A stretch of 64,000 nucleotides of DNA from Lysobacteraceae bacterium NML93-0793 (GTDB lineage Bacteria; Pseudomonadota; Gammaproteobacteria; Xanthomonadales; Xanthomonadaceae): contig NTJG01000004.1 in NCBI GenBank assembly GCA_002324875.1, positions 124,001 to 188,000 on the forward strand, in the 5' to 3' direction. The translations under genes were made by a program, and so were the position numbers. Below are positions 1-64,000 of the stretch, one piece after another; position 1 is the stretch's first letter, and each line of letters begins with the position of its first letter. Below the pieces are notes generated by a model. The model ran no database searches and had not been told where the DNA came from. It was given only the letters and a program-made list of their open reading frames with translations.

Positions 1-230
1 CCCTGCGCTCCGAATGACACTTGGAACCAGGCGTGTTGCCCGGGCGCCAGCGTCAATGGACCGCGGACCAGTGCAACGAGGGTGTTGTCGGGCGCGTATT
101 GCGCCAGAGGTGCGAGGTTCGTCTCGTTGCCGCCTACACCGTGAGCCAGAATCAGCAACCGTCGCGCTGGGACCGGCGGACGGCGCAGCCTGTAGGCGAG
201 CGCTTGGTCGCTGTGCAGGTTCATGCTCAT
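1..230 (-). CDS. Alpha/beta hydrolase, phospholipase/carboxylesterase-like (partial)
   Basis: The 3' part of this gene lies outside the window; about 76 codons are visible. Reading leftward from ATG at 230 gives MSMNLHSDQALAYRL, followed by RRLLILAHGVGGNETNLA. The LILAHGxGGNE stretch is the oxyanion-hole strand typical of the carboxylesterase/phospholipase branch of alpha/beta hydrolases. The nucleophile serine would be beyond the edge. The start overlaps the stop of the extradiol dioxygenase as ATGA, so the two are translationally coupled. MhqD-type hydrolases are known to travel with dioxygenases and DoxX proteins in quinone/catechol stress operons, which is the inferred role here. Substrate is unknown. 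Confidence 0.75.
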   Translation of the reverse strand, partial: MSMNLHSDQALAYRLRRPPVPARRLLILAHGVGGNETNLAPLAQYAPDNTLVALVRGPLTLAPGQHAWFQVSFGAQ

Positions 231-1021
231 GCGGCCCCCGCGGTCGATAGACCAAACGCGAACGAGTCCATGGAAAGCACGCCGTAAGTCATGCCACCTT
301 CGATGCGTTGGCGGGGTTCATCTGCCTTGCTCGCACCGATCGCCACCAGTAGGGGCAGGTAGTGCTCCTCTGTTGGATGCGCGCGTGCGGCAAACGGCGC
401 GCGCGCGCGGTAAGCCACTAAAGCGGCTGTATCGCCACGGGCCACCGCATCCGCAACCCAGTCGGCGAACGTCTGCGCGTATTCCGGATCGTCGATGTGC
501 TGCCGGAACTCGTACAGATTGTGGGTGAGGCTGCCGGAGCCGACGATCAGCACGCCGCGCTCGCGTAAGGGCGCCAAGGCCTGCCCGAGGCGCAGCGCCC
601 CGGCGGCGTCGATGTCGTGTGGCAGCGACACCTGCAGCACCGGCACGTCGGCGCCAGGCTTGAGATAGCGCAGCGGCACCCAGGCGCCGTGATCGAGACC
701 CCGCTCGTTGTCGAGCAGGACGTCGAAACCCGCAGCCTGCAGCAGGCCCAGGGTCTCAGCAGCGAGTCGCGGTGTTCCGCGTGCAGGATATTGCAGCGCA
801 TACAGTGCAGCCGGGAAGCCGCCGAAGTCGTGGATCGTGGCGAGTGACGCGGATGCAGTGACTCGGACGCCCTGCGTCTGCCAATGCGGGGACACGACGA
901 CGATCGCGGAGAGGGTGGACAACTGCTCGCCCAGGCGCTGGAGATTGGGGCCCAGTAGCCCCGGCTCGATTGCGAACATGGGCGAGCCATGGGACACGAA
1001 GATGGACGGACCGTTGGACAT
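227..1021 (-). CDS. DODA-type extradiol ring-opening dioxygenase (YgiD/LigB family)
   Basis: The 264-residue protein matches the usual length (about 260-270) of the class III extradiol dioxygenases related to 4,5-DOPA dioxygenase YgiD. It opens with IFVSHGSPMFAIEPG, the metal-ligand His and the HGSP signature of the family. Further family elements are SPHWQTQGVRVTAS and GSGSLTHNLYEF, and the C-terminus has EEHYLPLLVA with the late His ligand. Members use non-haem Fe(II) or Zn(II) to cleave catechols. The ATG at 1021 is preceded by GGGAG at 6-nt spacing. It sits between doxX upstream and the hydrolase downstream, in one leftward transcription unit. The physiological catechol or quinone is inferred, not shown. 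Confidence 0.9.
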   Translation of the reverse strand: MSNGPSIFVSHGSPMFAIEPGLLGPNLQRLGEQLSTLSAIVVVSPHWQTQGVRVTASASLATIHDFGGFPAALYALQYPARGTPRLAAETLGLLQAAGFDVLLDNERGLDHGAWVPLRYLKPGADVPVLQVSLPHDIDAAGALRLGQALAPLRERGVLIVGSGSLTHNLYEFRQHIDDPEYAQTFADWVADAVARGDTAALVAYRARAPFAARAHPTEEHYLPLLVAIGASKADEPRQRIEGGMTYGVLSMDSFAFGLSTAGAA

Positions 1022-1069
1022 GTCAGCTCCCTGCTGCGGCGCCAGCGCCGCAGCTGTCTGGGAAAGGGA

Positions 1070-1465
1070 TCAGCGAGTGGCGGGCGGAGTGCGCGGAAGA
1101 CGCGACTCGATGCTCAGGGCCCCGGGACCACTCGCGGCGAGCAACAGGAATCCACCGGCGATCGCGATGTTCTTCCAGAAGCTCATCGCCTGCATCTGAT
1201 CGGCGAAATTCGCATGGAACAGAACAGCCGAAGCGACAGAAAAAACCGCAAGCCCGATTGCGAACCAGCGCGTGGCAATACCGCCCAGGATGGCGAGCCC
1301 GCCGCCGAGTTCCAACGCGATCACCAGCGGCAGCAACACGCCGGGAACGCCCATCGCGTCCATGTAGGACTGCGTTACAGCGTATCCGGCAATCTTGCCC
1401 CAGCCGGAAATGATGAAGATCAGTGACAGGCCGATACGGCCGGCCAGAAGGAGATAGGCGTTCAT
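1070..1465 (-). CDS. DoxX family membrane protein
   Basis: This is a 131-residue integral membrane protein with about four hydrophobic segments. It begins MNAYLLLAGRIGLSLIFIIS and contains SGWGKIAGY, typical of the DoxX/YphA family. The ATG at 1465 was chosen over an upstream ATG at 1507 because AAGGA lies 7-8 nt ahead and the protein then begins at the conserved first helix. DoxX proteins act with dioxygenases or redox systems in thiol or quinone stress in several bacteria. Here doxX is the first gene of the leftward set with the dioxygenase and hydrolase, divergent from a LysR regulator. The role is inferred from context. Confidence 0.88.
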   Translation of the reverse strand: MNAYLLLAGRIGLSLIFIISGWGKIAGYAVTQSYMDAMGVPGVLLPLVIALELGGGLAILGGIATRWFAIGLAVFSVASAVLFHANFADQMQAMSFWKNIAIAGGFLLLAASGPGALSIESRLPRTPPATR

Positions 1466-1554
1466 TGAGCGGTCCTTGGCAGAGCCCGCGGTCCGGGCAC
1501 AGGACATACTCTATTGAGTCGGACGTTGGCGATAAACATCGTTTAAAGTGATTG

Positions 1555-1577
1555 ATTGTCTATCAAAAAGAGACAAT
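1555..1577. promoter_or_regulatory. Perfect inverted repeat, probable LysR operator
   Basis: ATTGTCT (1555-1561) and AGACAAT (1571-1577) are perfect 7-bp arms around a 9-bp AT-rich spacer. The motif fits the T-N11-A architecture of LysR-type binding sites. It lies between the divergent doxX and LysR genes and ends one base before the GTG proposed for the regulator, so it covers that gene's ribosome-binding region. That placement suggests autorepression together with control of doxX. Confidence 0.7.
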
Positions 1578-1578
1578 C

Positions 1579-2475
1579 GTGCTCGAAACCCAACAGCTGA
1601 GCAGCTTCCTCGCCGTCGTCCGCGCGGGCAGCTTCGTTGCGGCCGCGGACGCGACAGGCCTGTCGAAAGCCGCCATATCCCGACACGTGGCTGAGCTTGA
1701 GGCCCGTCTCGGCGTGCGGCTGCTGCACCGAACCACCCGGCGTATGTCTCTCAGCGAAGATGGCCAGCGTTTTCACGCCCGTGCACTCGAACTGATGGCC
1801 GCACTGTCAGAACTCGAAGCCGATACCGCATCGAGCGGCGGCGCGGCGACGGGGCTGCTGCGGATCAATGCGCCGCTGACATTCGGCAATCTGCACCTCG
1901 CGCCGCTTTGGCCGCGCTTCATCGCCGCTCACCCGGATGTCTCGCTCGATGTGACGCTCAACGATCGCGTTGTCGATCTGGTCGATGAGGGCTATGACGT
2001 TGCGATCCGTATCGCCAGGACACTAGACCCCCAACTCGTCGGCAGGAGGCTGGCCGATACACGCATCGTCCTGTGCGCCTCGCCGGGCTACCTCGCAACA
2101 CGTGGCACCCCGACGCATCCCCGCGAGCTCGCGGCCCACCAGATTCTCGCTTACAGCTACTGGGCGACGGGCGACGACTGGTCGTTCAACGGCCCAGAGG
2201 GCGAGACGCGGGTGCGCGTGACGCCGCGCATCCATACCAACAGCGGTGATACCTGTCGCGCTGCGGCGCTCGATGACAAGGGCATCGTGCTGCAGCCCGA
2301 CTTTCTCGTCGGCCCGGACGTCAAACGCGGCGCACTCGTGGAGTTGATGCCCGACTACCGGTCGAGTGTTCTGGGCATCTTCGCTGTGTATGCGACGCGC
2401 AAGCACCTGCCGATGAAAACGCGACGACTGATCGATTTCTTGGTCGATGCTCTGCGCGCGCCTGTCTGGCGATAG
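1579..2475 (+). CDS. LysR-family transcriptional regulator
   Basis: This is a 298-residue LysR-type regulator. An N-terminal winged helix (LETQQLSSFLAVVRAGSFVAAA, then ISRHVAELEARLGVRLLHRTTR) occupies about residues 1-60, followed by a periplasmic-binding-protein-like effector domain to the end. GTG at 1579 is preferred because it places the usual Met before LETQQL. An in-frame TTG at 1552 would add nine residues encoded by the inverted repeat. It is divergent from doxX-dioxygenase-hydrolase and is the obvious regulator of that set, probably answering to a quinone or aromatic compound. The effector is not identifiable from sequence. Confidence 0.9.
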   Translation: MLETQQLSSFLAVVRAGSFVAAADATGLSKAAISRHVAELEARLGVRLLHRTTRRMSLSEDGQRFHARALELMAALSELEADTASSGGAATGLLRINAPLTFGNLHLAPLWPRFIAAHPDVSLDVTLNDRVVDLVDEGYDVAIRIARTLDPQLVGRRLADTRIVLCASPGYLATRGTPTHPRELAAHQILAYSYWATGDDWSFNGPEGETRVRVTPRIHTNSGDTCRAAALDDKGIVLQPDFLVGPDVKRGALVELMPDYRSSVLGIFAVYATRKHLPMKTRRLIDFLVDALRAPVWR

Positions 2476-2603
2476 GCAGTCCCGCATTGTCCGCCCTAAG
2501 CCGCGACCTGCGGGACGGGGGGTTGCCAACGGCTTTTCACGCGTAAGTCTGGTGTAAGAGGAAGGCACGCACAGTGGGCGCCCCTCCCAAGCGGCGTCTG
2601 TCC

Positions 2604-3395
2604 ATGATCCGACCTGTCCTGTTCCTCACGCTGCTGCTCCCGCTGTCCGCGTTCGCCCAATCAGATTCCAGCGAGCAGGAAGTCCCGGCAGCTGATGACC
2701 GTTGGACTCTTGGTCTGGGTGTTTCGGCCAAGGACACCGCGTATGCCGGCGAGGATATCCAGCTGCGCCCGGCGCCTCTGATCAACTTCCAGGGTGAACG
2801 CTTCTACTGGCAGGGCGTCACGCTGGGTATGCATCTTTGGAACACTCCGAACTTCTCGCTCGACGCCGTGGTGTCCGGCCGGTTCGACGGGTTCGACACG
2901 AAAGATCTGGGTCGGGAGGAACTTGCAGCCAATGGCATTGACTTCGACCGGCTGGACGACCGCGACGACGCGGCCGATGCCGGCATTGCGGCGCGATGGC
3001 AGTGGCAAGCCCACCAGTTGCATGTGCGTGCACTGGCCGATATCACCGACACCAGTAGCGGATATGAGCTGTCCGCGGACTACGGTTACCGCGTGCAGCT
3101 GGGGCACACCACGTTGATTCCTGGCGTGGGCGCACGTTGGATGTCCGATGACATGGCGAACTACTATTACGGCGTTGCACCTAAGGAGACCTTCGCGGGT
3201 GTCGGTTACCAAGCCGACGCAGCGCTGGTGCCGCATGTCGGTGTTGCGTTCTCGCATCCACTCGCCGGCAAATGGCGTCTGCAAGGCCTGTTGCGTTATC
3301 AGTTTCTGCCGAATGAACTCAGCGACAGTCCGCTGCTGGAACGGGATACGAGCGGCACTGCGCAGTTCGTGCTAGGTGTTTCACGCGGGTTCTGA
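2604..3395 (+). CDS. MipA/OmpV family outer-membrane protein
   Basis: The 263-residue precursor has a Sec signal peptide (MIRPVLFLTLLLPLSAFAQS) and then a beta-barrel sequence rich in alternating aromatic and polar residues. It ends in Phe (LGVSRGF), as outer-membrane barrels do. Features such as WTLGLGVSAKDTAYAGED and FYWQGVTLGMHLW match the MltA-interacting MipA/OmpV family. ATG at 2604 was chosen because it begins the signal peptide; an upstream GTG at 2574 would add a charged leader. It is 34 bp upstream of a two-component pair in the same direction, so the three are probably co-transcribed. Family members have been linked to murein-enzyme scaffolding and to antibiotic or cation response. 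Confidence 0.85.
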   Translation: MIRPVLFLTLLLPLSAFAQSDSSEQEVPAADDRWTLGLGVSAKDTAYAGEDIQLRPAPLINFQGERFYWQGVTLGMHLWNTPNFSLDAVVSGRFDGFDTKDLGREELAANGIDFDRLDDRDDAADAGIAARWQWQAHQLHVRALADITDTSSGYELSADYGYRVQLGHTTLIPGVGARWMSDDMANYYYGVAPKETFAGVGYQADAALVPHVGVAFSHPLAGKWRLQGLLRYQFLPNELSDSPLLERDTSGTAQFVLGVSRGF

Positions 3396-3429
3396 CCCGC
3401 AACCGTTCTTGTTCTGCCAGGTCGTTTTC

Positions 3430-4116
3430 ATGAATCGCATTGCCCTTGTCGAGGATCACGAGCGCCTGGCCGATCTGATCGTTCGCGGGCTGCAACCCGC
3501 GGGGATCGTCGCAGATGTCTTCCACACGATGGAATCGGCGTGGCACCCGCTCAACGAGCACGACTACGGCGCGTTGATCGTCGATCGCGGGTTGCCGGGC
3601 GGCGACGGGCTCGACCTGGTCCGTCGACTGCGCGTCGCCGGGCGTCGCACGCCTTGCCTGATGCTCACTGCGCGCGACGCGCTGCGCGACCGCGTGGATG
3701 GTCTGGAGGCGGGCGCCGACGATTACCTGGCCAAGCCGTTCGCGATGGAGGAGTTGTTGGCCAGAGTCCGGGCGTTACTGCGGAGACCACCGGCGATGCA
3801 GTCGGCCGAGCTGATCCGTGGCGGATTGCGTGTGATTCCCGAGGCGGGCTGCATGGCCGTCGGCGACGAAGTGGTGACGCTGTCGCCGGCCGAGCTGCAA
3901 CTGATCATCTGTCTGGTACGTGCCGACGGACAGCCCGTGCGCCGTCAAAACCTCGAGCAGGCGGCGTGGGGACTGACGGATGCGGTCACGCCGAACGCAC
4001 TGGACGTCGCCGTGCACCGCCTGCGCCGGAAACTCGCGGCAATCGACGCGGCGCTGTTCCTGGAGAACATCCGTGGGCACGGATTCGCTTTGAGAGACGT
4101 CGATGCGCCCCGCTAG
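3430..4116 (+). CDS. OmpR/PhoB-family response regulator
   Basis: The 228-residue protein has a receiver domain (residues 1-115) with acidic pair E8-D9, phospho-acceptor D52 in LIVDRGLPGGDG, T80 and K102. A C-terminal winged helix contains LSPAELQLIICLVRADGQPV and DVAVHRLRRKLAAID. ATG at 3430 starts directly at the receiver strand. Its last 14 bp overlap the sensor-kinase start, so the pair is translationally coupled. It follows the MipA gene and may regulate it. The stimulus is unknown. Confidence 0.93.
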   Translation: MNRIALVEDHERLADLIVRGLQPAGIVADVFHTMESAWHPLNEHDYGALIVDRGLPGGDGLDLVRRLRVAGRRTPCLMLTARDALRDRVDGLEAGADDYLAKPFAMEELLARVRALLRRPPAMQSAELIRGGLRVIPEAGCMAVGDEVVTLSPAELQLIICLVRADGQPVRRQNLEQAAWGLTDAVTPNALDVAVHRLRRKLAAIDAALFLENIRGHGFALRDVDAPR

Positions 4117-5461
4117 CCTGGTAGCCCGGCTGCTCAGCGCCACGCTGGCGGCCTTCCTAGCCGCCGCCACCGCCGCCGCTCTGCTGTTGCTGGTACTGCA
4201 CCATGTGCGCGATGCCGATTATCTGCTCGGTGCGGAAGTGGAGGAAAAGCTCGATGAGCTTGAACTCAGTCTCGATGTCGCTCCGAACGGGCGCCTGTTG
4301 TATCGGCCGGTGTCAAGCTCGGACATGTATGACGCGTTGCGCAAGGACACCGCGTTCCGAGTGGCGGATGTGTCCGGCCGAACCGTGCTCTCCAGCCTCG
4401 ATGGTCCGGCGCTACAGGCGCTCGAGCGCGCGACGCCAGGCACCGGCAGCCTGGAACTCCGTGACGATGGCGAGCGGGTGCAACTTCGGATAGGCGAGCG
4501 CGACGTCATGTTGGGCGGCGTGGCGTATCACCTCCAGGTCGCGCACAGCAGCCGCTTCGAGGCGCGCCTGGGCAAATACGCGCGCGAGTTGTATCTGGGC
4601 TCGGCGGTGACGAGCGTGATGGGCGCGCTGCTGGTGTTCGCTCTGGTGATCTTCTTCACCGTGCGCCGCGCGCTGACACCGCTGCAGCGTGCGTCCGCGA
4701 TCGCTGCGGGTATCGGGCCGCGTACGCTGGCGGCGCGCCTGCACATCGGAGACGTGCCATCGGAAGTGGCGCCGTTGATCGATGCATTGAACTCCGCGCT
4801 CGAGCGGCTCGAACATGGCTTCCAGGTGCAGCAGGCATTTCTGGCGCATGCCGCCCATGAACTCAAAACGCCGTTGGCACTGTTGCAGGCTGAGATCGAA
4901 CTGGGCGGACAGAACCGCGAGGCCATGCTGCGCGAGACTCGACTGATGGGCCGCCAGGTCAAGCAACTGCTACATCTGGCCGAGGTCAGTGAAGGCCATA
5001 ACTATCGATTCGCCCGCCGATCGTTGTGGGCCTTGGCGTCTGACGGCGTTGATTATCTCGCCCGACTCGCCGAGCGTCGAGGCGTGACCCTGCGGATCTG
5101 TCACGACGGCCCCGAGGCGTGGGTGGATCTCGATGACGGCGCGGCGTTCGTCCTGCTCAAGAATCTGCTAGAGAACGCGGTGAACCATTCGCCCCCTAAC
5201 GGCACCGTGACGCTCCACGTATCGCGGCGCGGTCTTGTCGTTACCGATGAAGGCCCCGGGGTTGAAAGCACGCATCGTGATCATCTGTTCGCGCGCTTCT
5301 GGCGCGGGCCAGGCGCGAGCGACGGGGCAGGACTGGGACTGGCGATCGTGCAGGAGATCTGCATGGCGCATCGCTGGACGGTGCACTTCGAACCCGGTCC
5401 GCACGGCGGCGCCCGGTTCGTCGTCGCGATGCGCGTGACGACGAGCGTGGAGCAGGCTTGA
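4103..5461 (+). CDS. Sensor histidine kinase
   Basis: The 452-residue inner-membrane kinase has a transmembrane helix near residues 9-33, a periplasmic sensor region of about 130 residues, and a second helix near 168-190. A HAMP-like linker follows, then an H-box HAAHELKTPLALLQ with phospho-accepting H252, an N-box LLENAVNH (N358), a G1 box TDEGPGV and a G2 box GAGLGLAI. It overlaps the response regulator and ends on a TGA whose A is the first base of the next ATG. The sensor domain resembles QseC/PmrB-like kinases only in layout, so the ligand cannot be assigned. Confidence 0.92.
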   Translation: MRPASLVARLLSATLAAFLAAATAAALLLLVLHHVRDADYLLGAEVEEKLDELELSLDVAPNGRLLYRPVSSSDMYDALRKDTAFRVADVSGRTVLSSLDGPALQALERATPGTGSLELRDDGERVQLRIGERDVMLGGVAYHLQVAHSSRFEARLGKYARELYLGSAVTSVMGALLVFALVIFFTVRRALTPLQRASAIAAGIGPRTLAARLHIGDVPSEVAPLIDALNSALERLEHGFQVQQAFLAHAAHELKTPLALLQAEIELGGQNREAMLRETRLMGRQVKQLLHLAEVSEGHNYRFARRSLWALASDGVDYLARLAERRGVTLRICHDGPEAWVDLDDGAAFVLLKNLLENAVNHSPPNGTVTLHVSRRGLVVTDEGPGVESTHRDHLFARFWRGPGASDGAGLGLAIVQEICMAHRWTVHFEPGPHGGARFVVAMRVTTSVEQA

Positions 5462-5664
5462 TGACGCCGCAGGCGCTCGAACGCCGGGTGCTCGCACTGG
5501 CCGCCGGCATCGTGGCCGATCCGGAGAAGATCGATGCCTGGTATCGCTCCGATCCGATCGCAGTACTGGGCGGACGCACAGCGCAGACGCTTGTGGCAGC
5601 AGGGGCCGGGCATGAGGTGGTCGGGTTTCTGCTCGATGTGCTCCGCCTTGAGCGCACCAGCTGA
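5461..5664 (+). CDS. Small MbcA/ParS/Xre antitoxin toxin-binding-domain protein
   Basis: This is a 67-residue protein beginning MTPQALERRVLALAAGIVA. Its second half, IDAWYRSDPIAVLGG, RTAQTLVAAG and VVGFLLDVLRLE, follows the pattern of the MbcA/ParS/Xre C-terminal domain (DUF2384), the part of those antitoxins that binds RES-type toxins. No DNA-binding Xre domain is present. The ATG shares one base with the sensor-kinase TGA, so it is a coupled fourth gene of the MipA/two-component operon. No partner toxin is adjacent, but a RES-domain protein lies 2.7 kb downstream. The domain assignment is by eye from spacing of conserved residues and needs a profile search. Confidence 0.6.
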   Translation: MTPQALERRVLALAAGIVADPEKIDAWYRSDPIAVLGGRTAQTLVAAGAGHEVVGFLLDVLRLERTS

Positions 5665-5703
5665 GGTAGCGAAAGCTGGCGCCGCCTTTGCTCCGTACGG
5701 ACC

Positions 5704-6636
5704 CTAGCGCGAAACCGTTTTCGGCCTGCGCCGGCTTTCCGCTTCTGGTTCGAACCTGAGGGCATCGACAATGACTTTCAGAGCCGGCGTCACCTGCCGG
5801 CTCTTCGGAAAATACAGGTGGTAGCCGGGCAGGACCGGACACCAGTCGTCGAGCACTCCGACAAGCTGGCCCGACGCCAGCATCGACGCGCACTGAGAGC
5901 GCAGCAGATGCGCGAGTCCGTGTCCCGCGACTGCCGCTTCGAGAACCAGTTCCGGCCGGTTGAACGCCAGACGCCCGGATACACGCGTGCGCACAGTTCT
6001 GCCGTCGCGGACGAATTCCCAGGGGGGATACCCACCCAGCGACGGCAGCCAGCGATTGATGCACTGGTGTTTAGCGAGATCAGTTGGCGTGCTAGGCGCG
6101 GCGTGCACCGCCAGATATTCGGGCGAGGCCACCACCACGATGGGCTCGGGCGGACCGATCGGCACCGTCACCATGTCCTTGTCCACGTTGCCGCCGAGAC
6201 GGATGCCGGCGGTGTAACCGGCGGCGACGATGTCCACCAGCCCGTTCTCGACGTCGACCTGTACCGCGATGTCGGGATACTCCGGCAGCAGACGATGCAG
6301 CGCCGGCCACAGGATGGTTTCGGCCGCGTGGTCTGCCGAGGTAATGCGCACCGTCCCCGATGGACGCCCCGGGTCTTCGGTCAACGCGGCAAGCTGCCCA
6401 CGGATATCTGCAATTGCAGGCCCGAGTGTTTCGAGCAGTCGTGCGCCGGCTTCAGTTGGCGCGACACTCCGAGTGGTCCGAGCGAGCAGACGCACGCCCA
6501 GCCGGGATTCGAGACGACGTATTCGATGACTCAAGGCGGATTGCGACGTGCCCAGGCGTCCGGCAGCGCGGGTAAAACTGCGCGCTTCCGCAACGGCGAC
6601 AAACGCCGCGAGGGTGCCCAGCTCGTCCTGCATCAT
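5704..6636 (-). CDS. LysR-family transcriptional regulator
   Basis: This is a 310-residue LysR regulator with the N-terminal helix-turn-helix in FVAVAEARSFTRAAGRLGTS and LSHRIRRLESRLGVRLLAR. The effector domain includes TVRITSADHAAETILWPALH. A tandem ATG-ATG start at 6636/6633 follows CGGAGAA. It is convergent with the antitoxin-like gene (40 bp gap) and divergent from the VCBS-repeat gene. Whether it acts on the palindrome at 6711 is open, because that site has a short 3-bp spacer unlike most LysR sites. Close relatives regulate diverse oxidoreductases and the target is not deducible. Confidence 0.9.
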   Translation of the reverse strand: MMQDELGTLAAFVAVAEARSFTRAAGRLGTSQSALSHRIRRLESRLGVRLLARTTRSVAPTEAGARLLETLGPAIADIRGQLAALTEDPGRPSGTVRITSADHAAETILWPALHRLLPEYPDIAVQVDVENGLVDIVAAGYTAGIRLGGNVDKDMVTVPIGPPEPIVVVASPEYLAVHAAPSTPTDLAKHQCINRWLPSLGGYPPWEFVRDGRTVRTRVSGRLAFNRPELVLEAAVAGHGLAHLLRSQCASMLASGQLVGVLDDWCPVLPGYHLYFPKSRQVTPALKVIVDALRFEPEAESRRRPKTVSR

Positions 6637-6710
6637 TAATGATTTCTCCGCATGAGAGCGCTGAATTTCCCCGTCGATCAGGTCTGGAAGTGGGATGCCG
6701 CTAGAAGATA

Positions 6711-6727
6711 CATGACGTTACGTCATG
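6711..6727. promoter_or_regulatory. Perfect 17-bp palindromic site
   Basis: CATGACG and CGTCATG are perfect 7-bp arms around TTA. The site lies 79 bp upstream of the VCBS-repeat gene and 75 bp upstream of the divergent LysR gene. The compact symmetry is like a dimeric TetR, MarR or GntR operator. No such regulator is encoded next to it. Confidence 0.55.
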
Positions 6728-6805
6728 GGCGCTGGTGTGGAAACGGGCTTGGTCCAAGCGTGTCGGGTCGCTAGCGTGGGCGATCCTCCATGCCGACGAA
6801 TCTCC

Positions 6806-8191
6806 ATGAAGCCAGTCCTCCTGCGAACGCCTGTTGCCACCGTGATCGCCTCGCTGCTGGCGGTGGGCGCCAGCGCCGCGCATGCGGAGCCGGCCCGCGA
6901 TCCGGCCACCGATGCGTTCGTCCTGATCCCCGAATCGCCCTCGTCGGTCTTCGTCGACGCGACCGCAACCCACGTGCCGATCGCGCCCAGCCTGCACGCC
7001 ACCGATTCGGTCTTCATCGACGTCGATCACGACGGGCACCTCGATGTCGTGGTGTCGGTCGAGTACGGCGTGAACCGGCTCTACCGCAACGACGGTACCG
7101 GCCGTCTGACCTATGTGCCCGACGCATTCGGCACGCGCATCCACGACAGCGAACACGTCCGCGCCGCCGATTTCGATGGAGATGGCCACATGGATGTCGT
7201 CTTCGTTGCCGAGTCCGACGAGATGCACCAGCTGTGGCTTGGCGATGGCCGGGGCGGCTTCACCGATGCCAGTGATCGCCTGCCCGCACAGAGCCAGGGC
7301 AACGGACTGGCGGTCGGTGACGTCAACGGCGATGGTCTTCCGGACATCTTCGTCGGCAGCACCGGCGAGACCGGCCACAGTCCGGATGCGCCACTGGTGC
7401 GCGCGCGCAATCTTCTGTTCCTCAACGATCCGGGCAATCGCGGCCACTTCATCGATGCCACGGCCACGCATCTGCCCGACACCGACGACCAGACCGAAAG
7501 CGTCGTGCTTGCGGACATGGATGGCGACGGGCACCTCGACGTCGTGCTCGCCAGCCCCGCCCACCCGAACCGCTTGCTGCTCAACGACGGCAGCGGCCGC
7601 TTCACCGATGCCTCCGACCGGCTCGACCTGCGCGTGCCGATGGAGACGCGCGAAGTCCAGGTGGCCGACGTCAACGGCGACGGCCTTGCGGATATCCTGT
7701 TTTTCAACATCACCAGCAACAATTTCGGCTGGGACAAGGATCCACAGACGCGGCTGCTGATCAACGACGGCAAGGGCCGCTTCATCGATGAAACCGGAGC
7801 GCGTCTGCCCGCGCATACGTTTTCCAGTTGGGCGGGCACCGTGGTGGACTTCAACGGTGACGGCGCGCCGGATCTGCTCGTCGGCGCGATCCAGGTGCCC
7901 GGATTCGTGCCCCTGCAGCTGCGTGCGTGGCAGAACGACGGCGCTGGTCAGTTCATAGATGTCACAGACGCAGTGGTGCCGGGTATCACTGTCGGCCGCA
8001 GCTGGAACACAGGTCAGGGCGATCTGGACGGCGATGGCAAACCAGATGTCTTCATCGGCGGGTGGGGCACGCAGGCACGCCTTCTGTTGACCGACCTCGA
8101 CGCCTACAGGACAAGTTTGCCGCCGATGCCAGCGCTGAAGCCTGGCGAGCCTGTGGAAGTGCGCAGATCGCAGCGCGAGAAGATCCAGTAG
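6806..8191 (+). CDS. Secreted FG-GAP/VCBS-repeat protein
   Basis: The 461-residue precursor has a Sec signal peptide (MKPVLLRTPVATVIASLLAV, then GASAAHA). The mature part carries at least seven calcium-binding loops of the DxDGDGxxD type: VDHDGHLDV, DFDGDGHMDV, DVNGDGLPDI, DMDGDGHLDV, DVNGDGLADI, DFNGDGAPDL and DLDGDGKPDV. They are spaced about 45-60 residues apart, which implies a seven-bladed FG-GAP beta-propeller. Such proteins are secreted or periplasmic adhesion, ligand-binding or lyase-scaffold proteins. ATG at 6806 begins the signal peptide. It stands alone behind the palindrome at 6711. No catalytic motif was recognised. Confidence 0.85.
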   Translation: MKPVLLRTPVATVIASLLAVGASAAHAEPARDPATDAFVLIPESPSSVFVDATATHVPIAPSLHATDSVFIDVDHDGHLDVVVSVEYGVNRLYRNDGTGRLTYVPDAFGTRIHDSEHVRAADFDGDGHMDVVFVAESDEMHQLWLGDGRGGFTDASDRLPAQSQGNGLAVGDVNGDGLPDIFVGSTGETGHSPDAPLVRARNLLFLNDPGNRGHFIDATATHLPDTDDQTESVVLADMDGDGHLDVVLASPAHPNRLLLNDGSGRFTDASDRLDLRVPMETREVQVADVNGDGLADILFFNITSNNFGWDKDPQTRLLINDGKGRFIDETGARLPAHTFSSWAGTVVDFNGDGAPDLLVGAIQVPGFVPLQLRAWQNDGAGQFIDVTDAVVPGITVGRSWNTGQGDLDGDGKPDVFIGGWGTQARLLLTDLDAYRTSLPPMPALKPGEPVEVRRSQREKIQ

Positions 8192-8362
8192 CGCTTATGT
8201 TTAGGCTTCTGTTGAACTAGAACGCATCCAAGACCAACGTCCGCTATTGGCCGGAAGCGGACGCGTCTACCGATACCTTCGTACGCTTTCAGCCATTTCG
8301 CAGCTGGGCCCAATCCTGACCCCCGCCTACAATTGTTTTATGCACCGAGGGAGCGTCAAGCG

Positions 8363-9514
8363 ATGGGGGGAGCGAAACGCCTCTGGATGGAAGAGGAGGA
8401 GCGCAGGTGGGGCACGATCGACAAGTGCGTGTGCGAGGCCTGCCTCGACACTCCCGATTTATGGCGAATGTTGACCGCCAAGATTCGGAATGGAGTCTGC
8501 GACTATTGTGAGCTGGAAGGTCTGCCGGTCCTTCCTGTCCACGAGGTGCAGGTCCAACTCTACAAAGCGATCTTCACCTACTACGCGGATCCCCAGCACG
8601 CGGGGACGCCTTGGGTTGATGGCCAGTGGGGTGTCAAGCAGATCGATATCGAGGATGTCTTGGCCGAACTTGACTTCCTGCCCGTTGATGAACTCGCAGA
8701 GGACATTGCATCCGCGGATAGAACCCAGCTCTGGATCAAAGCAGCTCATGGCCACTGGGCGGGCGTCCAGGATGACGAGCTCATGCTCTACTCGTGGTCG
8801 ACATTCGTTCGTACCGTCAAGCACCAGACCCGATTTCACTTCCAAAGGATCGTTCCAGAGCGTCTCGAAGATGAAATTCCTGTTTCGGAGATGCTTAGGG
8901 TAGTCGCCGAGAACTTGGCCAATCTCTTGACTACAGTCGCGGTCGGAACGCGAATCTATCGTGCTCGGCACTTGAGTCAAGATGAGCTGGCGCGCATCGA
9001 CGCGTCGCTGATGGGGCCTCCCCCGAAAGAGCACGCGGGCGCCGGACGCATGAACCCGGCAGGGATTCCTTACTTCTATTCCGCCTTCGACCCTCGCACG
9101 GCTGTCGTTGAGATCGGAGACCCCAGCGAAGACAACAAAGCCTTGGCGGCGGCGGCGTTCCAAGTCGACCGAATTCTGAATGTGGTGGACCTGAGCAAGC
9201 TCCCTGCTGTTCCACCTGCCTTGGCGATTGATCGCCGGCGTGAGCGCGTCACCGCCAAATTCTTGCGTAAGTTCGTCGAGTCGATCACGCAGAAGGTTCA
9301 GAAGGACGGGCGCGAGCACGTGGACTACGTGCCTTCACAAGTGGTCTGCGAGTACATGGCGCAGGCATACGTCATGCCGAATGGCCAGACCATTGACGGC
9401 ATCATCTATCCCAGCGCCGTCAGCCCAGATGGCATCAACCTGGTGATCTTCCCTAGTGGGCGCTGGTTCGAGCAAGACAAGTTCCCAGACATCACATATC
9501 TCGGGCCGGCATAG
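8363..9514 (+). CDS. RES-domain protein with HEPN/RES-type N-terminal domain
   Basis: This is a 383-residue cytoplasmic protein. The N-terminal third has a cysteine cluster, CVCEACLDTPDLW and then GVCDYCEL, that could bind zinc and resembles the HEPN/RES N-terminal domain. The C-terminal half has the RES fold signature: IYRARHL (Arg), AGRMNPAGIPYFYSAFDP, TAVVEI (Glu) and a later Ser in YVPSQVVCEY. RES proteins are NAD+-degrading ADP-ribosyl-type phosphorylases and act as toxins in Xre/MbcA-RES pairs. Long versions with this N-terminal domain are usually found alone. ATG at 8363 follows GGGAG at 9 nt; an upstream TTG is possible. Base composition is less GC-rich than the neighbours, suggesting acquisition. 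Confidence 0.82.
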   Translation: MGGAKRLWMEEEERRWGTIDKCVCEACLDTPDLWRMLTAKIRNGVCDYCELEGLPVLPVHEVQVQLYKAIFTYYADPQHAGTPWVDGQWGVKQIDIEDVLAELDFLPVDELAEDIASADRTQLWIKAAHGHWAGVQDDELMLYSWSTFVRTVKHQTRFHFQRIVPERLEDEIPVSEMLRVVAENLANLLTTVAVGTRIYRARHLSQDELARIDASLMGPPPKEHAGAGRMNPAGIPYFYSAFDPRTAVVEIGDPSEDNKALAAAAFQVDRILNVVDLSKLPAVPPALAIDRRRERVTAKFLRKFVESITQKVQKDGREHVDYVPSQVVCEYMAQAYVMPNGQTIDGIIYPSAVSPDGINLVIFPSGRWFEQDKFPDITYLGPA

Positions 9515-10084
9515 ATCGAGCGTAGCTCCTGCAGAGATCGGGCGGTTGCTTCGCCCGCCGCGCGCACCCTGCTGGCGGCTGGAGCGGAGTTCCTCGCCTA
9601 GGGCGGGCGCGGCCCTGCAGCGCTCATTTAGGTCTAGAAGTGCAGCAGCGTAGGCTGCCGGAAACGTGCGGCGGTCTAGCTTTAGGACATAGCTCCATAA
9701 GGGCGCTGGGCTCGGGGGCAGGTGTCACTGGCTCGTCCGCTCGCCGCCTGGATGCGATCAGGACGCGTTCGGTAGGCGCGCGCGTACGCGCGTCACACCC
9801 GGTCAAGGCCGTTCGCGCGCAGGCGTTCCTCGCGCAGGTGTTCCTGCGGAATAGGGCGAGGATCTGAAGGCAGAACCGCATTCGCGCGCGCGAAGTGCAT
9901 GACCCACGGCGCTGACGCAGGCCGGATTTCCGTGAGACTCGCGCTGGGAGGCGCGGGTCGAGGGCAGATCCGAACGTCCGAACCACGACACGGGGTGCGT
10001 CCGCGCCGACCGGTGGACCGGTGCTGTGCACGCCGCGTTCGAGCCGCGACAATCGACGGACCTCCGTGATGCCAGGTGCCGCCG
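9515..10084. other. 570-bp gap without a recognisable gene
   Basis: No open frame here has protein-like composition on either strand. The stretch contains alternating CG-rich runs near 9777-9797 (GCGCGCGTACGCGCGTC). It marks the junction between the accessory RES region and the core folP block. In many gammaproteobacteria ftsH precedes folP, but it is not here. Confidence 0.5.
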
Positions 10085-10981
10085 ATGTTCGATACCGCTC
10101 CCCAACTCGACTGCAACGGCCGCGTGCTGCGCCTCGACGTGCCGCGCGTCATGGGCATCGTCAATGTCACGCCGGACTCGTTTTCCGACGGCGGTGCCCA
10201 CGCCACGGCCGAAGCTGCGATCGCGCATGGCCTGCGTCTGGTGGCCGAGGGCGCCGATCTGCTCGACATCGGCGGCGAGTCGACCCGGCCCGGCGCAGCC
10301 GAGGTTTCCATCGACGAGGAACTGCGCCGGGTGATGCCGGTCGTCAAGGGCCTTGCGCGTGCCACGCGCGTGCCGATCAGCATCGACACCTCCAAGCCCG
10401 AGGTCATGCGCGCTGCGGTCGAGGCGGGCGCCGGCATGATCAACGATGTCTACGGTCTGCGCCGCGACGGCGCACTCGATACCGCCGCCGCACTCGGCGT
10501 ACCGGTGGTGCTGATGCACATGCAGGGCGAGCCGCGCGGCATGCAGGAGGCGCCCGATTACGACGAGGTCGTCGGCGACGTGCACCGTTTTCTCGCCGAG
10601 CGGATCTTTTCGGCCGAGATGGCCGGCATCGACAAAAAGCGCATCGTCGTCGATCCGGGCTTCGGCTTCGGCAAGACCACCGCCCACAACCTTGCGCTGT
10701 TGGCGCAGCTCGCGCGTTTCGTCGAGCTCGGCGTGCCGGTGCTCGCCGGGCTGTCGCGCAAGCGCAGCATCGGCGAGATCACCGGGCGCGAGGCGCCGGC
10801 CGAGCGTATGGCCGGTTCGGTGGCCGCGCATCTGATCGCCGCGCAGCGTGGCGCGCGGATCCTGCGCGTGCACGATGTCGCGCAGACGGTCGATGCGCTG
10901 AAGATCTGGAATGCCGTCGATGCGGTGCCGATGCCGCGCGCCGCCGCCGCTGCGCCTGCGATCCGCTGGCCGGACGAGTAG
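10085..10981 (+). CDS. folP: Dihydropteroate synthase
   Basis: The 298-residue TIM-barrel enzyme condenses 4-aminobenzoate with 6-hydroxymethyl-dihydropterin pyrophosphate to give dihydropteroate in folate synthesis, and is the sulfonamide target. Diagnostic motifs are [15 protein letters not shown] near the N-terminus, [51 protein letters not shown] and [12 protein letters not shown] at 10085 has AGG about 8 nt upstream; an in-frame GTG nine bases earlier is possible. It is followed by putP rather than the glmM found in many relatives. Confidence 0.96.
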
Positions 10982-11106
10982 GCGCCGCGCGCGCAGGGGG
11001 GGCGTCGCGCGCGGGCAGTCGCGGCGGCCGGGTGCGTTACCCTGTCGCGTCCAATTCGCGCCGCCCTTCGGGGCGGTCCGTCGTTCGAGGGAAGGGGAAC
11101 CCAGCC

Positions 11107-12618
11107 ATGATGACCGCCAGTACGCCGTTGATCGTCACCTTCGTGGTCTATCTCGTGGCCATGGTGTTGATCGGCGTGGCGGCGTGGCGCTCGACCAAGA
11201 ACTTCGACGATTACATTCTCGGCGGACGCAAGCTCGGCCCGGGGGTCACCGCGTTGTCGGCCGGCGCGTCCGACATGAGCGGCTGGCTGCTGATGGGCCT
11301 GCCGGGCGCGCTGTACCTGCGCGGCGCTTCCGAGGCCTGGATCGCGCTCGGCCTGATCGGCGGTGCCTATCTCAACTGGCGCTTCGTGGCCGGCCCGCTG
11401 CGCGTCTATACCGAGCGCACCGGAAATGCGCTGACGCTGCCCGATTTCTTCACGCACCGGTTCGAAGACCGCAGCCGCCTGCTGCGGGTGATCTCGGCGC
11501 TGGTGATCCTGGTGTTCTTCGCGGTGTATTGCGCATCGGGTGTCGTCGCCGGCGCGCGCCTGTTCGAAAGCGTGTTCGGCCTGCCGTATGCCCAGGCGCT
11601 GTGGTGGGGCGCGGCGGTCACCATCCTTTACACGCTGATCGGCGGCTTCCTCGCGGTGAGCTGGACGGATGTCGCCCAGGGCACGCTGATGCTGTTCGCG
11701 CTGCTGCTCACGCCGGTGATCGTCTACATGACCACCGGCGGCTTCGAATCGAGCATCGAGCTGATCCGAAGTGTCGATGCGGCGCGGCTGTCGTGGACAC
11801 GCGAAGGCGCTCTGGGTCTGGTCGGCATCGTCTCGCTGCTGGCGTGGGGGCTGGGCTATTTCGGCCAGCCGCACATCCTGGCCCGTTTCATGGCGGCGGG
11901 CAGCGTCGAGACCATTCCGGCAGCGCGCCGCATCGGCATGGCCTGGATGATCCTGTGCCTCGCCGGCTCGTTGACCGTCGGATTTCTCGGCATCGCCTAC
12001 TTCCAGCAGCATCCGGAGCAGGCCGGGCCGGTGGTCGCGAATTCGGAGCGGGTGTTCATCACCCTGGTCGAGCTGCTGTTCAACCCGTGGGTGGCCGGCG
12101 TGATCCTGTCGGCGATCCTCGCCGCGGTCATGAGCACGCTGTCGAGTCAGCTGCTGGTGTGTTCGAGCGTGCTGTCGGAGGATTTCTATCGCGGCTTCCT
12201 GCGTCCGGCCGCGAGCCAGGGCGAGCTGGTCTGGGTGGGGCGCGCGAGCGTGATGCTCATCTCCCTGGTGGCGCTGTGGCTGGCGCGGGATCCCGACAGC
12301 CGCGTCCTGGGCCTGGTGGCGTATGCCTGGGCCGGCTTCGGCGCGGCGTTCGGGCCGGTGGTGCTGCTGGCGCTGTTCTGGCAGCGCATGACCCGCAATG
12401 GCGCCCTGGTCGGCATGCTGCTGGGTGCGGTGACCGTGGTCGCGTGGAAGCAGATCGCTGTCGAGCGGATGGGCTCGGCGCTTTACGAGATCGTGCCGGG
12501 TTTCGCGGTCGCCACGCTGGCGATCATCATCGTCAGCCTGCTCGGTCCGGCCCCGTCGCGCTCGGTGCAGGTCACGCACGAGCAGGTGCGTCTATCGCTG
12601 CGCGAGACCGGTTACTGA
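11107..12618 (+). CDS. putP: Sodium/proline symporter
   Basis: The 503-residue sodium:solute symporter family protein is the same length as E. coli PutP (502) and has about 13 transmembrane helices. It begins [20 protein letters not shown] and carries [20 protein letters not shown] and [18 protein letters not shown], the helix-1/2 region involved in Na+ and proline binding in PutP. The ATG at 11107 follows GGGGA. It lies 125 bp after folP and 14 bp before miaA in the same direction, an insertion into the usual folP-miaA neighbourhood. Proline specificity is inferred from similarity. Confidence 0.92.
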
Positions 12619-12632
12619 GGCGCCGGGTCCTC

Positions 12633-13604
12633 GTGACTCCGGCCCCGTCGCCGATGCCCGCGCGCCCACGCGCCATCGCCCTGATGGGCCCGACCGCCTC
12701 GGGCAAGACCGCGCTCGCGCTCGACTGGGCCGAGCGTTTAGGTGGCGAGATCGTCAGCGTAGATTCGGCGCTGGTCTACCGTGGGCTGGAGATCGGCGCG
12801 GCCAAGCCCGACGCCGCCGAGCGCGCACGCGTGCCGCACCACATGCTCGATCTGCGCGATCCCTGGCAGACGTATTCGGCGGCGGAGTTCGCCGTCGATG
12901 CACGCGCTGCAGTCGACGACATCCTCGCGCGCGGCCGCGTCCCGATCCTCGCCGGCGGCACCGGTCTGTACTTCGCCGCCCTGCTCGAGGGCCTCTCGCC
13001 GATGCCGCCGGCCGATCCGGCCCTCCGCGCCGGCATTGCCGCCGAGGCCGCGCTGCACGGCTGGCCGGCCCTTCACGCCGAACTGGCCGTCGTCGATCCC
13101 GACGCCGCCGCGCGCATCAAGCCCGGTGATCCGCAACGCATCCAGCGCGCGCTCGAGGTGTACCGCCTCAGTGGGGTTCCGATCAGCGAGTGGCAGCGAC
13201 GCACGCCGGAGACGCCGGCCTTTCCGGCGGAGGTGCTGTCGCTGGTGATCGCCCCGTCCGATCGCGCGGTGCTGCACCAGCGCATCGCCCTGCGGTTCGA
13301 CGCGATGCTCGCCGCGGGGTTTCTCGACGAAGTGCAGGCACTGCGGGCGCTGCCCGCCCTGCGCGACCATCCCGCGCCGCTCGACCTGCCGGCGATCCGC
13401 GCTGTCGGCTATCGCCAGGCCTGGGAGTACCTTGACGGTCAAGGCGATGCGGATACGTTCCGCGAACGCGCCATCGCCGCCACCCGACAGCTCGCCAAAC
13501 GACAGACGACGTGGCTGCGCGGACGGGGTGAGGGCGTGCCGTGGTTCGACCCGGGTGTGCAACGCGCGGCGCTGGATGACGCGGTCGGTCGGTTCCTGGC
13601 ATGA
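12633..13604 (+). CDS. miaA: tRNA dimethylallyltransferase
   Basis: The 323-residue enzyme transfers a dimethylallyl group to N6 of A37 in tRNAs reading UNN codons. The P-loop GPTASGKT is at residues 19-26. It is followed by [65 protein letters not shown] and [14 protein letters not shown]. Length is close to E. coli MiaA (316). A GTG start at 12633 is chosen because GAGG of the preceding stop region lies about 13 nt upstream. ATG at 12654 is the alternative and would lack a Shine-Dalgarno. It heads the miaA-hfq-hflX-hflK-hflC block conserved across gammaproteobacteria. Confidence 0.95.
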
Positions 13605-13750
13605 ACGCGGCGACTTCGCTCACGTTTCCGGCGGAACACCGGCCGCGGGCGCTCGAACCGGGCAGCGGTTGTGTACCATCGTCGGACGTCGCGCGGGGAG
13701 CGCGGCGTCGGGTCAGCACCCGACAACAACAACCACGCTGGGGAATACGA

Positions 13751-14029
13751 ATGTCCAAGGGGCAATCCTTGCAGGATCCTTTCCTGAACGCACTGCGGCG
13801 CGAACGTGTGCCGGTCTCGATTTACCTCGTCAACGGCATCAAACTGCAGGGCACGATCGAGTCGTTCGACCAGTTCGTGGTGCTGCTCCGCAACACCGTG
13901 AGCCAGATGGTCTACAAGCATGCGATCTCGACCGTGGTGCCGGCGCGCAACGTGCGCGTGGCGCCTGGCGGCGGTGTCGTGGAGTCCTCCGATGGCGAGG
14001 GCGGCGAGACGCCCGATCCGTCCGAATGA
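13751..14029 (+). CDS. hfq: RNA chaperone Hfq
   Basis: The 92-residue hexameric Sm-like protein mediates sRNA-mRNA pairing. It has the exact family start [20 protein letters not shown], then [20 protein letters not shown] and the Sm2 motif [12 protein letters not shown]. The tail is short, acidic and glycine-rich ([17 protein letters not shown]). A 146-bp gap after miaA probably holds its own promoter, since hfq typically has one. hflX follows at 32 bp. Confidence 0.98.
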
Positions 14030-14061
14030 TCCCGCGCGACACCCAAGAGGCCTGACCCGAA

Positions 14062-15381
14062 TTGTTCGAACGCTCCCGCAAGGGTGAAAACGCGCTGCTG
14101 ATCCAGCCCCATGCGCACGGTCCCACCGACGACGGCGTGCTCGAGGAATTTTCCGAGCTGGCCCGCTCCGCGGGTGCGAATGTGGCCGCCGTCATTCCGG
14201 CGCGCATCGACAAACCCAATGCCGCCACGCTGATCGGAAGCGGCAAGCTCGAGGAAGTGAAGGCCGCGGCCGATGCCACCGGCGCCGACCTGATCCTCGT
14301 CAACCATCGGCTGTCACCAGGCCAGGAGCGCAATCTCGAGAAATACCTCGAGCGTCGCGTGGTGGACCGCACCGGCCTGATCCTCGACATCTTCGCCCAG
14401 CGTGCGCGCAGCCACGAAGGCAAGCTGCAAGTCGAGCTCGCGCAGCTGCGCCACATGGCCACGCGCCTGGTGCGCGGCTGGACCCACCTGGAGCGCCAGC
14501 GCGGCGGTTCGATCGGCCTGCGCGGTCCGGGCGAAACCCAGCTCGAGACCGACCGCCGGCTGCTGCAGAAGCGCGTCGAACAGCTGCAGGCACGGCTGGA
14601 CAAGGTCGAGGTGCAGCGCACCCAGATGCGCCGCGCCCGCGTGCGCAGCGAGCTGCCGCGGGTGGCGCTGGTCGGCTACACGAATGCCGGCAAGTCGACG
14701 TTGTTCAACACCTTGACCGGCGCCGACGCCTACGCCGCCGACCAGTTGTTCGCCACGCTCGATCCCACCGTGCGGCGTGTCGATCTGTCCGGCGGCTCGG
14801 TCGTGCTGGCCGACACCGTCGGCTTCGTGCGCGATCTGCCGCACGAACTGGTCGCCGCCTTCCGTTCCACGCTGAGCGAGGCGCGCGAGGCCGATCTTCT
14901 GTTGCACGTCATCGACGCGGCCGATCCGCTGCGTGACGAGCGCATCCGCCAGGTCGACGCCGTGCTTGGCGAGATCGGCGCCGGCGATCTGCCGCAGCTG
15001 CTGGTCTTTAACAAGATCGACCGGATCGACGGCGCGCAGCCACGCTACGACCAGGATCCCGCGGCGCTGGCCGACGATGCCGTGCGCGAGTCGGTGTGGA
15101 TGTCCGCGCGCGACGGCACGGGCCTGGATCTGCTGTCACAGGCACTGGCGCGCCGTCTCGGCATGCGCCGTGTCGAAGGCGCCCTGCATCTGCCGCCCGA
15201 AGCCGGTCGCCTGCATGCCCGCCTGCACGCGCTGGACGCGGTGCGCGAAGAGAGCAGTGACGAGCACGGCTGGCATCTGCACGTCGATCTGGCGCACGCC
15301 GATGCCGCGCGCCTTGCCGCCCAGGCCGACGGCGCGGCGCTGCGTGCCCTGCTGCCGCCGGATGACGACGACATGGTCTGA
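14062..15381 (+). CDS. hflX: Ribosome-associated GTPase HflX
   Basis: The 439-residue GTPase rescues and splits stalled 70S ribosomes under stress. The N-terminal HflX domain contains AATLIGSGKLEEVKA and VDRTGLILDIFAQRARSHEG. A coiled linker, GGSIGLRGPGETQLETDRRL, precedes the G domain: G1 GYTNAGKST from residue 205, G3 DTVGFV, and G4 FNKIDRID. The start is TTG at 14062, giving MFERSRKGENALL as in relatives, with AAGAGG 12 nt upstream. The weak start may keep expression below that of hfq. Confidence 0.96.
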   Translation: MFERSRKGENALLIQPHAHGPTDDGVLEEFSELARSAGANVAAVIPARIDKPNAATLIGSGKLEEVKAAADATGADLILVNHRLSPGQERNLEKYLERRVVDRTGLILDIFAQRARSHEGKLQVELAQLRHMATRLVRGWTHLERQRGGSIGLRGPGETQLETDRRLLQKRVEQLQARLDKVEVQRTQMRRARVRSELPRVALVGYTNAGKSTLFNTLTGADAYAADQLFATLDPTVRRVDLSGGSVVLADTVGFVRDLPHELVAAFRSTLSEAREADLLLHVIDAADPLRDERIRQVDAVLGEIGAGDLPQLLVFNKIDRIDGAQPRYDQDPAALADDAVRESVWMSARDGTGLDLLSQALARRLGMRRVEGALHLPPEAGRLHARLHALDAVREESSDEHGWHLHVDLAHADAARLAAQADGAALRALLPPDDDDMV

Positions 15382-15523
15382 TCCGCCGGCACGCATCGCG
15401 CGACGTGATCCATCCTCCGGCCGTGGCCGTAAGGGGTTCGACGGACCCCGGCACGCGCGAGCCGGTTAGACTATGCGACCCCCGCGCCGCCCCGGGCAGG
15501 CGGCGCACCAGATTGGAGCAGGC

Positions 15524-16699
15524 ATGGCCTGGAACATTCCCGGCAAGAACAAGGACAACGACTCCCCGGACCGCAACACCGGTCCCGACGGGAGCGAACC
15601 GCGCAATCCCTGGCCGCCCCGGCGCACCGGGGGCGGTGGGCGTGGCGGGCGCGGTGGAGGCAACGGTGTCGACCGCGTGCTGAACCAGCTGCGCGACATG
15701 TTCGGCGGCGGCGGTGGCAATCCGCTGCGCTGGGTGGCGATCGGTCTGGTCGTGATCCTGCTGCTCAACTGTTTCGTGCTGATCGGCGAACAGCAGCGCG
15801 GCGTGGTGCTGCGCTTCGGCCAGGCGGCGCGGGTCATGCAGCCGGGTCCGAACTTCAAGATGCCGTGGCCGGTGGAGCGGGTGATCAAGGTCGACGCGAC
15901 CACCGTGCAGTCCTTCAGCAACACCGTGCCGGTGCTCACCCGCGACGAGAACATCGTCGTCGTCTCGTTCAACGTGCAGTACCGCGTCGGCGACCCCACG
16001 CAGTACCTGTTCGGCACCCGCAATGCCCGCGAAGTGCTGGAGCAGACCGCGGTCAGTGCCGTGCGCGAACAGATCGGCCGCGCCAACCTCGACACCGCGC
16101 TCAACGCGCGTGGTCCGTTGTCGACCGCGGCGCAGACCTCGTTGCAGGCGTCGCTCGACAGCTACCGCACCGGCCTGTTCGTCACCGAGCTCAACCTGCA
16201 GGACGCCCGTCCACCGGAAGAGGTCAAGCCGGCATTCGACGAGGTCAACAGCGCGCAGCAGATGAACGAGCGCCTGATCAACGAGGCCCGCGCCTACGCC
16301 GCCAAGATCGTGCCGGAAGCCCGAGGCGAAGCCGCGCGCATCCGCGCCCAGGCCGAAGGCTACAAGGAGGCCGAGATCGCACGCGCCACCGGTGACGCCA
16401 CGCGCTTCACGCTGCTGGTCGACGCCTACCGCGGCGCGCCCGACGTGACCCGCCGCCGTCTGTGGCTGGAGACGGTGCAGCAGGTGCTCGGCGGCAATCG
16501 CACGATCATCGGCGGCGACGGTCGCCAGCTGATCTATGTGCCGATGGCCGGGCAGGGGGCTGGTGGCCAGGCCGCGCCGTCGCTGCTGCCGCCCGAAGTA
16601 CTGTCGCCGACCATCGAAGCCACCCGCGCCCCGGCGCAGGAACCCGCCGCCCGCGCCTCGCAATTGCCGCGCCCGCCGCGTGATGGAGCGTCCCGATGA
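15524..16699 (+). CDS. hflK: HflK, FtsH protease modulator subunit
   Basis: The 391-residue membrane-anchored SPFH/prohibitin protein begins MAWNIPGKNKDNDSP, followed by a glycine-rich stretch and one transmembrane helix near residues 65-85. A large periplasmic SPFH domain follows (EQQRGVVLRFGQAARVMQPG, YRVGDPTQYLF), then a coiled coil. With HflC it forms the cage around FtsH. ATG at 15524 has GGAG 6 nt upstream; earlier in-frame codons encode a non-conserved leader. The last four bases overlap hflC as ATGA. The Pro/Ala-rich C-terminus is typical. Confidence 0.96.
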   Translation: MAWNIPGKNKDNDSPDRNTGPDGSEPRNPWPPRRTGGGGRGGRGGGNGVDRVLNQLRDMFGGGGGNPLRWVAIGLVVILLLNCFVLIGEQQRGVVLRFGQAARVMQPGPNFKMPWPVERVIKVDATTVQSFSNTVPVLTRDENIVVVSFNVQYRVGDPTQYLFGTRNAREVLEQTAVSAVREQIGRANLDTALNARGPLSTAAQTSLQASLDSYRTGLFVTELNLQDARPPEEVKPAFDEVNSAQQMNERLINEARAYAAKIVPEARGEAARIRAQAEGYKEAEIARATGDATRFTLLVDAYRGAPDVTRRRLWLETVQQVLGGNRTIIGGDGRQLIYVPMAGQGAGGQAAPSLLPPEVLSPTIEATRAPAQEPAARASQLPRPPRDGASR

Positions 16700-17559
16700 G
16701 ACTGAATTTCGTCATTCCCCTGCTGATCGTGGTCCTGCTGGGCCTGATGGGCTCGGTGTACGTGGTGCGCGAGGGCCAGGTGGGGCTGGTGCTCAATCTC
16801 GGCCGCGTCGCCCGCACCGACATCGGCCCGGGCCTGCACTTCAAGATCCCGTTGATCGAAACCGCGCGCGTGTTCGACCGCCGCTTCGACGCCAGCGCCT
16901 TCTCGCCCGAGCGTTCGCTGACGTCCGAGCGCAAGGACGTCAGCGTCGACTTCGTCGCCATCGTCTTCATCAGCGACGTCACCGCGTTCTTCCGCGCCAC
17001 GTCGGGCAACGAGGACAATGCCAAGCTGCGTCTCGAGCCGATCATCAAGAACTCGCTGCGCAACGAGATCAACGCCAACACGCTGACCGAGCTGGTCTCG
17101 GGCAACCGTTCGGAATTCGTCGAGCGCCAGCTGCCGGCGATCAACGAGGCGGCGAAGTCGCTGGGCATGCAGATCGTCGACATCCGGCTCAAGCAGATCG
17201 ACCTGCCGACCGACAGCGAGGTCATCGGCCAGGTCTACGACCGCATGCGCGCCGAACGCCGTCAGGTGGCCGCCGCGTTGCGCGCCGAGGGCGAGGAACA
17301 GGCGCGTGCGATCCGCGGCCAGGCCGACCGTGAGCAGGTCGTGCTGACCGCCGAGGCCGAGCGTGACGCGCAGACCCTGCGCGGTGAAGGCGACGCCGAA
17401 GCCACACGCATCTACGGCGAGGCCGCGAATCGCGATCCGGGCTTCTACGCCTTCCAGCGCAGCCTCGAGGCCTACCGCGCCGCGTTCGAGAAGGGCGACA
17501 GCGTGATCGTGCTCGAGCGCGACGACCCGTTCCTGCAGTACATGCGCAGCGACCGCTGA
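16696..17559 (+). CDS. hflC: HflC, FtsH protease modulator subunit
   Basis: The 287-residue partner of HflK has an N-terminal signal-anchor helix (LNFVIPLLIVVLLGLMGSVY). The SPFH domain has YVVREGQVGLVLNLGRVART and KDVSVDFVAIVFISDVTAFF, and a coiled coil runs through EEQARAIRGQADREQVVLTA. It ends YMRSDR. It starts within the hflK stop (ATGA overlap), so the two subunits are made together. The complex controls FtsH access to membrane substrates. Confidence 0.96.
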   Translation: MRLNFVIPLLIVVLLGLMGSVYVVREGQVGLVLNLGRVARTDIGPGLHFKIPLIETARVFDRRFDASAFSPERSLTSERKDVSVDFVAIVFISDVTAFFRATSGNEDNAKLRLEPIIKNSLRNEINANTLTELVSGNRSEFVERQLPAINEAAKSLGMQIVDIRLKQIDLPTDSEVIGQVYDRMRAERRQVAAALRAEGEEQARAIRGQADREQVVLTAEAERDAQTLRGEGDAEATRIYGEAANRDPGFYAFQRSLEAYRAAFEKGDSVIVLERDDPFLQYMRSDR

Positions 17560-17572
17560 GCACGGCAAGCCG

Positions 17573-17761
17573 ATGTCCGACCTGTGGGCGGCGCTGTGCC
17601 TGGTGTTCGTGATCGAGGGGCTGATCCTCTTCATCGCGCCGAACGCCTGGAAGCGCAACGCCGCACAGATGCTGGCGATGCCGTCGCCATTGCTGCGTCG
17701 CATCGGCGGGGGCGTGCTGGCGGTCGGGCTGGTCGCGCTGTATCTCGTGCGCAGCGGCTGA
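17573..17761 (+). CDS. DUF2065 family small membrane protein (YjeT-like)
   Basis: The 62-residue protein has two transmembrane helices: LWAALCLVFVIEGLILFIAP and GGGVLAVGLVALYLV. It matches the DUF2065/YjeT family, which conserves the PNAWK turn between the helices. It begins 13 bp after hflC and lies before purA, its usual position in gammaproteobacteria. Function is unknown. It closes the hfq-hfl operon, which ends at the hairpin at 18117. Confidence 0.9.
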   Translation: MSDLWAALCLVFVIEGLILFIAPNAWKRNAAQMLAMPSPLLRRIGGGVLAVGLVALYLVRSG

Positions 17762-17856
17762 GCTTGCGCCTCGCGCCTTGTGAAGCGGTGGCGCCCGGCG
17801 TGTCAGTCCCGAGCAGGTGCGCGCCGCAAGAGAGACTCTGGACGCCACGCCACCCG

Positions 17857-17920
17857 GGAGCGCGCTGGCGCGCGACGGGCTGGGCCGGGACTGTCCTCGC
17901 GCGCAAGCGCGCTCCTGCAG
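17857..17920. repeat. REP-type palindromic elements, inverted pair
   Basis: Two related copies face each other: a diverged one at about 17857-17880 (GGGAGCGCGCTGGCGCGCGA) and a clearer one at 17894-17920 (TCCTCGCGCGCAAGCGCGCT, then CCTGCAG). The same family occurs at 53114 and 55024-55093. They sit in the non-coding interval downstream of DUF2065. The rest of 17762-18283 holds no recognisable gene. Confidence 0.75.
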
Positions 17921-18064
17921 GTCGGGCGTCGCGAGCTACTGGCTTGCCGCCGCGCGCTTGCTTGATGCAATGCTCTCGAGCGCCCGGGCGTCCTGGACGC
18001 TGAACCGCGGAGCGCCATCACGCTTCCCGCACGCCCCCCGCGCAGGCGTTCCGCTGCGCCGTGA

Positions 18065-19576
<1,512 letters not shown>

Positions 19577-19600
19577 CCGAAGCGCCCGCCACTGGAAACA

Positions 19601-19621
19601 CCCCGCGCAAGCGGGGTTTTT
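19601..19621 (+). terminator. Intrinsic terminator of purA
   Basis: CCCCGC-GCAA-GCGGGG is a perfect 6-bp stem with a GNRA-like loop, followed directly by five T. It ends four bases before the ATG of the next gene, so it also occupies that gene's ribosome-binding region. Confidence 0.88.
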
Positions 19622-19625
19622 CCTG

Positions 19626-20183
19626 ATGGAACCGCTCAGGTACCTGGGCGGCTACCCGCCCGAGGTGCAGGCGCGCGTGCGTGAGCTGATCGCGCAGGAT
19701 CGCCTGGGCACGCTGCTGGCCGCGAAGTATCGCGATGCCCACACCGTGCGTAACGACGGCCAGCTCTACGCCTACGTGCAGGCGCTCAAGGACCGGCACA
19801 TGCGCAAGGCCGCACCTCTGGGCAAGGTGGTCTTCGACGGCAAGCTGCAGGTGCTCAAGCATGCGCTCGGCACGCATACCACGGTGTCCCGCGTGCAGGG
19901 TGGCCGGCTCAAGGCCAGTCGCGAGATCCGCATCGCCTGTGTGTTCCGTGATGCACCCGCGGACTTCCTCAGGATGATCGTCGTCCACGAACTCGCGCAC
20001 ATGAAAGAGGCCGAGCACAACAAGGCCTTCTATCAGTTGTGTACCCACATGGAACCCGACTACCACCAGCTGGAGTTCGATCTGCGGCTGTACCTGACGC
20101 AGATGGACGTGGCGCGGCGGTCGGTCTCCGGCATCCGCCTCGACGAGGCACCGCACACGACAACCCAGGATTCCACCCCATGA
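19626..20183 (+). CDS. YgjP-like zinc metallopeptidase (DUF45)
   Basis: The 185-residue protein carries the zinc signature HELAH at residues 121-125 in IVVHELAHMKEAEHNKAFY, the hallmark of the YgjP/DUF45 SprT-like family. The upstream region has the family's VRNDGQLYAYVQALKDR pattern. The start at 19626 gives MEPLRYLGGYPPEVQ but has no Shine-Dalgarno, because the purA terminator fills that space. The 3' end overlaps the next ATG (ATGA). E. coli YgjP has been reported as a UTP pyrophosphatase, so activity should not be assumed to be proteolytic. Confidence 0.85.
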   Translation: MEPLRYLGGYPPEVQARVRELIAQDRLGTLLAAKYRDAHTVRNDGQLYAYVQALKDRHMRKAAPLGKVVFDGKLQVLKHALGTHTTVSRVQGGRLKASREIRIACVFRDAPADFLRMIVVHELAHMKEAEHNKAFYQLCTHMEPDYHQLEFDLRLYLTQMDVARRSVSGIRLDEAPHTTTQDSTP

Positions 20184-20596
20184 TCGACATCCACACGCTC
20201 GGCCTGCGCGACCTCGATCGGCTCGTGCGCGCCGCCGAGCAACGGCTCGACGTGCTGGCGCGGCGCCGGCCCGCCGCCGTCGTCCGGCAGGCGCTGATCG
20301 AACGTGCGGCTTCGTACGGCTACACGATCGATGCGGTGTTCGGCACGCAGGCAGCCGACCCGGATGTCGCGCGCAAACCCGCACGGAAACGCAAGGCCGC
20401 AAAAGTCGCTGCGAAATACCGGGACCCGGAGAACCGCCGGAACACCTGGTCGGGCCGTGGCCGCATGCCGCGCTGGCTCGCCGAGCGGGTCAGGCGTGGC
20501 CAGAGTGCCGCGGATTTCCTGATTCCGGGACTGGCGCGTCCGACCGCCCGCAAGAACAGTCCGATCGGCCGCAGATCCGTGTACAAGCCGCGTTGA
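20180..20596 (+). CDS. H-NS histone family nucleoid protein
   Basis: This is a 138-residue basic protein. The N-terminal helix (LGLRDLDRLVRAAEQRLDVL) is suited to dimerisation. A basic linker (RKPARKRKAAKVAAKYRD) leads into the conserved H-NS DNA-binding motif NTWSGRGRMPRWLAERV. It is longer than plain H-NS-like XrvA/BpH3 proteins because of a Lys/Arg-rich C-terminus (ARPTARKNSPIGRRS). It starts on ATGA with the metallopeptidase stop, so the two are coupled. H-NS proteins silence AT-rich acquired DNA; the targets here are unknown. Confidence 0.88.
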   Translation: MIDIHTLGLRDLDRLVRAAEQRLDVLARRRPAAVVRQALIERAASYGYTIDAVFGTQAADPDVARKPARKRKAAKVAAKYRDPENRRNTWSGRGRMPRWLAERVRRGQSAADFLIPGLARPTARKNSPIGRRSVYKPR

Positions 20597-20627
20597 CGCG
20601 CGATGGACGCACGGTGAAGGGTGGGGC

Positions 20628-21437
20628 TCAGCGCCTGCGCAGGTAGAGCGCCCAGTAGGCCAGCCCGAGTCCGCCGCCGCCGATGATGTTGCCCAGCGTC
20701 GACCACAGCAGATTGGCGGCGGCCGCGCTCCACGACAGCCCGGCCGGCAGCTCGGCTCCGGTGACCGCCTGCGCGAGCAGGCCGAGCGGCAGCAGCGACA
20801 TGTTGGCGATCGAGTGCTCCAGGCCCAGGGCGACGAAGGCCGCGACGGGCGGCACGATGACGGCGACCTTGTCGCCGGCGGATTTCGCGCCGGCGGCCAT
20901 CCAGACCGCCAGGCAGACCAGCATGTTCGCAAGCATGCCGCTGGCGACGATCTGGCCGGCGGATTTCGAGGTTTTTCCTGCCGCGAGCTCCACCGCGGAT
21001 GTCGCGAACGCACCGTCGCCGTCGAGGTGCAGACCCGCGCCGATCGCGAGCAGTACCAGCGCCAGCGCGCCGCCGAGATTGGCCAGCCAGACCAGGCTCC
21101 ACGCACGCAGCAAGGCGCCGGGACCGATGCGGCGTTGCGCAAGCGGCAGGGTCATCAAGGTGTTGCCGGTGAACAGTTCGGCGCCGGCCAGCAGCACGAG
21201 AATCAGGCCGAGCGCGAAGCCGATGCCGGTCGTGATCTGTACGAGCCCGTAGGGCAGCTCGCCGGCCCCCGCGCCGATCAACACCGCCACCAGGCTGCCG
21301 AAGCCGATGTAGGCGCCGGCCAGCAGGCCGAGGCCGAGCATCCGGCCGGCGGGCAGCGCCGCTTTGTCGACGCAGGTATCGGAGATCGAACTCGCGATGT
21401 CCTCGGGCGGGGCGATGGCGGGCGAGGCGTCGGCCAT
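20628..21437 (-). CDS. Formate/nitrite transporter (FNT) family channel
   Basis: The 269-residue protein has about six transmembrane helices and belongs to the FocA/NirC channel family. It shows GAYIGFGSLVAVLIGAGAGE, ELFTGNTLMTLP (the omega-loop region), VWLANLGGALALVLL and ALGLEHSIANMSLLPLG, all typical FNT elements. ATG at 21437 is chosen; ATG at 21446 is also possible. The gene is convergent with the H-NS gene (31 bp gap). Substrate (formate, nitrite or another small monoacid) cannot be decided, and no formate or nitrite enzymes flank it. Confidence 0.86.
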   Translation of the reverse strand: MADASPAIAPPEDIASSISDTCVDKAALPAGRMLGLGLLAGAYIGFGSLVAVLIGAGAGELPYGLVQITTGIGFALGLILVLLAGAELFTGNTLMTLPLAQRRIGPGALLRAWSLVWLANLGGALALVLLAIGAGLHLDGDGAFATSAVELAAGKTSKSAGQIVASGMLANMLVCLAVWMAAGAKSAGDKVAVIVPPVAAFVALGLEHSIANMSLLPLGLLAQAVTGAELPAGLSWSAAAANLLWSTLGNIIGGGGLGLAYWALYLRRR

Positions 21438-21542
21438 GGGGCGCATCCGTTCGGGAGAGCCTCCCGCTATACGCGGGTCGCGGTGAAGCAGGCGGCCACG
21501 CCCGCTGTACACCCCGTCGTCTCGAACCCGAGGAAGGGCGCG

Positions 21543-22415
21543 TCAGGCGATTGCAGCGCGCGCATCCGCGGCCGGCGTGCGGCCGAACATGCGCCCGTAC
21601 TCTCGGGTGAACTGCGGCACGCTCTCGTAGCCCACGGCGTAGGCCGCGCTGCTCGCGGCCAGTCCCTGCGATTGCATCAGCCGGCGTGCTTCGATCAGGC
21701 GCAGATGCTTCTGGAACTGCAGCGGCGACAAGGAGGTGATCGCCTTGAAATGGCGGTGGAAGGCCGACGCGCTCATGCCGGCTTCGCTGGCGAGCGCGTC
21801 GACCGGCAGCGGGCGGGTGAACTCCCGGCGCAACCGCTTCACGGCGCGGGCGATGCGCTGCACGTGCCCGTCGGGCCAGCCGAGGCGGCGGATCGCGTGG
21901 CCATGCCGCCCGGCGAGCAGCCAGTAGTGCAGCTCGCGGACGCGCTGGGCCTGCAGTACGGGCAGGGCGTCGGGCTGTTCGAGCAGCTGCAGCAGCCGCA
22001 GCGCGGCGTCGGCGACCTCGCGTTCGGTGGGATGCACGCGCACCGGGCGCGGGTCGTGGTCCGGTGGCGATCCCATCTGTGCGACGAGATCGGCGATGAC
22101 GGCCGGGTCGAGTTCCAGCACCAGCGAGTAATAGGGCGCCGCGGCGCTGGCGGATGTGATCTGGCTGACCGTCGGCACGTCGGCGGTGATCAGCAGCGAG
22201 TGCCCGGCGGTGAACTCGAAGGCGCGGGTGCCGAAGGTGACGCGCTTGCCGCCCTGCTGCACCAGGCTCACCAGCGGTCGCTACACATCGTGCATCAAGG
22301 CACTGGGCGCGAGCGCACGCACGGCCATCAGCCCGGGGATGGGGGAGGCTGCCAGGCCGTCGGCGCCGGCGTGGGTTTCGGCATGGTGGCGCACAGCTTC
22401 GAGCAAGGTCGACAT
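21543..22415 (-). pseudogene. AraC-family regulator interrupted by an in-frame amber codon
   Basis: Reading leftward from ATG at 22415 gives MSTLLEAVRHHAETHAGADG and continues to ALMHDV. Then TAG (22283-22281) is followed in the same frame by RPLVSLVQQGGKRVTFGTRA and an intact AraC protein to 21543. The upstream and downstream parts together form the AraC_N domain, and the C-terminus has two helix-turn-helix motifs (VDALASEAGMSASAFHRHFK and SAAYAVGYESVPQFTREYGR). Relatives have an aromatic residue at the stop position, so TAC or TAT to TAG is the likely change. Total length would be 290 codons, normal for the family. It is divergent from an SDR gene that it probably regulated. A sequencing error or restart at GTG 22271 is possible. 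Confidence 0.8.
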
Positions 22416-22557
22416 GCGCGGATCGTAGCGCCGGGGCGGCGGGGTGCACGCGCCGTTGGCAGGAATGGGCAAGTCGAGTGGAGGTTCCGGCAACCCGGGG
22501 CCGGGAGGCGCGCGCACGCTGTGCACCATCCTTCGCAACCTTCAAACGGAGACTCCG

Positions 22558-23313
22558 ATGCGCACACTCGCACTCGTGACCGGCGCCAGCCGCGGCCTCG
22601 GCCGCAACACCGCGCTCGCCATCGCCCGCGGCGGCGGCGACGTGGTGGTGACCTATCGCGGCAGCGCCGACGAGGCGACGGCGGTGGTGGCGGACATCGA
22701 AGCCCTGGGCCGCAGGGCGGTGGCGCTGCAGCTCGACACCGGCGAGGTCGACGCGTTTCCCGTGTTCGTGACGCGCCTGCGCACCGCGCTGCGTGACACC
22801 TGGCAGCGCGAGACCTTCGACCATCTCGTCAACAACGCCGGCCATGGCGACACCGCGCCGATCGCTGACACCACCGTCGCCCAGTTCGACCGGCTGGTGG
22901 ACGTGCATTTCAAGGGTGTGTTCTTCCTCACCCAGGCGTTGCTGCCGCTGATCGCCGACGGCGGACGCATCTTCAACATCTCCACCGGACTCACGCGCTT
23001 CGCCTATCCCGGCTATGCGGCCTATGCGGCGGCGAAGGCCGCGGTCGAAACCTTGAGCGTCTACATGGCCAAGGAGTTCGGGGCGCGCGGTATCGCGGTG
23101 AACACGGTGGCGCCGGGTGCGATCGAAACCGACTTCGGCGGTGGCGTCGTGCGCGACAACGCCGACGTCAACGCGCAGCTGGCCGGCATCACCGCCCTGG
23201 GCCGCGTCGGCGTGGCGGACGACATCGGGCCGATGATCGCGGCATTGCTGGGCGAGGCGAACCGCTGGGTCAATGCGCAGCGGATCGAGGTCTCGGGCGG
23301 GCAGGCGATCTGA
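22558..23313 (+). CDS. Short-chain dehydrogenase/reductase
   Basis: The 251-residue classical SDR has the nucleotide-binding TGASRGLG at residues 8-15, NNAGHGD, catalytic Ser in NISTGLTRF and Y156-x3-K160 in YAAYAAAKAAV. It ends with a VSGGQAI-type terminus. CGGAG precedes the ATG at 22558. It is divergent from the broken AraC gene, a common AraC-SDR pairing in which the regulator senses the substrate. The alcohol or ketone substrate is not evident. Confidence 0.9.
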   Translation: MRTLALVTGASRGLGRNTALAIARGGGDVVVTYRGSADEATAVVADIEALGRRAVALQLDTGEVDAFPVFVTRLRTALRDTWQRETFDHLVNNAGHGDTAPIADTTVAQFDRLVDVHFKGVFFLTQALLPLIADGGRIFNISTGLTRFAYPGYAAYAAAKAAVETLSVYMAKEFGARGIAVNTVAPGAIETDFGGGVVRDNADVNAQLAGITALGRVGVADDIGPMIAALLGEANRWVNAQRIEVSGGQAI

Positions 23314-23458
23314 GGCGGGCAGGGACGGCGGCAGCGCGCACCGCCGCCGCACTCCGGCCCGGGGTCGCGCATTCACCACGCCTTGCGCCCTGATCGTCGA
23401 TGGTGCGGCTCGCACCGCGCCACTCCTGCGCGCGGCCGCCCCTTCGACGAGACTTCCG

Positions 23459-23899
23459 ATGGATACCCACCCCGTAGTCGCGACGCCGCCCTACCGGCCG
23501 CTGAGCCCTGTCCACCTGGTGCTGGTGACCAGTGCGTTCCCCCTCTTCCTCGGCGCGCTGCTCGCCGACATCGCCTATGCACGCAGTTACGAGATCCAGT
23601 GGACCAACTTCGCGTCCTGGCTGCTGGTCGGCGCGATGGTGTTCGCGGTGCCGGCCCTGATCTGGGCGCTGGTGTCGCTGTTCGCGCCGCGTGCCCGCAC
23701 GCGGACGCGGTATCTGTATGTCGGCCTGCTCGCACTCACCTGCGTGCTCGGCTTCCTCAATTCCCTGGTGCACGCGATGGATGCGTGGCAGAAGATGCCG
23801 CAGGCGCTGGTGTGGTCGGTGCTGTGCGTCGTGTCGATCGGCGCCACGCTGTGGTTCGCCCTCGGCGGCACGCTGCGCCGCGTGGAGGTGCTGCCGTGA
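23459..23899 (+). CDS. DUF2231 family membrane protein
   Basis: The 146-residue protein has four transmembrane helices: VHLVLVTSAFPLFLGALLAD, WLLVGAMVFAVPALIWALVS, LYVGLLALTCVLGFLNSLVH and WSVLCVVSIGATLWFALGG. The N-terminal PLSPVHLVLV and the mid-protein HAMDAW are consistent with DUF2231, an uncharacterised family often paired with quinoprotein-like dehydrogenases. Its stop overlaps the GTG of the following lipoprotein (GTGA). It could serve as the membrane redox or assembly partner of that protein. Confidence 0.82.
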   Translation: MDTHPVVATPPYRPLSPVHLVLVTSAFPLFLGALLADIAYARSYEIQWTNFASWLLVGAMVFAVPALIWALVSLFAPRARTRTRYLYVGLLALTCVLGFLNSLVHAMDAWQKMPQALVWSVLCVVSIGATLWFALGGTLRRVEVLP

Positions 23900-25293
23900 G
23901 CCGCCTCCCGACGCGTTCGTCCTCCGCGCTGCTCGTGCGCGCCCTGGTGCCGGCGCTGGCGCTTTCGCTCGCCGCCTGCAGCGGCACGCCGGACGAGACC
24001 TATGTAGGCCCGTCGCCGGATCTGCCCAAGCCGCAGCGTGGCTTGTTCCCGACGCTGAAGATCTCGCTGCCCACCGAGTGGGGCGACGAACTGCCCACCG
24101 TGCCCGAGGGCTATACGATCGCCCCGATCGCCGACAATCTGCTGATCCCCCGTCAGATGCTGGTGCTGCCCAACGGCGACATCCTGGTCGCCGAGGGCCG
24201 CGGCGGCCGCGCGCCGAAGCTCACGCCGAAGGACATCATCGCAGGCGTCATCAAGGCGCGTGGCAATACCCAGGTGGAGAGCGGCGATCGGCTCACGCTG
24301 CTGCGCGACGGCGACGGTGACGGCACCTACGAGGGCCGCTCGGTGTTCGCCGAGAATCTGGACGCGCCCTATGGTCTGGCGTTCGGCAACGACTCGATCT
24401 ATGTCGCCACCCAGGACGCATTGCTGCGCTTCGAGTACACCGAGGGCGCGGTCAATGCCTCCGGTCCGCCGCAGGAAATCACCCGGCTGCCGTCGGCGAT
24501 CAACCACCACTGGACCAAGGCGCTGACCATCAGTGCCGACGGGCGGTATCTGTTCGTCGGCATCGGCTCGGACAGCAACATCACCGAGCGCGGCCTGGCC
24601 GTGGAAGAGAACCGCGCGATGGTGTGGCAGGTGGATGCGCAGACCGGCTTCCACCGCGTGTTCGCCACCGGACTGCGCAATCCGACCGCGCTGGCGATGC
24701 AGCCGGGTATGGATCAGCTGTGGGCCGTGGTCAACGAACGTGACGAGATCGGCGATGAGCTGGTGCCCGACTACCTCACCAGCGTGCGACCCGGCGGCTT
24801 CTATGGCTGGCCCTACAGCTACTGGGGCAACCACGTCGACGACCGCGTGCGCCCGCAGAAGCCGGAAAAAGTGGCCGCGGCGATCACGCCGGATTTCGCG
24901 CTCGGCTCGCACGTCGCCGCGCTGGGGCTCGCCTTCTCCACGCCGGCGATGGGTCAGCAGTTCGCCAACGGCGTGTTCGTGGGCCAGCACGGCAGCTGGA
25001 ATCGCTCGCCGCCGTCCGGCTACAAGGTGGCGTTCGTGACGTTCCGCGACGGCCGTCCGGCGGGTGAGGCGGTGGATTTCGCGACCGGTTTTCTCGGCAG
25101 TGATGGCAAGGCACGCGGCCGGCCTGTCGGTGTGACGGTGGATCCGCGCGGTGCGCTGCTGATTGCCGACGATCTGGCCAACACCATCTGGCGGGTCACG
25201 CCGACGGGTGGTGCGCAGGGCGCAGCGTCGCGTCCGGCCGCGCCGGCGCCCGCGGAGCCGGCGCCGGCCGCCAGCGTGCCGCCCGAGGCGTGA
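23896..25293 (+). CDS. Sorbosone-dehydrogenase-like PQQ beta-propeller lipoprotein
   Basis: The 465-residue lipoprotein has the lipobox LAAC with Cys28. The mature part is a beta-propeller of the soluble glucose/sorbosone dehydrogenase family: IPRQMLVLPNGDILVAEGRG, TLLRDGDGDGTYEGRSVF, NHHWTKALTISADGRYLFVG, ATGLRNPTALAMQPG, VNERDEIGDELVPDYLTSV, GFYGWPYSYWG, FVGQHGSWNRSPPSGYKVAF and GVTVDPRGALLIADD. The conserved His, Arg-Asn-Pro and QHGSWNR residues match the PQQ-binding face. It probably oxidises a sugar or aldose in the periplasm. The start is GTG, overlapping the DUF2231 stop. The C-terminal tail is Ala/Pro-rich. Confidence 0.88.
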   Translation: MSRLPTRSSSALLVRALVPALALSLAACSGTPDETYVGPSPDLPKPQRGLFPTLKISLPTEWGDELPTVPEGYTIAPIADNLLIPRQMLVLPNGDILVAEGRGGRAPKLTPKDIIAGVIKARGNTQVESGDRLTLLRDGDGDGTYEGRSVFAENLDAPYGLAFGNDSIYVATQDALLRFEYTEGAVNASGPPQEITRLPSAINHHWTKALTISADGRYLFVGIGSDSNITERGLAVEENRAMVWQVDAQTGFHRVFATGLRNPTALAMQPGMDQLWAVVNERDEIGDELVPDYLTSVRPGGFYGWPYSYWGNHVDDRVRPQKPEKVAAAITPDFALGSHVAALGLAFSTPAMGQQFANGVFVGQHGSWNRSPPSGYKVAFVTFRDGRPAGEAVDFATGFLGSDGKARGRPVGVTVDPRGALLIADDLANTIWRVTPTGGAQGAASRPAAPAPAEPAPAASVPPEA

Positions 25294-25317
25294 GCACAGG
25301 CTTCGATGCTTGAACGG

Positions 25318-25341
25318 CGAAGGGCCCGAACGGGCCCTTCG
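25318..25341. terminator. Perfect hairpin between convergent genes
   Basis: CGAAGGGCCCG (25318-25328) and CGGGCCCTTCG (25331-25341) are perfect 11-bp arms with a 2-nt centre. The hairpin lies between the quinoprotein-like gene and the opposing RidA gene. T tracts are poor on both sides, so it is probably a bidirectional, possibly weak, terminator. Confidence 0.65.
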
Positions 25342-25372
25342 TCGTGTGGCGCCGCAGAACACCCGGCGCGGA

Positions 25373-25777
25373 TCAGCCGGCCGGCGGCTCCGGCAGCCTG
25401 GCCACCACCTTGATCTCGAAATCGAAGCCGGCCAGCCAGGTCACGCCCACGACGGTCGCGGTCGGGAAGGGCGCCTCGCCCCAGAACTCCGACACGATCT
25501 GCCAGGCGCGTTCGAACCGGCTGGCGGGATCGACGACGAAAAAGGTCACATCGATCACATCGTCGAAGCTTGCGCCGGCAGCGGCGAGCACGGCGTTGAG
25601 ATTCTCGAACGCGAGGTGCACCTGCTGCTCGAAATCCGGTTCGGGCGAACCGTCCTCGCGGGCGCCCACCTGGCCCGAGACGAACAGGAAGCCGTCGGAG
25701 CGGACGGCCGGCGAGTAGCGGTGCAGTGCATACAGCGCGTGGGGACGGAGGGGGAATACGGCGTCACGTGTCGGCAT
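25373..25777 (-). CDS. RidA/YjgF family protein
   Basis: The 134-residue member of the RidA (reactive enamine/imine deaminase) superfamily contains FLFVSGQVGAREDGSPEPDF, QVHLAFENLNAVLAAAGASF, VIDVTFFVVD and FPTATVVGVTWLAGFDFEIK. Archetypal RidA has an Arg in the xRxxxEV region that contacts the substrate carboxylate. Here that region reads TATVVGVTWL, so the Arg is absent and enamine deaminase activity is doubtful. AAGGAA precedes the ATG at 25777. It is divergent from a LysR gene 129 bp away, which may control it. Confidence 0.87.
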   Translation of the reverse strand: MPTRDAVFPLRPHALYALHRYSPAVRSDGFLFVSGQVGAREDGSPEPDFEQQVHLAFENLNAVLAAAGASFDDVIDVTFFVVDPASRFERAWQIVSEFWGEAPFPTATVVGVTWLAGFDFEIKVVARLPEPPAG

Positions 25778-25906
25778 TGGAATTCCTTTCGGGCGCAGCC
25801 CGGGTTGCGATGCCCTGCAGTCTGTGTGTGCGCATCCGCGCGATAAACACACGCAGCCCGCCACCACTGTTCGTAGAATCCGCACAATTCCCGGGGCCGG
25901 ATTGTC

Positions 25907-26833
25907 ATGGACCGTTTCGATGCGATGCAGGCCTTTGCGCGCGTGGTGGAGGCGGGCAGCTTCACCAAGGCGGCCGACACCCTGCGGTTGAGCCGCAGCA
26001 CGGTCAGCGCGCTGGTGCGACAGCTGGAGGCGCATCTGCGGGTCAAGCTGCTTCACCGCACCACGCGCCAGGTCAGCGTGACGGCCGACGGCGCGGCGTA
26101 TTACGAGCGCGTCGTGCACCTGCTGGCCGATCTGGACGATGCCGAGACCAGTCTGTCGGGCGCGACCGCCGCGCCGCGTGGGCGTCTGCGTGTCGACGTG
26201 CCCAGCCCCTTCGCGCGCATGTTGCTGGTGCCCGCGCTGCCGGACTTCCACGCGCGCTATCCCGACATCCAGCTCGACCTCGGCGTCAGCGACCGGCGTG
26301 TGGACCTGATCGGCGAGCATGTGGATTGCGTGGTACGCGGCGGCACGATGACCGATCCCTCACTGGTGGCGCGGCATATCGGCGATCTGCAGCTCGGCGT
26401 CTACGCCGCGCCCTGCTATCTGCAGCGCATGGGCACGCCGGCGCATCCACTCGCGCTCGAGGACAGCGACCATCGCATCGTCGGTTTCCTGTGGGCACGC
26501 ACCGGCAGGCCTCTCCCGTATGCGATGCGTCGGGGCGACGAATCGGTGGGTGTGCACGGCCGCTACGTGGTGGCCCTGGACGATGGCAATGCGTACCTGG
26601 CCGCGGGCCTCGCCGGCCTCGGCGTGCTCTGGCTGCCCACGTACATGGCCGACACGCATGTCGCGCAGGGCGAGCTCGTCGCCTTGTTCGAGGCGTGGAC
26701 GCTCGCTCCGATGCCGCTGCATCTCGCGTTTCCGCCGAACCGTCACGTCAGCGCGAAGCTGCGGGTGTTCATCGACTGGATCGTCGAACTCGTCGAGCGG
26801 CACCTGCCGGTGACGACGCGGTCACCGGCCTGA
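25907..26833 (+). CDS. LysR-family transcriptional regulator (CrgA-like)
   Basis: This is a 308-residue LysR protein starting MDRFDAMQAFARVVEAGSFT, with KAADTLRLSRSTVSALVRQL as its helix-turn-helix. The effector domain includes GRLRVDVPSPFARMLLVPAL. This start is typical of the CrgA/AaeR-like branch. The ATG at 25907 directly follows an inverted repeat ACAAT (25884-25888) and ATTGT (25901-25905), a candidate self-binding site. It has only a weak GGGG Shine-Dalgarno. It is divergent from ridA. The 304 bp after it (26834-27137) contain nothing recognisable. Confidence 0.9.
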   Translation: MDRFDAMQAFARVVEAGSFTKAADTLRLSRSTVSALVRQLEAHLRVKLLHRTTRQVSVTADGAAYYERVVHLLADLDDAETSLSGATAAPRGRLRVDVPSPFARMLLVPALPDFHARYPDIQLDLGVSDRRVDLIGEHVDCVVRGGTMTDPSLVARHIGDLQLGVYAAPCYLQRMGTPAHPLALEDSDHRIVGFLWARTGRPLPYAMRRGDESVGVHGRYVVALDDGNAYLAAGLAGLGVLWLPTYMADTHVAQGELVALFEAWTLAPMPLHLAFPPNRHVSAKLRVFIDWIVELVERHLPVTTRSPA

Positions 26834-27137
26834 TCACCCGTGCTGCCCGGACGGCCCTCGCAATTGTCGACGTGGCACGTCAGCGCGCGCTCGGCGGGGT
26901 GGACGCAGGACGCAGGACGCACCGGCGCATCGCGACTGCCGCGAAGGCGTGCGCTATCGCGCAACGGCTTTCACACGCGCGATGCGGCGGCAGCAGACGC
27001 CGGGCGCCCACACGCCTTGTGATGGCCATGAAGGCGAATGCGTCGCGCGCGGACAGACCAGGGGGTCGCGCTCGACACCGGACGCCGCAGCGCCGGTCTC
27101 GCGAAGAGACCGACGCTGCACGCGGCGCGTGCCGGAC

Positions 27138-29339
27138 TCAGGCGATATCCGGCAGCTCGGCGATCACTTTTTCCAGCGTGATCGGATACTCGCGGACGCG
27201 CACACCGGTGGCGTTGTGGATGGCGTTCGCGACCGCGGCCGGTACGCCGCAGAGTCCCAGTTCGCCGACGCCCTTGGCTTTCATCGGCGAGCTGTCGGCG
27301 TCGGCTTCGTCGAGAAACACGACCTCCTGCTCGGGAATGTCGGCATGCACCGGCACCTCGTAGCCCACGAGGTCGTGATTGACGAAGAAGCCCATCGTCT
27401 CGTCGACCGCGAGCTCTTCGCTGAGCGCGGCGCCGACGCCCATCGTCATCGCCCCGATCATCTGGCTGCGCGCCTGCTTGGGATTGAGGATGCGGCCGGC
27501 CGCGGCCACCGACAGCATGCGGCGTACGCGGGTCTCGCCGGTATGCGCGTCGACACCGACCTCGACGAAATGCGCGGCGAAGGTGCTGAGCTGCTTCTGC
27601 TTGTCGAGATCGCCGAACTCGATCGCATCCTCGACCACCAGCTGGCCGTCGCCGGCCGCCTCGGCCAGCGGCACCCGGCGTCCACCCGCACGGACCTCGC
27701 CGTCCACGAACTCGGCCGTCGCCGGGTCCAGCTCGAGGCGCGTGGCGATGACCTCACGCAGTTTCATGCAGGCCGCGTAGACACCCGCGGTCGCGCTGTT
27801 GGCGCCCCACTGGCCGCCCGAGCCGGCGGACGCGGGGAACGCGGAATCACCGAGCTTCACGTCGATCGCCTCGATCGGCAGGCCCAGGGTCTCGGCCGCG
27901 GTCTGCGCGATGATGGTGTAGCTGCCGGTGCCGATGTCGGTCATGTCGGTTTCGATCGTGACGCGGCCGTCGGCATCGAGCCGTGCACGCGCGCCGGACT
28001 TCATCACCGGGGCATTGCGGAATCCGGCCGCCATGCCCATGCCGACCAGCCAGCGGCCGTCGCGCACGCTGCCGCTGGCCTGACGACGGCTCCAGCCGAA
28101 ACGCTCCGCACCCTGGCGCAGGCACTCGACGAACTGGCGCTGCGAGAAGGGACGCTCCGGATTCTCCGGATCCACCTGGGTGTCGTTGCGGATGCGGAAT
28201 TCGACCGGGTCCATGCCGAGCTTCTCGGCCATCTCGTCCATCGCGATTTCCAGCGCCATCATGCCGGGCGTCTCGCCGGGCGCACGCATCGCATTGCCTT
28301 CGGGCAGGTCGAGCGTGGCGAGGCGCATCTTGGTCATGCGATGTTCGCCGGCGTAGAGCAACCGCGTCTGCTGCACGGCGACTTCGGGGCCGCCGCCTTC
28401 GAGATCCCCGGACCAGCTTTCGTGACCCATCGCGGTGATCGTGCCGTCGCGGCGCGCACCGATGCGGATGCGCTGCTCGGTGGCCGGTCGGTGCGTGGTG
28501 TTGTTGGCGATCAGGGGGCGGTGCAGCGCCACCTTGACCGGGCGCTTGGCGGCCTTTGCGCCCAGCGCGGCGAGCACGGCGTCGGCGCGCACGAAGAGTT
28601 TGCCGCCGAAGCCGCCGCCGATGTACGGCGACACCAGGCGAACCTTGTCCGCGGGAATCCCGAGCGTGCGGGCGACATCGCCCTTGCCCCAGGCGATCAT
28701 CTGGTTCGAGGTCCAGATCGTGACCTGGTCGCCGTCCCAGGCGGCGAGCGAGGCCATCGGCTCCATCATCGCGTGCGACTGGTCGGGCGTGGTGTAGGTC
28801 GCATCCAGCGTGACCTCGGCCGCGGCGAACGCGCTGTCGAAGTCGCCGACGGCCGAATCGGCCGGCGTCTCGCCACCTTGCGGCTTGATCGCGTTGTCCT
28901 TCTCGCGCGACAGCGAGAAGCGCCCGCGCTCGCGGCGGTAGTCCACCCGCACCAGCGCCGCCGCCGCGCGTGCCTGTTCGAACGTCTCGGCCACGACCAG
29001 CGCGACGGCCTGGTGATAGTGCTGGATCTGCGGTCCGCCGAGCAGGTGTGCGGTGTTCATGCGGCCCTTTCCGAGCTTGCCGGCGTTCTGCGCGGTGACC
29101 ACGGCCAGCACGCCCGGCGCGCGTTCGGCAGCCGAGATGTCGATGGACGCGATACGGCCCTTGGCGATGCCGGCGCCGACGACGTGCCCGTACGCCGCGC
29201 GCTCGGTGACGTCGTGCCATTCGTAGGCGTAATGCGCGGTGCCGGTGACCTTGTACTTGCCGTCGATGCGGTCGAGCGGCTGGCCCACGACGCGCATGCG
29301 ATCGATCGGGTTCTGGCCTGCGGGCGTGTCGAACTTCAT
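27138..29339 (-). CDS. paoC: Periplasmic aldehyde oxidoreductase, molybdenum-binding subunit
   Basis: The 733-residue large subunit of the xanthine dehydrogenase family matches E. coli PaoC (732). It begins with RMVGQP-type sequence ([29 protein letters not shown]). Molybdopterin-binding elements include [40 protein letters not shown], and near the C-terminus [19 protein letters not shown], which holds the catalytic Glu. Its ATG overlaps the paoB stop (ATGA). PaoABC oxidises aromatic and other aldehydes to acids in the periplasm with molybdopterin cytosine dinucleotide. It is the last gene of the operon; no XdhC/PaoD maturation factor follows. Confidence 0.93.
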
Positions 29340-30291
29340 GAGCGGGCCTCCTCGGTGTCGACCAGTGCGGCGGCGATGGTGCGTTCGGCCAGCGTCAGCT
29401 TGAAGCGGTTGTCGTCGGTGGGCGTGGCGCCGTCGAACAGCCGCGCGGCCACGGCCTTCGCGCCGCGCGGAATCTCGGCATCGGCGGCATCGCTGCGCCA
29501 GGGCTTGTGGGCGACACCGCCGATGGCGACCCGGCCGCTGCCGTCGCGCTGGACCACTGCGGCCACCGAGACGAGCGCGAACGCATACGAGGCGCGGTCG
29601 CGGACCTTGCGGTAGACGTGACGGCCGCCCAGGGGCGGCGGCAACACGACGGCGGTGATCAGTTCGCCGGGGCGGAGCACGGTTTCGCGTTGCGGCGTGG
29701 TGCCGGGCGCGAGGTAGAAATCGTCGAGTGCGATGCGGCGGGTTTCGCCGTCGGGGGCGACGGTCTCGATCACCGCATCGAGCACACGCATCGCCACGAC
29801 CATGTCACTGGGATGGGTGGCGATGCACTGCGCGCTGCCGCCGATCACCGCGAGCTGCCGGCTGTAGCCGTCGAGTGCACCGCAGCCACTGCCGGGCAGG
29901 CGTTTGTTGCAGGCCTGGGCGGTGTCGTAGAAGTAGGGGCACCGCGTGCGTTGCAGCAGGTTGCCCGCGGTGGTGGCCTGGTTGCGCAACTGGCCGGAGG
30001 CCCCGGCGAGCAGGGCGCGCGACAGCACCGCGTAGTCGCGGCGCACGCGTTCATCGGCGGCGAGGTCGGTGTTGCGCACGAGCGCACCGATGCGCAGGCC
30101 GCCGTCATCGGTGGGTGTGATGGTGTCGAGCGCGAGGCCGTTGACGTCGATCAGATGTGTGGGCGTCTCGATCTCGAGCTTCATCAGATCGAGCAGGTTG
30201 GTGCCACCGGCAATGAACTTCGCGCCGGGCGTGCGTGCGGCCGCGGCCGCTGCGGCGGCGGGCGTGTCGGCACGTTCGAATCCGAAGGCCT

Positions 30292-30295
<4 letters not shown>
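29336..30295 (-). CDS. paoB: Periplasmic aldehyde oxidoreductase, FAD-binding subunit
   Basis: The 319-residue medium subunit matches E. coli PaoB (318). The FAD-binding [17 protein letters not shown] is near residue 28. The stretch [20 protein letters not shown] followed by [13 protein letters not shown] supplies the cysteines of the extra [4Fe-4S] cluster that distinguishes PaoB from xanthine-dehydrogenase flavin subunits. GGGAGG precedes ATG 30295. It overlaps both neighbours by four bases, so the operon order is paoA-paoB-paoC with tight coupling. Confidence 0.93.
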
Positions 30296-30948
<653 letters not shown>

Positions 30949-31259
30949 GGGAAGTCCTCTGGGCTGGCGTCTGGGGCTGGCGAGGTGGACGGCGCGGGTG
31001 ACACACGCACCGGGCTGGACGAGCATGCGCGGGTGCATGTTGTGGTCGGGTCAATACGTCTTCCGGAGCGCACCGGGCGGGCAATCGCGTCACCCTGGCG
31101 GTTGCGGCAGCCGAGGCGCGTGATCGGGCCGCATGAATGCGATGCGGGTGTGACAGGCCACATGCTGCACGCGGCATGGCGATACGGCGTTGCGCGACGC
31201 AATGTTCTCCATGCGAATGCCCCGTGCCGTGCGCCCGATGGAATCCGCTCGAGCGCCGC

Positions 31260-31949
31260 CTAGCCCGGTGCGCGCTCGCGGCCGCCGGCATTGTCGCGGC
31301 TGAGCGCGTGGGCGCCGCGCAGCAGCATGCGGATCATCTGCGCGAGTTCGTCGACCAGCGCCTCGTCGCGCTCGGGCGGCGAATCCAGCGCCGTACCGCC
31401 GAGCGCGAACACCAGCCGGGTGATCGCGCGTGACACCAGGTCGGGCCGGTGAAATGCCAGCCCTTGGGCGGCGGCGATGCGGATCAGGTCCGCGCGCAGT
31501 TCGTCCTCGAAGAAATGCAGCTGGCGATCGACCGCACGCTTGAATGCGTCCGATCCCACGGTGCCCTCGCGCAACAGCACGTGCAGCAGCTTGTCGTCGG
31601 CGCGCAGCCGCTCCATGAAGGCTTCGAGCGAGCCGCGCACGATGCTGCGCCCGGACACCGCACGACGACGGGCGTCACCGATGATGCCGCGCAGCGACTC
31701 ACCGGCGACGTCGATCAGGGCGACGGCCAGCTCGTCCATGTCGTGGAATTGCCGATAGAAGCTGTTGGGCGCGATGCCGGCTTCGCGTGCGACTTCACGC
31801 AGGCTCAGTGTCGACACGCTGCGGTGCGGCCCCAGCAGACGCATGGCCGCGGCGATCAGATCCTCGCGCACGATGGACGGTTTGCGGCCGGGACCGTCGG
31901 AGGCGGGACTCACATCGTCGCTGGCGGGCGCGGCACTGCGGACGGACAC
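31260..31949 (-). CDS. desT: TetR-family regulator of unsaturated fatty acid synthesis (DesT/FabR-like)
   Basis: The TetR regulator has an N-terminal helix-turn-helix in LSLREVAREAGIAPNSFYRQ, followed by FHDMDELAVALIDVAGESLR, a close match to the FabR/DesT branch, which senses the acyl-CoA unsaturation ratio. The frame is open back to 32069. The extra Pro/Ser-rich N-terminus is atypical, so GTG at 31949 (229 residues) is proposed; no clear Shine-Dalgarno decides it. It is divergent from a ferredoxin reductase and a desaturase, the arrangement of desT-desCB in Pseudomonas. The C-terminus RDNAGGRERAPG looks unstructured. Confidence 0.82.
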   Translation of the reverse strand: MSVRSAAPASDDVSPASDGPGRKPSIVREDLIAAAMRLLGPHRSVSTLSLREVAREAGIAPNSFYRQFHDMDELAVALIDVAGESLRGIIGDARRRAVSGRSIVRGSLEAFMERLRADDKLLHVLLREGTVGSDAFKRAVDRQLHFFEDELRADLIRIAAAQGLAFHRPDLVSRAITRLVFALGGTALDSPPERDEALVDELAQMIRMLLRGAHALSRDNAGGRERAPG

Positions 31950-32090
31950 GGGCGGGGATCGCAACGATGGTGGTCCAGCATAACAGTGCGGTGAAGCCGG
32001 GCAGGGCGGCGATGGCGGCGGCCGACGCTGTGAGGCGCCTCGATCGGCATCGCCTGAACCCCCGGACATGCTGCATTGCGGAATTAATGC

Positions 32091-32126
32091 ACAAGTGTAT
32101 ACACAGGCGTGCGGATGCCTGTACAG
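32091..32126. promoter_or_regulatory. Palindromic operator region before the desaturase operon
   Basis: GTGTATACAC is a perfect 10-bp palindrome at 32095-32104. It is followed by an interrupted inverted repeat ACAGGC (32102-32107) / GCCTGT (32116-32121). The block lies between the divergent TetR regulator and desC, 9-44 bp before the desC ATG, so a bound repressor would cover the promoter. FabR/DesT sites are palindromes of about this size; the match to their consensus is partial. Confidence 0.55.
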
Positions 32127-32134
32127 TCGCTCCC

Positions 32135-33244
32135 ATGTCAGCCGTCACCCCGATTTCCGCACGTCCGCGCAGCCGTCTGCGCCGGCTTGCCACGCCCTTC
32201 GTCGCGCCGCCGGTATTCGATTTCTGGGCGCAACGCCTGCATCCCACGTGGACCTGGGAGCGGCCCCTGGCGCGCATCGTCGGCCATGCGCCGGCCGCGG
32301 CAGGCGCGGTCACCCTGACGCTCAAGCCGAACCGCCACTGGGTGGGCGCGCTGCCCGGCCAGCACGTGAACCTGGGCGCGGACATCGACGGTGTGCGCGT
32401 GACCCGCAGCTACAGCCTCGACGCCCCGGCGTCCGCCGACGGCCGCATCACGATCACCGTCAAGGGCATCGAGGGTGGTCGCATGAGCCGCCACCTGCTG
32501 GATCCGGCGCGCGTCGGCGACGTGCTCGACATCGGCCCGGGCTTCGGTGACATGACGCTCGCGGCCGCTGCGGTCGCCACGCCGCGTCTGCTGCTGGCCG
32601 GCGGCAGCGGCATCACGCCGCTGATGGCCCTGGTGCGGCAACTGGCCGGGCAGGGCATGCCGGCGCCGGTGACGCTGCTGTACTGGGCGCGCACGCGGGC
32701 CGAGTTCTGTTTCGCCGACGAACTGCGCTCGCTGGCTGCGCGCCATACCACGTTCGACGTGCGTTTCGTGCTGACCGGCGACGCGCCGGCGGCCGATGAC
32801 GAAGCCGGTGGCCGGATCGATGCCGAACTGCTCGCGTCGCGGGTGCCCGATCTCGCGACGCGTCATGTCGACGCCTGCGGTCCCGGCGGGTTCGTCGCTG
32901 CGGCGCAGGGCCTGCTCGACGGCCGTGTGGCGGCGTTGCGTACCGAAGCGTTCACACCGCCGCCGCGCCCTCCCGTCGACGACACCGGCACGGTCTCGGT
33001 GCGTCTGGCCCGCAGTGGCCGCGAGCTGCAGCTGCCGCGCGGCATCGCCCTGCTCGATGCACTGGAGGCCGCCGGCGAGAAGCCGCGCTCCGGTTGCCGC
33101 ATGGGCATCTGCAACACCTGCGCCTGCGGCAAGTCCGCCGGCACGGCGCGCGACCTGCGCACCGGTGCCGTCCAGGGCGAACCCACCCAGGCACTGAAGC
33201 TGTGCATCAACAGCGCGGTGTCCGATCTCGTGCTCGATCTCTGA
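32135..33244 (+). CDS. desC: Ferredoxin reductase partner of fatty-acid desaturase
   Basis: The 369-residue electron-transfer protein starts with an FAD domain (GQHVNLGADIDGVRVTRSYS, with the RSYS flavin motif). An NAD(P)H domain follows (LLAGGSGITPLMALVRQLAG, then CGPGGFV). A C-terminal plant-type [2Fe-2S] ferredoxin domain has ligands C321, C326, C329 and C357 in SGCRMGICNTCACGKS and LCINSA. It delivers electrons to the desaturase encoded 14 bp downstream, as DesC does for DesB. No Shine-Dalgarno precedes ATG 32135, so leaderless translation is possible. It is probably repressed by the divergent TetR regulator. Confidence 0.9.
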   Translation: MSAVTPISARPRSRLRRLATPFVAPPVFDFWAQRLHPTWTWERPLARIVGHAPAAAGAVTLTLKPNRHWVGALPGQHVNLGADIDGVRVTRSYSLDAPASADGRITITVKGIEGGRMSRHLLDPARVGDVLDIGPGFGDMTLAAAAVATPRLLLAGGSGITPLMALVRQLAGQGMPAPVTLLYWARTRAEFCFADELRSLAARHTTFDVRFVLTGDAPAADDEAGGRIDAELLASRVPDLATRHVDACGPGGFVAAAQGLLDGRVAALRTEAFTPPPRPPVDDTGTVSVRLARSGRELQLPRGIALLDALEAAGEKPRSGCRMGICNTCACGKSAGTARDLRTGAVQGEPTQALKLCINSAVSDLVLDL

Positions 33245-33258
33245 CGTCCGGAGTGTCC

Positions 33259-34401
33259 ATGACTTCTGCTGCCAACGCCGCCCGCCGTCTGGGCCCCCAG
33301 GAACTCGATGCCTTCGGCGCCGAACTCGATGCGCTGCACACGCGCACGATGGCGCAGGTGGGCAAGGTCGATGCCGACTACATCCGCAAGGTGGTGCGCT
33401 GGGTGCGCTACTGCGGCTTCGGCGGCCGCGCGCTGCTGATGGTGGGCGCGATCGGCGGCGCGTTCGTACCGTGGCTGCTGTGGCCGGCCTGCATCGCCGG
33501 CGTGCTGCTGCTGGCGTTGTCCAAGATCATGGAGAACATGGAAGTCGGCCACAACGTGATCCACGGCCAGTACGACTTCATGGGCGATCCACAGTTCAAC
33601 AGCCGCACCTACGAGTGGGACATCGTGGCGACGGCGGACAACTGGCGGCATTCGCACAACTTCCGCCACCACACCTACACCAACGTCCGCGGGATGGACG
33701 ACGACATCGGCTACGGCCTGCTGCGGATCTTTCCCGAGCAGCGCTGGCGCCCGTTCTATCTGATGCAGCCGTTCATCGCGGTGGTGTTCGCGCTGTACTT
33801 CCAGTGGGGCGTGGCGATCCAGGAACTCAAGCTCGGCCGCTGGTTCGCCGGCAAGATGCCCAAGGGCAAGATGCGCCGCGACTTCTCGCCGGTGGGCCGG
33901 AAGATGGGCCGGCAGCTGCTGAAGGACTACCTGCTGTTCCCGGCGCTGGCCGGTCCGTTCTTCCTGCCGGTGTTGCTGGGCAACCTGGCGGCGAACGGCA
34001 TCCGCAACATCTGGACCTACGTGATCATCTTCTGCGGCCACTTCACTGCCGATGCCGAAGTGTTTCCGAAGGAGTCGATCCGCAACGAGTCGCGCGGGCA
34101 CTGGTACATGCGCCAGCTGCGGGGCTCGTCCAACATCGGCGGTGGGCGGGTGATGGATCTGCTGAGCGGCAATCTGAGCCATCAGATCGAGCATCATTTC
34201 TATCCCGACATTCCCGCGCACCGCTACGCGACCCTCGCGGTCGAGGTGCGCGAGATCTGCGCGCGCTACGGCCAGCCCTACAACACCGGCTCGCTGCCGC
34301 GGCAGTTCGGCGAGGTGGTGTGGCGGATCCTCCGGCACGCGTTCCCGAGCCGGCCGAAGCGGGTCCGCAATGCACCCGAGGGTGTGCTGCAGCAGGCGTG
34401 A
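33259..34401 (+). CDS. desB: Acyl-CoA fatty-acid desaturase (DesB-like)
   Basis: The 380-residue membrane di-iron desaturase has three His boxes: HNVIHGQYD from H98, HSHNFRHHTYTN from H131, and HQIEHHFYPDIP from H308. Four or so hydrophobic helices lie between them (LLMVGAIGGAFVPWLLWPAC, AVVFALYFQWGVAI). In Pseudomonas, DesB introduces the delta-9 double bond into saturated acyl-CoA to tune membrane fluidity. CGGAG precedes the ATG. The gene is coupled by short spacing to its reductase and closed by a terminator at 34442. Confidence 0.92.
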   Translation: MTSAANAARRLGPQELDAFGAELDALHTRTMAQVGKVDADYIRKVVRWVRYCGFGGRALLMVGAIGGAFVPWLLWPACIAGVLLLALSKIMENMEVGHNVIHGQYDFMGDPQFNSRTYEWDIVATADNWRHSHNFRHHTYTNVRGMDDDIGYGLLRIFPEQRWRPFYLMQPFIAVVFALYFQWGVAIQELKLGRWFAGKMPKGKMRRDFSPVGRKMGRQLLKDYLLFPALAGPFFLPVLLGNLAANGIRNIWTYVIIFCGHFTADAEVFPKESIRNESRGHWYMRQLRGSSNIGGGRVMDLLSGNLSHQIEHHFYPDIPAHRYATLAVEVREICARYGQPYNTGSLPRQFGEVVWRILRHAFPSRPKRVRNAPEGVLQQA

Positions 34402-34441
34402 GTCTGGTTCCGGTGTGATGCCGGGCCACCTGACGCAGTTG

Positions 34442-34473
34442 AACGCCCCGCCTCGTGCGGGGCGTTTGCGTTT
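34442..34473 (+). terminator. Intrinsic terminator of desCB
   Basis: AACGCCCCGC (34442-34451) pairs perfectly with GCGGGGCGTT (34457-34466) around CTCGT. A TTTGCGTTT tail follows, 40 bp after the desaturase stop. Confidence 0.85.
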
Positions 34474-34600
34474 CGGATGTCGCAAAGTGCGTGGGCGAGA
34501 GGGAGGCGTGGTTCGGCGCGAGCGTGCTCGACGTGATGCGAGGTGACGCTTCCTTCGTTGCAGGCGTTTTTTTGCGGCTGGCGCGCTCGATCCGTGCCTT

Positions 34601-35238
34601 GCCGTTGTTTTTGCTTTTGCTTTTGCGTTTGCCTTGGCCTTGGCTTTGCTACTGATCTGATCGAGCCGTAAAGCGAGCCGAGCATCGCAGGGCGGCCGGG
34701 CCGAAGAGCAGCCCATGTCTGAGCGCAGCGAGTTTGGGCTGCGTGCCTGGTCGCCCGAGAAGCGCAGGGGCCCGCCGCGGCTGTATCGCGGCGGATCGCG
34801 TCCCGCGAGGGGACTTCTTGGTTCCTTTTTGGTCCTTCAAAAAGAAACTCGCACGCGCAGCGGGCGAAAGCTCTGCACCTGCTTTCGCTTCCGGCTGTGC
34901 TGTTGCTTTGCTGTCAAGAATGAAGAGCGAACGTCAGAAGCGGGACAAGCAAGATCAACAGCTTCCGCGCTGTCGCGCGGCTTACTTTTGTCTTGTCAAA
35001 AGTAAGCAAAACCGTTCTCGCCGGACGCGATCCGCCGCATGAAGCCGCGGCGGTCCCCTGCGCTCCTCGCCTGACGCGGCACGGCGCCCAAACTCGCTTC
35101 GCTCAGACATGGGCGCCTCTTCGGCCACGTCAGGCTGCGGTGCTCGGCTCGCTTTACGGCTCGCTACCTCAAAGGCTGAAAGCCAAAGCCAAAGCCAAAG
35201 CCAAAGCCGAAGCCGAAGCCGAAGCCGAAGCGAAAGCC
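34601..35238. repeat. Long imperfect inverted repeat with hexanucleotide tracts at both ends
   Basis: The left arm at 34661-34848 and the right arm at 34981-35165 are diverged reverse-complement copies. Both share GAGCCGTAAAGCGAGCCGAG, then GCCCATGTCTGAGCG, AGCGAGTTTGGGC, GCCGCGGC and CGGCGGATCGCGTCC blocks, and each inner end is a hairpin (CTTACTTTTG-TCTTGT-CAAAAGTAAG at 34981-35006; an imperfect equivalent at 34821-34846). Outside the left arm is a degenerate GGCTTT-like tract (34601-34651). Outside the right arm are ten hexamers (five AAAGCC, three GAAGCC, GAAGCG, AAAGCC) at 35179-35238. No protein-like frame is present. The arms resemble dispersed intergenic repeats of Xanthomonadaceae. 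Confidence 0.8.
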
Positions 35239-35321
35239 GACGGCGCTGACAGGCGATACTGCACACGTCTCTTCACGCGCAGGCCCGGATAATACGCTCC
35301 GCTTCTTCCGGGTCCCCGCGC

Positions 35322-37847
35322 ATGCCGAAGCCGAACGCGAAGTCCGATGCACCCGCCGATTGCGTCCGGGTCCGCGGCGCGCGCGAGCACAACCTCAAGG
35401 ACGTCGATGTCGACATCCCGCGCGATGCGCTGGTGGTGTTCACCGGTGTGTCGGGCTCGGGCAAATCGTCGCTGGCCTTCGGCACGTTGTTCGCCGAGGC
35501 GCAGCGGCGGTATCTGGATTCGATTTCACCCTACGCGCGGCGCCTGATCGACCAGGCCGGCGTGCCGCAGGTCGATTCGATCGAAGGCCTGCCGCCGGCG
35601 GTGGCGCTGCAGCAGGCGCGCGGCACGCCGACCGCGCGCTCGTCGGTCGGCAGCCTGACGACGATCTCCAATTCCCTGCGCATGCTGTATTCGCGCGCCG
35701 GCGACTATCCGCGCGGGCAGGCCATCATCTACGCCGACGGTTTCTCGCCGAACACGCCGGCGGGCGCCTGTCCCACCTGCCACGGCCTCGGCCGGATCTA
35801 CGACGCCACCGAAGCCTCGATGGTGCCCGACCGCACGCTGACGATCCGCGAGCGCGCGGTGGCCGCCTGGCCCGGCGCCTGGCACGGACAGAACCAGCGC
35901 GACATCCTCACCACGCTCGGCATCGACGTCGACGTCCCGTGGGCGAAACTGCCGAAGAAGACCCGTGACTGGATCCTGTTCACCGACGAGCAGCCCGTGG
36001 TGCCGGTGTATCCCGGGTTCGATCTGGACGAGGTCAAGCGCGCGCTCGCGCGCAAGACCGAGCCGGCCTACATGGGCACGTTCACCAGTGCGCGCCGGCA
36101 CGTGCTGCATACGTTCGCCAATACCGAGAGCCCGCAGCAGAAGAAGCGCGCGGCGCAGTACCTGGTGGGCGCCGACTGCCCGGAATGCCACGGCAAGCGC
36201 CTGCGCCGCGAGGCGCTGTCGGTGACCTTCGCCGGGCTCGACATCGCGGCATTCTCGCAGCAGCCGCTCGACGCGCTGGCGTCGCTGCTGGCGCCGGCGG
36301 CCGCGGGCGACACGCACGCGAAGGCGCATCCCGAACAGGCGCTCGCCGCACAGCGCATCGCCGAGGATCTGCTGTCGCGTATCCGGGTGCTGCAGGATCT
36401 GGGTCTGGGGCATCTGTCGCTGGCCCGGTCCACGCCCACGCTGTCGCAGGGCGAACTGCAGCGGCTGCGTCTCGGTACCCAGATCCGCTCGCAGCTGTTC
36501 GGCGTGGTCTACGTGATGGACGAACCCTCGGCGGGCCTGCATCCGGCCGATGCGCAGGCGCTGCTGCGCGCACTGGACCAGCTGCGCGCCGCCGGCAATT
36601 CGCTGTTCGTGGTCGAACACGAGATCGACGTGATCCGCCATGCCGACTGGATCGTCGATGTCGGCCCCAAGGCGGGCGAGCATGGCGGGCAGGTGCTCTA
36701 CAGCGGCGCGCCCTCCGGCCTTGCGCAGGTCGAGGCGTCGGCGACGCGCCGGTATCTGTTCGCGGGGCATGCGCCGATCGCGCGCTTCGATCGCACGCCT
36801 GATGCATGGCTGGCACTGCGCGACATCCAGCGCCACAACGTGCGCGGTCTCGATGTCGACATCCCGCTCCGCGTGTTCACCACGGTGACCGGCGTCAGCG
36901 GCTCGGGCAAGTCGTCGCTGATCAGCCAGGCACTGGTGGAACTGCTGACCGCGCATGTCGGCACCAGTCGCGATGCCGGGGACGACGCACCGCTGGATCC
37001 GCTCGAGCGCGATGTCGACACCGCCGTGGAGGGCCGCATCGAAGGCGGACTGGAGGCCGTGCGCCGTCTGGTGCGTGTGGACCAGAAACCGATCGGACGC
37101 ACGCCGCGTTCGAACCTCGCGACCTACACCGGCCTGTTCGACCACGTGCGCAAGCTGTTCGCGGCCACGCCGATGGCGAAGCGCCGCCGCTACGACGCCG
37201 GGCGGTTCTCGTTCAACGTCGCCAAGGGCCGCTGCGCCACCTGCGACGGGGAGGGCTTCGTCAGCGTGGAACTGCTCTTCATGCCCAGCGTCTACGCGCC
37301 ATGCCCGACCTGTCACGGCCAGCGCTACAACGCGCAGACGCTGGAGGTGAGGCTGCGCGGCAAGACCATCGCCGAGGTGCTGGGCATGACCGTGACCGAG
37401 GCCGCGGCCTTCTTCGCCGACGATGCCGCCGTCGCCCGGCCGCTGTCGGTGCTGCTCGACGTGGGCCTGGGCTACCTGCGGCTGGGCCAGCCGGCCACAG
37501 AGTTCTCCGGCGGCGAGGCCCAGCGCATCAAGCTCGCCAGCGAACTGCAACGCGCGCAGCGCGCCGGCACCGTCTACGTGCTCGACGAGCCCACGACCGG
37601 CCTGCACCCGTCCGATGTCGACACGCTGATGCTGCAGCTGCAGGCGCTGGTCGAGGCCGGCAATACGGTGGTGGTGGTGGAGCACGACATGCGTGTGGCG
37701 GCTGCCAGCGACTGGATCATCGACATGGGTCCGGGCGCCGGCGATGCGGGGGGCCAGGTGGTCGTGGCCGGCACGCCTGCGCAGGTGGCCAGGCATGCCG
37801 GCAGCCGCACCGCGCCGTTTCTCGCCGAGGCAATGGCCGAGGGCTGA
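35322..37847 (+). CDS. UvrA-like ATPase, class II (UvrA2)
   Basis: The 841-residue protein has two ABC ATPase modules: Walker A motifs GVSGSGKSS near residues 43 and 524, signatures [12 protein letters not shown] and [12 protein letters not shown], and D-loops [10 protein letters not shown] and [10 protein letters not shown]. Zinc modules include [29 protein letters not shown] and CPTCHGQRY. It is about 100 residues shorter than housekeeping UvrA (about 940) and starts directly with [20 protein letters not shown]. Class II UvrA proteins lack the UvrB-binding domain and are linked to resistance to DNA-intercalating drugs. It lies 83 bp after the hexamer tract. Confidence 0.92.
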
Positions 37848-37999
37848 AGCGGCGTTGTGCGTCGTTCGCCACGTTCCGCACATGCAGCCGGTGCCCGATG
37901 CGGGCATGCTTGGTGATCGATCCGTGGACAGGGTGCGCCGCGCGCATGCTGTGGGCAGGGAGGCCGCGATCGAGTCCATTGCCAATCCAGGAGCTGCCG

Positions 38000-39796
38000 A
38001 TGTCCATCGCACCGCGTCGCCGCGCGACGCTGTCCGCGCTTGCCGTGTCCCTGTCACTCGCGTTCGGTGCGCTGGCGCCTGCGCTCGCGCAGGACGCGCC
38101 GACGCCCACGCTGGCACCGCCGGCGAATCCCGCCGAATCCGCCTTGCGCGATCTCTACACCGCCGAATGGGACTGGCGACAGGCCGAGTTCGACCGTGTG
38201 CGCGTCGACGGCCGCTGGCAGGCGGGCGAGCGCATGCCGTCGGTGACCCCCGAGGCCTGGGCGCGCCGCGCCGCGTACTGGAAGGCTGTGCTGGCGAAGC
38301 TCGATACGATCCCGCTCGATGCACTCGGCCGCGAGGAGCGCATCAATGCCGAGGTCTTCCGCACCTCGCTCGAGGCCAACGTGGCGAACGCCGACTGGCG
38401 CACGTTCGAGGCGCCCTTCAACAGCGACAGCTTCTTCTGGGGCGGCATCAATCCACGTCAGCCGTATCAGACCGAAGCCGACTGGCGCCGCTTCATCGCG
38501 CGGCTCGGTGACGTGCCGCGTTACTTCGACGAGCAGATCGCGAACATGCGCCGCGGACTCGACCGCGGCTGGAGCGTGCCGCGGGCGACGCTCGACGGCC
38601 GCGACACCACGCTCGTGCCCTATACGCAGACCGGCGAAGACAACCCGCTGCTGGCGACCTTCGAACGCATTCCGGCGTCGATTCCGGAGCCGGCGCGCAC
38701 GCAGCTGCGCGAGCAGGGCCGCCGCGTGGTGCTCGAACAGACGGTGCCGGCTTACACCGCACTGCTGGGCTTCCTGCGCGACGACTATTTCCCGCGCACG
38801 CGCACGACGATCGCAGCGCGGGATCTCCCCGAGGGTCGCGCGTTCTACCAGTCGCAGATCCGCGAGTACGTGACCCGCGACATGAGTCCGCGCGAGATCC
38901 ACGACCTGGGCCTGGCCGAAGTGGCGCGCATCTCGGCCGAGATGCGCGAGGTGATGACGCGCGCCGGCTTCACGGGCACGTTCGAGGAATTTCTGGAGTA
39001 CCTGCGCACCGACCCGAAGTTCTATGCGACCACGCCGCAGCAGCTGCTGTCGCACACCGCGTGGATCGCCAAGAAGATCGACGGCGAACTCAAGCACGTC
39101 GTGGGCACGCTACCCCGTTACCGCTTCACGATCCTGCCGGTGGCCGACGACATCGCGCCGATCTACACCGCGGGCCGTGGCGGCCTGGAGGCGTGCTTCT
39201 TCAACACCTACGATCTGCCGTCGCGGCCGCTGTACAACCTGCCGGCGCTGGTCGCGCACGAATGCGCGCCCGGGCACAGCTTCCAGGCCGCACTCGCGCT
39301 CGAAGCGCCGGCGCGCCCGGACTTCCGCCAGCAGACCTACTTCTCCGGCTACGGCGAAGGCTGGGGCCTCTACACCGAGTGGCTCGGCACGCGCATGGGG
39401 ATCTACGAAACGCCGTACGAGGAGTTCGGCCGCCTGACCTTCGAGATGTGGCGCGCGGCGCGCCTGGTCATCGACACGGGACTGCACGAATACGGCTGGA
39501 GCCGGCAGCAGGCGATCGACTATCTCGCCAGCCACACCGCGCTCGCGCGTCACGACGTGGTGACCGAGGTGGACCGCTACATCTCGTGGCCGGGGCAGGC
39601 GCTGTCGTACTACATCGGCTACAAGACCATCCTCGACCTGCGCGCCGAGGCCGAGCGCGCGCTCGGCACGGCCTTCGACCAGCGCCCGTTCCACGACACG
39701 ATTCTCGACCTGGGCTCGGTGCCACTGCCGGTGCTCGAGGACGAGCTGCGGCGCTTCATCGCCGAGCAGAAGGCAGCGGGTAGACCGCAGGGCTGA
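38000..39796 (+). CDS. Secreted DUF885 family metallopeptidase-like protein
   Basis: The 598-residue precursor has a signal peptide (MSIAPRRRATLSALAVSLSL, AFGALAPALA). The DUF885 zinc motif is H420-E-C-A-P-G-H426 in ALVAHECAPGHSFQAALALE, an HExxPGH signature, with the downstream GYGEGWGLYTEWLG block containing the third ligand region. CCAGGAG precedes ATG 38000. DUF885 proteins are large, mostly helical, and common in Xanthomonadaceae as exported peptidases of unknown substrate. It stands alone after uvrA2. Confidence 0.9.
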   Translation: MSIAPRRRATLSALAVSLSLAFGALAPALAQDAPTPTLAPPANPAESALRDLYTAEWDWRQAEFDRVRVDGRWQAGERMPSVTPEAWARRAAYWKAVLAKLDTIPLDALGREERINAEVFRTSLEANVANADWRTFEAPFNSDSFFWGGINPRQPYQTEADWRRFIARLGDVPRYFDEQIANMRRGLDRGWSVPRATLDGRDTTLVPYTQTGEDNPLLATFERIPASIPEPARTQLREQGRRVVLEQTVPAYTALLGFLRDDYFPRTRTTIAARDLPEGRAFYQSQIREYVTRDMSPREIHDLGLAEVARISAEMREVMTRAGFTGTFEEFLEYLRTDPKFYATTPQQLLSHTAWIAKKIDGELKHVVGTLPRYRFTILPVADDIAPIYTAGRGGLEACFFNTYDLPSRPLYNLPALVAHECAPGHSFQAALALEAPARPDFRQQTYFSGYGEGWGLYTEWLGTRMGIYETPYEEFGRLTFEMWRAARLVIDTGLHEYGWSRQQAIDYLASHTALARHDVVTEVDRYISWPGQALSYYIGYKTILDLRAEAERALGTAFDQRPFHDTILDLGSVPLPVLEDELRRFIAEQKAAGRPQG

Positions 39797-39904
39797 CCGG
39801 AGGCACGCCTGCGCATCGCCGGCACTCGCAGGCGGCGAGTCGGCCGGGTGGGCGCCGCGCCTCGCGTCGTCGTGACGCTTCGCGAGGACGCGCGCTTCGC
39901 CGGC

Positions 39905-40363
39905 TCAGGCTCCGCGCAATCGCTTCTCCATACGCGCGTGGTCACGGCGGTAGCGCTGGGCCGCGCGTGTCTTCTGGGCGTCGGTGAGCAGCTTGCCCGA
40001 GACCTGGAAGAACTTGCGTTCTTCCTCGCGCAGGTGGTGATGCAGCTTCTCCGACAACTGCCTGGCGTTCGCCATCCACGCTGCGCCGGCGTGGTCGCGC
40101 GTCTGCAGGTCCTCGACCAGTTCGTCCATCTCGTGATGCTCGTGCAGCGCATGGCGGGACGCGTCGAGGCCGGCGTCGTGCATCAGAATCGGCGCGTAGA
40201 GAAAGCGCTCCTCGGCCGCGGCATGGGCGGCCAGTTCGATACGCAATTCGGTGAACAGCTCGACGCGACGCGCACCGTGTGCGGGGGCGCGCAGCAGCTT
40301 GCGGCACAACGAACGCTGGCGTTCGTGACTCTCGCGTAGAGCGTCGTAGATCGTCTCGGACAT
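39905..40363 (-). CDS. Hemerythrin-like HHE domain protein
   Basis: The 152-residue four-helix protein has His/Glu ligands spaced as in hemerythrin HHE domains: LRESHERQRSL, AAHAAAEERFLYAPIL, HALHEHHEMDELVED and KLHHHLREEERKFFQ. These can bind a di-iron centre. Family roles include O2, NO or iron sensing and iron-sulfur repair. It is monocistronic and convergent with the DUF885 gene. The specific role is unknown. Confidence 0.88.
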   Translation of the reverse strand: MSETIYDALRESHERQRSLCRKLLRAPAHGARRVELFTELRIELAAHAAAEERFLYAPILMHDAGLDASRHALHEHHEMDELVEDLQTRDHAGAAWMANARQLSEKLHHHLREEERKFFQVSGKLLTDAQKTRAAQRYRRDHARMEKRLRGA

Positions 40364-40520
40364 GGCGAGCTCGGGCGTGGACGGCGTGCGCGCACGGTAT
40401 GTGGTGCGCGGTGGAGCCGGCGTTCACACGCCCCGGACGGGATGCCCATGCTTGAGCGCATCTGCAGCAGGGCCGAGAATCGGCACATCGACCGCGCCGA
40501 TGCGGCTACAGGATGTCCCC

Positions 40521-41324
40521 ATGCAGAACCTCCGCGTGTCCATCGTCCAGGGCGCCACCGTGTGGCACGACCCGGAGGCCAATCGCGCGTATTACGGCGG
40601 ACTCATCGCGCCGCTGACGGGCCGGACCGATCTCGTGGTGCTGCCGGAAACCTTCACCAGCGGCTTCAGCAACGACGCGATCGATCGCGCCGAGGACATG
40701 TGCGGTCCCACGGTGGCGTGGATGCGCGAGCAGGCCGCCGCGCTCGATGCCGCGGTCACCGGCAGCGTGCAACTGCGCGACGGCGACGGGGTGTACAACC
40801 GCATGCTGTGGGCCACGCCGGACGGCGCGTTACAGCATTACGACAAGCGCCACCTGTTCCGCTACGCCAACGAGCACAAGCGCTACGCTGCCGGACGCGA
40901 GCGGCTCACGGTGGAATGGAAAGGCTGGAGGATCAATCCGCAGGTCTGCTACGACCTGCGCTTTCCCGTGTTCTGCCGCAACCGCTACGACGTCGAGCGC
41001 CCGGGCGATCTGGATTTCGATCTGCAGCTGTTCGTCGCCAACTGGCCGGCGGCGCGTGCGTACGCGTGGAAGACCCTGCTGCGCGCACGCGCGATCGAGA
41101 ACCTCTGCTTCGTCGTCGGCGTGAATCGTGTCGGCGTCGACGGCAACGGCATCGCCTATTCGGGCGACAGCGCCGCACTCGATTTTCTGGGCCAGCCGCT
41201 CAGCGAATGCACCGACGCCGAGCAGGTGACCACGACCACGCTGTCGGCCGCCGACCTGGCCGCCCATCGCGAACGGTTCCCGGCGATGCTGGATGCGGAT
41301 CGCTTCGAGTTGAGAGAGCGCTGA
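40521..41324 (+). CDS. Nitrilase-superfamily amidohydrolase (omega-amidase/YafV-like)
   Basis: The 267-residue enzyme has the nitrilase triad: E43 in LVVLPETFTSGF, K109 in HYDKRHLF and C143 in PQVCYDLRFPVF. The motifs GFSNDAI and FRYANEHKRYAAGRERL match YafV/Nit2 omega-amidases, which hydrolyse alpha-ketoglutaramate or alpha-ketosuccinamate in glutamine transaminase salvage of methionine. AGGA lies 7-10 nt before the ATG. No methionine-salvage gene is adjacent. Confidence 0.9.
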   Translation: MQNLRVSIVQGATVWHDPEANRAYYGGLIAPLTGRTDLVVLPETFTSGFSNDAIDRAEDMCGPTVAWMREQAAALDAAVTGSVQLRDGDGVYNRMLWATPDGALQHYDKRHLFRYANEHKRYAAGRERLTVEWKGWRINPQVCYDLRFPVFCRNRYDVERPGDLDFDLQLFVANWPAARAYAWKTLLRARAIENLCFVVGVNRVGVDGNGIAYSGDSAALDFLGQPLSECTDAEQVTTTTLSAADLAAHRERFPAMLDADRFELRER

Positions 41325-41416
41325 GCGGTGCAGGGCGCTGGCGCCTTCGCAGCGACTCCAGCCGGGCAGTGCGGCGCGATGATACGCCGTGTGCAGGAAC
41401 CTGGACTTGCAAACGA

Positions 41417-41438
41417 CACGGGGCCCGAAGGCCCCGTG
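41417..41438 (-). terminator. Hairpin terminator for the scpA-scpB-rluB unit
   Basis: CACGGGGCC (41417-41425) and GGCCCCGTG (41430-41438) form a perfect 9-bp stem with a CGAA loop. It lies 22 bp past the rluB stop in the leftward direction, and only three T follow on that strand. It may also block read-through from the opposing nitrilase gene. Confidence 0.65.
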
Positions 41439-41460
41439 CGGGATCACTGGTGTAGACGCC

Positions 41461-43023
41461 TCAGCGATTGCCGCCGCGCGGCCCCCGGTTGCCACCGCCG
41501 CCCGGACGTCCGCCGGGACCGCGATTGCCTCCCGGACCACGGCCACCCGGGCCACCCTTGGGACCCCGGTTGCCGCCCGGACGCGGGCCGCGCGGGCCGG
41601 CGTTGGGGTTGAAACTGCCGGGATTGGCATGGTCGGACGGGAAGCTCGGCGCACTGTCGGGATGCCCGTAGGGCGCACGCGGGCGACCCTGGCCACCACC
41701 GCCACCGCCACCGGCGGAACGCGAAGCCCACGGCCCCTGTCCGCCGCCACCCGGGCCGCGCTTCTTCGCGCCCGCGCCGCCATAGGGCTTCTTCGGACCG
41801 CGGCCGTCGGCATTGCGATGGCCTGTGGGGCCGGTCTCCACGCCATCGGGCACGTACCAGGTGCGGAACGCGGCCGGGTTGCCTTCGGGCAGGCCGCGCG
41901 CGCCCTTGTCGGCACGCTGCTTGAACGGCTTCTGTGACTGCTTGGCCGCGGCGTCGCCGCTGACCGTCAGGCCGCCGTGGGCCTTGCGCGGGCCGCCACG
42001 GCCACGGCCGCGGTCCTCGCGCACGTTGTCGAAACGGCGCAGCTCACGGCCCTCGTCGGCGCCACTGTTCTGGCCGTTGACGTAGGCCTTGCCGGTGCCG
42101 CCCTTGCCGAGATGCACCGTCGACTTGCCCGCCTTGCGCTGGCCGATCACCGGCTGCAGCGTCAACGCCGGCGGCGGCCCTTCCTCGAGCTTGAGTTCCT
42201 TGCGCAGGCTTTCGACCTGCGCCTCCGGCAGCTCCTGCGACTGGCCGCGCAGCAAGGGCTGCGGCAGCACGACGTTGCCGTAGCGCACGCGCTTGAGTCG
42301 GCTGACCTGGCACCCCTGCGATTCCCACAGGCGGCGCACTTCGCGGTTGCGGCCTTCCTTGAGCAGCACCTGGTACCAGTCGTGCGAATCGGTGCCGCCG
42401 ATGCGTTCGATCTCATCGAACTTGGCCGGCCCGTCCTCCAGCGCGACGCCGCGCTTGAGGCGGTCGACGATCTTGTCCGACACCGTGTCCTCGCCTTCGG
42501 GCGCGCGCACGCGGCAGACGTACTCGCGTTCGACCTCGTAGGAGGGATGCATCATCGCGTTGGCGAGTTCACCGTCGGTGGTCAGCAGCAGCAGGCCAGT
42601 GGTGTTGATGTCGAGGCGGCCGATCGCGATCCAGCGTGCGCCCTTGAGCGCGGGCAGGGCGTCGAAGATCGTCGGGCGGCCTTCGGGATCCTCGCGCGTG
42701 GTCACTTCGCCTTCGGGCTTGTTGTAGATCAGCACGCGCGCCGGTTCGGTCAGTGCGCTGGCGACGAAGACCTTGCCGTCGAGTTCGACCCGGTCGCCAC
42801 CTTTGATCGACATGCCGGTCAGTGCGGCTTCGCCGTTGACCTTGACCAGGCCGTCGGCGATGCGCTGCTCGAGCGCGCGGCGCGAGCCGAGGCCGGCCTG
42901 GGCCAGCACCTTGTGCAGGCGCTCTTCGAGCTTGGGGGCGGCGTCCGCGGCCGGCGCTTCGCCACGCTTGAGCGACAGCGGCGAACGGGCGGGCTTGTCG
43001 GGGGAATTGCGATGTTGCGTCAT
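41461..43023 (-). CDS. rluB: 23S rRNA pseudouridine(2605) synthase RluB with Arg-Gly tail
   Basis: The 520-residue protein makes pseudouridine 2605 in 23S rRNA. An S4 RNA-binding domain (RLHKVLAQAGLGSRRALEQR) is followed by the RsuA/RluB catalytic core with GRLDINTTGLLLLT, where D138 is the catalytic Asp. Further core motifs are KEGRNREVRRLWES and RVRYGNVVLP. The core ends near residue 290. The remaining 230 residues are low-complexity, rich in Gly, Arg and Pro, with repeated GGNRGP and RGGPGG units. E. coli RluB is 291 residues, so the tail is an extension. The ATG overlaps the scpB stop. Confidence 0.93.
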   Translation of the reverse strand: MTQHRNSPDKPARSPLSLKRGEAPAADAAPKLEERLHKVLAQAGLGSRRALEQRIADGLVKVNGEAALTGMSIKGGDRVELDGKVFVASALTEPARVLIYNKPEGEVTTREDPEGRPTIFDALPALKGARWIAIGRLDINTTGLLLLTTDGELANAMMHPSYEVEREYVCRVRAPEGEDTVSDKIVDRLKRGVALEDGPAKFDEIERIGGTDSHDWYQVLLKEGRNREVRRLWESQGCQVSRLKRVRYGNVVLPQPLLRGQSQELPEAQVESLRKELKLEEGPPPALTLQPVIGQRKAGKSTVHLGKGGTGKAYVNGQNSGADEGRELRRFDNVREDRGRGRGGPRKAHGGLTVSGDAAAKQSQKPFKQRADKGARGLPEGNPAAFRTWYVPDGVETGPTGHRNADGRGPKKPYGGAGAKKRGPGGGGQGPWASRSAGGGGGGGQGRPRAPYGHPDSAPSFPSDHANPGSFNPNAGPRGPRPGGNRGPKGGPGGRGPGGNRGPGGRPGGGGNRGPRGGNR

Positions 43024-43868
43024 GAAGTACTCCGGTCGCTGTCGCCGTCGGCGGCGAGGGCGTTGTGTGGTTCGGGATCCTGGGCGCCGGCATCGGCGTC
43101 CGTGTCGGGGTGCGGCGTGGTGGCGTCGTCATCGCTGGCGGCGCCGGGGTCGTGATCGGGTGGGGGCGCGTCTGCGTCCGGGGTGTCGTGAACGCCAGCC
43201 GCGTGATCGGTGGCGTCGCCGGCGTCCGCTTCGGGCGCGGCGATGTTGCCCACCGCGCGGTCGTCCGGATCGCCGTTGCCATCGCCGTCGTCCGGATCGC
43301 GGATGTCGGCGCCGGTCAGGCGCAACTGGGGGTCGAGCTCGGCGAAGTCCTTGAGTTCCGACAATGGCGGCAGCTCGTCGAGACGCTTGAGCCCGAAATA
43401 GTCGAGAAAGCCCTTGGTCGTGCCCAGCAGTTCGGGGCGTCCGGGCATGTCGCGATGGCCGACGACGCGGATCCACTCGCGCTCTTCCAGCGCCTTGATG
43501 ATGTTGCTGTTGGTGGCCACGCCGCGCACCTGTTCGATCTCACCGCGGGTGATCGGCTGGCGGTAGGCGATCAGGGCCAGCGTTTCAAGCGTGGCGCGCG
43601 TGTAGCGGGTCTGGCGCTCGGTCCACAACCGGCTCACCCACACGTGCACGTCGCTGCGCACCTGGTAGCGCCAGCCCGAGGCCAGCTCGACCAGTTCGAC
43701 GCCGCGCTCGGCGCAGGCGGCCTGCAACTCGTCGAGTGCCTGGCGGATGCTGCCGTCGGGTGCGGGCTCGTCCAGCGTGAACAGCGCGCCGAGCTGGGCC
43801 ACGCTGAGAGGCTGCGACGAGGCGAGCAGGGCGGCCTCGACGATGCGATTGATGAAAGGCTGGTCCAT
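43020..43868 (-). CDS. scpB: Segregation and condensation protein ScpB
   Basis: The 282-residue kleisin-partner subunit of the SMC-ScpAB condensin has paired winged helices in INRIVEAALLASSQPLSVAQ and TLALIAYRQPITRGEIEQVR, then GVATNSNIIKALEEREWIR and LLGTTKGFLDYFGLKRLDEL. The conserved part ends near residue 190. A 90-residue acidic tail rich in Asp, Ala and Pro follows, which is unusual in length. ATG 43868 starts at MDQPFINRIVEAALL; an upstream in-frame ATG would overlap scpA and lacks conservation. Confidence 0.93.
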   Translation of the reverse strand: MDQPFINRIVEAALLASSQPLSVAQLGALFTLDEPAPDGSIRQALDELQAACAERGVELVELASGWRYQVRSDVHVWVSRLWTERQTRYTRATLETLALIAYRQPITRGEIEQVRGVATNSNIIKALEEREWIRVVGHRDMPGRPELLGTTKGFLDYFGLKRLDELPPLSELKDFAELDPQLRLTGADIRDPDDGDGNGDPDDRAVGNIAAPEADAGDATDHAAGVHDTPDADAPPPDHDPGAASDDDATTPHPDTDADAGAQDPEPHNALAADGDSDRSTS

Positions 43869-43911
43869 CGGGTGTCCGGGCTCGGGACTCAGGAAATGAA
43901 CGGTGTGCGGG

Positions 43912-44817
43912 TCATGGCGATTCGGGCACGTCGTCGTCGAACTCGCTCGAGAACGCGCTCGGCGGTGCGCCGCCGTCGGCATCCGCCAGCGACTTGATGT
44001 AGATCGGCGCCAGCGGCGCTTCCTGCACGATGTCGAGCAGGCGCTCCTTGGTGAGTTCCAGCACCGAGAGGAAGGTCACCACCACGCCGAGACGGCCTTC
44101 TTCGGGATCGAACAGCGTCTCGAAGCGGTGGAAATGCCCACCCGCGAGCCGGGTCAGCACCTCGCCCATGCGCTGGCGCACGCTGAGCGCGTCGCGCCGG
44201 ATCGCGTGGCCGGTGAACAGCTCGGCGCGCTTGAGCACGTCGTGCAGCGCAAGCAGCATCTCGCGCAGGTCCACCGGCGGCGGCTCGCGGACCACGTCGT
44301 GATCCGGCAGCGCCGCCTGGGCGGGCACGGTGTCGCGATCCTGCCGGGGCAGACGGTCGATGTCCTCGGCCGCCTGCTTGAAGCGTTCGTACTCCTGCAA
44401 CCGGCGGACCAGCTCGGCACGCGGATCGCCTTCCTCGCCTTCTTCGGCCGGCGGCCGCGGCAGCAGCATCCGCGATTTGATCTCCGCCAGGATCGCGGCC
44501 ATCACCAGGTACTCGGCCGCCAGCTCGAAGCGCAGCTCCTGCATCACGCCGATGTAGTCGACGTACTGCCGGGTGATGTCGGCGACCGGGATGTCGAGGA
44601 TGTCGAGGTTCTGCCGACGGATCAGGTACAGCAGCAGATCGAGCGGGCCTTCGAACGCCTCCAGGATCACCTCCAGCGCGTCCGGCGGGATGTACAGGTC
44701 CTGCGGGATCTGCAGCACCGGCTGGCCGTGCACCAGCGCCAGGCGCATCTCCTGCTGCTGCGGCGAAAGCGCGGCAGCAGGCGCCGGCGCGCTGGCGTCG
44801 GAGGCGGGCTGGTTCAT
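43912..44817 (-). CDS. scpA: Segregation and condensation protein ScpA
   Basis: The 301-residue kleisin of the bacterial condensin complex has the N-terminal motif FEGPLDLLLYLIRRQNLDIL, then DIPVADITRQYVDYI and EYLVMAAILAEIKSRMLLPR. The C-terminal winged helix includes VVTFLSVLELTKERLLDIVQ. The N-terminus has a 30-residue Ala/Pro-rich lead. It is the first gene of a leftward unit with scpB and rluB, an order conserved in related gammaproteobacteria. Confidence 0.95.
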   Translation of the reverse strand: MNQPASDASAPAPAAALSPQQQEMRLALVHGQPVLQIPQDLYIPPDALEVILEAFEGPLDLLLYLIRRQNLDILDIPVADITRQYVDYIGVMQELRFELAAEYLVMAAILAEIKSRMLLPRPPAEEGEEGDPRAELVRRLQEYERFKQAAEDIDRLPRQDRDTVPAQAALPDHDVVREPPPVDLREMLLALHDVLKRAELFTGHAIRRDALSVRQRMGEVLTRLAGGHFHRFETLFDPEEGRLGVVVTFLSVLELTKERLLDIVQEAPLAPIYIKSLADADGGAPPSAFSSEFDDDVPESP

Positions 44818-45211
44818 TCGGTTCGCGGCCCTGCAGGCACGCTCGGGAACGGGATCACGGGTGAGGCATCACTGCTGACTGGCATGACGGGACAGCGGGC
44901 GCTGGGCACGGGTCCGGATCGGTGCGCGGCGCAGGCCGGCGCGGATACGGCGGTATTGCGGGACGTCTTCGGCCGGATGCCGTACACGACACGCGACTGC
45001 GGATGCAGCGCGGAGATCGGAGGGCGTCGGGCCGGGCCGGTGGGGTGACCGCGATTCGGAGGGCGCTGGTGCGCACCGCTGCGGATAACTGGCCGGAATA
45101 CTGTGGCACAGGGTACGCGCAGCGCCGGGGCGCTGTCCAGCGCAGTCGCCGCGCGCTGTGTGCTCGCAAACGTCCTACACTTGCCGCCGCTGTTTCGACG
45201 GGGTGTGGACG
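44818..45211. other. 394-bp gap between scpA and the YciI-like gene
   Basis: No convincing frame is seen on either strand. The stretch should carry the divergent promoters for scpA (leftward) and the YciI-like gene (rightward), but no strong -35/-10 pair could be picked out by eye. Confidence 0.5.
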
Positions 45212-45511
45212 ATGTGGTACGCGATCGAGGGATACGACGGCGCCGACGTGCTCGAGCGACGCCTGGCGGCGCGGTCGGCGCATCTCGAGCGTCTGCTCGC
45301 GTTGCGTGATGCCGGTCGGCTGCTGCTGGCCGGGCCGTGCCCGGCAATCGACGCCGAGGATCCGGGTGCAGCGGGCTTCACCGGCAGCATCGTCGTCGCG
45401 GAGTTCGAGTCCCTCGATGCGGCGCGCGCCTGGGCCGACGCCGATCCGTATGTGGACGCCGGCGTCTACGCGCGAGTGGACGTGCGGCCGTTCCGGCCCG
45501 TGCTGCCCTGA
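45212..45511 (+). CDS. YciI family protein
   Basis: The 99-residue alpha+beta barrel of the YciI/YCII-related family begins [20 protein letters not shown]. It contains [24 protein letters not shown] and the [20 protein letters not shown] segment, with the conserved His and Asp pair characteristic of the family. ATG 45212 follows GGGGTGTGG. In many gammaproteobacteria yciI neighbours the septation gene yciB; that gene is not here. Biochemical role is unproven. Confidence 0.88.
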
Positions 45512-45649
45512 CGCATCGCGACAAGATGCCGCTGCCGGATGGCGGCCCATCGCTGCGGCCGCGTCGTCGGCCAGGACCCGGCGCCGCACGCATGCGCGAT
45601 GCTGCGCCGCAGCGCTCGCGGATGTGACGCAAAGTTTGCAGAAGTGACC

Positions 45650-45663
45650 TGGAAACGCTTACA
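45650..45663. promoter_or_regulatory. LacI-family operator (autoregulatory)
   Basis: TGGAAACGCTTACA fits the general LacI/GalR operator pattern TGnAAnCGnTTnCA exactly, with the central CpG. It lies 32 bp upstream of the lacI-family ATG at 45696. Confidence 0.85.
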
Positions 45664-45695
45664 TTCGCGCCGTTCGCCGTGAGCGGGGTACTCGA

Positions 45696-46721
45696 ATGGG
45701 TGTGACCATCAAGGATGTCGCGAAAGCCGCCAGCGTGTCGGTGGCGACGGTGTCGCGCGCCCTCAATGGTCACCAGAACGTGGCCGAGGCTGTCCGCGCC
45801 CGGGTACTCGAGGCCGCGGCGGCCCTGCGCTACAGCCCGCATCATGCCGCGCGCAGCCTCAGCAGCCGGCGCACCCAGACGGTCGGCGTGGTGCTGCCCG
45901 ACCTGCACGGTGAATTCTTCTCCGAACTGATGCGCGGCATCGACCAGGTCGCGCGCACGCGCGGGCTGCATGTGCTGGTGTCCAGCTATCACGGCAATCC
46001 GGTGGAGCAGGGCGCCGCGTTGCGCGCGATGCGCGGCCGGGTCGATGGCCTTCTGCTGCTGTCGCCGTATGTGCACGATGCCGACTTTCTCGCCCAGAAC
46101 ATCGACGCCAGCCTGCCGCTTGTGCTGATGAACTCCGCCGGCCCGGTGGAGCGCGTGTCGATCGGCATCGACAACTACGGGGGGGCGCGTGAAATGGTGC
46201 GGCATCTCGTCGACGCCGGACACCGGCGCATCGCCTTTCTCGGCGGTCCGGACGACAACGACGACGCGCGCGAGCGGCTGCGCGGCTATCGTGACGGCCT
46301 GGCTGCGGCCGGGCCTGCATTTCAACCCTGGGAATTCCCCGGCCGGTTCGACGAGGATTCCGGCCACCAGGCCGGGCAGGCCCTGCTCGCGATGGAGACG
46401 CGGCCCGACGCCGTATTCGCGGCCAACGACACCATGGCCATCGCCTGTATCTATGCGCTCGGTCGCGGCGGTGTACGCACGCCGGACGAGATCGCCGTCG
46501 TCGGTTTCGACGACATTCCGCTTGCACGCTACGTTCACCCCGCGCTAACGACGATGCGCGTCGACATCGCTGAACTGGGGGCGCGCGCGCTGCGGGTGCT
46601 GCTCGATTCCGATGCCGGAAGCGATACGACACCGGGCTCGACCCGGGGCTTGCAACCGGCGCTGGTGGTTCGCGATTCCTGCGGCGCACACCGCATCGAC
46701 GGCGCACCAACGCCCGGCTAG
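45696..46721 (+). CDS. LacI-family transcriptional repressor
   Basis: The 341-residue LacI/GalR regulator has the DNA-binding domain VTIKDVAKAASVSVATVSRA (residues 3-22), the hinge YSPHHAARSLSSRRT, and a periplasmic-binding-type effector domain (TVGVVLPDLHGEFFSELMRG through IAVVGFDDIPLARYVHP). A LacI operator lies just upstream, and a second near-match lies before the GH144-like gene, so it probably controls the whole 45.7-58.4 kb glycan locus and is relieved by an imported sugar. The effector is not deducible. Confidence 0.92.
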   Translation: MGVTIKDVAKAASVSVATVSRALNGHQNVAEAVRARVLEAAAALRYSPHHAARSLSSRRTQTVGVVLPDLHGEFFSELMRGIDQVARTRGLHVLVSSYHGNPVEQGAALRAMRGRVDGLLLLSPYVHDADFLAQNIDASLPLVLMNSAGPVERVSIGIDNYGGAREMVRHLVDAGHRRIAFLGGPDDNDDARERLRGYRDGLAAAGPAFQPWEFPGRFDEDSGHQAGQALLAMETRPDAVFAANDTMAIACIYALGRGGVRTPDEIAVVGFDDIPLARYVHPALTTMRVDIAELGARALRVLLDSDAGSDTTPGSTRGLQPALVVRDSCGAHRIDGAPTPG

Positions 46722-47057
46722 ACGACACGCACGACACCAGGAGCCTTGGGAGGGGATCTGGATGAGGACTGAGCCATCTGGTGTCGCGTGCGCGCCGCAG
46801 CAGCAGACGCGCGCCGACCTTGAACCCTGCGGATACGCCGGCCTGCGTGGCGATCGGCGCTGTCCTGCAGATGTTTCCCGCATTCCTGTCGCGATCGCTT
46901 CGCCACTCGGCGATCCGGATCGCACCCACTCCGATTTTCGTCGTCTCCGTCGCAGGCCTGCCGCGCAGGCTCGACGGGTACGCCGTGCGCCGCAAGATGC
47001 AGCGCCGTTCAACCGGCCCGTTCTTCCACCGTTTTTACGATTCCAGTGAGAGCTTCC
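46722..47057. other. 336-bp intergenic region with an inverted repeat
   Basis: CGACACCAG (46732-46740) is complementary to CTGGTGTCG (46779-46787) across 38 bp, giving a hairpin just after the lacI stop that could attenuate read-through. No LacI-type operator or protein-like frame is visible in the remainder, which must include the receptor promoter. Confidence 0.45.
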
Positions 47058-50054
47058 ATGACGTCTTCCCTGCTGCGTTCCCGCCCGCTGCCGCGCTCGC
47101 TCCTGAGCGTCGCGCTGGGCGCCTGCATCGCCTTCGCCGCGCCGACGGCGCTGGCCCAGTCCACGGCTGCGACCATCCGCGGCCAGGTCATGGTCGACTC
47201 CGCACCGGCCACCGACGCGCGCGTGACCGCGATCAACACCGCCACCGGCCTGAGCCGCAGCGTCGGCGTCAGCGCGAACGGCAACTACAACCTCGCCGGC
47301 CTGCCGCCCGGCACCTATCGCCTGCAGGTGGACGCGAACGGGCAAAGCAGTTCGCAGACCGTCACCGTGGCCGTGGGCCAGACCGCGACATTGAACCTGG
47401 GTGTCGGCGGCGTGGCCGAAAGCGCGCCGGCGGGTGAGGCGCAGGATCTCGACACGGTGCGCGTGACGGCGGAGGCGCTGGTGGAAACGCGCACGTCGGA
47501 AATCGCGACCTATGTGTCGCCCCGGCAGATCGAAGCGCTGCCGCAGAACTCGCGCAACTTCCTCGCCTTCGCCGACACCGTGCCCGGCATGGTGTTCGTC
47601 AACTCGCCCAACGGCGCGGAGGCGCAGCTGCGCAGTGGCGCGCAGGGCTCGAGTAACATCAACGTGTTCATCGATGGCGTGGGCCAGAAGAACTACGTGA
47701 CGCCCGGCGGCATCACCGGACAGGACGACAGCCGCGGCAATCCGTTCCCGCAGTCGGCGATCGGCGAGTACAAGGTCATCACTTCGAACTACAAGGCCGA
47801 GTACGACCAGATCAGCAGCGCCGCGGTGACCGCGGTGACGCGCTCGGGCACGAACGAGTTCTCCGGCAGCTTCTTCTGGGACCGCACGGCCGACGAGTGG
47901 CGCGCGTCCACGCCGCAGGAACTGGAGGCCGGCGAGAAATCCCCTGAAGTCACCGAGCAGTACGGCGCGACACTGGGTGGCCCGATCATCCGCGACGTGC
48001 TGCATTTCTTCGTGGCCTACGAGGCCAAGGATTTCGTCGTGCCGCAGTTCATCCGTCCGCCCGCGGTATTCGACGCGTCGCAGCTGCCGGCGGATCTGCA
48101 GGCCTTCTACGGCCCCACCAGCAGCCCGTTCAACCAGGACGTGTATTTCGGCAAGCTGAGCTTCCAGCCGGGCGATGCACATCTGTTCGAACTCAGCACG
48201 CGCATCCGCAAGGAAGATTCGCGCAGCGGAATCGGCGGCATCAACACTGATACCTTCGGCACGAATCTGATCAACGACGAGACGCGCGCCAACCTGCGTT
48301 ACCAGTTCTCGTCCGAGCGCTGGCTCAACGATGCGCAGATCACGTTCGAGGATGCGTCCTACAACCCCGTGCCGATTCTTGCCGGACCGGGCCAGCGGTA
48401 CACGATCGTCGACCCCAACAATCCGGCCAACCTGACGCTCGGTGTGCTCAACGTGGGCGGTGGCCCGAACTTCCAGGACAAGGGCCAGAAAGGCCTCGGC
48501 TTCCAGAACGACCTGACGTTCTTCGGGTTCGAAGGCCATACGATCAAGATGGGCGTCAAGTACAAGGAGATCGAGCTGCGCGCGTTCCAGCAGTCGCCGC
48601 CGTTCCCGCAGTACTTCTACGACGTCAACGAGAGCCTGAGCCAGCCGTACCGGATCGAGTACACCACTCCGCGCAGCGGCCGCGATCCGTTCGTGCAGTC
48701 CGACAACCAGCAGTTCGGCATCTACATCCAGGACGACTGGGAGGTCAACGACAGGCTGACCTTGAACCTCGGCCTGCGCTGGGATTACGAGAAGAGCCCG
48801 TCGTACCTCGACTACCGGGTCAATGATGACCTCGCTGCCGCTTTGCGCGGTTGGACCAACATCCAGAACACCGATTACGACGTCGAGGATTTCATCAGTT
48901 CGGGCAGCAACCGCAAGGCGTTCAAGGGGGCCTGGCAGCCGCGTATCGGGTTCTCCTACGACCTGCTGGCCGACCAGCGCCACGTGATCTTCGGCGGTGC
49001 CGGCCGCGCCTACGACCGCAACCTGTTCGACATCATGGCGCGCGAGTTCTATGGCGGTGCATTCACGACGTACCAGATCAATTTCCCGACCGCCCTGCAT
49101 CCGTGTACGGGCAGCAACTGTCTCGGCTTCGATCCGGCGCTGCTGACACCCGAAGGGCTGGCCGCCTACGCCGCCGCGAATCCGACGGCGGGCGGTGAAG
49201 TCAACCTGATCAACAACGACCTCAAGACGCCGTATTCCGACCAGTTCAGCCTTGGCATGCGCAACGTCGTCACCTTGGGCGAGCAGGACTGGAACACGTC
49301 GGTGACGCTGGCCCATATCCGCAGTCGCGATGGCATCTATTTCCGTCTCGGCAATCGCTACGAGGACGGTCGCTTCCACGAAAATCCGGGTGCGACCTAC
49401 GGTGGCGCACCGTTCGGTGAGGCGATCCCCGGCTACGGCTCGCTGATCCTCGGCGACAACGGCATCAACTACAACCTCAACTCGCTGCTGGTCTCGCTCG
49501 ACAAGCCCTATACCGAGGATTCGGGCTGGGGCCTCAATCTCGCCTACACCTACAGCGACGCCAAGGAAAACCGGCCGGATGCATCCGATGGTGAGACCTA
49601 CATCTTCGACTACCCGCGCATCGGGACGGAATACTTCATCTCCACCGGTGTTCCCCGGCATCGCGTGGTGCTGACGGGTATCTACGATCTGGGCTGGGAC
49701 GTGACCTTCAGCGGCAAGCTCACGGTGTCGACGCATCGGCCACGCAACGCGACCAACTGTAACGACGCCGCCTCCGGTGATTTCTGTTTCTACGACCCGT
49801 TCATCCCGAACGGCAGCATCGGCTTCAAGCAGTTCGACATGGCGTTGGAGAAGCGTTTCGATACCGGCACCGATCTCGGCCTCAAGGTGCGGGCGGATGT
49901 GCTCAACGCATTCAACTGGCGCAACTACAACCAGTTCGAAGGCTTCCGGGGCGATCCGGGCGATCCGCAGAATCCCCGTTTCGCCGGTCGCAACGGCAAC
50001 GAGATCCTGCTGCCGACGCGCACGTTCAAACTGTCGTTCGGCATCGACTGGTAA
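47058..50054 (+). CDS. TonB-dependent receptor with N-terminal carboxypeptidase-regulatory-like domain
   Basis: The 998-residue outer-membrane receptor has a signal peptide (MTSSLLRSRPLPRSLLSVAL, ending ALAQ). An Ig-like carboxypeptidase-regulatory domain follows (ATIRGQVMVDSAPATDARVT to TATLNLGVGG), then the TonB box/plug (LDTVRVTAEALVETRTSEIA, SRNFLAFADTVPGMVF) and a 22-strand-type barrel ending in LSFGIDW with terminal Trp. This OmpA-like/CarboxypepD_reg type is common in Xanthomonadaceae for oligosaccharide uptake. The neighbouring LacI repressor, glycosidase and ABC importer support a glycan substrate. ATG 47058 was preferred over GTG 47046. Confidence 0.93.
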   Translation: MTSSLLRSRPLPRSLLSVALGACIAFAAPTALAQSTAATIRGQVMVDSAPATDARVTAINTATGLSRSVGVSANGNYNLAGLPPGTYRLQVDANGQSSSQTVTVAVGQTATLNLGVGGVAESAPAGEAQDLDTVRVTAEALVETRTSEIATYVSPRQIEALPQNSRNFLAFADTVPGMVFVNSPNGAEAQLRSGAQGSSNINVFIDGVGQKNYVTPGGITGQDDSRGNPFPQSAIGEYKVITSNYKAEYDQISSAAVTAVTRSGTNEFSGSFFWDRTADEWRASTPQELEAGEKSPEVTEQYGATLGGPIIRDVLHFFVAYEAKDFVVPQFIRPPAVFDASQLPADLQAFYGPTSSPFNQDVYFGKLSFQPGDAHLFELSTRIRKEDSRSGIGGINTDTFGTNLINDETRANLRYQFSSERWLNDAQITFEDASYNPVPILAGPGQRYTIVDPNNPANLTLGVLNVGGGPNFQDKGQKGLGFQNDLTFFGFEGHTIKMGVKYKEIELRAFQQSPPFPQYFYDVNESLSQPYRIEYTTPRSGRDPFVQSDNQQFGIYIQDDWEVNDRLTLNLGLRWDYEKSPSYLDYRVNDDLAAALRGWTNIQNTDYDVEDFISSGSNRKAFKGAWQPRIGFSYDLLADQRHVIFGGAGRAYDRNLFDIMAREFYGGAFTTYQINFPTALHPCTGSNCLGFDPALLTPEGLAAYAAANPTAGGEVNLINNDLKTPYSDQFSLGMRNVVTLGEQDWNTSVTLAHIRSRDGIYFRLGNRYEDGRFHENPGATYGGAPFGEAIPGYGSLILGDNGINYNLNSLLVSLDKPYTEDSGWGLNLAYTYSDAKENRPDASDGETYIFDYPRIGTEYFISTGVPRHRVVLTGIYDLGWDVTFSGKLTVSTHRPRNATNCNDAASGDFCFYDPFIPNGSIGFKQFDMALEKRFDTGTDLGLKVRADVLNAFNWRNYNQFEGFRGDPGDPQNPRFAGRNGNEILLPTRTFKLSFGIDW

Positions 50055-50063
50055 CACCCGACA

Positions 50064-50095
50064 CTGCCGGCCCCCGCACGGGCGCCGGCAGTTTT
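50064..50095 (+). terminator. Intrinsic terminator after the TonB receptor
   Basis: CTGCCGGC (50064-50071) pairs with GCCGGCAG (50084-50091), extendable inward with one mismatch, and TTTT follows. It separates the receptor transcript from the GH144-like gene 85 bp downstream. Confidence 0.82.
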
Positions 50096-50120
50096 ATACT
50101 GTCCACTGAAAACGATTTCA
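50095..50120 (+). promoter_or_regulatory. Promoter -10 with LacI-type operator before the GH/ABC operon
   Basis: TATACT (50095-50100) is a good -10 box. TGAAAACGATTTCA (50107-50120), a LacI-family operator with one mismatch to symmetry, covers the expected transcription start. It lies 20 bp upstream of the GH144-like ATG. A -35 would fall inside the terminator hairpin and is not evident, so an activator-dependent or weak promoter is possible. Confidence 0.7.
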
Positions 50121-50139
50121 GCGCGAGGTTTCCGTCACG

Positions 50140-51801
50140 ATGCACTCCCGTCTGCGTGCCGCCCAGGTTCTGATCCTCACCGCGCTCGTCGCGCTTCTCA
50201 TCGCCGGTTGCGGTCGCCAGGAGCCGGCGGAGCCCGACGTGCCCGCGCCGACACCCGGGCCGATCGCGCAGGTGCCCGAGCCCGAACCCGAACCGGAAGA
50301 GCAGGGGCCGCCGGAACTGCCGCCGCTGTTCGCCGACATCGAGCGACGCACCTTCCAGTTCTTCTGGGATACGACCAACGAGGTCAACGGCCTGACGCCG
50401 GATCGCTTTCCGTCGCGTCCGTTCTCGAGCGTCGCTGCCGTCGGCTACGCGTTGACGGCCTATCCGATCGGGATCGAGCGCGGCTGGGTCAGCCGCACGC
50501 AGGCGGTGGACCGCACGCTGACCACGCTGCGCTTCTTCCGTGACGTGCGCATGGGGCCGCAGGCGACCGGCACCGGCGGGCACCAGGGCTTCTTCTACCA
50601 CTTCATCGACATGGACCGCGGCCACCGTTTCGAGCCGTGGGTGGAACTGTCGAGCGTGGACACCGGCCTGATGATGATGGGCGTGCTGTTCGCGCAGTCG
50701 TACTACGACCGCGACGATCCGCGCGAAGCCGAGATCCGCAAGCTCGCCGATCAGCTCTACCGCAACGTGCGCTGGCCGTTCCTGCAGCAGCGCAAGCCGC
50801 TGATCTCGATGGGCTGGTACCCCGAAAGCGGCTTCATCGAGCACGACTGGACCGGCTACGACGAGGCGATGCTGGTCTACATCCTCGCGCTGGGCTCGCC
50901 GACGCATCCGGTCGAACCCGAGGCCTGGGAAGTGTGGACGCGCACCTACGACCGGCTGTGGGGCGTGTTCCGCGGCCAGGAATACCTGAGTTTCGCGCCG
51001 CACTTCGGCCACCAGTACACCCACGTCTGGGTCGACTTCCGCGGCATCCGCGACGACTACATGCGCCGCCGCGGCATCGACTACTTCGAGAACAGCCGCC
51101 GCGCGACCTATGCGCAGCGCCAGTACGCGATCGACAACCCGATGGGCTGGAAGGACTACGGCGAGAACGTCTGGGGCCTGACCGCCAGCGACGGGCCGCA
51201 GCGCACCACGCAGGACTACAACGGTGAACAGCGCGAATTCCGCCATTACAGCGCACGCGGCGCGGGCCTCGACGTCGCGTTCGACGACGGCACGATCGCA
51301 CCGACCGCGGCGGTCGCCTCGATCGCGTTCGCGCCCGAGCTGGTGATTCCCGCGACCGAGGAAATGCATCGCCGCTACGGCGACTACCTGTATTCGAGCT
51401 ACGGCTTCCTGGATGCGTTCAACCCCAGCTTCACCTATGAAGATGTGCCGCTGAAGACCGGCCGCCTGATTCCGGGGCGGGGTTGGGTGGCCAGCGACTA
51501 CATCGCGATCGACCAGGGCCCGATCCTGGCGATGATCGCCAACTACCGGAACAACTTCGTCTGGGACGTGATGAAGAAGAACGAGCACATCCGTCGCGGT
51601 CTGGAGCGGGCGGGCTTCACCGGCGGCTGGCTCGCCGGCGAAGACGAGCCGCAGGATTCCGGTCCGGCGGACGTGGACGCGGCGACCGCGCGGGCGATCG
51701 GCATCGCCGAGTCGCGCGCCGCCAATCAGACCCGTGACAATGATGCGCGCGCACCGGCACCTGCGCCGGCGCGCGCGTCGGAACCGGTCCCGGTGGAGTA
51801 G
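50140..51801 (+). CDS. Glycoamylase-like (PF10091 / GH144-like) lipoprotein
   Basis: The 553-residue lipoprotein has the lipobox LIAGC with Cys24. A Pro/Glu-rich linker (residues 30-60) precedes an (alpha/alpha)6 domain: RRTFQFFWDTTNEVNGLTPD, FSSVAAVGYALTAYPIGIER, GFFYHFIDMDRGHR, ELSSVDTGLMMMGVLFAQSY, YDEAMLVYILALGSP and SYGFLDAFNPSF. These match the glycoamylase-like family that includes GH144 endo-beta-1,2-glucanases. Beta-1,2-glucan is therefore the leading substrate guess, but family members vary. The C-terminal 60 residues are disordered (Ala/Pro-rich). It is first in an operon with the ABC importer and sits just behind a LacI operator. Confidence 0.85.
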   Translation: MHSRLRAAQVLILTALVALLIAGCGRQEPAEPDVPAPTPGPIAQVPEPEPEPEEQGPPELPPLFADIERRTFQFFWDTTNEVNGLTPDRFPSRPFSSVAAVGYALTAYPIGIERGWVSRTQAVDRTLTTLRFFRDVRMGPQATGTGGHQGFFYHFIDMDRGHRFEPWVELSSVDTGLMMMGVLFAQSYYDRDDPREAEIRKLADQLYRNVRWPFLQQRKPLISMGWYPESGFIEHDWTGYDEAMLVYILALGSPTHPVEPEAWEVWTRTYDRLWGVFRGQEYLSFAPHFGHQYTHVWVDFRGIRDDYMRRRGIDYFENSRRATYAQRQYAIDNPMGWKDYGENVWGLTASDGPQRTTQDYNGEQREFRHYSARGAGLDVAFDDGTIAPTAAVASIAFAPELVIPATEEMHRRYGDYLYSSYGFLDAFNPSFTYEDVPLKTGRLIPGRGWVASDYIAIDQGPILAMIANYRNNFVWDVMKKNEHIRRGLERAGFTGGWLAGEDEPQDSGPADVDAATARAIGIAESRAANQTRDNDARAPAPAPARASEPVPVE

Positions 51802-51805
51802 GCGG

Positions 51806-53239
51806 ATGCGGCACGCACACCCCCGGCCCCGTGCCCGCCGCATGCCTGCGGGCATTGCGTACGCACTGCTGTGGATGGTGCTGGTGCTGGCCGGTTGTGC
51901 GCGCGATGAAGACGACACGGTCATCCGCTTCTGGGCGATGGGCCGCGAGGCCGAAGTGGTGGCCGAGCTGGTGCGCGAGTTCGAAAACGACAACCCGGGC
52001 ATCCGCGTCGAGATCCAGCAGATTCCGTGGACCTCGGCGCACGAGAAGCTCCTGACCGCGTTCGCGGCCGACGCGTTGCCCGACATCTGCCAGCTCGGCA
52101 ATACCTGGGTGCCGGAGTTCGCGGTGCTGGGCGCGCTGGAGCCGGTGCAGTCGCGCGTCGATGCGTCGACGGTGATCGACGAGGACGACTACTTTCCCGG
52201 CATCTGGCGCACCAATGTCGTCGACGACACGCTGCTCGGCGTGCCGTGGTACGTCGACACGCGGCTGATCTTCTATCGCCGCGACATTCTCGCCGCCGCC
52301 GGCGTCGAGACGCTGCCGACGACGTGGGCCGAATGGGAAGCGGCGATGGCCGCGGTCAAACAGCACGTCGGCCCGTCACGCTATGCGGTGATGTTGCCGC
52401 TCAACGAGTTCGAGCAGCTGCTGTCGTTCGGCCTGCAGACGGGCGATCCGCTGCTGCGCGACGACGACGGACGCGGCAACTTCACCAGCCCCGGTTTCCG
52501 CCGCGCGTTGGACTTCTACGCCAACATGTTCGAGCAGGGCTGGGCGCCGCGGATGTCGGAGACGCAGATCTCCAACGTCTGGGACGAATTCGGCCGCGGC
52601 TTCTTCTCGTTCTATGTGTCAGGCCCGTGGAACATCCGCGAGTTCCGCAACCGCATGCCGGCCGATCTGCAGGACGCGTGGGGCACCGCGCCGTTGCCCG
52701 GCCCCGACGGCCCTGGCGTGGGCATAGCGGGCGGGACGTCGCTGGTGATGTTCCGCGATTCGCCCAACAAGGACGCGAGCTGGAAGCTGATGGAGTTCCT
52801 GTCGCGTCCCGATATCCAGCAGCGCTTCCACGCGATGATCGGCAACCTGCCGCCGCGGCGCAGCACCTGGGACTTCCCGCAGTTGCGCGAGGACCCGTAT
52901 GCGCAGGCGTTCCGCGATCAGCTCGAACGCGTGCAGCCGACGCCGCAGGTGCTGGAGTGGGAACGCATCGTGCAGGAGATGCGCCTGATGAGCGAGCGCG
53001 TGGTCCGCGGCGGCGTGCCTCAGGACCAGGCGCTCCGTGAGCTCGACGCACGCGTCGACACGCTGCTCGAAAAGCGGCGTTGGGTGCGTGAGCAGGAAGG
53101 CGCGGGCGTTTCCGTAGGAGCGCGCTCGCGCGCGGACGGCTCTGCCGTCGAAGCGCTGTCCCGTACGGACGGTTCGATCAACAGCGCGACAGCGCGCGCG
53201 AGTGCGCGTCTGCATGTGGGAGCTGCCCATGCGCACTAG
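51806..53239 (+). CDS. ABC sugar transporter substrate-binding lipoprotein
   Basis: The 477-residue extracellular solute-binding protein (family 1) has lipobox LAGC with Cys31. Mature features are VIRFWAMGREAEVVAELVRE, FENDNPGIRVEIQQIPWTSA, LPDICQLGNTWVPEFAVLGA, GVPWYVDTRLIFYRRDILAA and GTSLVMFRDSPNKDASWKLM, typical of maltose/oligosaccharide binders. GGAG precedes ATG 51806. From about residue 437 the sequence (VGARSRADGSAVEALSRTDG, and on to HVGAAHAH) is encoded by REP-type DNA and does not belong to the fold. The stop overlaps the permease start by 11 bp. Confidence 0.9.
   Translation: MRHAHPRPRARRMPAGIAYALLWMVLVLAGCARDEDDTVIRFWAMGREAEVVAELVREFENDNPGIRVEIQQIPWTSAHEKLLTAFAADALPDICQLGNTWVPEFAVLGALEPVQSRVDASTVIDEDDYFPGIWRTNVVDDTLLGVPWYVDTRLIFYRRDILAAAGVETLPTTWAEWEAAMAAVKQHVGPSRYAVMLPLNEFEQLLSFGLQTGDPLLRDDDGRGNFTSPGFRRALDFYANMFEQGWAPRMSETQISNVWDEFGRGFFSFYVSGPWNIREFRNRMPADLQDAWGTAPLPGPDGPGVGIAGGTSLVMFRDSPNKDASWKLMEFLSRPDIQQRFHAMIGNLPPRRSTWDFPQLREDPYAQAFRDQLERVQPTPQVLEWERIVQEMRLMSERVVRGGVPQDQALRELDARVDTLLEKRRWVREQEGAGVSVGARSRADGSAVEALSRTDGSINSATARASARLHVGAAHAH
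53114..53217. repeat. REP-type element inside the 3' end of the binding-protein gene
   Basis: GTAGGAGCGCGCTCGCGCGC at 53114-53133 is the same family as the copies at 17894 and 55024. A degenerate opposing copy (GCGCGCGCGAGTGCGCGTCT) lies about 53190-53212. The element is translated in frame as the tail of the substrate-binding protein. Confidence 0.75.
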
Positions 53240-54107
53240 CACCGCCGGCTGGATCTTCGCCGGCCCTGCGCTGATCGTGCTGGGCGTGTTCTTCGCGATC
53301 CCGGTCGCGTCGGCGCTGTTGCTGAGCCTCACGGATTTCGATCTCTACGCACTGGCCGACATGTCGAATCTGCGCTTCGTCGCGCTCGGCAATTACATCG
53401 ACCTGCTGCAGACACCGCTGTTCTGGAAGTCGCTCGGCAACACCGCGTACTTCGTCGTCGTCGGTGTGCCGCTGTCGATCGCGGTGTCACTGGGCGCAGC
53501 GCTGCTGCTCAACGCGAAGGTGGCGCGCTTCAAGGGCCTGTTCCGCACCGCGCTGTTCGCGCCGGTGGTGACGACGCTGGTCGCGGTCGCGGTCATCTGG
53601 CGCTACCTGTTCCACACGAGCTACGGCCTGGTGAACTGGGCGCTGGACCACATCGGCATTGCGCCGGTCGACTGGCTGGGCGATCCGGCCTGGGCCATGC
53701 CGACGATCATCCTGTTCGCGGTGTGGAAGAACTTCGGCTACAACATGGTGATCTTCATCGCGGGTCTCGCCGCGATTCCCGAAGATCTCTACGAAGCCGC
53801 GCGTATCGACGGCGCTTCGCGCTGGCAGCAGTTCGTGCACGTCACGCTGCCGATGCTCGGGCCGGTGCTGCTGGTGGTTGCGGTGATCACGGTCTCGGGT
53901 TACTTCCAGCTCTTCGCCGAGCCCTATGTCATGACCCGCGGTGATCCGCTGCAGAGCACGGTCAGCGTGCTGTACTTCATGTACGAGGAAGGCTTCATGT
54001 GGTGGAACCTCGGCCGCGCGTCGGCGGTGGCCTTCCTGCTGTTCCTGATCATCCTCGGCGTGACCACGCTGCTGCTGCGCGCCGGCCGGCGCCGGGAGAT
54101 GGTATGA
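53229..54107 (+). CDS. ABC sugar transporter permease (MalF/UgpA-type)
   Basis: The 292-residue permease has six transmembrane helices, starting AGWIFAGPALIVLGVFFAIP. The EAA loop that docks the ATPase is EAARIDGASRWQQFVHVTLP. GGGAG of the upstream REP-derived DNA acts as Shine-Dalgarno before ATG 53229, and the start lies inside the last codons of the binding-protein gene. It pairs with the MalG-type permease that follows by ATGA overlap. Confidence 0.93.
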   Translation: MRTSTAGWIFAGPALIVLGVFFAIPVASALLLSLTDFDLYALADMSNLRFVALGNYIDLLQTPLFWKSLGNTAYFVVVGVPLSIAVSLGAALLLNAKVARFKGLFRTALFAPVVTTLVAVAVIWRYLFHTSYGLVNWALDHIGIAPVDWLGDPAWAMPTIILFAVWKNFGYNMVIFIAGLAAIPEDLYEAARIDGASRWQQFVHVTLPMLGPVLLVVAVITVSGYFQLFAEPYVMTRGDPLQSTVSVLYFMYEEGFMWWNLGRASAVAFLLFLIILGVTTLLLRAGRRREMV

Positions 54108-54958
54108 GCCGCGCGCCATCACCGATGCACGAAGTGGGCGCGTCGCGCGGGTCGACGTGGGCGGTCAATGGCGCGCTGGTCGCCTTGGCGATCGTCGCCC
54201 TGGCACCGCTGGCGTGGATGCTGTCGGTGTCCTTCATGCCGACCGGCGAGGCGAGCGGCTTTCCGCCGCCGCTGCTGCCATCGGCGTTGACGTTCGACAA
54301 CTACCAGCAACTGTTCGCACGCGCCGGCATGGGCCGGTACTTCGTCAACAGCCTGGTGATCTCGGGCGCGATCACGCTGGGCGCGCTGCTGGTCAACACC
54401 ATGGCCGGCTATGCCTTCGCCAAGCTGCGCTTCCGCGGCCGCGAACGGCTGTTCCAGATCCTGCTGGGCGCACTGGTGATTCCGGCCCAAGTCGCCATGC
54501 TGCCGCTGTTTCTGATGATGAAGGGCATGGGCCTGGTCAACAGCTTCGGCGCGGTGATCATCCCGGCGCTGGCGACGGTGTTCGGCATCTTCCTCGTGCG
54601 CCAGTACGCGCGCTCGATTCCCGACGAGCTGCTGGAAGCCGCGCGCATCGACGGCGCCGGCGAGCTGCGGATCTTCTTCCAGATCGTGTTGCCGATGCTC
54701 AAGCCGGTATTGGTGACCTTGACCATCTTCACCTTCATGGCCGCATGGAACGACTTCATGTGGCCGCTGATCGTGCTGACCGACCAGAGCAACTACACCC
54801 TGCCGGTGGCGATCGCCGCGTTGTCGCGCGAGCACATCCAGGACGTCGAGATGATGATGGCCAGCGCCGTGGTCACGGTGATCCCGGTGCTGGCGCTGTT
54901 CATTGCGCTGCAGCGCTACTACATCCAGGGGCTGCTGCTGGGCAGCGTCAAGGGATGA
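54104..54958 (+). CDS. ABC sugar transporter permease (MalG/UgpE-type)
   Basis: The 284-residue permease has six helices: ALVALAIVALAPLAWMLSVS, NSLVISGAITLGALLVNTMA, and later LPMLKPVLVTLTIFTFMAAW. The EAA motif is EAARIDGAGELRIFFQIVLP. Its start overlaps the upstream permease stop. No ATP-binding subunit is encoded next to it; many carbohydrate importers of this class share a MsmK/UgpC-type ATPase from another locus. Confidence 0.93.
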   Translation: MSRAPSPMHEVGASRGSTWAVNGALVALAIVALAPLAWMLSVSFMPTGEASGFPPPLLPSALTFDNYQQLFARAGMGRYFVNSLVISGAITLGALLVNTMAGYAFAKLRFRGRERLFQILLGALVIPAQVAMLPLFLMMKGMGLVNSFGAVIIPALATVFGIFLVRQYARSIPDELLEAARIDGAGELRIFFQIVLPMLKPVLVTLTIFTFMAAWNDFMWPLIVLTDQSNYTLPVAIAALSREHIQDVEMMMASAVVTVIPVLALFIALQRYYIQGLLLGSVKG

Positions 54959-55023
54959 GGGCGCGCGCGTGCGCCTGCAAAGCGCGCGGGCGTCAACGCC
55001 ATGGCGTGCAGCGCCCATCCGAA

Positions 55024-55093
55024 TGCAGGAGCGCGCTCGCGCGCGATGTGGCGTTCCCTGAGTGGCCCCATCGCGCGCGAGCGCGCTCCTGCA
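55024..55093. repeat. Perfect inverted REP pair (BIME-like)
   Basis: TGCAGGAGCGCGCTCGCGCG (start of the 24-bp arm 55024-55047) has its exact reverse complement at 55070-55093, separated by 22 bp. The pair lies between the permease and the 1086-residue lipoprotein gene. It would form a very stable mRNA hairpin that could lower expression of the last gene relative to the permeases. Confidence 0.85.
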
Positions 55094-55129
55094 AGAACCC
55101 AGAATCGAACCAAGGAGCCAACGCCCCGC

Positions 55130-58100
55130 ATGAAGATTCTCGACACCCGCGCCACGCGCGCGCCTGCCGGACCCGACATGACGCTGGCTGCCGACACCTC
55201 GACGTCGTCCGATCATCTTCGCCTGTCGCGCATCGCACGCGTCTTCGGCATCGCCGCACTCGCCGCTGCCCTGGCCGCCTGCAACGTCTCACCCACGCCG
55301 TCGGGTGAAGGAGCCGCGTCGGCGGGCGAGGGTGTCCGCCTGCTCGATAGATTCGACGATCCTTCGAAGTGGCAGGTAGTGACCTCGAACCAGGTCAGCG
55401 GCGCGCTGCGCGCGGTCGACGGCGTCGATGGTCCGGCTTTGTGCCTGGACTACGATTTCAACGGGGTGTCCGGCCATGTCGGCATCCAGCGCGAGCTGCC
55501 GCTCGACTACCCCGAGAATTTCCGCTTCGGCTTCCAGCTGCGCGGCGACTCGCCCGCGAACGATCTCCAGTTCAAGCTGGTCGACGCCAGCGGCGACAAC
55601 GTCTGGTGGGTGAACCGGCCGAAGTACGACTATCCCGAAGACTGGACCCCGGTGCGCTACCGCACGCGGCACATCGACAAGGCCTGGGGTCCGGACCCCG
55701 ACAAGACCTTGCGGGCCAGCCAGAAGATCGAATTCACGATCTACAACAACGCCGGCGGCGCGGGCTCGGTGTGTTTCGACACATTGACGTTCGAAGCCCT
55801 GCCGCCCGACGACACCTCGCCGCTGACGCTCGCGGCGTCGTCGCAAAGCACGCCGGACAGCATGGCCGCTGCGACCGACGGCAAGGCGGACACCGCATGG
55901 ACGACCGCCGCCGCCCCGCAGACGCTGGTGCTGGACCTCGGTTCGGTGCGCGAATTCGGCGGCGTGCGCCTGCAGTGGGCCGAGGGGCGCGAGGCCTCGG
56001 CCTATGCCGTCTCGCTGTCCGATGACGGGCAGAGCTGGGACGAGGTGCGTACGGTCGTCGACGGCAACGGCGGTATCGACTGGTTGTCTCTGCCCGAGTC
56101 GGAGGCGCGCTACATCGGCCTGGAGCTGCGCGAAGGGCCCGGCGACGGATTCGCGCTGGCCGAAGTCGCCGCGCATCCGGTCGAGGTGTCGGCGCATCCC
56201 AACGACTTCATCAAGGCGGTCGCCGCCGATCATCCGCGCGGCCGGTTCCCGCGCGGCTTCAGCGGCGAGCAGCCCTACTGGACGATCCTCGGGCTCGACG
56301 GCGGCACTCAGCAGGGCCTGATCGGCGAAGACGGTGCGATCGAGGTCGTCGCCGGGGGCTTTTCGATCGAACCCTTCGTGCGCGTCGACGATGCACTGGT
56401 CACCTGGGCGGACGTGGAAACCACGCAGTCACTGCAGGACGACTACCTGCCGATCCCCAGCGTCGACTGGCGCCACGATGCGCTGGCCTTGCGCGTGACC
56501 GGCTTCGCCCGCGGCACGCCCGAGGCCTCGCAGCTGGTCGCGCGGTACCGGCTGGAGAACACCGGTGCACAGGCACGCGACTACACGCTCGCACTCGCGG
56601 TGCGACCGCTGCAGGTCAATCCGCCGAGCCAGTTCCTCAACATCATCGGCGGGGTGAGCCCGCTGCGCGCGTTGTCGGTGACGCCGGACCGGGTCGCCGT
56701 CGACGGCATCCCGCGCGTGTTCGCACGCGAACCGGCACAGGCGGCGTTCGCGACCACCTTCGATGCCGGCATTGAGATCGAGCACATCGCCGCCGGCCGC
56801 GTGCCCGACACCACCGAGGTCGACGACCCGCAGGCCTTCGCCTCCGGCGCGCTGCTCTACCGCGTGCGTCTGGAACCGGGACAATCGCGCGAGTTCGATC
56901 TGCTGGTGCCGATGACCGGCAACGCGCCGACGGCCGGCTGGAATCCGCAAGGCTGGCAGGATGCGGTGGCCGGCGAGTGGCGCGCGAAGCTGGGCGAGGT
57001 CGGCATCGACGTGCCCGAGGCCGGCAAGGCGCTGGCCGACACGCTGCGCACCTCGCTGGCGCACATGCTGATCTCGCGCATCGGGCCGCGCCTGCAGCCG
57101 GGCACGCGCTCGTATGCGCGCAGCTGGATCCGCGACGGCGCGATGATCTCCGAAGGCCTGCTGCGCATGGGCCGGCCGGAAGTCGTGAAGGAATACGTCG
57201 AGTGGTACGCGCCCTACCAGTTCGACAACGGCATGGTGCCGTGCTGCGTCGACGATCGCGGCAGCGACCCGGTGCCCGAGAACGACAGCCACGGCGAGTT
57301 GATCTTCAACATTGCCGAGTACTGGCGCTACACCAAGGACGATGCCTTCCTCGCCGCGATGTGGCCGCACGTGCTCGGCGCGTTCGAGTACATGGAGGTG
57401 CTGCGTGCAAGCGAGCGTACCGAGGCCAACCGGGCGGTCAACGAGGCCTTCTACGGCATGATGCCGGCGTCGATCAGCCACGAGGGCTACTCGGCCAAGC
57501 CGATGCATTCGTACTGGGACAACTTCTGGGCGCTGCGCGGCTACAAGGACGCGGTCGAGGTCGCCGAGGCGCTGGGCAAGACCGAGGACAGCACGCGCAT
57601 GATCGCCGCGCGCGACGAGTTCCGCGTGGACCTCGATGCGTCGCTGCGTGCGGCAGCGCGGATTCACGGCATCGATTTCCTGCCCGGCGCCGCCGAACTC
57701 GGGGATTTCGATGCCACATCGACGACCATCGCGCTCGCTCCGGGCGGCGAACAGGGCCGTCTGCCCGAGCCGCTGCTGACCAACACCTTCGAACGCTACT
57801 GGACCAAGTTCACCGACCGTCGCGACGGCCGCGAGCCGTGGAAGGACTACACGCCCTACGAATGGCGCAACGTCGCCGCGTTCGTGCGCCTGGGCTGGCG
57901 CGAGCGCGCCAACGAGGTGCGGGAATGGTTCTTCGGCCATCGCGCACCGCTGGCCTGGAACCAGTGGGGCGAGGTGGTGACCCCGACGCCGCGCACGCCG
58001 TTCTTCCTCGGCGACCTGCCGCATGCCTGGGTCGGCTCGGACTTCGTGCGCTCGGCGCTGGACATGTTCGCCTACGTGCGCGAGGTCGACGACAGCCTGG

Positions 58101-58390
58101 TGCTCGCTGCGGGTGTTCCGGCGGAATGGCTGGACGGCACCGGCGTCGCGCTGCGCGGCATGCGCACGCCGCAGGGCACGGTGGGCTACCGCCTGCGCCG
58201 CGAGGGCGATGCGCTGCTGCTCGACATCGCTGCCGGCAGCGGCCTGCCACCGGGCGGCCTGGTGCTGCAGTGGCCCTACGCCAGCGTGCCGGGCGCGACG
58301 ACGATCGACGGGCGCCCCGCGCAATGGGATGGCAACGAACTGCGCATCACCGGGGGTAGCGCGCGTGTGCAGATTGCCGGCGCACGTTGA
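55130..58390 (+). CDS. Large lipoprotein: beta-sandwich, discoidin and (alpha/alpha)6 glycosidase-like domains
   Basis: The 1086-residue protein has a lipobox LAAC at Cys51, late because of a 35-residue polar leader; ATG at 55178 would place it at 35. Residues about 60-225 form a beta-sandwich (LLDRFDDPSKWQVVTSNQVS, WWVNRPKYDYPEDW). Residues about 238-355 form a discoidin/F5-8C domain (ATDGKADTAW, ARYIGLELREG). A middle beta domain follows. Residues about 625-1000 resemble an (alpha/alpha)6 toroid with YARSWIRDGAMISEGLLRMG, FDNGMVPCCVDDRGSDPVPE, NDSHGELIFNIAEYWRYTKD and LPHAWVGSDFVRSALDMF. WIRDGAM and the Glu/Asp-rich loops recall GH15/GH63/GH94-clan catalytic regions, but no family could be assigned by eye. 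AGGAG precedes ATG 55130. It ends the LacI-controlled glycan locus. Confidence 0.8.
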   Translation: MKILDTRATRAPAGPDMTLAADTSTSSDHLRLSRIARVFGIAALAAALAACNVSPTPSGEGAASAGEGVRLLDRFDDPSKWQVVTSNQVSGALRAVDGVDGPALCLDYDFNGVSGHVGIQRELPLDYPENFRFGFQLRGDSPANDLQFKLVDASGDNVWWVNRPKYDYPEDWTPVRYRTRHIDKAWGPDPDKTLRASQKIEFTIYNNAGGAGSVCFDTLTFEALPPDDTSPLTLAASSQSTPDSMAAATDGKADTAWTTAAAPQTLVLDLGSVREFGGVRLQWAEGREASAYAVSLSDDGQSWDEVRTVVDGNGGIDWLSLPESEARYIGLELREGPGDGFALAEVAAHPVEVSAHPNDFIKAVAADHPRGRFPRGFSGEQPYWTILGLDGGTQQGLIGEDGAIEVVAGGFSIEPFVRVDDALVTWADVETTQSLQDDYLPIPSVDWRHDALALRVTGFARGTPEASQLVARYRLENTGAQARDYTLALAVRPLQVNPPSQFLNIIGGVSPLRALSVTPDRVAVDGIPRVFAREPAQAAFATTFDAGIEIEHIAAGRVPDTTEVDDPQAFASGALLYRVRLEPGQSREFDLLVPMTGNAPTAGWNPQGWQDAVAGEWRAKLGEVGIDVPEAGKALADTLRTSLAHMLISRIGPRLQPGTRSYARSWIRDGAMISEGLLRMGRPEVVKEYVEWYAPYQFDNGMVPCCVDDRGSDPVPENDSHGELIFNIAEYWRYTKDDAFLAAMWPHVLGAFEYMEVLRASERTEANRAVNEAFYGMMPASISHEGYSAKPMHSYWDNFWALRGYKDAVEVAEALGKTEDSTRMIAARDEFRVDLDASLRAAARIHGIDFLPGAAELGDFDATSTTIALAPGGEQGRLPEPLLTNTFERYWTKFTDRRDGREPWKDYTPYEWRNVAAFVRLGWRERANEVREWFFGHRAPLAWNQWGEVVTPTPRTPFFLGDLPHAWVGSDFVRSALDMFAYVREVDDSLVLAAGVPAEWLDGTGVALRGMRTPQGTVGYRLRREGDALLLDIAAGSGLPPGGLVLQWPYASVPGATTIDGRPAQWDGNELRITGGSARVQIAGAR

Positions 58391-58570
58391 GCGATCATCG
58401 AGCCCGCACGCGCCAGGCCGGCTGCGGCCTTCCAATCGTCCGCCGCGCTCGTGCATTGGCCTGAATGCGACTGATGTCACGCTCCGCGCATGAGCGAATC
58501 CGTCTGGTGCCAGGAAGGCTCAAGCCACATGTTATAGAGGTGCATCGCAGGAAGTGATGGGGACAAGGGA

Positions 58571-61500
58571 ATGGAAGCGATACGTTCGCTGGTAGGTGGT
58601 GTCCTGCTTTTCGCTGTCGCGCAGATGGCGCCGGCACAGGAACTTCGCCCGCATATGCTGTACAGCGAGCGGACGCGGTCGGCGGAACAGGTCACGGCAC
58701 TCAGGTCGGATCTGTTCGGTGACAAGGTCAACCTGTACAACGGGGCCACGGAGTTTGAAGCCACCGATATCGACCTCCCCGGCAACAACGCCCTCCCTGT
58801 CAGGCTGCAGCGGCGTCTGAAGGTCGAAGGGCAGGCCGAGGGATTCGACCATTTCGGCGGGTTCGGCCAGTGGGACCTCGATCTTCCCCATATCTACACC
58901 ACCGTGCCGGATCAATGGGGTGCGGGCGGGCAGCGCTGCTCACAGCAATGGTTGCCGACACCACCGCCGCCGTTCGGCCTGTTCGAAGTCCACAACGGCG
59001 TGCATCTCCGGATGCCCGACGGCTCGGGAGCCGAACTGCTCCGATTGCATGCTGGGGACGGGCGGCCCAGGCCCAGCGATGGAGGCGTCTATCACTGGGG
59101 GTCGAGAAACGAGCATCGTGTCGCCTGCATGAGTTCCGCGACCGCCCAGGGTGAGGGGTTCGTCGTCCTCGATCCCAGTGGCAATCGATATGTCTTCGAT
59201 GTCCTGACCTCCCGGGCGGGTGGAATCCTGCACAAGGGCGAGTACACGCAACCGAAGATCGGCTTCTACATGCTGCCCAGCCGCGTGACGGATCGACACG
59301 GCAACCGGGTCGACTATTCATACGAGGCAGGCCGGCTTGTGCGGATCCAGTCGAGTGACGGACGCCGGATCGATCTGGCGTGGTCCAACGGTGCGATCGT
59401 CCAGGCGACTGCCCACGGCAGGACATGGACCTATCAGTACGGATCCCCCTACTTTTCAGTACTCCAGCCCGATGGCACGTCCTGGCAGTACTCCGGCTCC
59501 GCCCGGACCGATACCCGCTGGGCGTACCAGGCGCTCGACCTTGAGACCACTGCGGGATGTCCGGAGGCGCCGTTGGCAGGCCCGCTCGTCCTCGACCTCG
59601 AGATGCGGCATCCGTCGGGGGCGGTCGGCACGTTCCACTTCACCTATACGCGTCACGGCCGGACCGGAACGCCCGCTTCTGCATGTGTGGTGTACATGTC
59701 GACTCCGGTCGACCCGGTCCAGTCGATTCCGCATTACGAACTTGCGGTTCCCGACTACATGGACAACTTCGCCCTCACGGCCAAGGTGGTCGGCGGGCCC
59801 GGCGTCGCACCCATGCAGTGGAATTACGCCTATGGCGGCGGTTCGGGTGGAGGAAGGACCACCCAGCCTGTGCCATGCATGACCTGTCCGCAGGACAAGG
59901 CTGTCGTGGTCCACGCGCCCGACGGCAGCCGGACCGAGCATCTCTTCGGCACGCTGTTCGAGTACAACGACGGACGGCTCCTGGGGGTCGACACCTATGC
60001 ACCTGCGGGTGCACTGGTCGCTTCGAAGCGCAGCACCTACATGACGGACGCCGAGGCGGCCGCGCAAGCATTCCCGGATACCTATGGCGCGTACGTCGTC
60101 ACGGACGACGCAAGTTCGAACCGGATCAGGCCAGTCCTCCGGGATGTACTCATGCAGGATGGGGAGACGTTCGTATCCGAGGTGAGCCAGTTCGATGCAC
60201 GGGCACGCCCCCTGGTCCGCGGACTCGGCAATTCAGCGGCGGGTACGGTCACTCGAATCGAGTCGAACGCGTATCACGACGATCACGCGTTCTGGGTGAT
60301 CGGCCAGCCGTCCGGAACGTGGGTCAACGGGTTCCAGATTGAGGGAATATCGTACGGCCAGCGCGCGCTGGCGACGGAGATCCGCGCGAACGGGCAACTG
60401 GTCCAGGCGCTGGCCTACCGTGCGGACGGCACCGTGTCGGCGGTGACGGATGGCAACGGCAACACGGTCAGCCTGTCGGCCTGGAAGCGCGGCATTCCTC
60501 AATCGATCGGATTTCCGGGCACGCCGGAGGCTCCGGGCGGCACTGCGAGAACTGCGCTGGTCGATGACCATGGCTGGATCAGGGCGATCACCGACGAGTC
60601 GGGCCACACCACCGGCTACGACTACGACCCGATGGGTCGCCTCGCACGGCTGACGCATCCGTCCGGGGATCTGACGCAATGGAGCGATACGCTCCAATCG
60701 TTCGAACAGGTCAACGTGGACGAGTTCGGGATTCCCGCAGGCCACTGGCGTCAAACGGTCTCGACGGGGCAGGGCAGAAAAATCAGCTACTTCGATGCGC
60801 TGTGGCGGCCACTGCTCACCCACGAGTACGACGCTGCAAACGTCGCTTCGACCTCCCGATATCGTCGCTTTGCCTACGACCACGAAGGCCGCGTCACGTT
60901 CTCCAGCTATCCAAGCAGGACGCCCGCCGCGACCTCGGGAGTGTGGAGTGAATACGATGTCCTGGGTCGTCCGACCTCGGTTGCGCAGGACAGCGAACTG
61001 GGCCTGTTGACCACCACCACGCAGTATCTGTCCGGGCTCCGGACGCAGAGTACGAGCCCGAAAGGACTTCGCACCACCACGAGGCACCTCGCCTGGGGCG
61101 CACCGCGCTTCGATCTGCCGCTCGAGATTACCCATCCGTCCGGCGACTTGACGGTCGTCGCCCGGGACGACCTCGGGAAGCCTACCTCCATCACCCGCCG
61201 CGACGCGAGTGGGGGCACCGCCGTTACCCGCCATTACGTATACCGGCCGGTGGGTCAGACACTCTGCAAGATTGTCGAACCCGAGACCGGCGTGACCATC
61301 CAGGATTTCGACGGGGCGGGCAATCTCGCCTGGTCGGCTTCGGGTCTCACCGGGAACGTAGACGGCGGGTGTGAACTGCAGCGCGGGCTCGTATCAGGCC
61401 GGCGGGTACAACGTGCCTATGACGCACGCAACCGGATCCAGTCCCTCGTATTTCCGGATGGACTGGGCAATTCGGACTTCTGGTACACCCGGACCGGTCA

Positions 61501-63862
61501 CCTGGCGCAGGCCGTCGTCGACAACGGCGGGACTGGCGTCGTCACCAGCGTCTATACCTACAACAAGCGTGGAATGGTCGTCGGCGAGGCCATGGGTGTG
61601 GGCGGTGTGGCCTGGGGCCTGGGCTACGGATTCAACTCCAATGGCCACCTGGCGGTGCAGACCCACCATGTCAGCGGTCGGGAGATCGACTACGCGCCCA
61701 ACGCGTTGGGGCAGCCAACCCGGGTCGGTTCCTTTGCGCACGGCGCGCTCTATTACCCCAACGGTGCTTTGAAGCAGTTCACGTACGGCAATGGCCTGGT
61801 GCATCAACTCGACCAGAATGCGCGCGGGCTTCCCGACCGCAGTCGCGATGCTGTGGCCGGGGCCGCTGTCTACGACGAAAGCTTCGATTACGACGCGCAT
61901 GGCAACGTGGCGGCCATCAGCGACGGACTCCCGGGCCAGCGCGGCAATCGCACCATGGGCTACGACGCCCTCGACCGCCTCACGCAGACAGTGTCGCCCA
62001 TGTTCGGCACAGCCACATTCGGCTACGACGCCGTGGATAATCTGCGCGCGATGCAGCTCGGCGGCGGGTCGCGCGCGCGCAGCCAGGGCTACGTCTACGA
62101 TGCCTCGAACCGCCTGACCGCTGTCACCAATGCTGCCGGCGCTACGGTCCTCGGCCTGCAGTACGACACCCAGGGCAACCTGAGCCTTCGTGGCAGCCAG
62201 GCATTCCAGTTCGATGTCGGGAACCGTCTGCGGGCTGCCGCCGGCCTGGAAAGCTATCGTTATGACGTTCACGGTCGTCGCGTGCAGGCACTGCGCAATG
62301 ATCGAAGCCTGTACTCGCTGTATGGGCACGACGGCGTGCTGCGCTACCAGCGCGACGAGCACCGCCGGCTGACTTCTGAGTATCTGTACCTGGCGGGGCG
62401 GCAGGTCGCACGGGTCGAGACCCCCATCCCGCTTGCAGCCCCCAGCCTCAGCGTCGCGGGCTACAGCGCGACGGGCCACTATGCCGTCACGTGGACTGGC
62501 ACGCCCAACGCCTCCCACTACGAGCTGGACGAGCGCGGCAACGGCGGAAACTGGATGACCGTGCACGCCGCCGCACCCAACGAGTACCTGGCAACCGGAC
62601 GGGCTTCGGGCACGTACGAGTATCGCGTGCGTGCGTGTGATGCCCAGGGCTGCGGTGACTGGAGCCAGACCGCGAGCGTGGCAGTTCTCCTGCCCCCGGC
62701 AGGGAGCCCGCAGCTCAGTGCGCCGGCCGTTGCGGCGGGGGGGACGTACACGGTGGCATGGTCGCAAGTCGCCGGCAGCGATCGTTACGAGCTGGATGAG
62801 CAGGTGTCGACAGGTGCCTGGTCCCGCGTTCACGACAGCGGGGCAACCGGGTTCGCTGTGGCCGGCCGTGCGGCGGGTGACTACGGATACCGCGTGCGCG
62901 CCTGCAACGCATCGGGCTGCGGGTCCTATTCGCCCGAGGTCCGGGTCCAGTCGGTCCACGCCCCGGCCGTGGCCCCCGGGCTTTCCCTGCCGGCGTCGAG
63001 TCACGACGGCGCCTACGGTGTGTCGTGGAGCCCGGTCGGCGGTGCATCGCGGTACGAGCTGGAGCAGAGCGGGGCCGGTACCGGATGGGCCCTCGTCCAC
63101 AACGGCGCGTCTTCGAGCTGGAGCACGCAGTCCCAGGCTGCCGGGCAGTGGCGCTATCGCGTGCGCGCGTGCAATGCAGGCGGCTGCGGGCCGGTTTCGG
63201 CGGAGGCCTCGATCACCGTGGTCCGTGTGCCCGTGCATGCCCCGGCGCTCTCGGCGCCGGCATCGACCGTGGCGCCATCCCACACGGTCACGTGGACCCC
63301 GGTCGAGACCGCGACCGGGTACCGGCTGGACGAGTGGCTGGCCGATCGTGGCTGGCTGGCGCTGGGCGACAGCGCGGACACGACACGCGTCATCACCGGT
63401 CGCTCGGCCGGCACCTACGTGTATCGGGTTCAGGCCTGCAACGTGGCGGGATGTGGCCCGTATTCGGCCGAAGCGGCCGTGCAGGTGCAGCGCCCGCCCG
63501 CGGGCGTGGTCATCACGATCGCCCAGCGGCACATTTCCTATGGCGGCTCGGCCGACATCGTGAACCTGGCGTGCCAGGTCGGCTGGTCGACCGCCGCCAG
63601 CGTCGCGCACTACGAGCTGGCGCATCCGCAAGGCAACCTGCTGTACGCCGGGCCGGAGTCGTCCGTGAGTTCCTACAACACGGGGACCTACTGCGCCGAC
63701 CGCTACGTGGTGCGTGCCTGCAATGTGGCCGGTTGCTCCGCATGGTCGCCGGCCGTGGATGTTCACGAGACGCGGGACGATCCACCGCCTCCGGGAAATC
63801 CGGGTGATCCGCCGATGGTGCCGGCGTCCACCGGCAAGCTGCAGAAAGGAGGTCGCCCGTGA
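58571..63862 (+). CDS. Secreted RHS/YD-repeat protein with C-terminal fibronectin III-like domains
   Basis: The 1763-residue protein has a Sec signal peptide (MEAIRSLVGGVLLFAVAQMA). An N-terminal beta region precedes a long YD-repeat section: GYDYDPMGRLARLTHPSGDL, FAYDHEGRVTFSSYP, YDARNRIQSLVFPDG, FDYDAHGNVAAISDG, YDASNRLTAVTNAAG and YRYDVHGRRVQALRN. After LYLAGRQVARVE the RHS part stops. Five fibronectin III-like units follow, beginning near residues 1290, 1378, 1468, 1557 and 1644; the first four contain the YRVRAC-type motif, and the fifth is degenerate. No RHS core (DPxGxxx) or toxin domain is present. The stop overlaps the GTG of a second RHS gene. RHS proteins build hollow shells around toxins. 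Confidence 0.9.
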   Translation: MEAIRSLVGGVLLFAVAQMAPAQELRPHMLYSERTRSAEQVTALRSDLFGDKVNLYNGATEFEATDIDLPGNNALPVRLQRRLKVEGQAEGFDHFGGFGQWDLDLPHIYTTVPDQWGAGGQRCSQQWLPTPPPPFGLFEVHNGVHLRMPDGSGAELLRLHAGDGRPRPSDGGVYHWGSRNEHRVACMSSATAQGEGFVVLDPSGNRYVFDVLTSRAGGILHKGEYTQPKIGFYMLPSRVTDRHGNRVDYSYEAGRLVRIQSSDGRRIDLAWSNGAIVQATAHGRTWTYQYGSPYFSVLQPDGTSWQYSGSARTDTRWAYQALDLETTAGCPEAPLAGPLVLDLEMRHPSGAVGTFHFTYTRHGRTGTPASACVVYMSTPVDPVQSIPHYELAVPDYMDNFALTAKVVGGPGVAPMQWNYAYGGGSGGGRTTQPVPCMTCPQDKAVVVHAPDGSRTEHLFGTLFEYNDGRLLGVDTYAPAGALVASKRSTYMTDAEAAAQAFPDTYGAYVVTDDASSNRIRPVLRDVLMQDGETFVSEVSQFDARARPLVRGLGNSAAGTVTRIESNAYHDDHAFWVIGQPSGTWVNGFQIEGISYGQRALATEIRANGQLVQALAYRADGTVSAVTDGNGNTVSLSAWKRGIPQSIGFPGTPEAPGGTARTALVDDHGWIRAITDESGHTTGYDYDPMGRLARLTHPSGDLTQWSDTLQSFEQVNVDEFGIPAGHWRQTVSTGQGRKISYFDALWRPLLTHEYDAANVASTSRYRRFAYDHEGRVTFSSYPSRTPAATSGVWSEYDVLGRPTSVAQDSELGLLTTTTQYLSGLRTQSTSPKGLRTTTRHLAWGAPRFDLPLEITHPSGDLTVVARDDLGKPTSITRRDASGGTAVTRHYVYRPVGQTLCKIVEPETGVTIQDFDGAGNLAWSASGLTGNVDGGCELQRGLVSGRRVQRAYDARNRIQSLVFPDGLGNSDFWYTRTGHLAQAVVDNGGTGVVTSVYTYNKRGMVVGEAMGVGGVAWGLGYGFNSNGHLAVQTHHVSGREIDYAPNALGQPTRVGSFAHGALYYPNGALKQFTYGNGLVHQLDQNARGLPDRSRDAVAGAAVYDESFDYDAHGNVAAISDGLPGQRGNRTMGYDALDRLTQTVSPMFGTATFGYDAVDNLRAMQLGGGSRARSQGYVYDASNRLTAVTNAAGATVLGLQYDTQGNLSLRGSQAFQFDVGNRLRAAAGLESYRYDVHGRRVQALRNDRSLYSLYGHDGVLRYQRDEHRRLTSEYLYLAGRQVARVETPIPLAAPSLSVAGYSATGHYAVTWTGTPNASHYELDERGNGGNWMTVHAAAPNEYLATGRASGTYEYRVRACDAQGCGDWSQTASVAVLLPPAGSPQLSAPAVAAGGTYTVAWSQVAGSDRYELDEQVSTGAWSRVHDSGATGFAVAGRAAGDYGYRVRACNASGCGSYSPEVRVQSVHAPAVAPGLSLPASSHDGAYGVSWSPVGGASRYELEQSGAGTGWALVHNGASSSWSTQSQAAGQWRYRVRACNAGGCGPVSAEASITVVRVPVHAPALSAPASTVAPSHTVTWTPVETATGYRLDEWLADRGWLALGDSADTTRVITGRSAGTYVYRVQACNVAGCGPYSAEAAVQVQRPPAGVVITIAQRHISYGGSADIVNLACQVGWSTAASVAHYELAHPQGNLLYAGPESSVSSYNTGTYCADRYVVRACNVAGCSAWSPAVDVHETRDDPPPPGNPGDPPMVPASTGKLQKGGRP

Positions 63863-64000
63863 GCGCGGTTCCCGGCAATCGGTTCGTGTGCGTGGCGTCG
63901 CTCATGCTGCTCGTGGCCGCCTTGATGCCGGTGACCGTGCATGGGCAGACGGTGACCTATGTGCACACCGATGCGCTGGGCAGTATCGTGGCCGAGACGG
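63859..64000 (+). CDS. Second RHS protein, signal peptide plus RHS core start (partial)
   Basis: Only the first 47 codons are inside the window. GTG at 63859 (GTGA overlap with the preceding stop) has a strong GGAGG 7 nt upstream. It gives MSAVPGNRFVCVASLMLLVA, then ALMPVTVHGQ, a second Sec signal peptide. Immediately after comes TVTYVHTDALGSIVAET, the RHS repeat-associated core opening (YVHTDxLGSxxxxTD). The core and any C-terminal toxin are therefore carried on a separate polypeptide from the FN3-bearing one. The rest lies outside. Confidence 0.82.
   Translation, partial: MSAVPGNRFVCVASLMLLVAALMPVTVHGQTVTYVHTDALGSIVAET

Follow-up and report, generated by a model that had tools for sequence, protein, structure and literature searches.

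Introduction

Bacterial beta-1,2-glucans have roles in symbiosis, infection, and osmotic adaptation (PMC12102758), and several described systems resemble the locus analysed here. The sux CUT locus of Xanthomonas campestris has in common with it a LacI-type repressor, a TonB receptor, an inner-membrane transporter, and a carbohydrate-cleaving enzyme, but sux as presented in PMC1790865 relies on an MFS carrier, whereas our locus encodes an ABC importer, has a beta-1,2-glucan as its probable substrate, and is joined by a shared operator to an ATPase, a beta-glucosidase, and a zwf/Entner-Doudoroff region. The Listeria innocua genes lin1839-1841, which serve beta-1,2-glucooligosaccharides (PMC12369401), likewise pair a Lin1841-type ABC binder with a GH3 beta-glucosidase; in contrast to them, our system has an outer-membrane receptor and a GH144 enzyme, and points to hydrolysis rather than phosphorolysis, since no GH94 was found in this genome and phosphorolysis by that route could be ruled out. 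Streptomyces griseus SGR_2422-2427 shares a Lin1841-type binder, ABC transporter genes, a beta-glucosidase, and a beta-1,2-glucanase family, but its enzymes are described as GH193 and GH1 (PMC12369401), whereas ours are GH144 and GH3, accompanied by a Gram-negative receptor and by one further large protein, hereafter the last protein. Both beta-1,2-glucanase activity and a structure have been reported for XcSGL (XCC2207), the sections of PMC12102758 consulted being silent about its operon context.

The locus lies in a window of 64,000 nucleotides (the whole stretch of DNA that was analysed). We consider it likely that it belongs to a regulon, controlled by LacI, for the catabolism of beta-1,2-glucans, a rare kind of glucose chain; its substrates are probably the periplasmic or extracellular glucans (OPGs) of proteobacteria and possibly those of the bacterium itself. 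A reading made from the sequence only had called such a system possibly undescribed. Within the literature searched, this is true of the system as a whole, and no paper describing a complete beta-1,2-glucan import route in Lysobacteraceae was found; it is not true of the GH144 enzyme, whose ortholog had already been described.

Gene content and conservation of the locus

ORF and Pfam checks of the window confirmed seven genes at 45696-58390, all on the + strand, so the single locus of LacI, TonB receptor, GH144, ABC binder, permeases, and last protein proposed earlier was indeed present. It starts with a LacI-family repressor gene (lacI, 45696..46721, +; PF00356 and PF13377), for which autoregulation is probable, followed by the TonB-dependent receptor gene (47046..50054, +; GTG start at 47046 or ATG at 47058). 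A TonB receptor, an inner-membrane sugar transporter, a degradative enzyme, and a regulator thus stand together, as in CUT loci; a SusCD-type polysaccharide utilisation locus was rejected, because the Pfam search of the seven genes returned no SusD model.

To follow the locus in relatives, 80 loci were retrieved with the last protein as query. The order and strand of the last five genes, from GH144 to the last protein, were kept in 77 of the 80, which rules out chance clustering of the genes; in the three others (L051, L076, and L094) a contig end truncates the locus. The receptor gene was immediately 5' of the five-gene block in 71 of the 77 loci, and lacI was present as well in 67. Related loci were also seen in plant-associated relatives of the Luteimonas-type host. 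A crude lipobox rule was positive for 65/77 GH144, 35/78 binder, and 14/80 last-protein orthologs, although the displayed GH144 and binder sequences that it missed still end their signal in a lipobox-like sequence. In the gap between receptor and GH144 genes, a GC-rich hairpin followed by TTTTA (50064..50096, +) was noticed by eye and may be a terminator or attenuator; a scan for sigma-70 promoters and terminators gave nothing above shuffled sequences and did not list this hairpin.

The GH144 enzyme

The gene at 50140..51801 (+) encodes a lipoprotein (LIAGC) in which PF10091 covers residues 235-481 (E 9e-86, 287 bits against a cut-off of 27). Comparison by phmmer with XCC2207/8XUL gave 886 bits over nearly the full length, and at sequence level XcSGL (XCC2207, PDB 8XUL) is the ortholog of this protein. 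The catalytic and clan residues are common to both: the general-acid Glu and the clan Phe and Tyr (E239, F286, and Y367 of XcSGL) are kept as Glu242, the Phe of PHFGHQY, and the Tyr of RHYSA, as matched by hand count on the alignment, the residue numbers of the chain and those of the paper differing by 14. Chain 8XUL carries Gln at the acid position, which we took as the reported XcSGL mutant. Of the polysaccharides on which XcSGL was assayed, only beta-1,2-glucan alditol was hydrolysed (3.85 U/mg; PMC12102758), and from this ortholog the GH144 protein of the window is predicted to hydrolyse beta-1,2-glucan.

Probable import and intracellular cleavage

The receptor has CarboxypepD_reg and OMP_b-brl_4 barrel matches, and its Plug match stays below the Pfam cut-off (a weak plug). 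XCC2208, whose number adjoins XCC2207 and which is therefore the likely Xanthomonas counterpart of the receptor, is described as having no canonical plug domain (PMC1790865).

The downstream genes encode an ABC solute-binding lipoprotein, the binder (51842..53239, +; LAGC; SBP_bac_1/8, E 4e-38), and two BPD_transp_1 permeases, at about 53202..54107 (+; start at 53202 or 53229) and at 54104..54958 (+). Against the PDB, the binder scored 630 bits with 3UOR, 243 bits with Lin1841, and 131 bits with the next chain. The match list labels 3UOR an ABC transporter sugar binding protein; it is X. citri MalE, a protein treated as maltose-binding. Lin1841 binds Sop3-5, that is, beta-1,2-glucooligosaccharides (PMC12369401). 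The beta-1,2-glucan series is the predicted substrate of both the receptor and the binder.

No ATPase gene was found inside 45696-58390. The only ATPase of the genome with OB_MalK lies on contig C34 (196532-197629), 8.5 kb past the window end, beside zwf and Entner-Doudoroff genes, so that all parts of a MalEFGK-type importer are present (SBP_bac binder, two BPD_transp_1 permeases, and OB_MalK ATPase). It is outside the operon, yet it stands behind the same operator as the GH144 operon. Among the 71 related loci of at least 20 kb, the ATPase gene was on the fragment in 40, and at least two Entner-Doudoroff genes were on the fragment in 40. The GH3 beta-glucosidase, encoded elsewhere in the genome, has no evident signal peptide, and it scored 592 bits with chain 6r5i, presumably P. 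aeruginosa BglX, against 483 with Lin1840.

A shared predicted operator

In front of the window receptor, an initial palindrome search picked up nothing but GC-rich chance matches. The operator motif was taken instead from Pseudoxanthomonas and Lysobacter loci, tested as TGTAANCGNTTACA, and then relaxed to TGNAANCGNTTNCA. Two predicted LacI operators were found in the window: TGGAAACGCTTACA (45650..45663, +) lies 32 bp upstream of the start codon of lacI, and TGAAAACGATTTCA (50107..50120, +) 19 bp upstream of that of the GH144 gene. The receptor of the window has no operator upstream, the best site there having four mismatches to TGTAANCGNTTACA and three to the relaxed pattern.

Scanning the 3.64-Mb genome gave eight exact sites of TGNAANCGNTTNCA and none of the reversed pattern. 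Four of the eight precede lacI, the GH144 operon, ATPase/zwf, and the GH3 gene, and the other four (C1:119867, C9:64448, C14:9950, and C44:30767) have no evident link. Within the 80 related loci, an exact site was found in the 300 nt upstream of lacI in 69/70 loci with the gene, of GH144 in 56/77, of the ATPase gene in 31/41, and of the receptor gene in 11/74; these counts are partly circular, because TGNAANCGNTTNCA was relaxed after the two window sites had been seen. Four of the 80 loci had no exact site (L076 and L094, both on short contigs, L098, and L107). No operator preceded the last-protein gene in any of the 80, so this gene is presumably co-read with the GH144 operon.

Three tests are independent of the motif choice: the genome scan minus the two window sites, the GH3 promoters, and eight paralog loci (L168-L175). 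The GH3 promoters had an exact site in 22 of 30 loci, a site with one mismatch in 6, and none in two, against 16 positives among 600 random windows, a control that included windows lying on a real site. Of 11 paralogs of the last protein, 10 had an operator with at most one mismatch. At L165, a locus without the last gene, a GH1 and the ATPase gene share an operator-bearing intergenic region, and a second exact site sits inside the receptor gene. The operators at four transcription units thus appear to tie the cluster together, with LacI as the protein that probably binds TGNAANCGNTTNCA.

Source of the glucans

A possible reading, though one we hold to be less probable than foraging, is that the regulon does housekeeping and recycles the periplasmic glucans of its own cell; it would be compatible with most of the pathway proposed below. 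GH186 and the last protein tend to occur together in the family: of 72 genomes, 49 had both, 8 only the last protein, 3 only GH186, and 12 neither (Fisher p 2.5e-6, uncorrected for relatedness). However, 8 of the 57 genomes that encode the last protein lacked GH186 (among these 8, G067 has the last protein as a paralog only), and the TonB receptor found in 71 of the 77 five-gene loci points outward. For the residues of GH186 we used as reference chain 8x18, which we take to be XccOpgD. This identity is supported by Asn at position 379, which fits the D379N mutant (PMC11228985). Of the three marks of the cyclic-glucohexadecaose synthase, the own GH186 protein keeps R477, while W76 is replaced by Tyr and D343 by Gly (hand count), so it may not make cyclic glucohexadecaose, and this genome as a maker of the Xanthomonas cyclic glucan was not supported.

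The last protein

The last gene (about 55130..58390, +; start at 55130 or 55178) encodes a signal/lipobox, an N-terminal region with a weak CBM11 match, a CBM32, a middle region, a six-hairpin catalytic domain, and a C-terminal region. The final protein had been called a lipoprotein, which fits the LAAC lipobox here but does not extend to its orthologs generally by the crude rule given above. The CBM32 (F5/8 type C; 55832..56161, +) had an E value of 5.5e-16, and in the PDB it was matched best by domains of glucanase/chitosanases.

The catalytic domain (56957..58117, +) appears to be a remote relative of GH15. It stays below every Pfam and NCBIfam family cut-off, and its near-matches are GH15-like, GH78, GH133, and GH95 models. 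Membership in GH15 was not supported, since neither PF00723 nor the GH15 NCBIfam model came above cut-off: PF00723 was listed for none of 26 last-protein rows, and TIGR01577 matched 23 of the 26 (best E 1.2e-9), with 29.5 bits for row 1 against a cut-off of 820.7. Comparison with a GH15 profile built from 26 of 30 GH15 loci (L187, L188, L189, and L193 left out) gave E 1.1e-4 and an hhalign probability of 57% local and 77% global, which is a weak match, while 20 column shuffles gave 0.067 or worse and five other operon gene families 0.054 or worse. A GH133 profile was not used, as PF06202 had one match in 200 genomes, too few to build it. PDB profile searches with the whole protein and with the catalytic domain returned CBM32 and chance-level matches only. 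In the alignment, weak as the match is, invariant Glu residues fall near the places of the GH15 catalytic Glu pair; the Glu of SISHEGYS (57482-57484, +) is the candidate acid and that of NQWGEVV (57971-57973, +) the candidate base. RD, DxxGE, and C-terminal Glu motifs come in the same order as in GH15 glucoamylases/glucodextranases, but the last protein differs from these in its CBM32, its further N-terminal region, its beta-1,2-glucan operon, and its scores below all GH15 cut-offs.

The sequence-only reading had suggested a new exo-enzyme of unassigned family. That the enzyme is new remains plausible, although it is closest to six-hairpin enzymes of the GH15/GH133/GH78 type and not to beta-1,2-glucanases. 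Exo-action on beta-1,2-glucan, with sophorose as a conceivable product, would suit a protein sitting in a beta-1,2-glucan operon, and the clan GH-S beta-1,2-glucanases are also (alpha/alpha)6 barrels (PMC12102758). We nevertheless find this doubtful, since profile comparison with GH144 gave a probability of 1% and E 0.054, well behind GH15, and the near-matches above lie elsewhere. As a remote GH15 relative, the last protein may instead be active on an alpha linkage; one candidate is the alpha-1,6 link that occurs in cyclised beta-1,2-glucans.

The resemblance of the catalytic domain to alpha-glucan hydrolases speaks for another reading, a regulon for general beta-glucosides or maltodextrins with GH144 as a side activity. 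So do the activity of GH3 enzymes of this type on several beta-glucans and 3UOR as the nearest PDB chain of the binder, but the reading is improbable, because the operon is headed by a GH144 whose ortholog is specific for beta-1,2-glucan, Lin1841 outscored every chain named maltose binder (243 bits vs at most 109), and no alpha-glucosidase gene was recognised by eye beside the eight operator sites.

Proposed pathway and its meaning

In the beta-1,2-glucan regulon that we infer from gene content, conservation, the operators at four units, and GH144 orthology, glucans or long oligosaccharides would pass the outer membrane through the TonB receptor, and the GH144 lipoprotein would cleave beta-1,2 bonds. 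The last protein with its CBM32 would remove residues that GH144 and the beta-glucosidase cannot, the alpha-1,6 link of cyclised glucans being the first choice. The binder and the two permeases, powered by the only MalK-type ATPase, would import oligosaccharides, from which the GH3 beta-glucosidase would free glucose in the cytoplasm, and Glk, Zwf, and the Entner-Doudoroff enzymes would burn it; a pathway intermediate would free LacI from the TGNAANCGNTTNCA sites. The outer-membrane-to-cytoplasm route for beta-1,2-glucans suggested from the sequence is thus well supported by the GH144 orthology, the Lin1841-type binder, the shared operator, and the co-regulated ATPase and GH3.

Such a complete regulon, which would start at the outer membrane, ends in the Entner-Doudoroff pathway and occurs widely in Lysobacteraceae, could be tested with a few purified proteins. 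For 3UOR, a binder of known structure, beta-1,2-glucooligosaccharides would be the suggested ligand. A new enzyme family, represented by the last protein, is also likely. Tentatively, we propose that this protein founds a GH family related to GH15, guided by CBM32, whose target is the one alpha-1,6 bond in cyclised beta-1,2-glucans or in the kinked oligosaccharides that GH144 leaves; Lysobacteraceae might thus have a dedicated regulon for the class of glucans that Xanthomonas uses in plant infection.

Locus structure and conservation

Seven genes fill 45696-58390 on the + strand of the window (C34:124001-188000 of the 3.64-Mb genome G000) and encode a LacI repressor, a TonB receptor, a GH144 protein, an ABC binder, two permeases and a large CBM32 protein (the last protein), which bears out the one-locus gene set, from LacI to the multi-domain protein, proposed by the sequence-only reading. 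The signals of the GH144 protein, the binder and the last protein, as read from the sequence in the own genome, end in a lipobox. This genome holds one PF10091 protein, one binder of this kind and one OB_MalK-type ATPase, and no GH94 was found in it. A long GC-rich inverted repeat at 55024-55093 (TGCAGGAGCGCGCTCGCGCGCGA...TCGCGCGCGAGCGCGCTCCTGCA) lies in the gap that follows the second permease gene, ahead of the last gene. It may be an interspersed REP-like element, as comparable peptide traces occur in other frames.

Among named genomes, Luteimonas (family Lysobacteraceae) has the closest relatives of the last protein, at 93% identity. A search of 120 relatives' genomes with this protein hit 57, counting the own genome and one (G067) with a paralog only. 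PF10091 matches above 200 bits, counted by eye, were found in 63 of the 120, including all 57 with the last protein. From 338 loci confirmed in named genomes and fetched by the last protein we kept 80, chiefly from Luteimonas, Pseudoxanthomonas, Xanthomonas and Stenotrophomonas; one contig titled Bacillus subtilis (JAHREJ010000018.1) has a Stenotrophomonas-type locus, which probably reflects a wrong label or contamination. The block GH144-binder-permease-permease-last protein was conserved in order and strand in 77/80 loci, the receptor lay immediately upstream of it in 71, and lacI was there as well in 67. Median identity was 83 and 79% for the permeases, 72% for GH144, 68% for the binder, 65% for the last protein, 63% for LacI and 53% for the receptor. 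Compared with the nearest relative (L032, 1890-4934), the receptor (47046-50054) was 91% identical over residues 1-100 and about 46-60% from residue 300 onward, while the operon apart from the receptor was 89-98% identical, a pattern that suggests an exchange of the barrel.

Substrate of the GH144 protein and the binder

The GH144 protein matched XcSGL (XCC2207) with 886 bits over 518 residues, and in an alignment counted by hand the general-acid Glu and the two clan-defining residues were conserved. XcSGL is active on beta-1,2-glucan alditol, with no activity detected on the other polysaccharides tested, a set that does not include xylan (PMC12102758). In the PDB the binder was nearest to 3UOR (630 bits), followed by Lin1841 (243 bits), the remainder having 131 bits or lower; Lin1841 of Listeria innocua is described as binding Sop3-5 (PMC12369401).

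Predicted operators

In loci of Pseudoxanthomonas and Lysobacter, palindromes like TGTAATCGATTACA were conspicuous upstream of the receptor. With up to 3 mismatches, TGTAANCGNTTACA matched five times in the window, no excess over chance (mean 4.6), and the weight of this evidence is in where the matches stand, not in their number: the best two, with 1 and 2 mismatches, precede lacI (45650) and GH144 (50107). Since the motif was derived from the 80 loci, counts of the relaxed pattern TGNAANCGNTTNCA in them are in part circular: there were 192 exact sites, against 0 in one mononucleotide shuffle of each, and all but 3 stood upstream of lacI, GH144, the receptor or the ATPase/zwf/glk region, those 3 being at the start of a last-protein paralog. 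By locus, and with the same circularity, an exact site lay at most 300 nt upstream of lacI in 69/70, GH144 in 56/77, the ATPase in 31/41, the receptor in 11/74, the binder in 0/78 and the last gene in 0/80, and four of the 80 loci had no site at all.

Three tests were independent. The own genome had 8 operator sites (0 for the reversed pattern), of which four lie before lacI, before GH144, in the ATPase/zwf intergenic region (L112:10436, DNA beyond the window) and upstream of a GH3 gene of contig C2, where the site starts 22 bp from the gene. Four more exact sites without evident link (C9:64448, C14:9950, C1:119867 and C44:30767) are either chance palindromes or unrecognised regulon members; by eye, their surroundings were a hemC-like gene, a pilM-/ponA-like gap, a small lipoprotein-like gene and a topoisomerase-like gene start. 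At GH3 orthologs in other genomes the operator was exact in 22/30 loci, had one mismatch in 6 and was absent in two (L156 and L159), and at last-protein paralogs it was exact in 6/11, had one mismatch in 4 and was absent in one (L174).

The rest of the proposed route

The ATPase, found by search, and zwf-glk-pgl-edd-eda, named by eye from the sequence, are just beyond the window. Between them and the locus stands an RHS/YD-repeat gene with fibronectin-type repeats (window 58571-63862 and L112 1-2825), whose protein had no match at E 1e-20 among the related loci listed in the comparison. Of the 71 loci that span 20 kb or more, 40 had two or more Entner-Doudoroff genes on the fragment and 40 had the ATPase; most Xanthomonas loci had neither in the vicinity.

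The GH3 protein has no evident signal peptide at its N-terminus. Its top PDB matches were 6r5i (592 bits) and 5xxl (565), which we take to be P. aeruginosa BglX and BT_3567; the best among the named chains was Lin1840 (483 and 479). Of 16 family members whose GH3 is 48-50% identical, 12 (by eye) had it on the same contig as GH144, about 12 kb away or less. Orthologs at E 1e-150 or better were found in only 46/120 genomes, so GH3 does not accompany the last protein in all 57.

GH144 loci without the last gene

We examined six GH144 loci from genomes without a last-gene ortholog, five from the six without any match (G100 was left out) and one from G067, where a last-protein paralog is located elsewhere under its own operator. 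In G106 the order is lacI-receptor-GH144-binder-permeases-ATPase; a GH1 gene diverges from the ATPase, with an operator between these two, and a second site lies within the receptor gene. In G029 a GH1 gene adjoins zwf, in G118 a GH1-like gene (by eye) is about 2 kb beyond the permeases, and in G091 only a permease fragment is visible next to GH144. The G029 locus also has a tandem pair of receptor genes upstream of GH144 (L162 325-6480), which share 57 and 56% identity with the receptor of the window. In some relatives the receptor and GH144 are separated by a gene for a tryptophan-halogenase-like FAD protein (L167 14917-16572, L163 12950-14608 and L166 9306-10823; the Pfam check covered L167).

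The last protein

The catalytic domain of the last protein fell below every Pfam and NCBIfam cut-off, and PDB profile searches gave nothing certain. Its near-matches were TIGR01577, a GH15-type oligosaccharide amylase (23/26 rows, best 1.2e-9), Bac_rhamnosid6H (23 rows, 7.5e-7) and GDE_C (22 rows, 2.8e-6). A profile of 26 GH15 sequences aligned with the domain over 277 columns (E 1.1e-4, probability 57%, or 77% in global mode), against 0.067 or worse for 20 column shuffles, 0.10 for the reversed alignment and 0.054 or worse for profiles of GH144, the binder, the permease, LacI and the receptor. Both share a motif order, SWIRDG / YxxCWxRD, NDSHGEL / QxDxYGE and GEVV..GDLPHAW / SEEYD..GNFPQAF. 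Taken with the motif order, the profile match makes the domain a probable distant relative of GH15 within the six-hairpin superfamily.

Alpha-glucosides are the substrates of GH15 enzymes, and in a beta-1,2-glucan setting we know of a single alpha bond, the alpha-1,6 link that closes cyclised glucans; for these two reasons we infer that the last protein would cut this closure, the reaction we favour. Cyclised glucans closed by an alpha-1,6 bond are described in Xanthomonas, Ralstonia and Cereibacter (PMC11842490, PMC11228985). Against this choice counts the own-genome GH186, in which one of the three marks of the cyclic-glucan synthase is missing and another is Tyr; Tyr at the changed mark is also mentioned for some synthase-clade members.

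In the open-access PMC literature we found no description of the operon, of its regulator or of the last protein. XCC2208 appears a single time in the main text of a 2007 survey of Xcc receptors, as without a canonical plug (PMC1790865), and Xanthomonas is absent from the main text of a 2014 survey of LacI regulons. The system may contain a new enzyme family.
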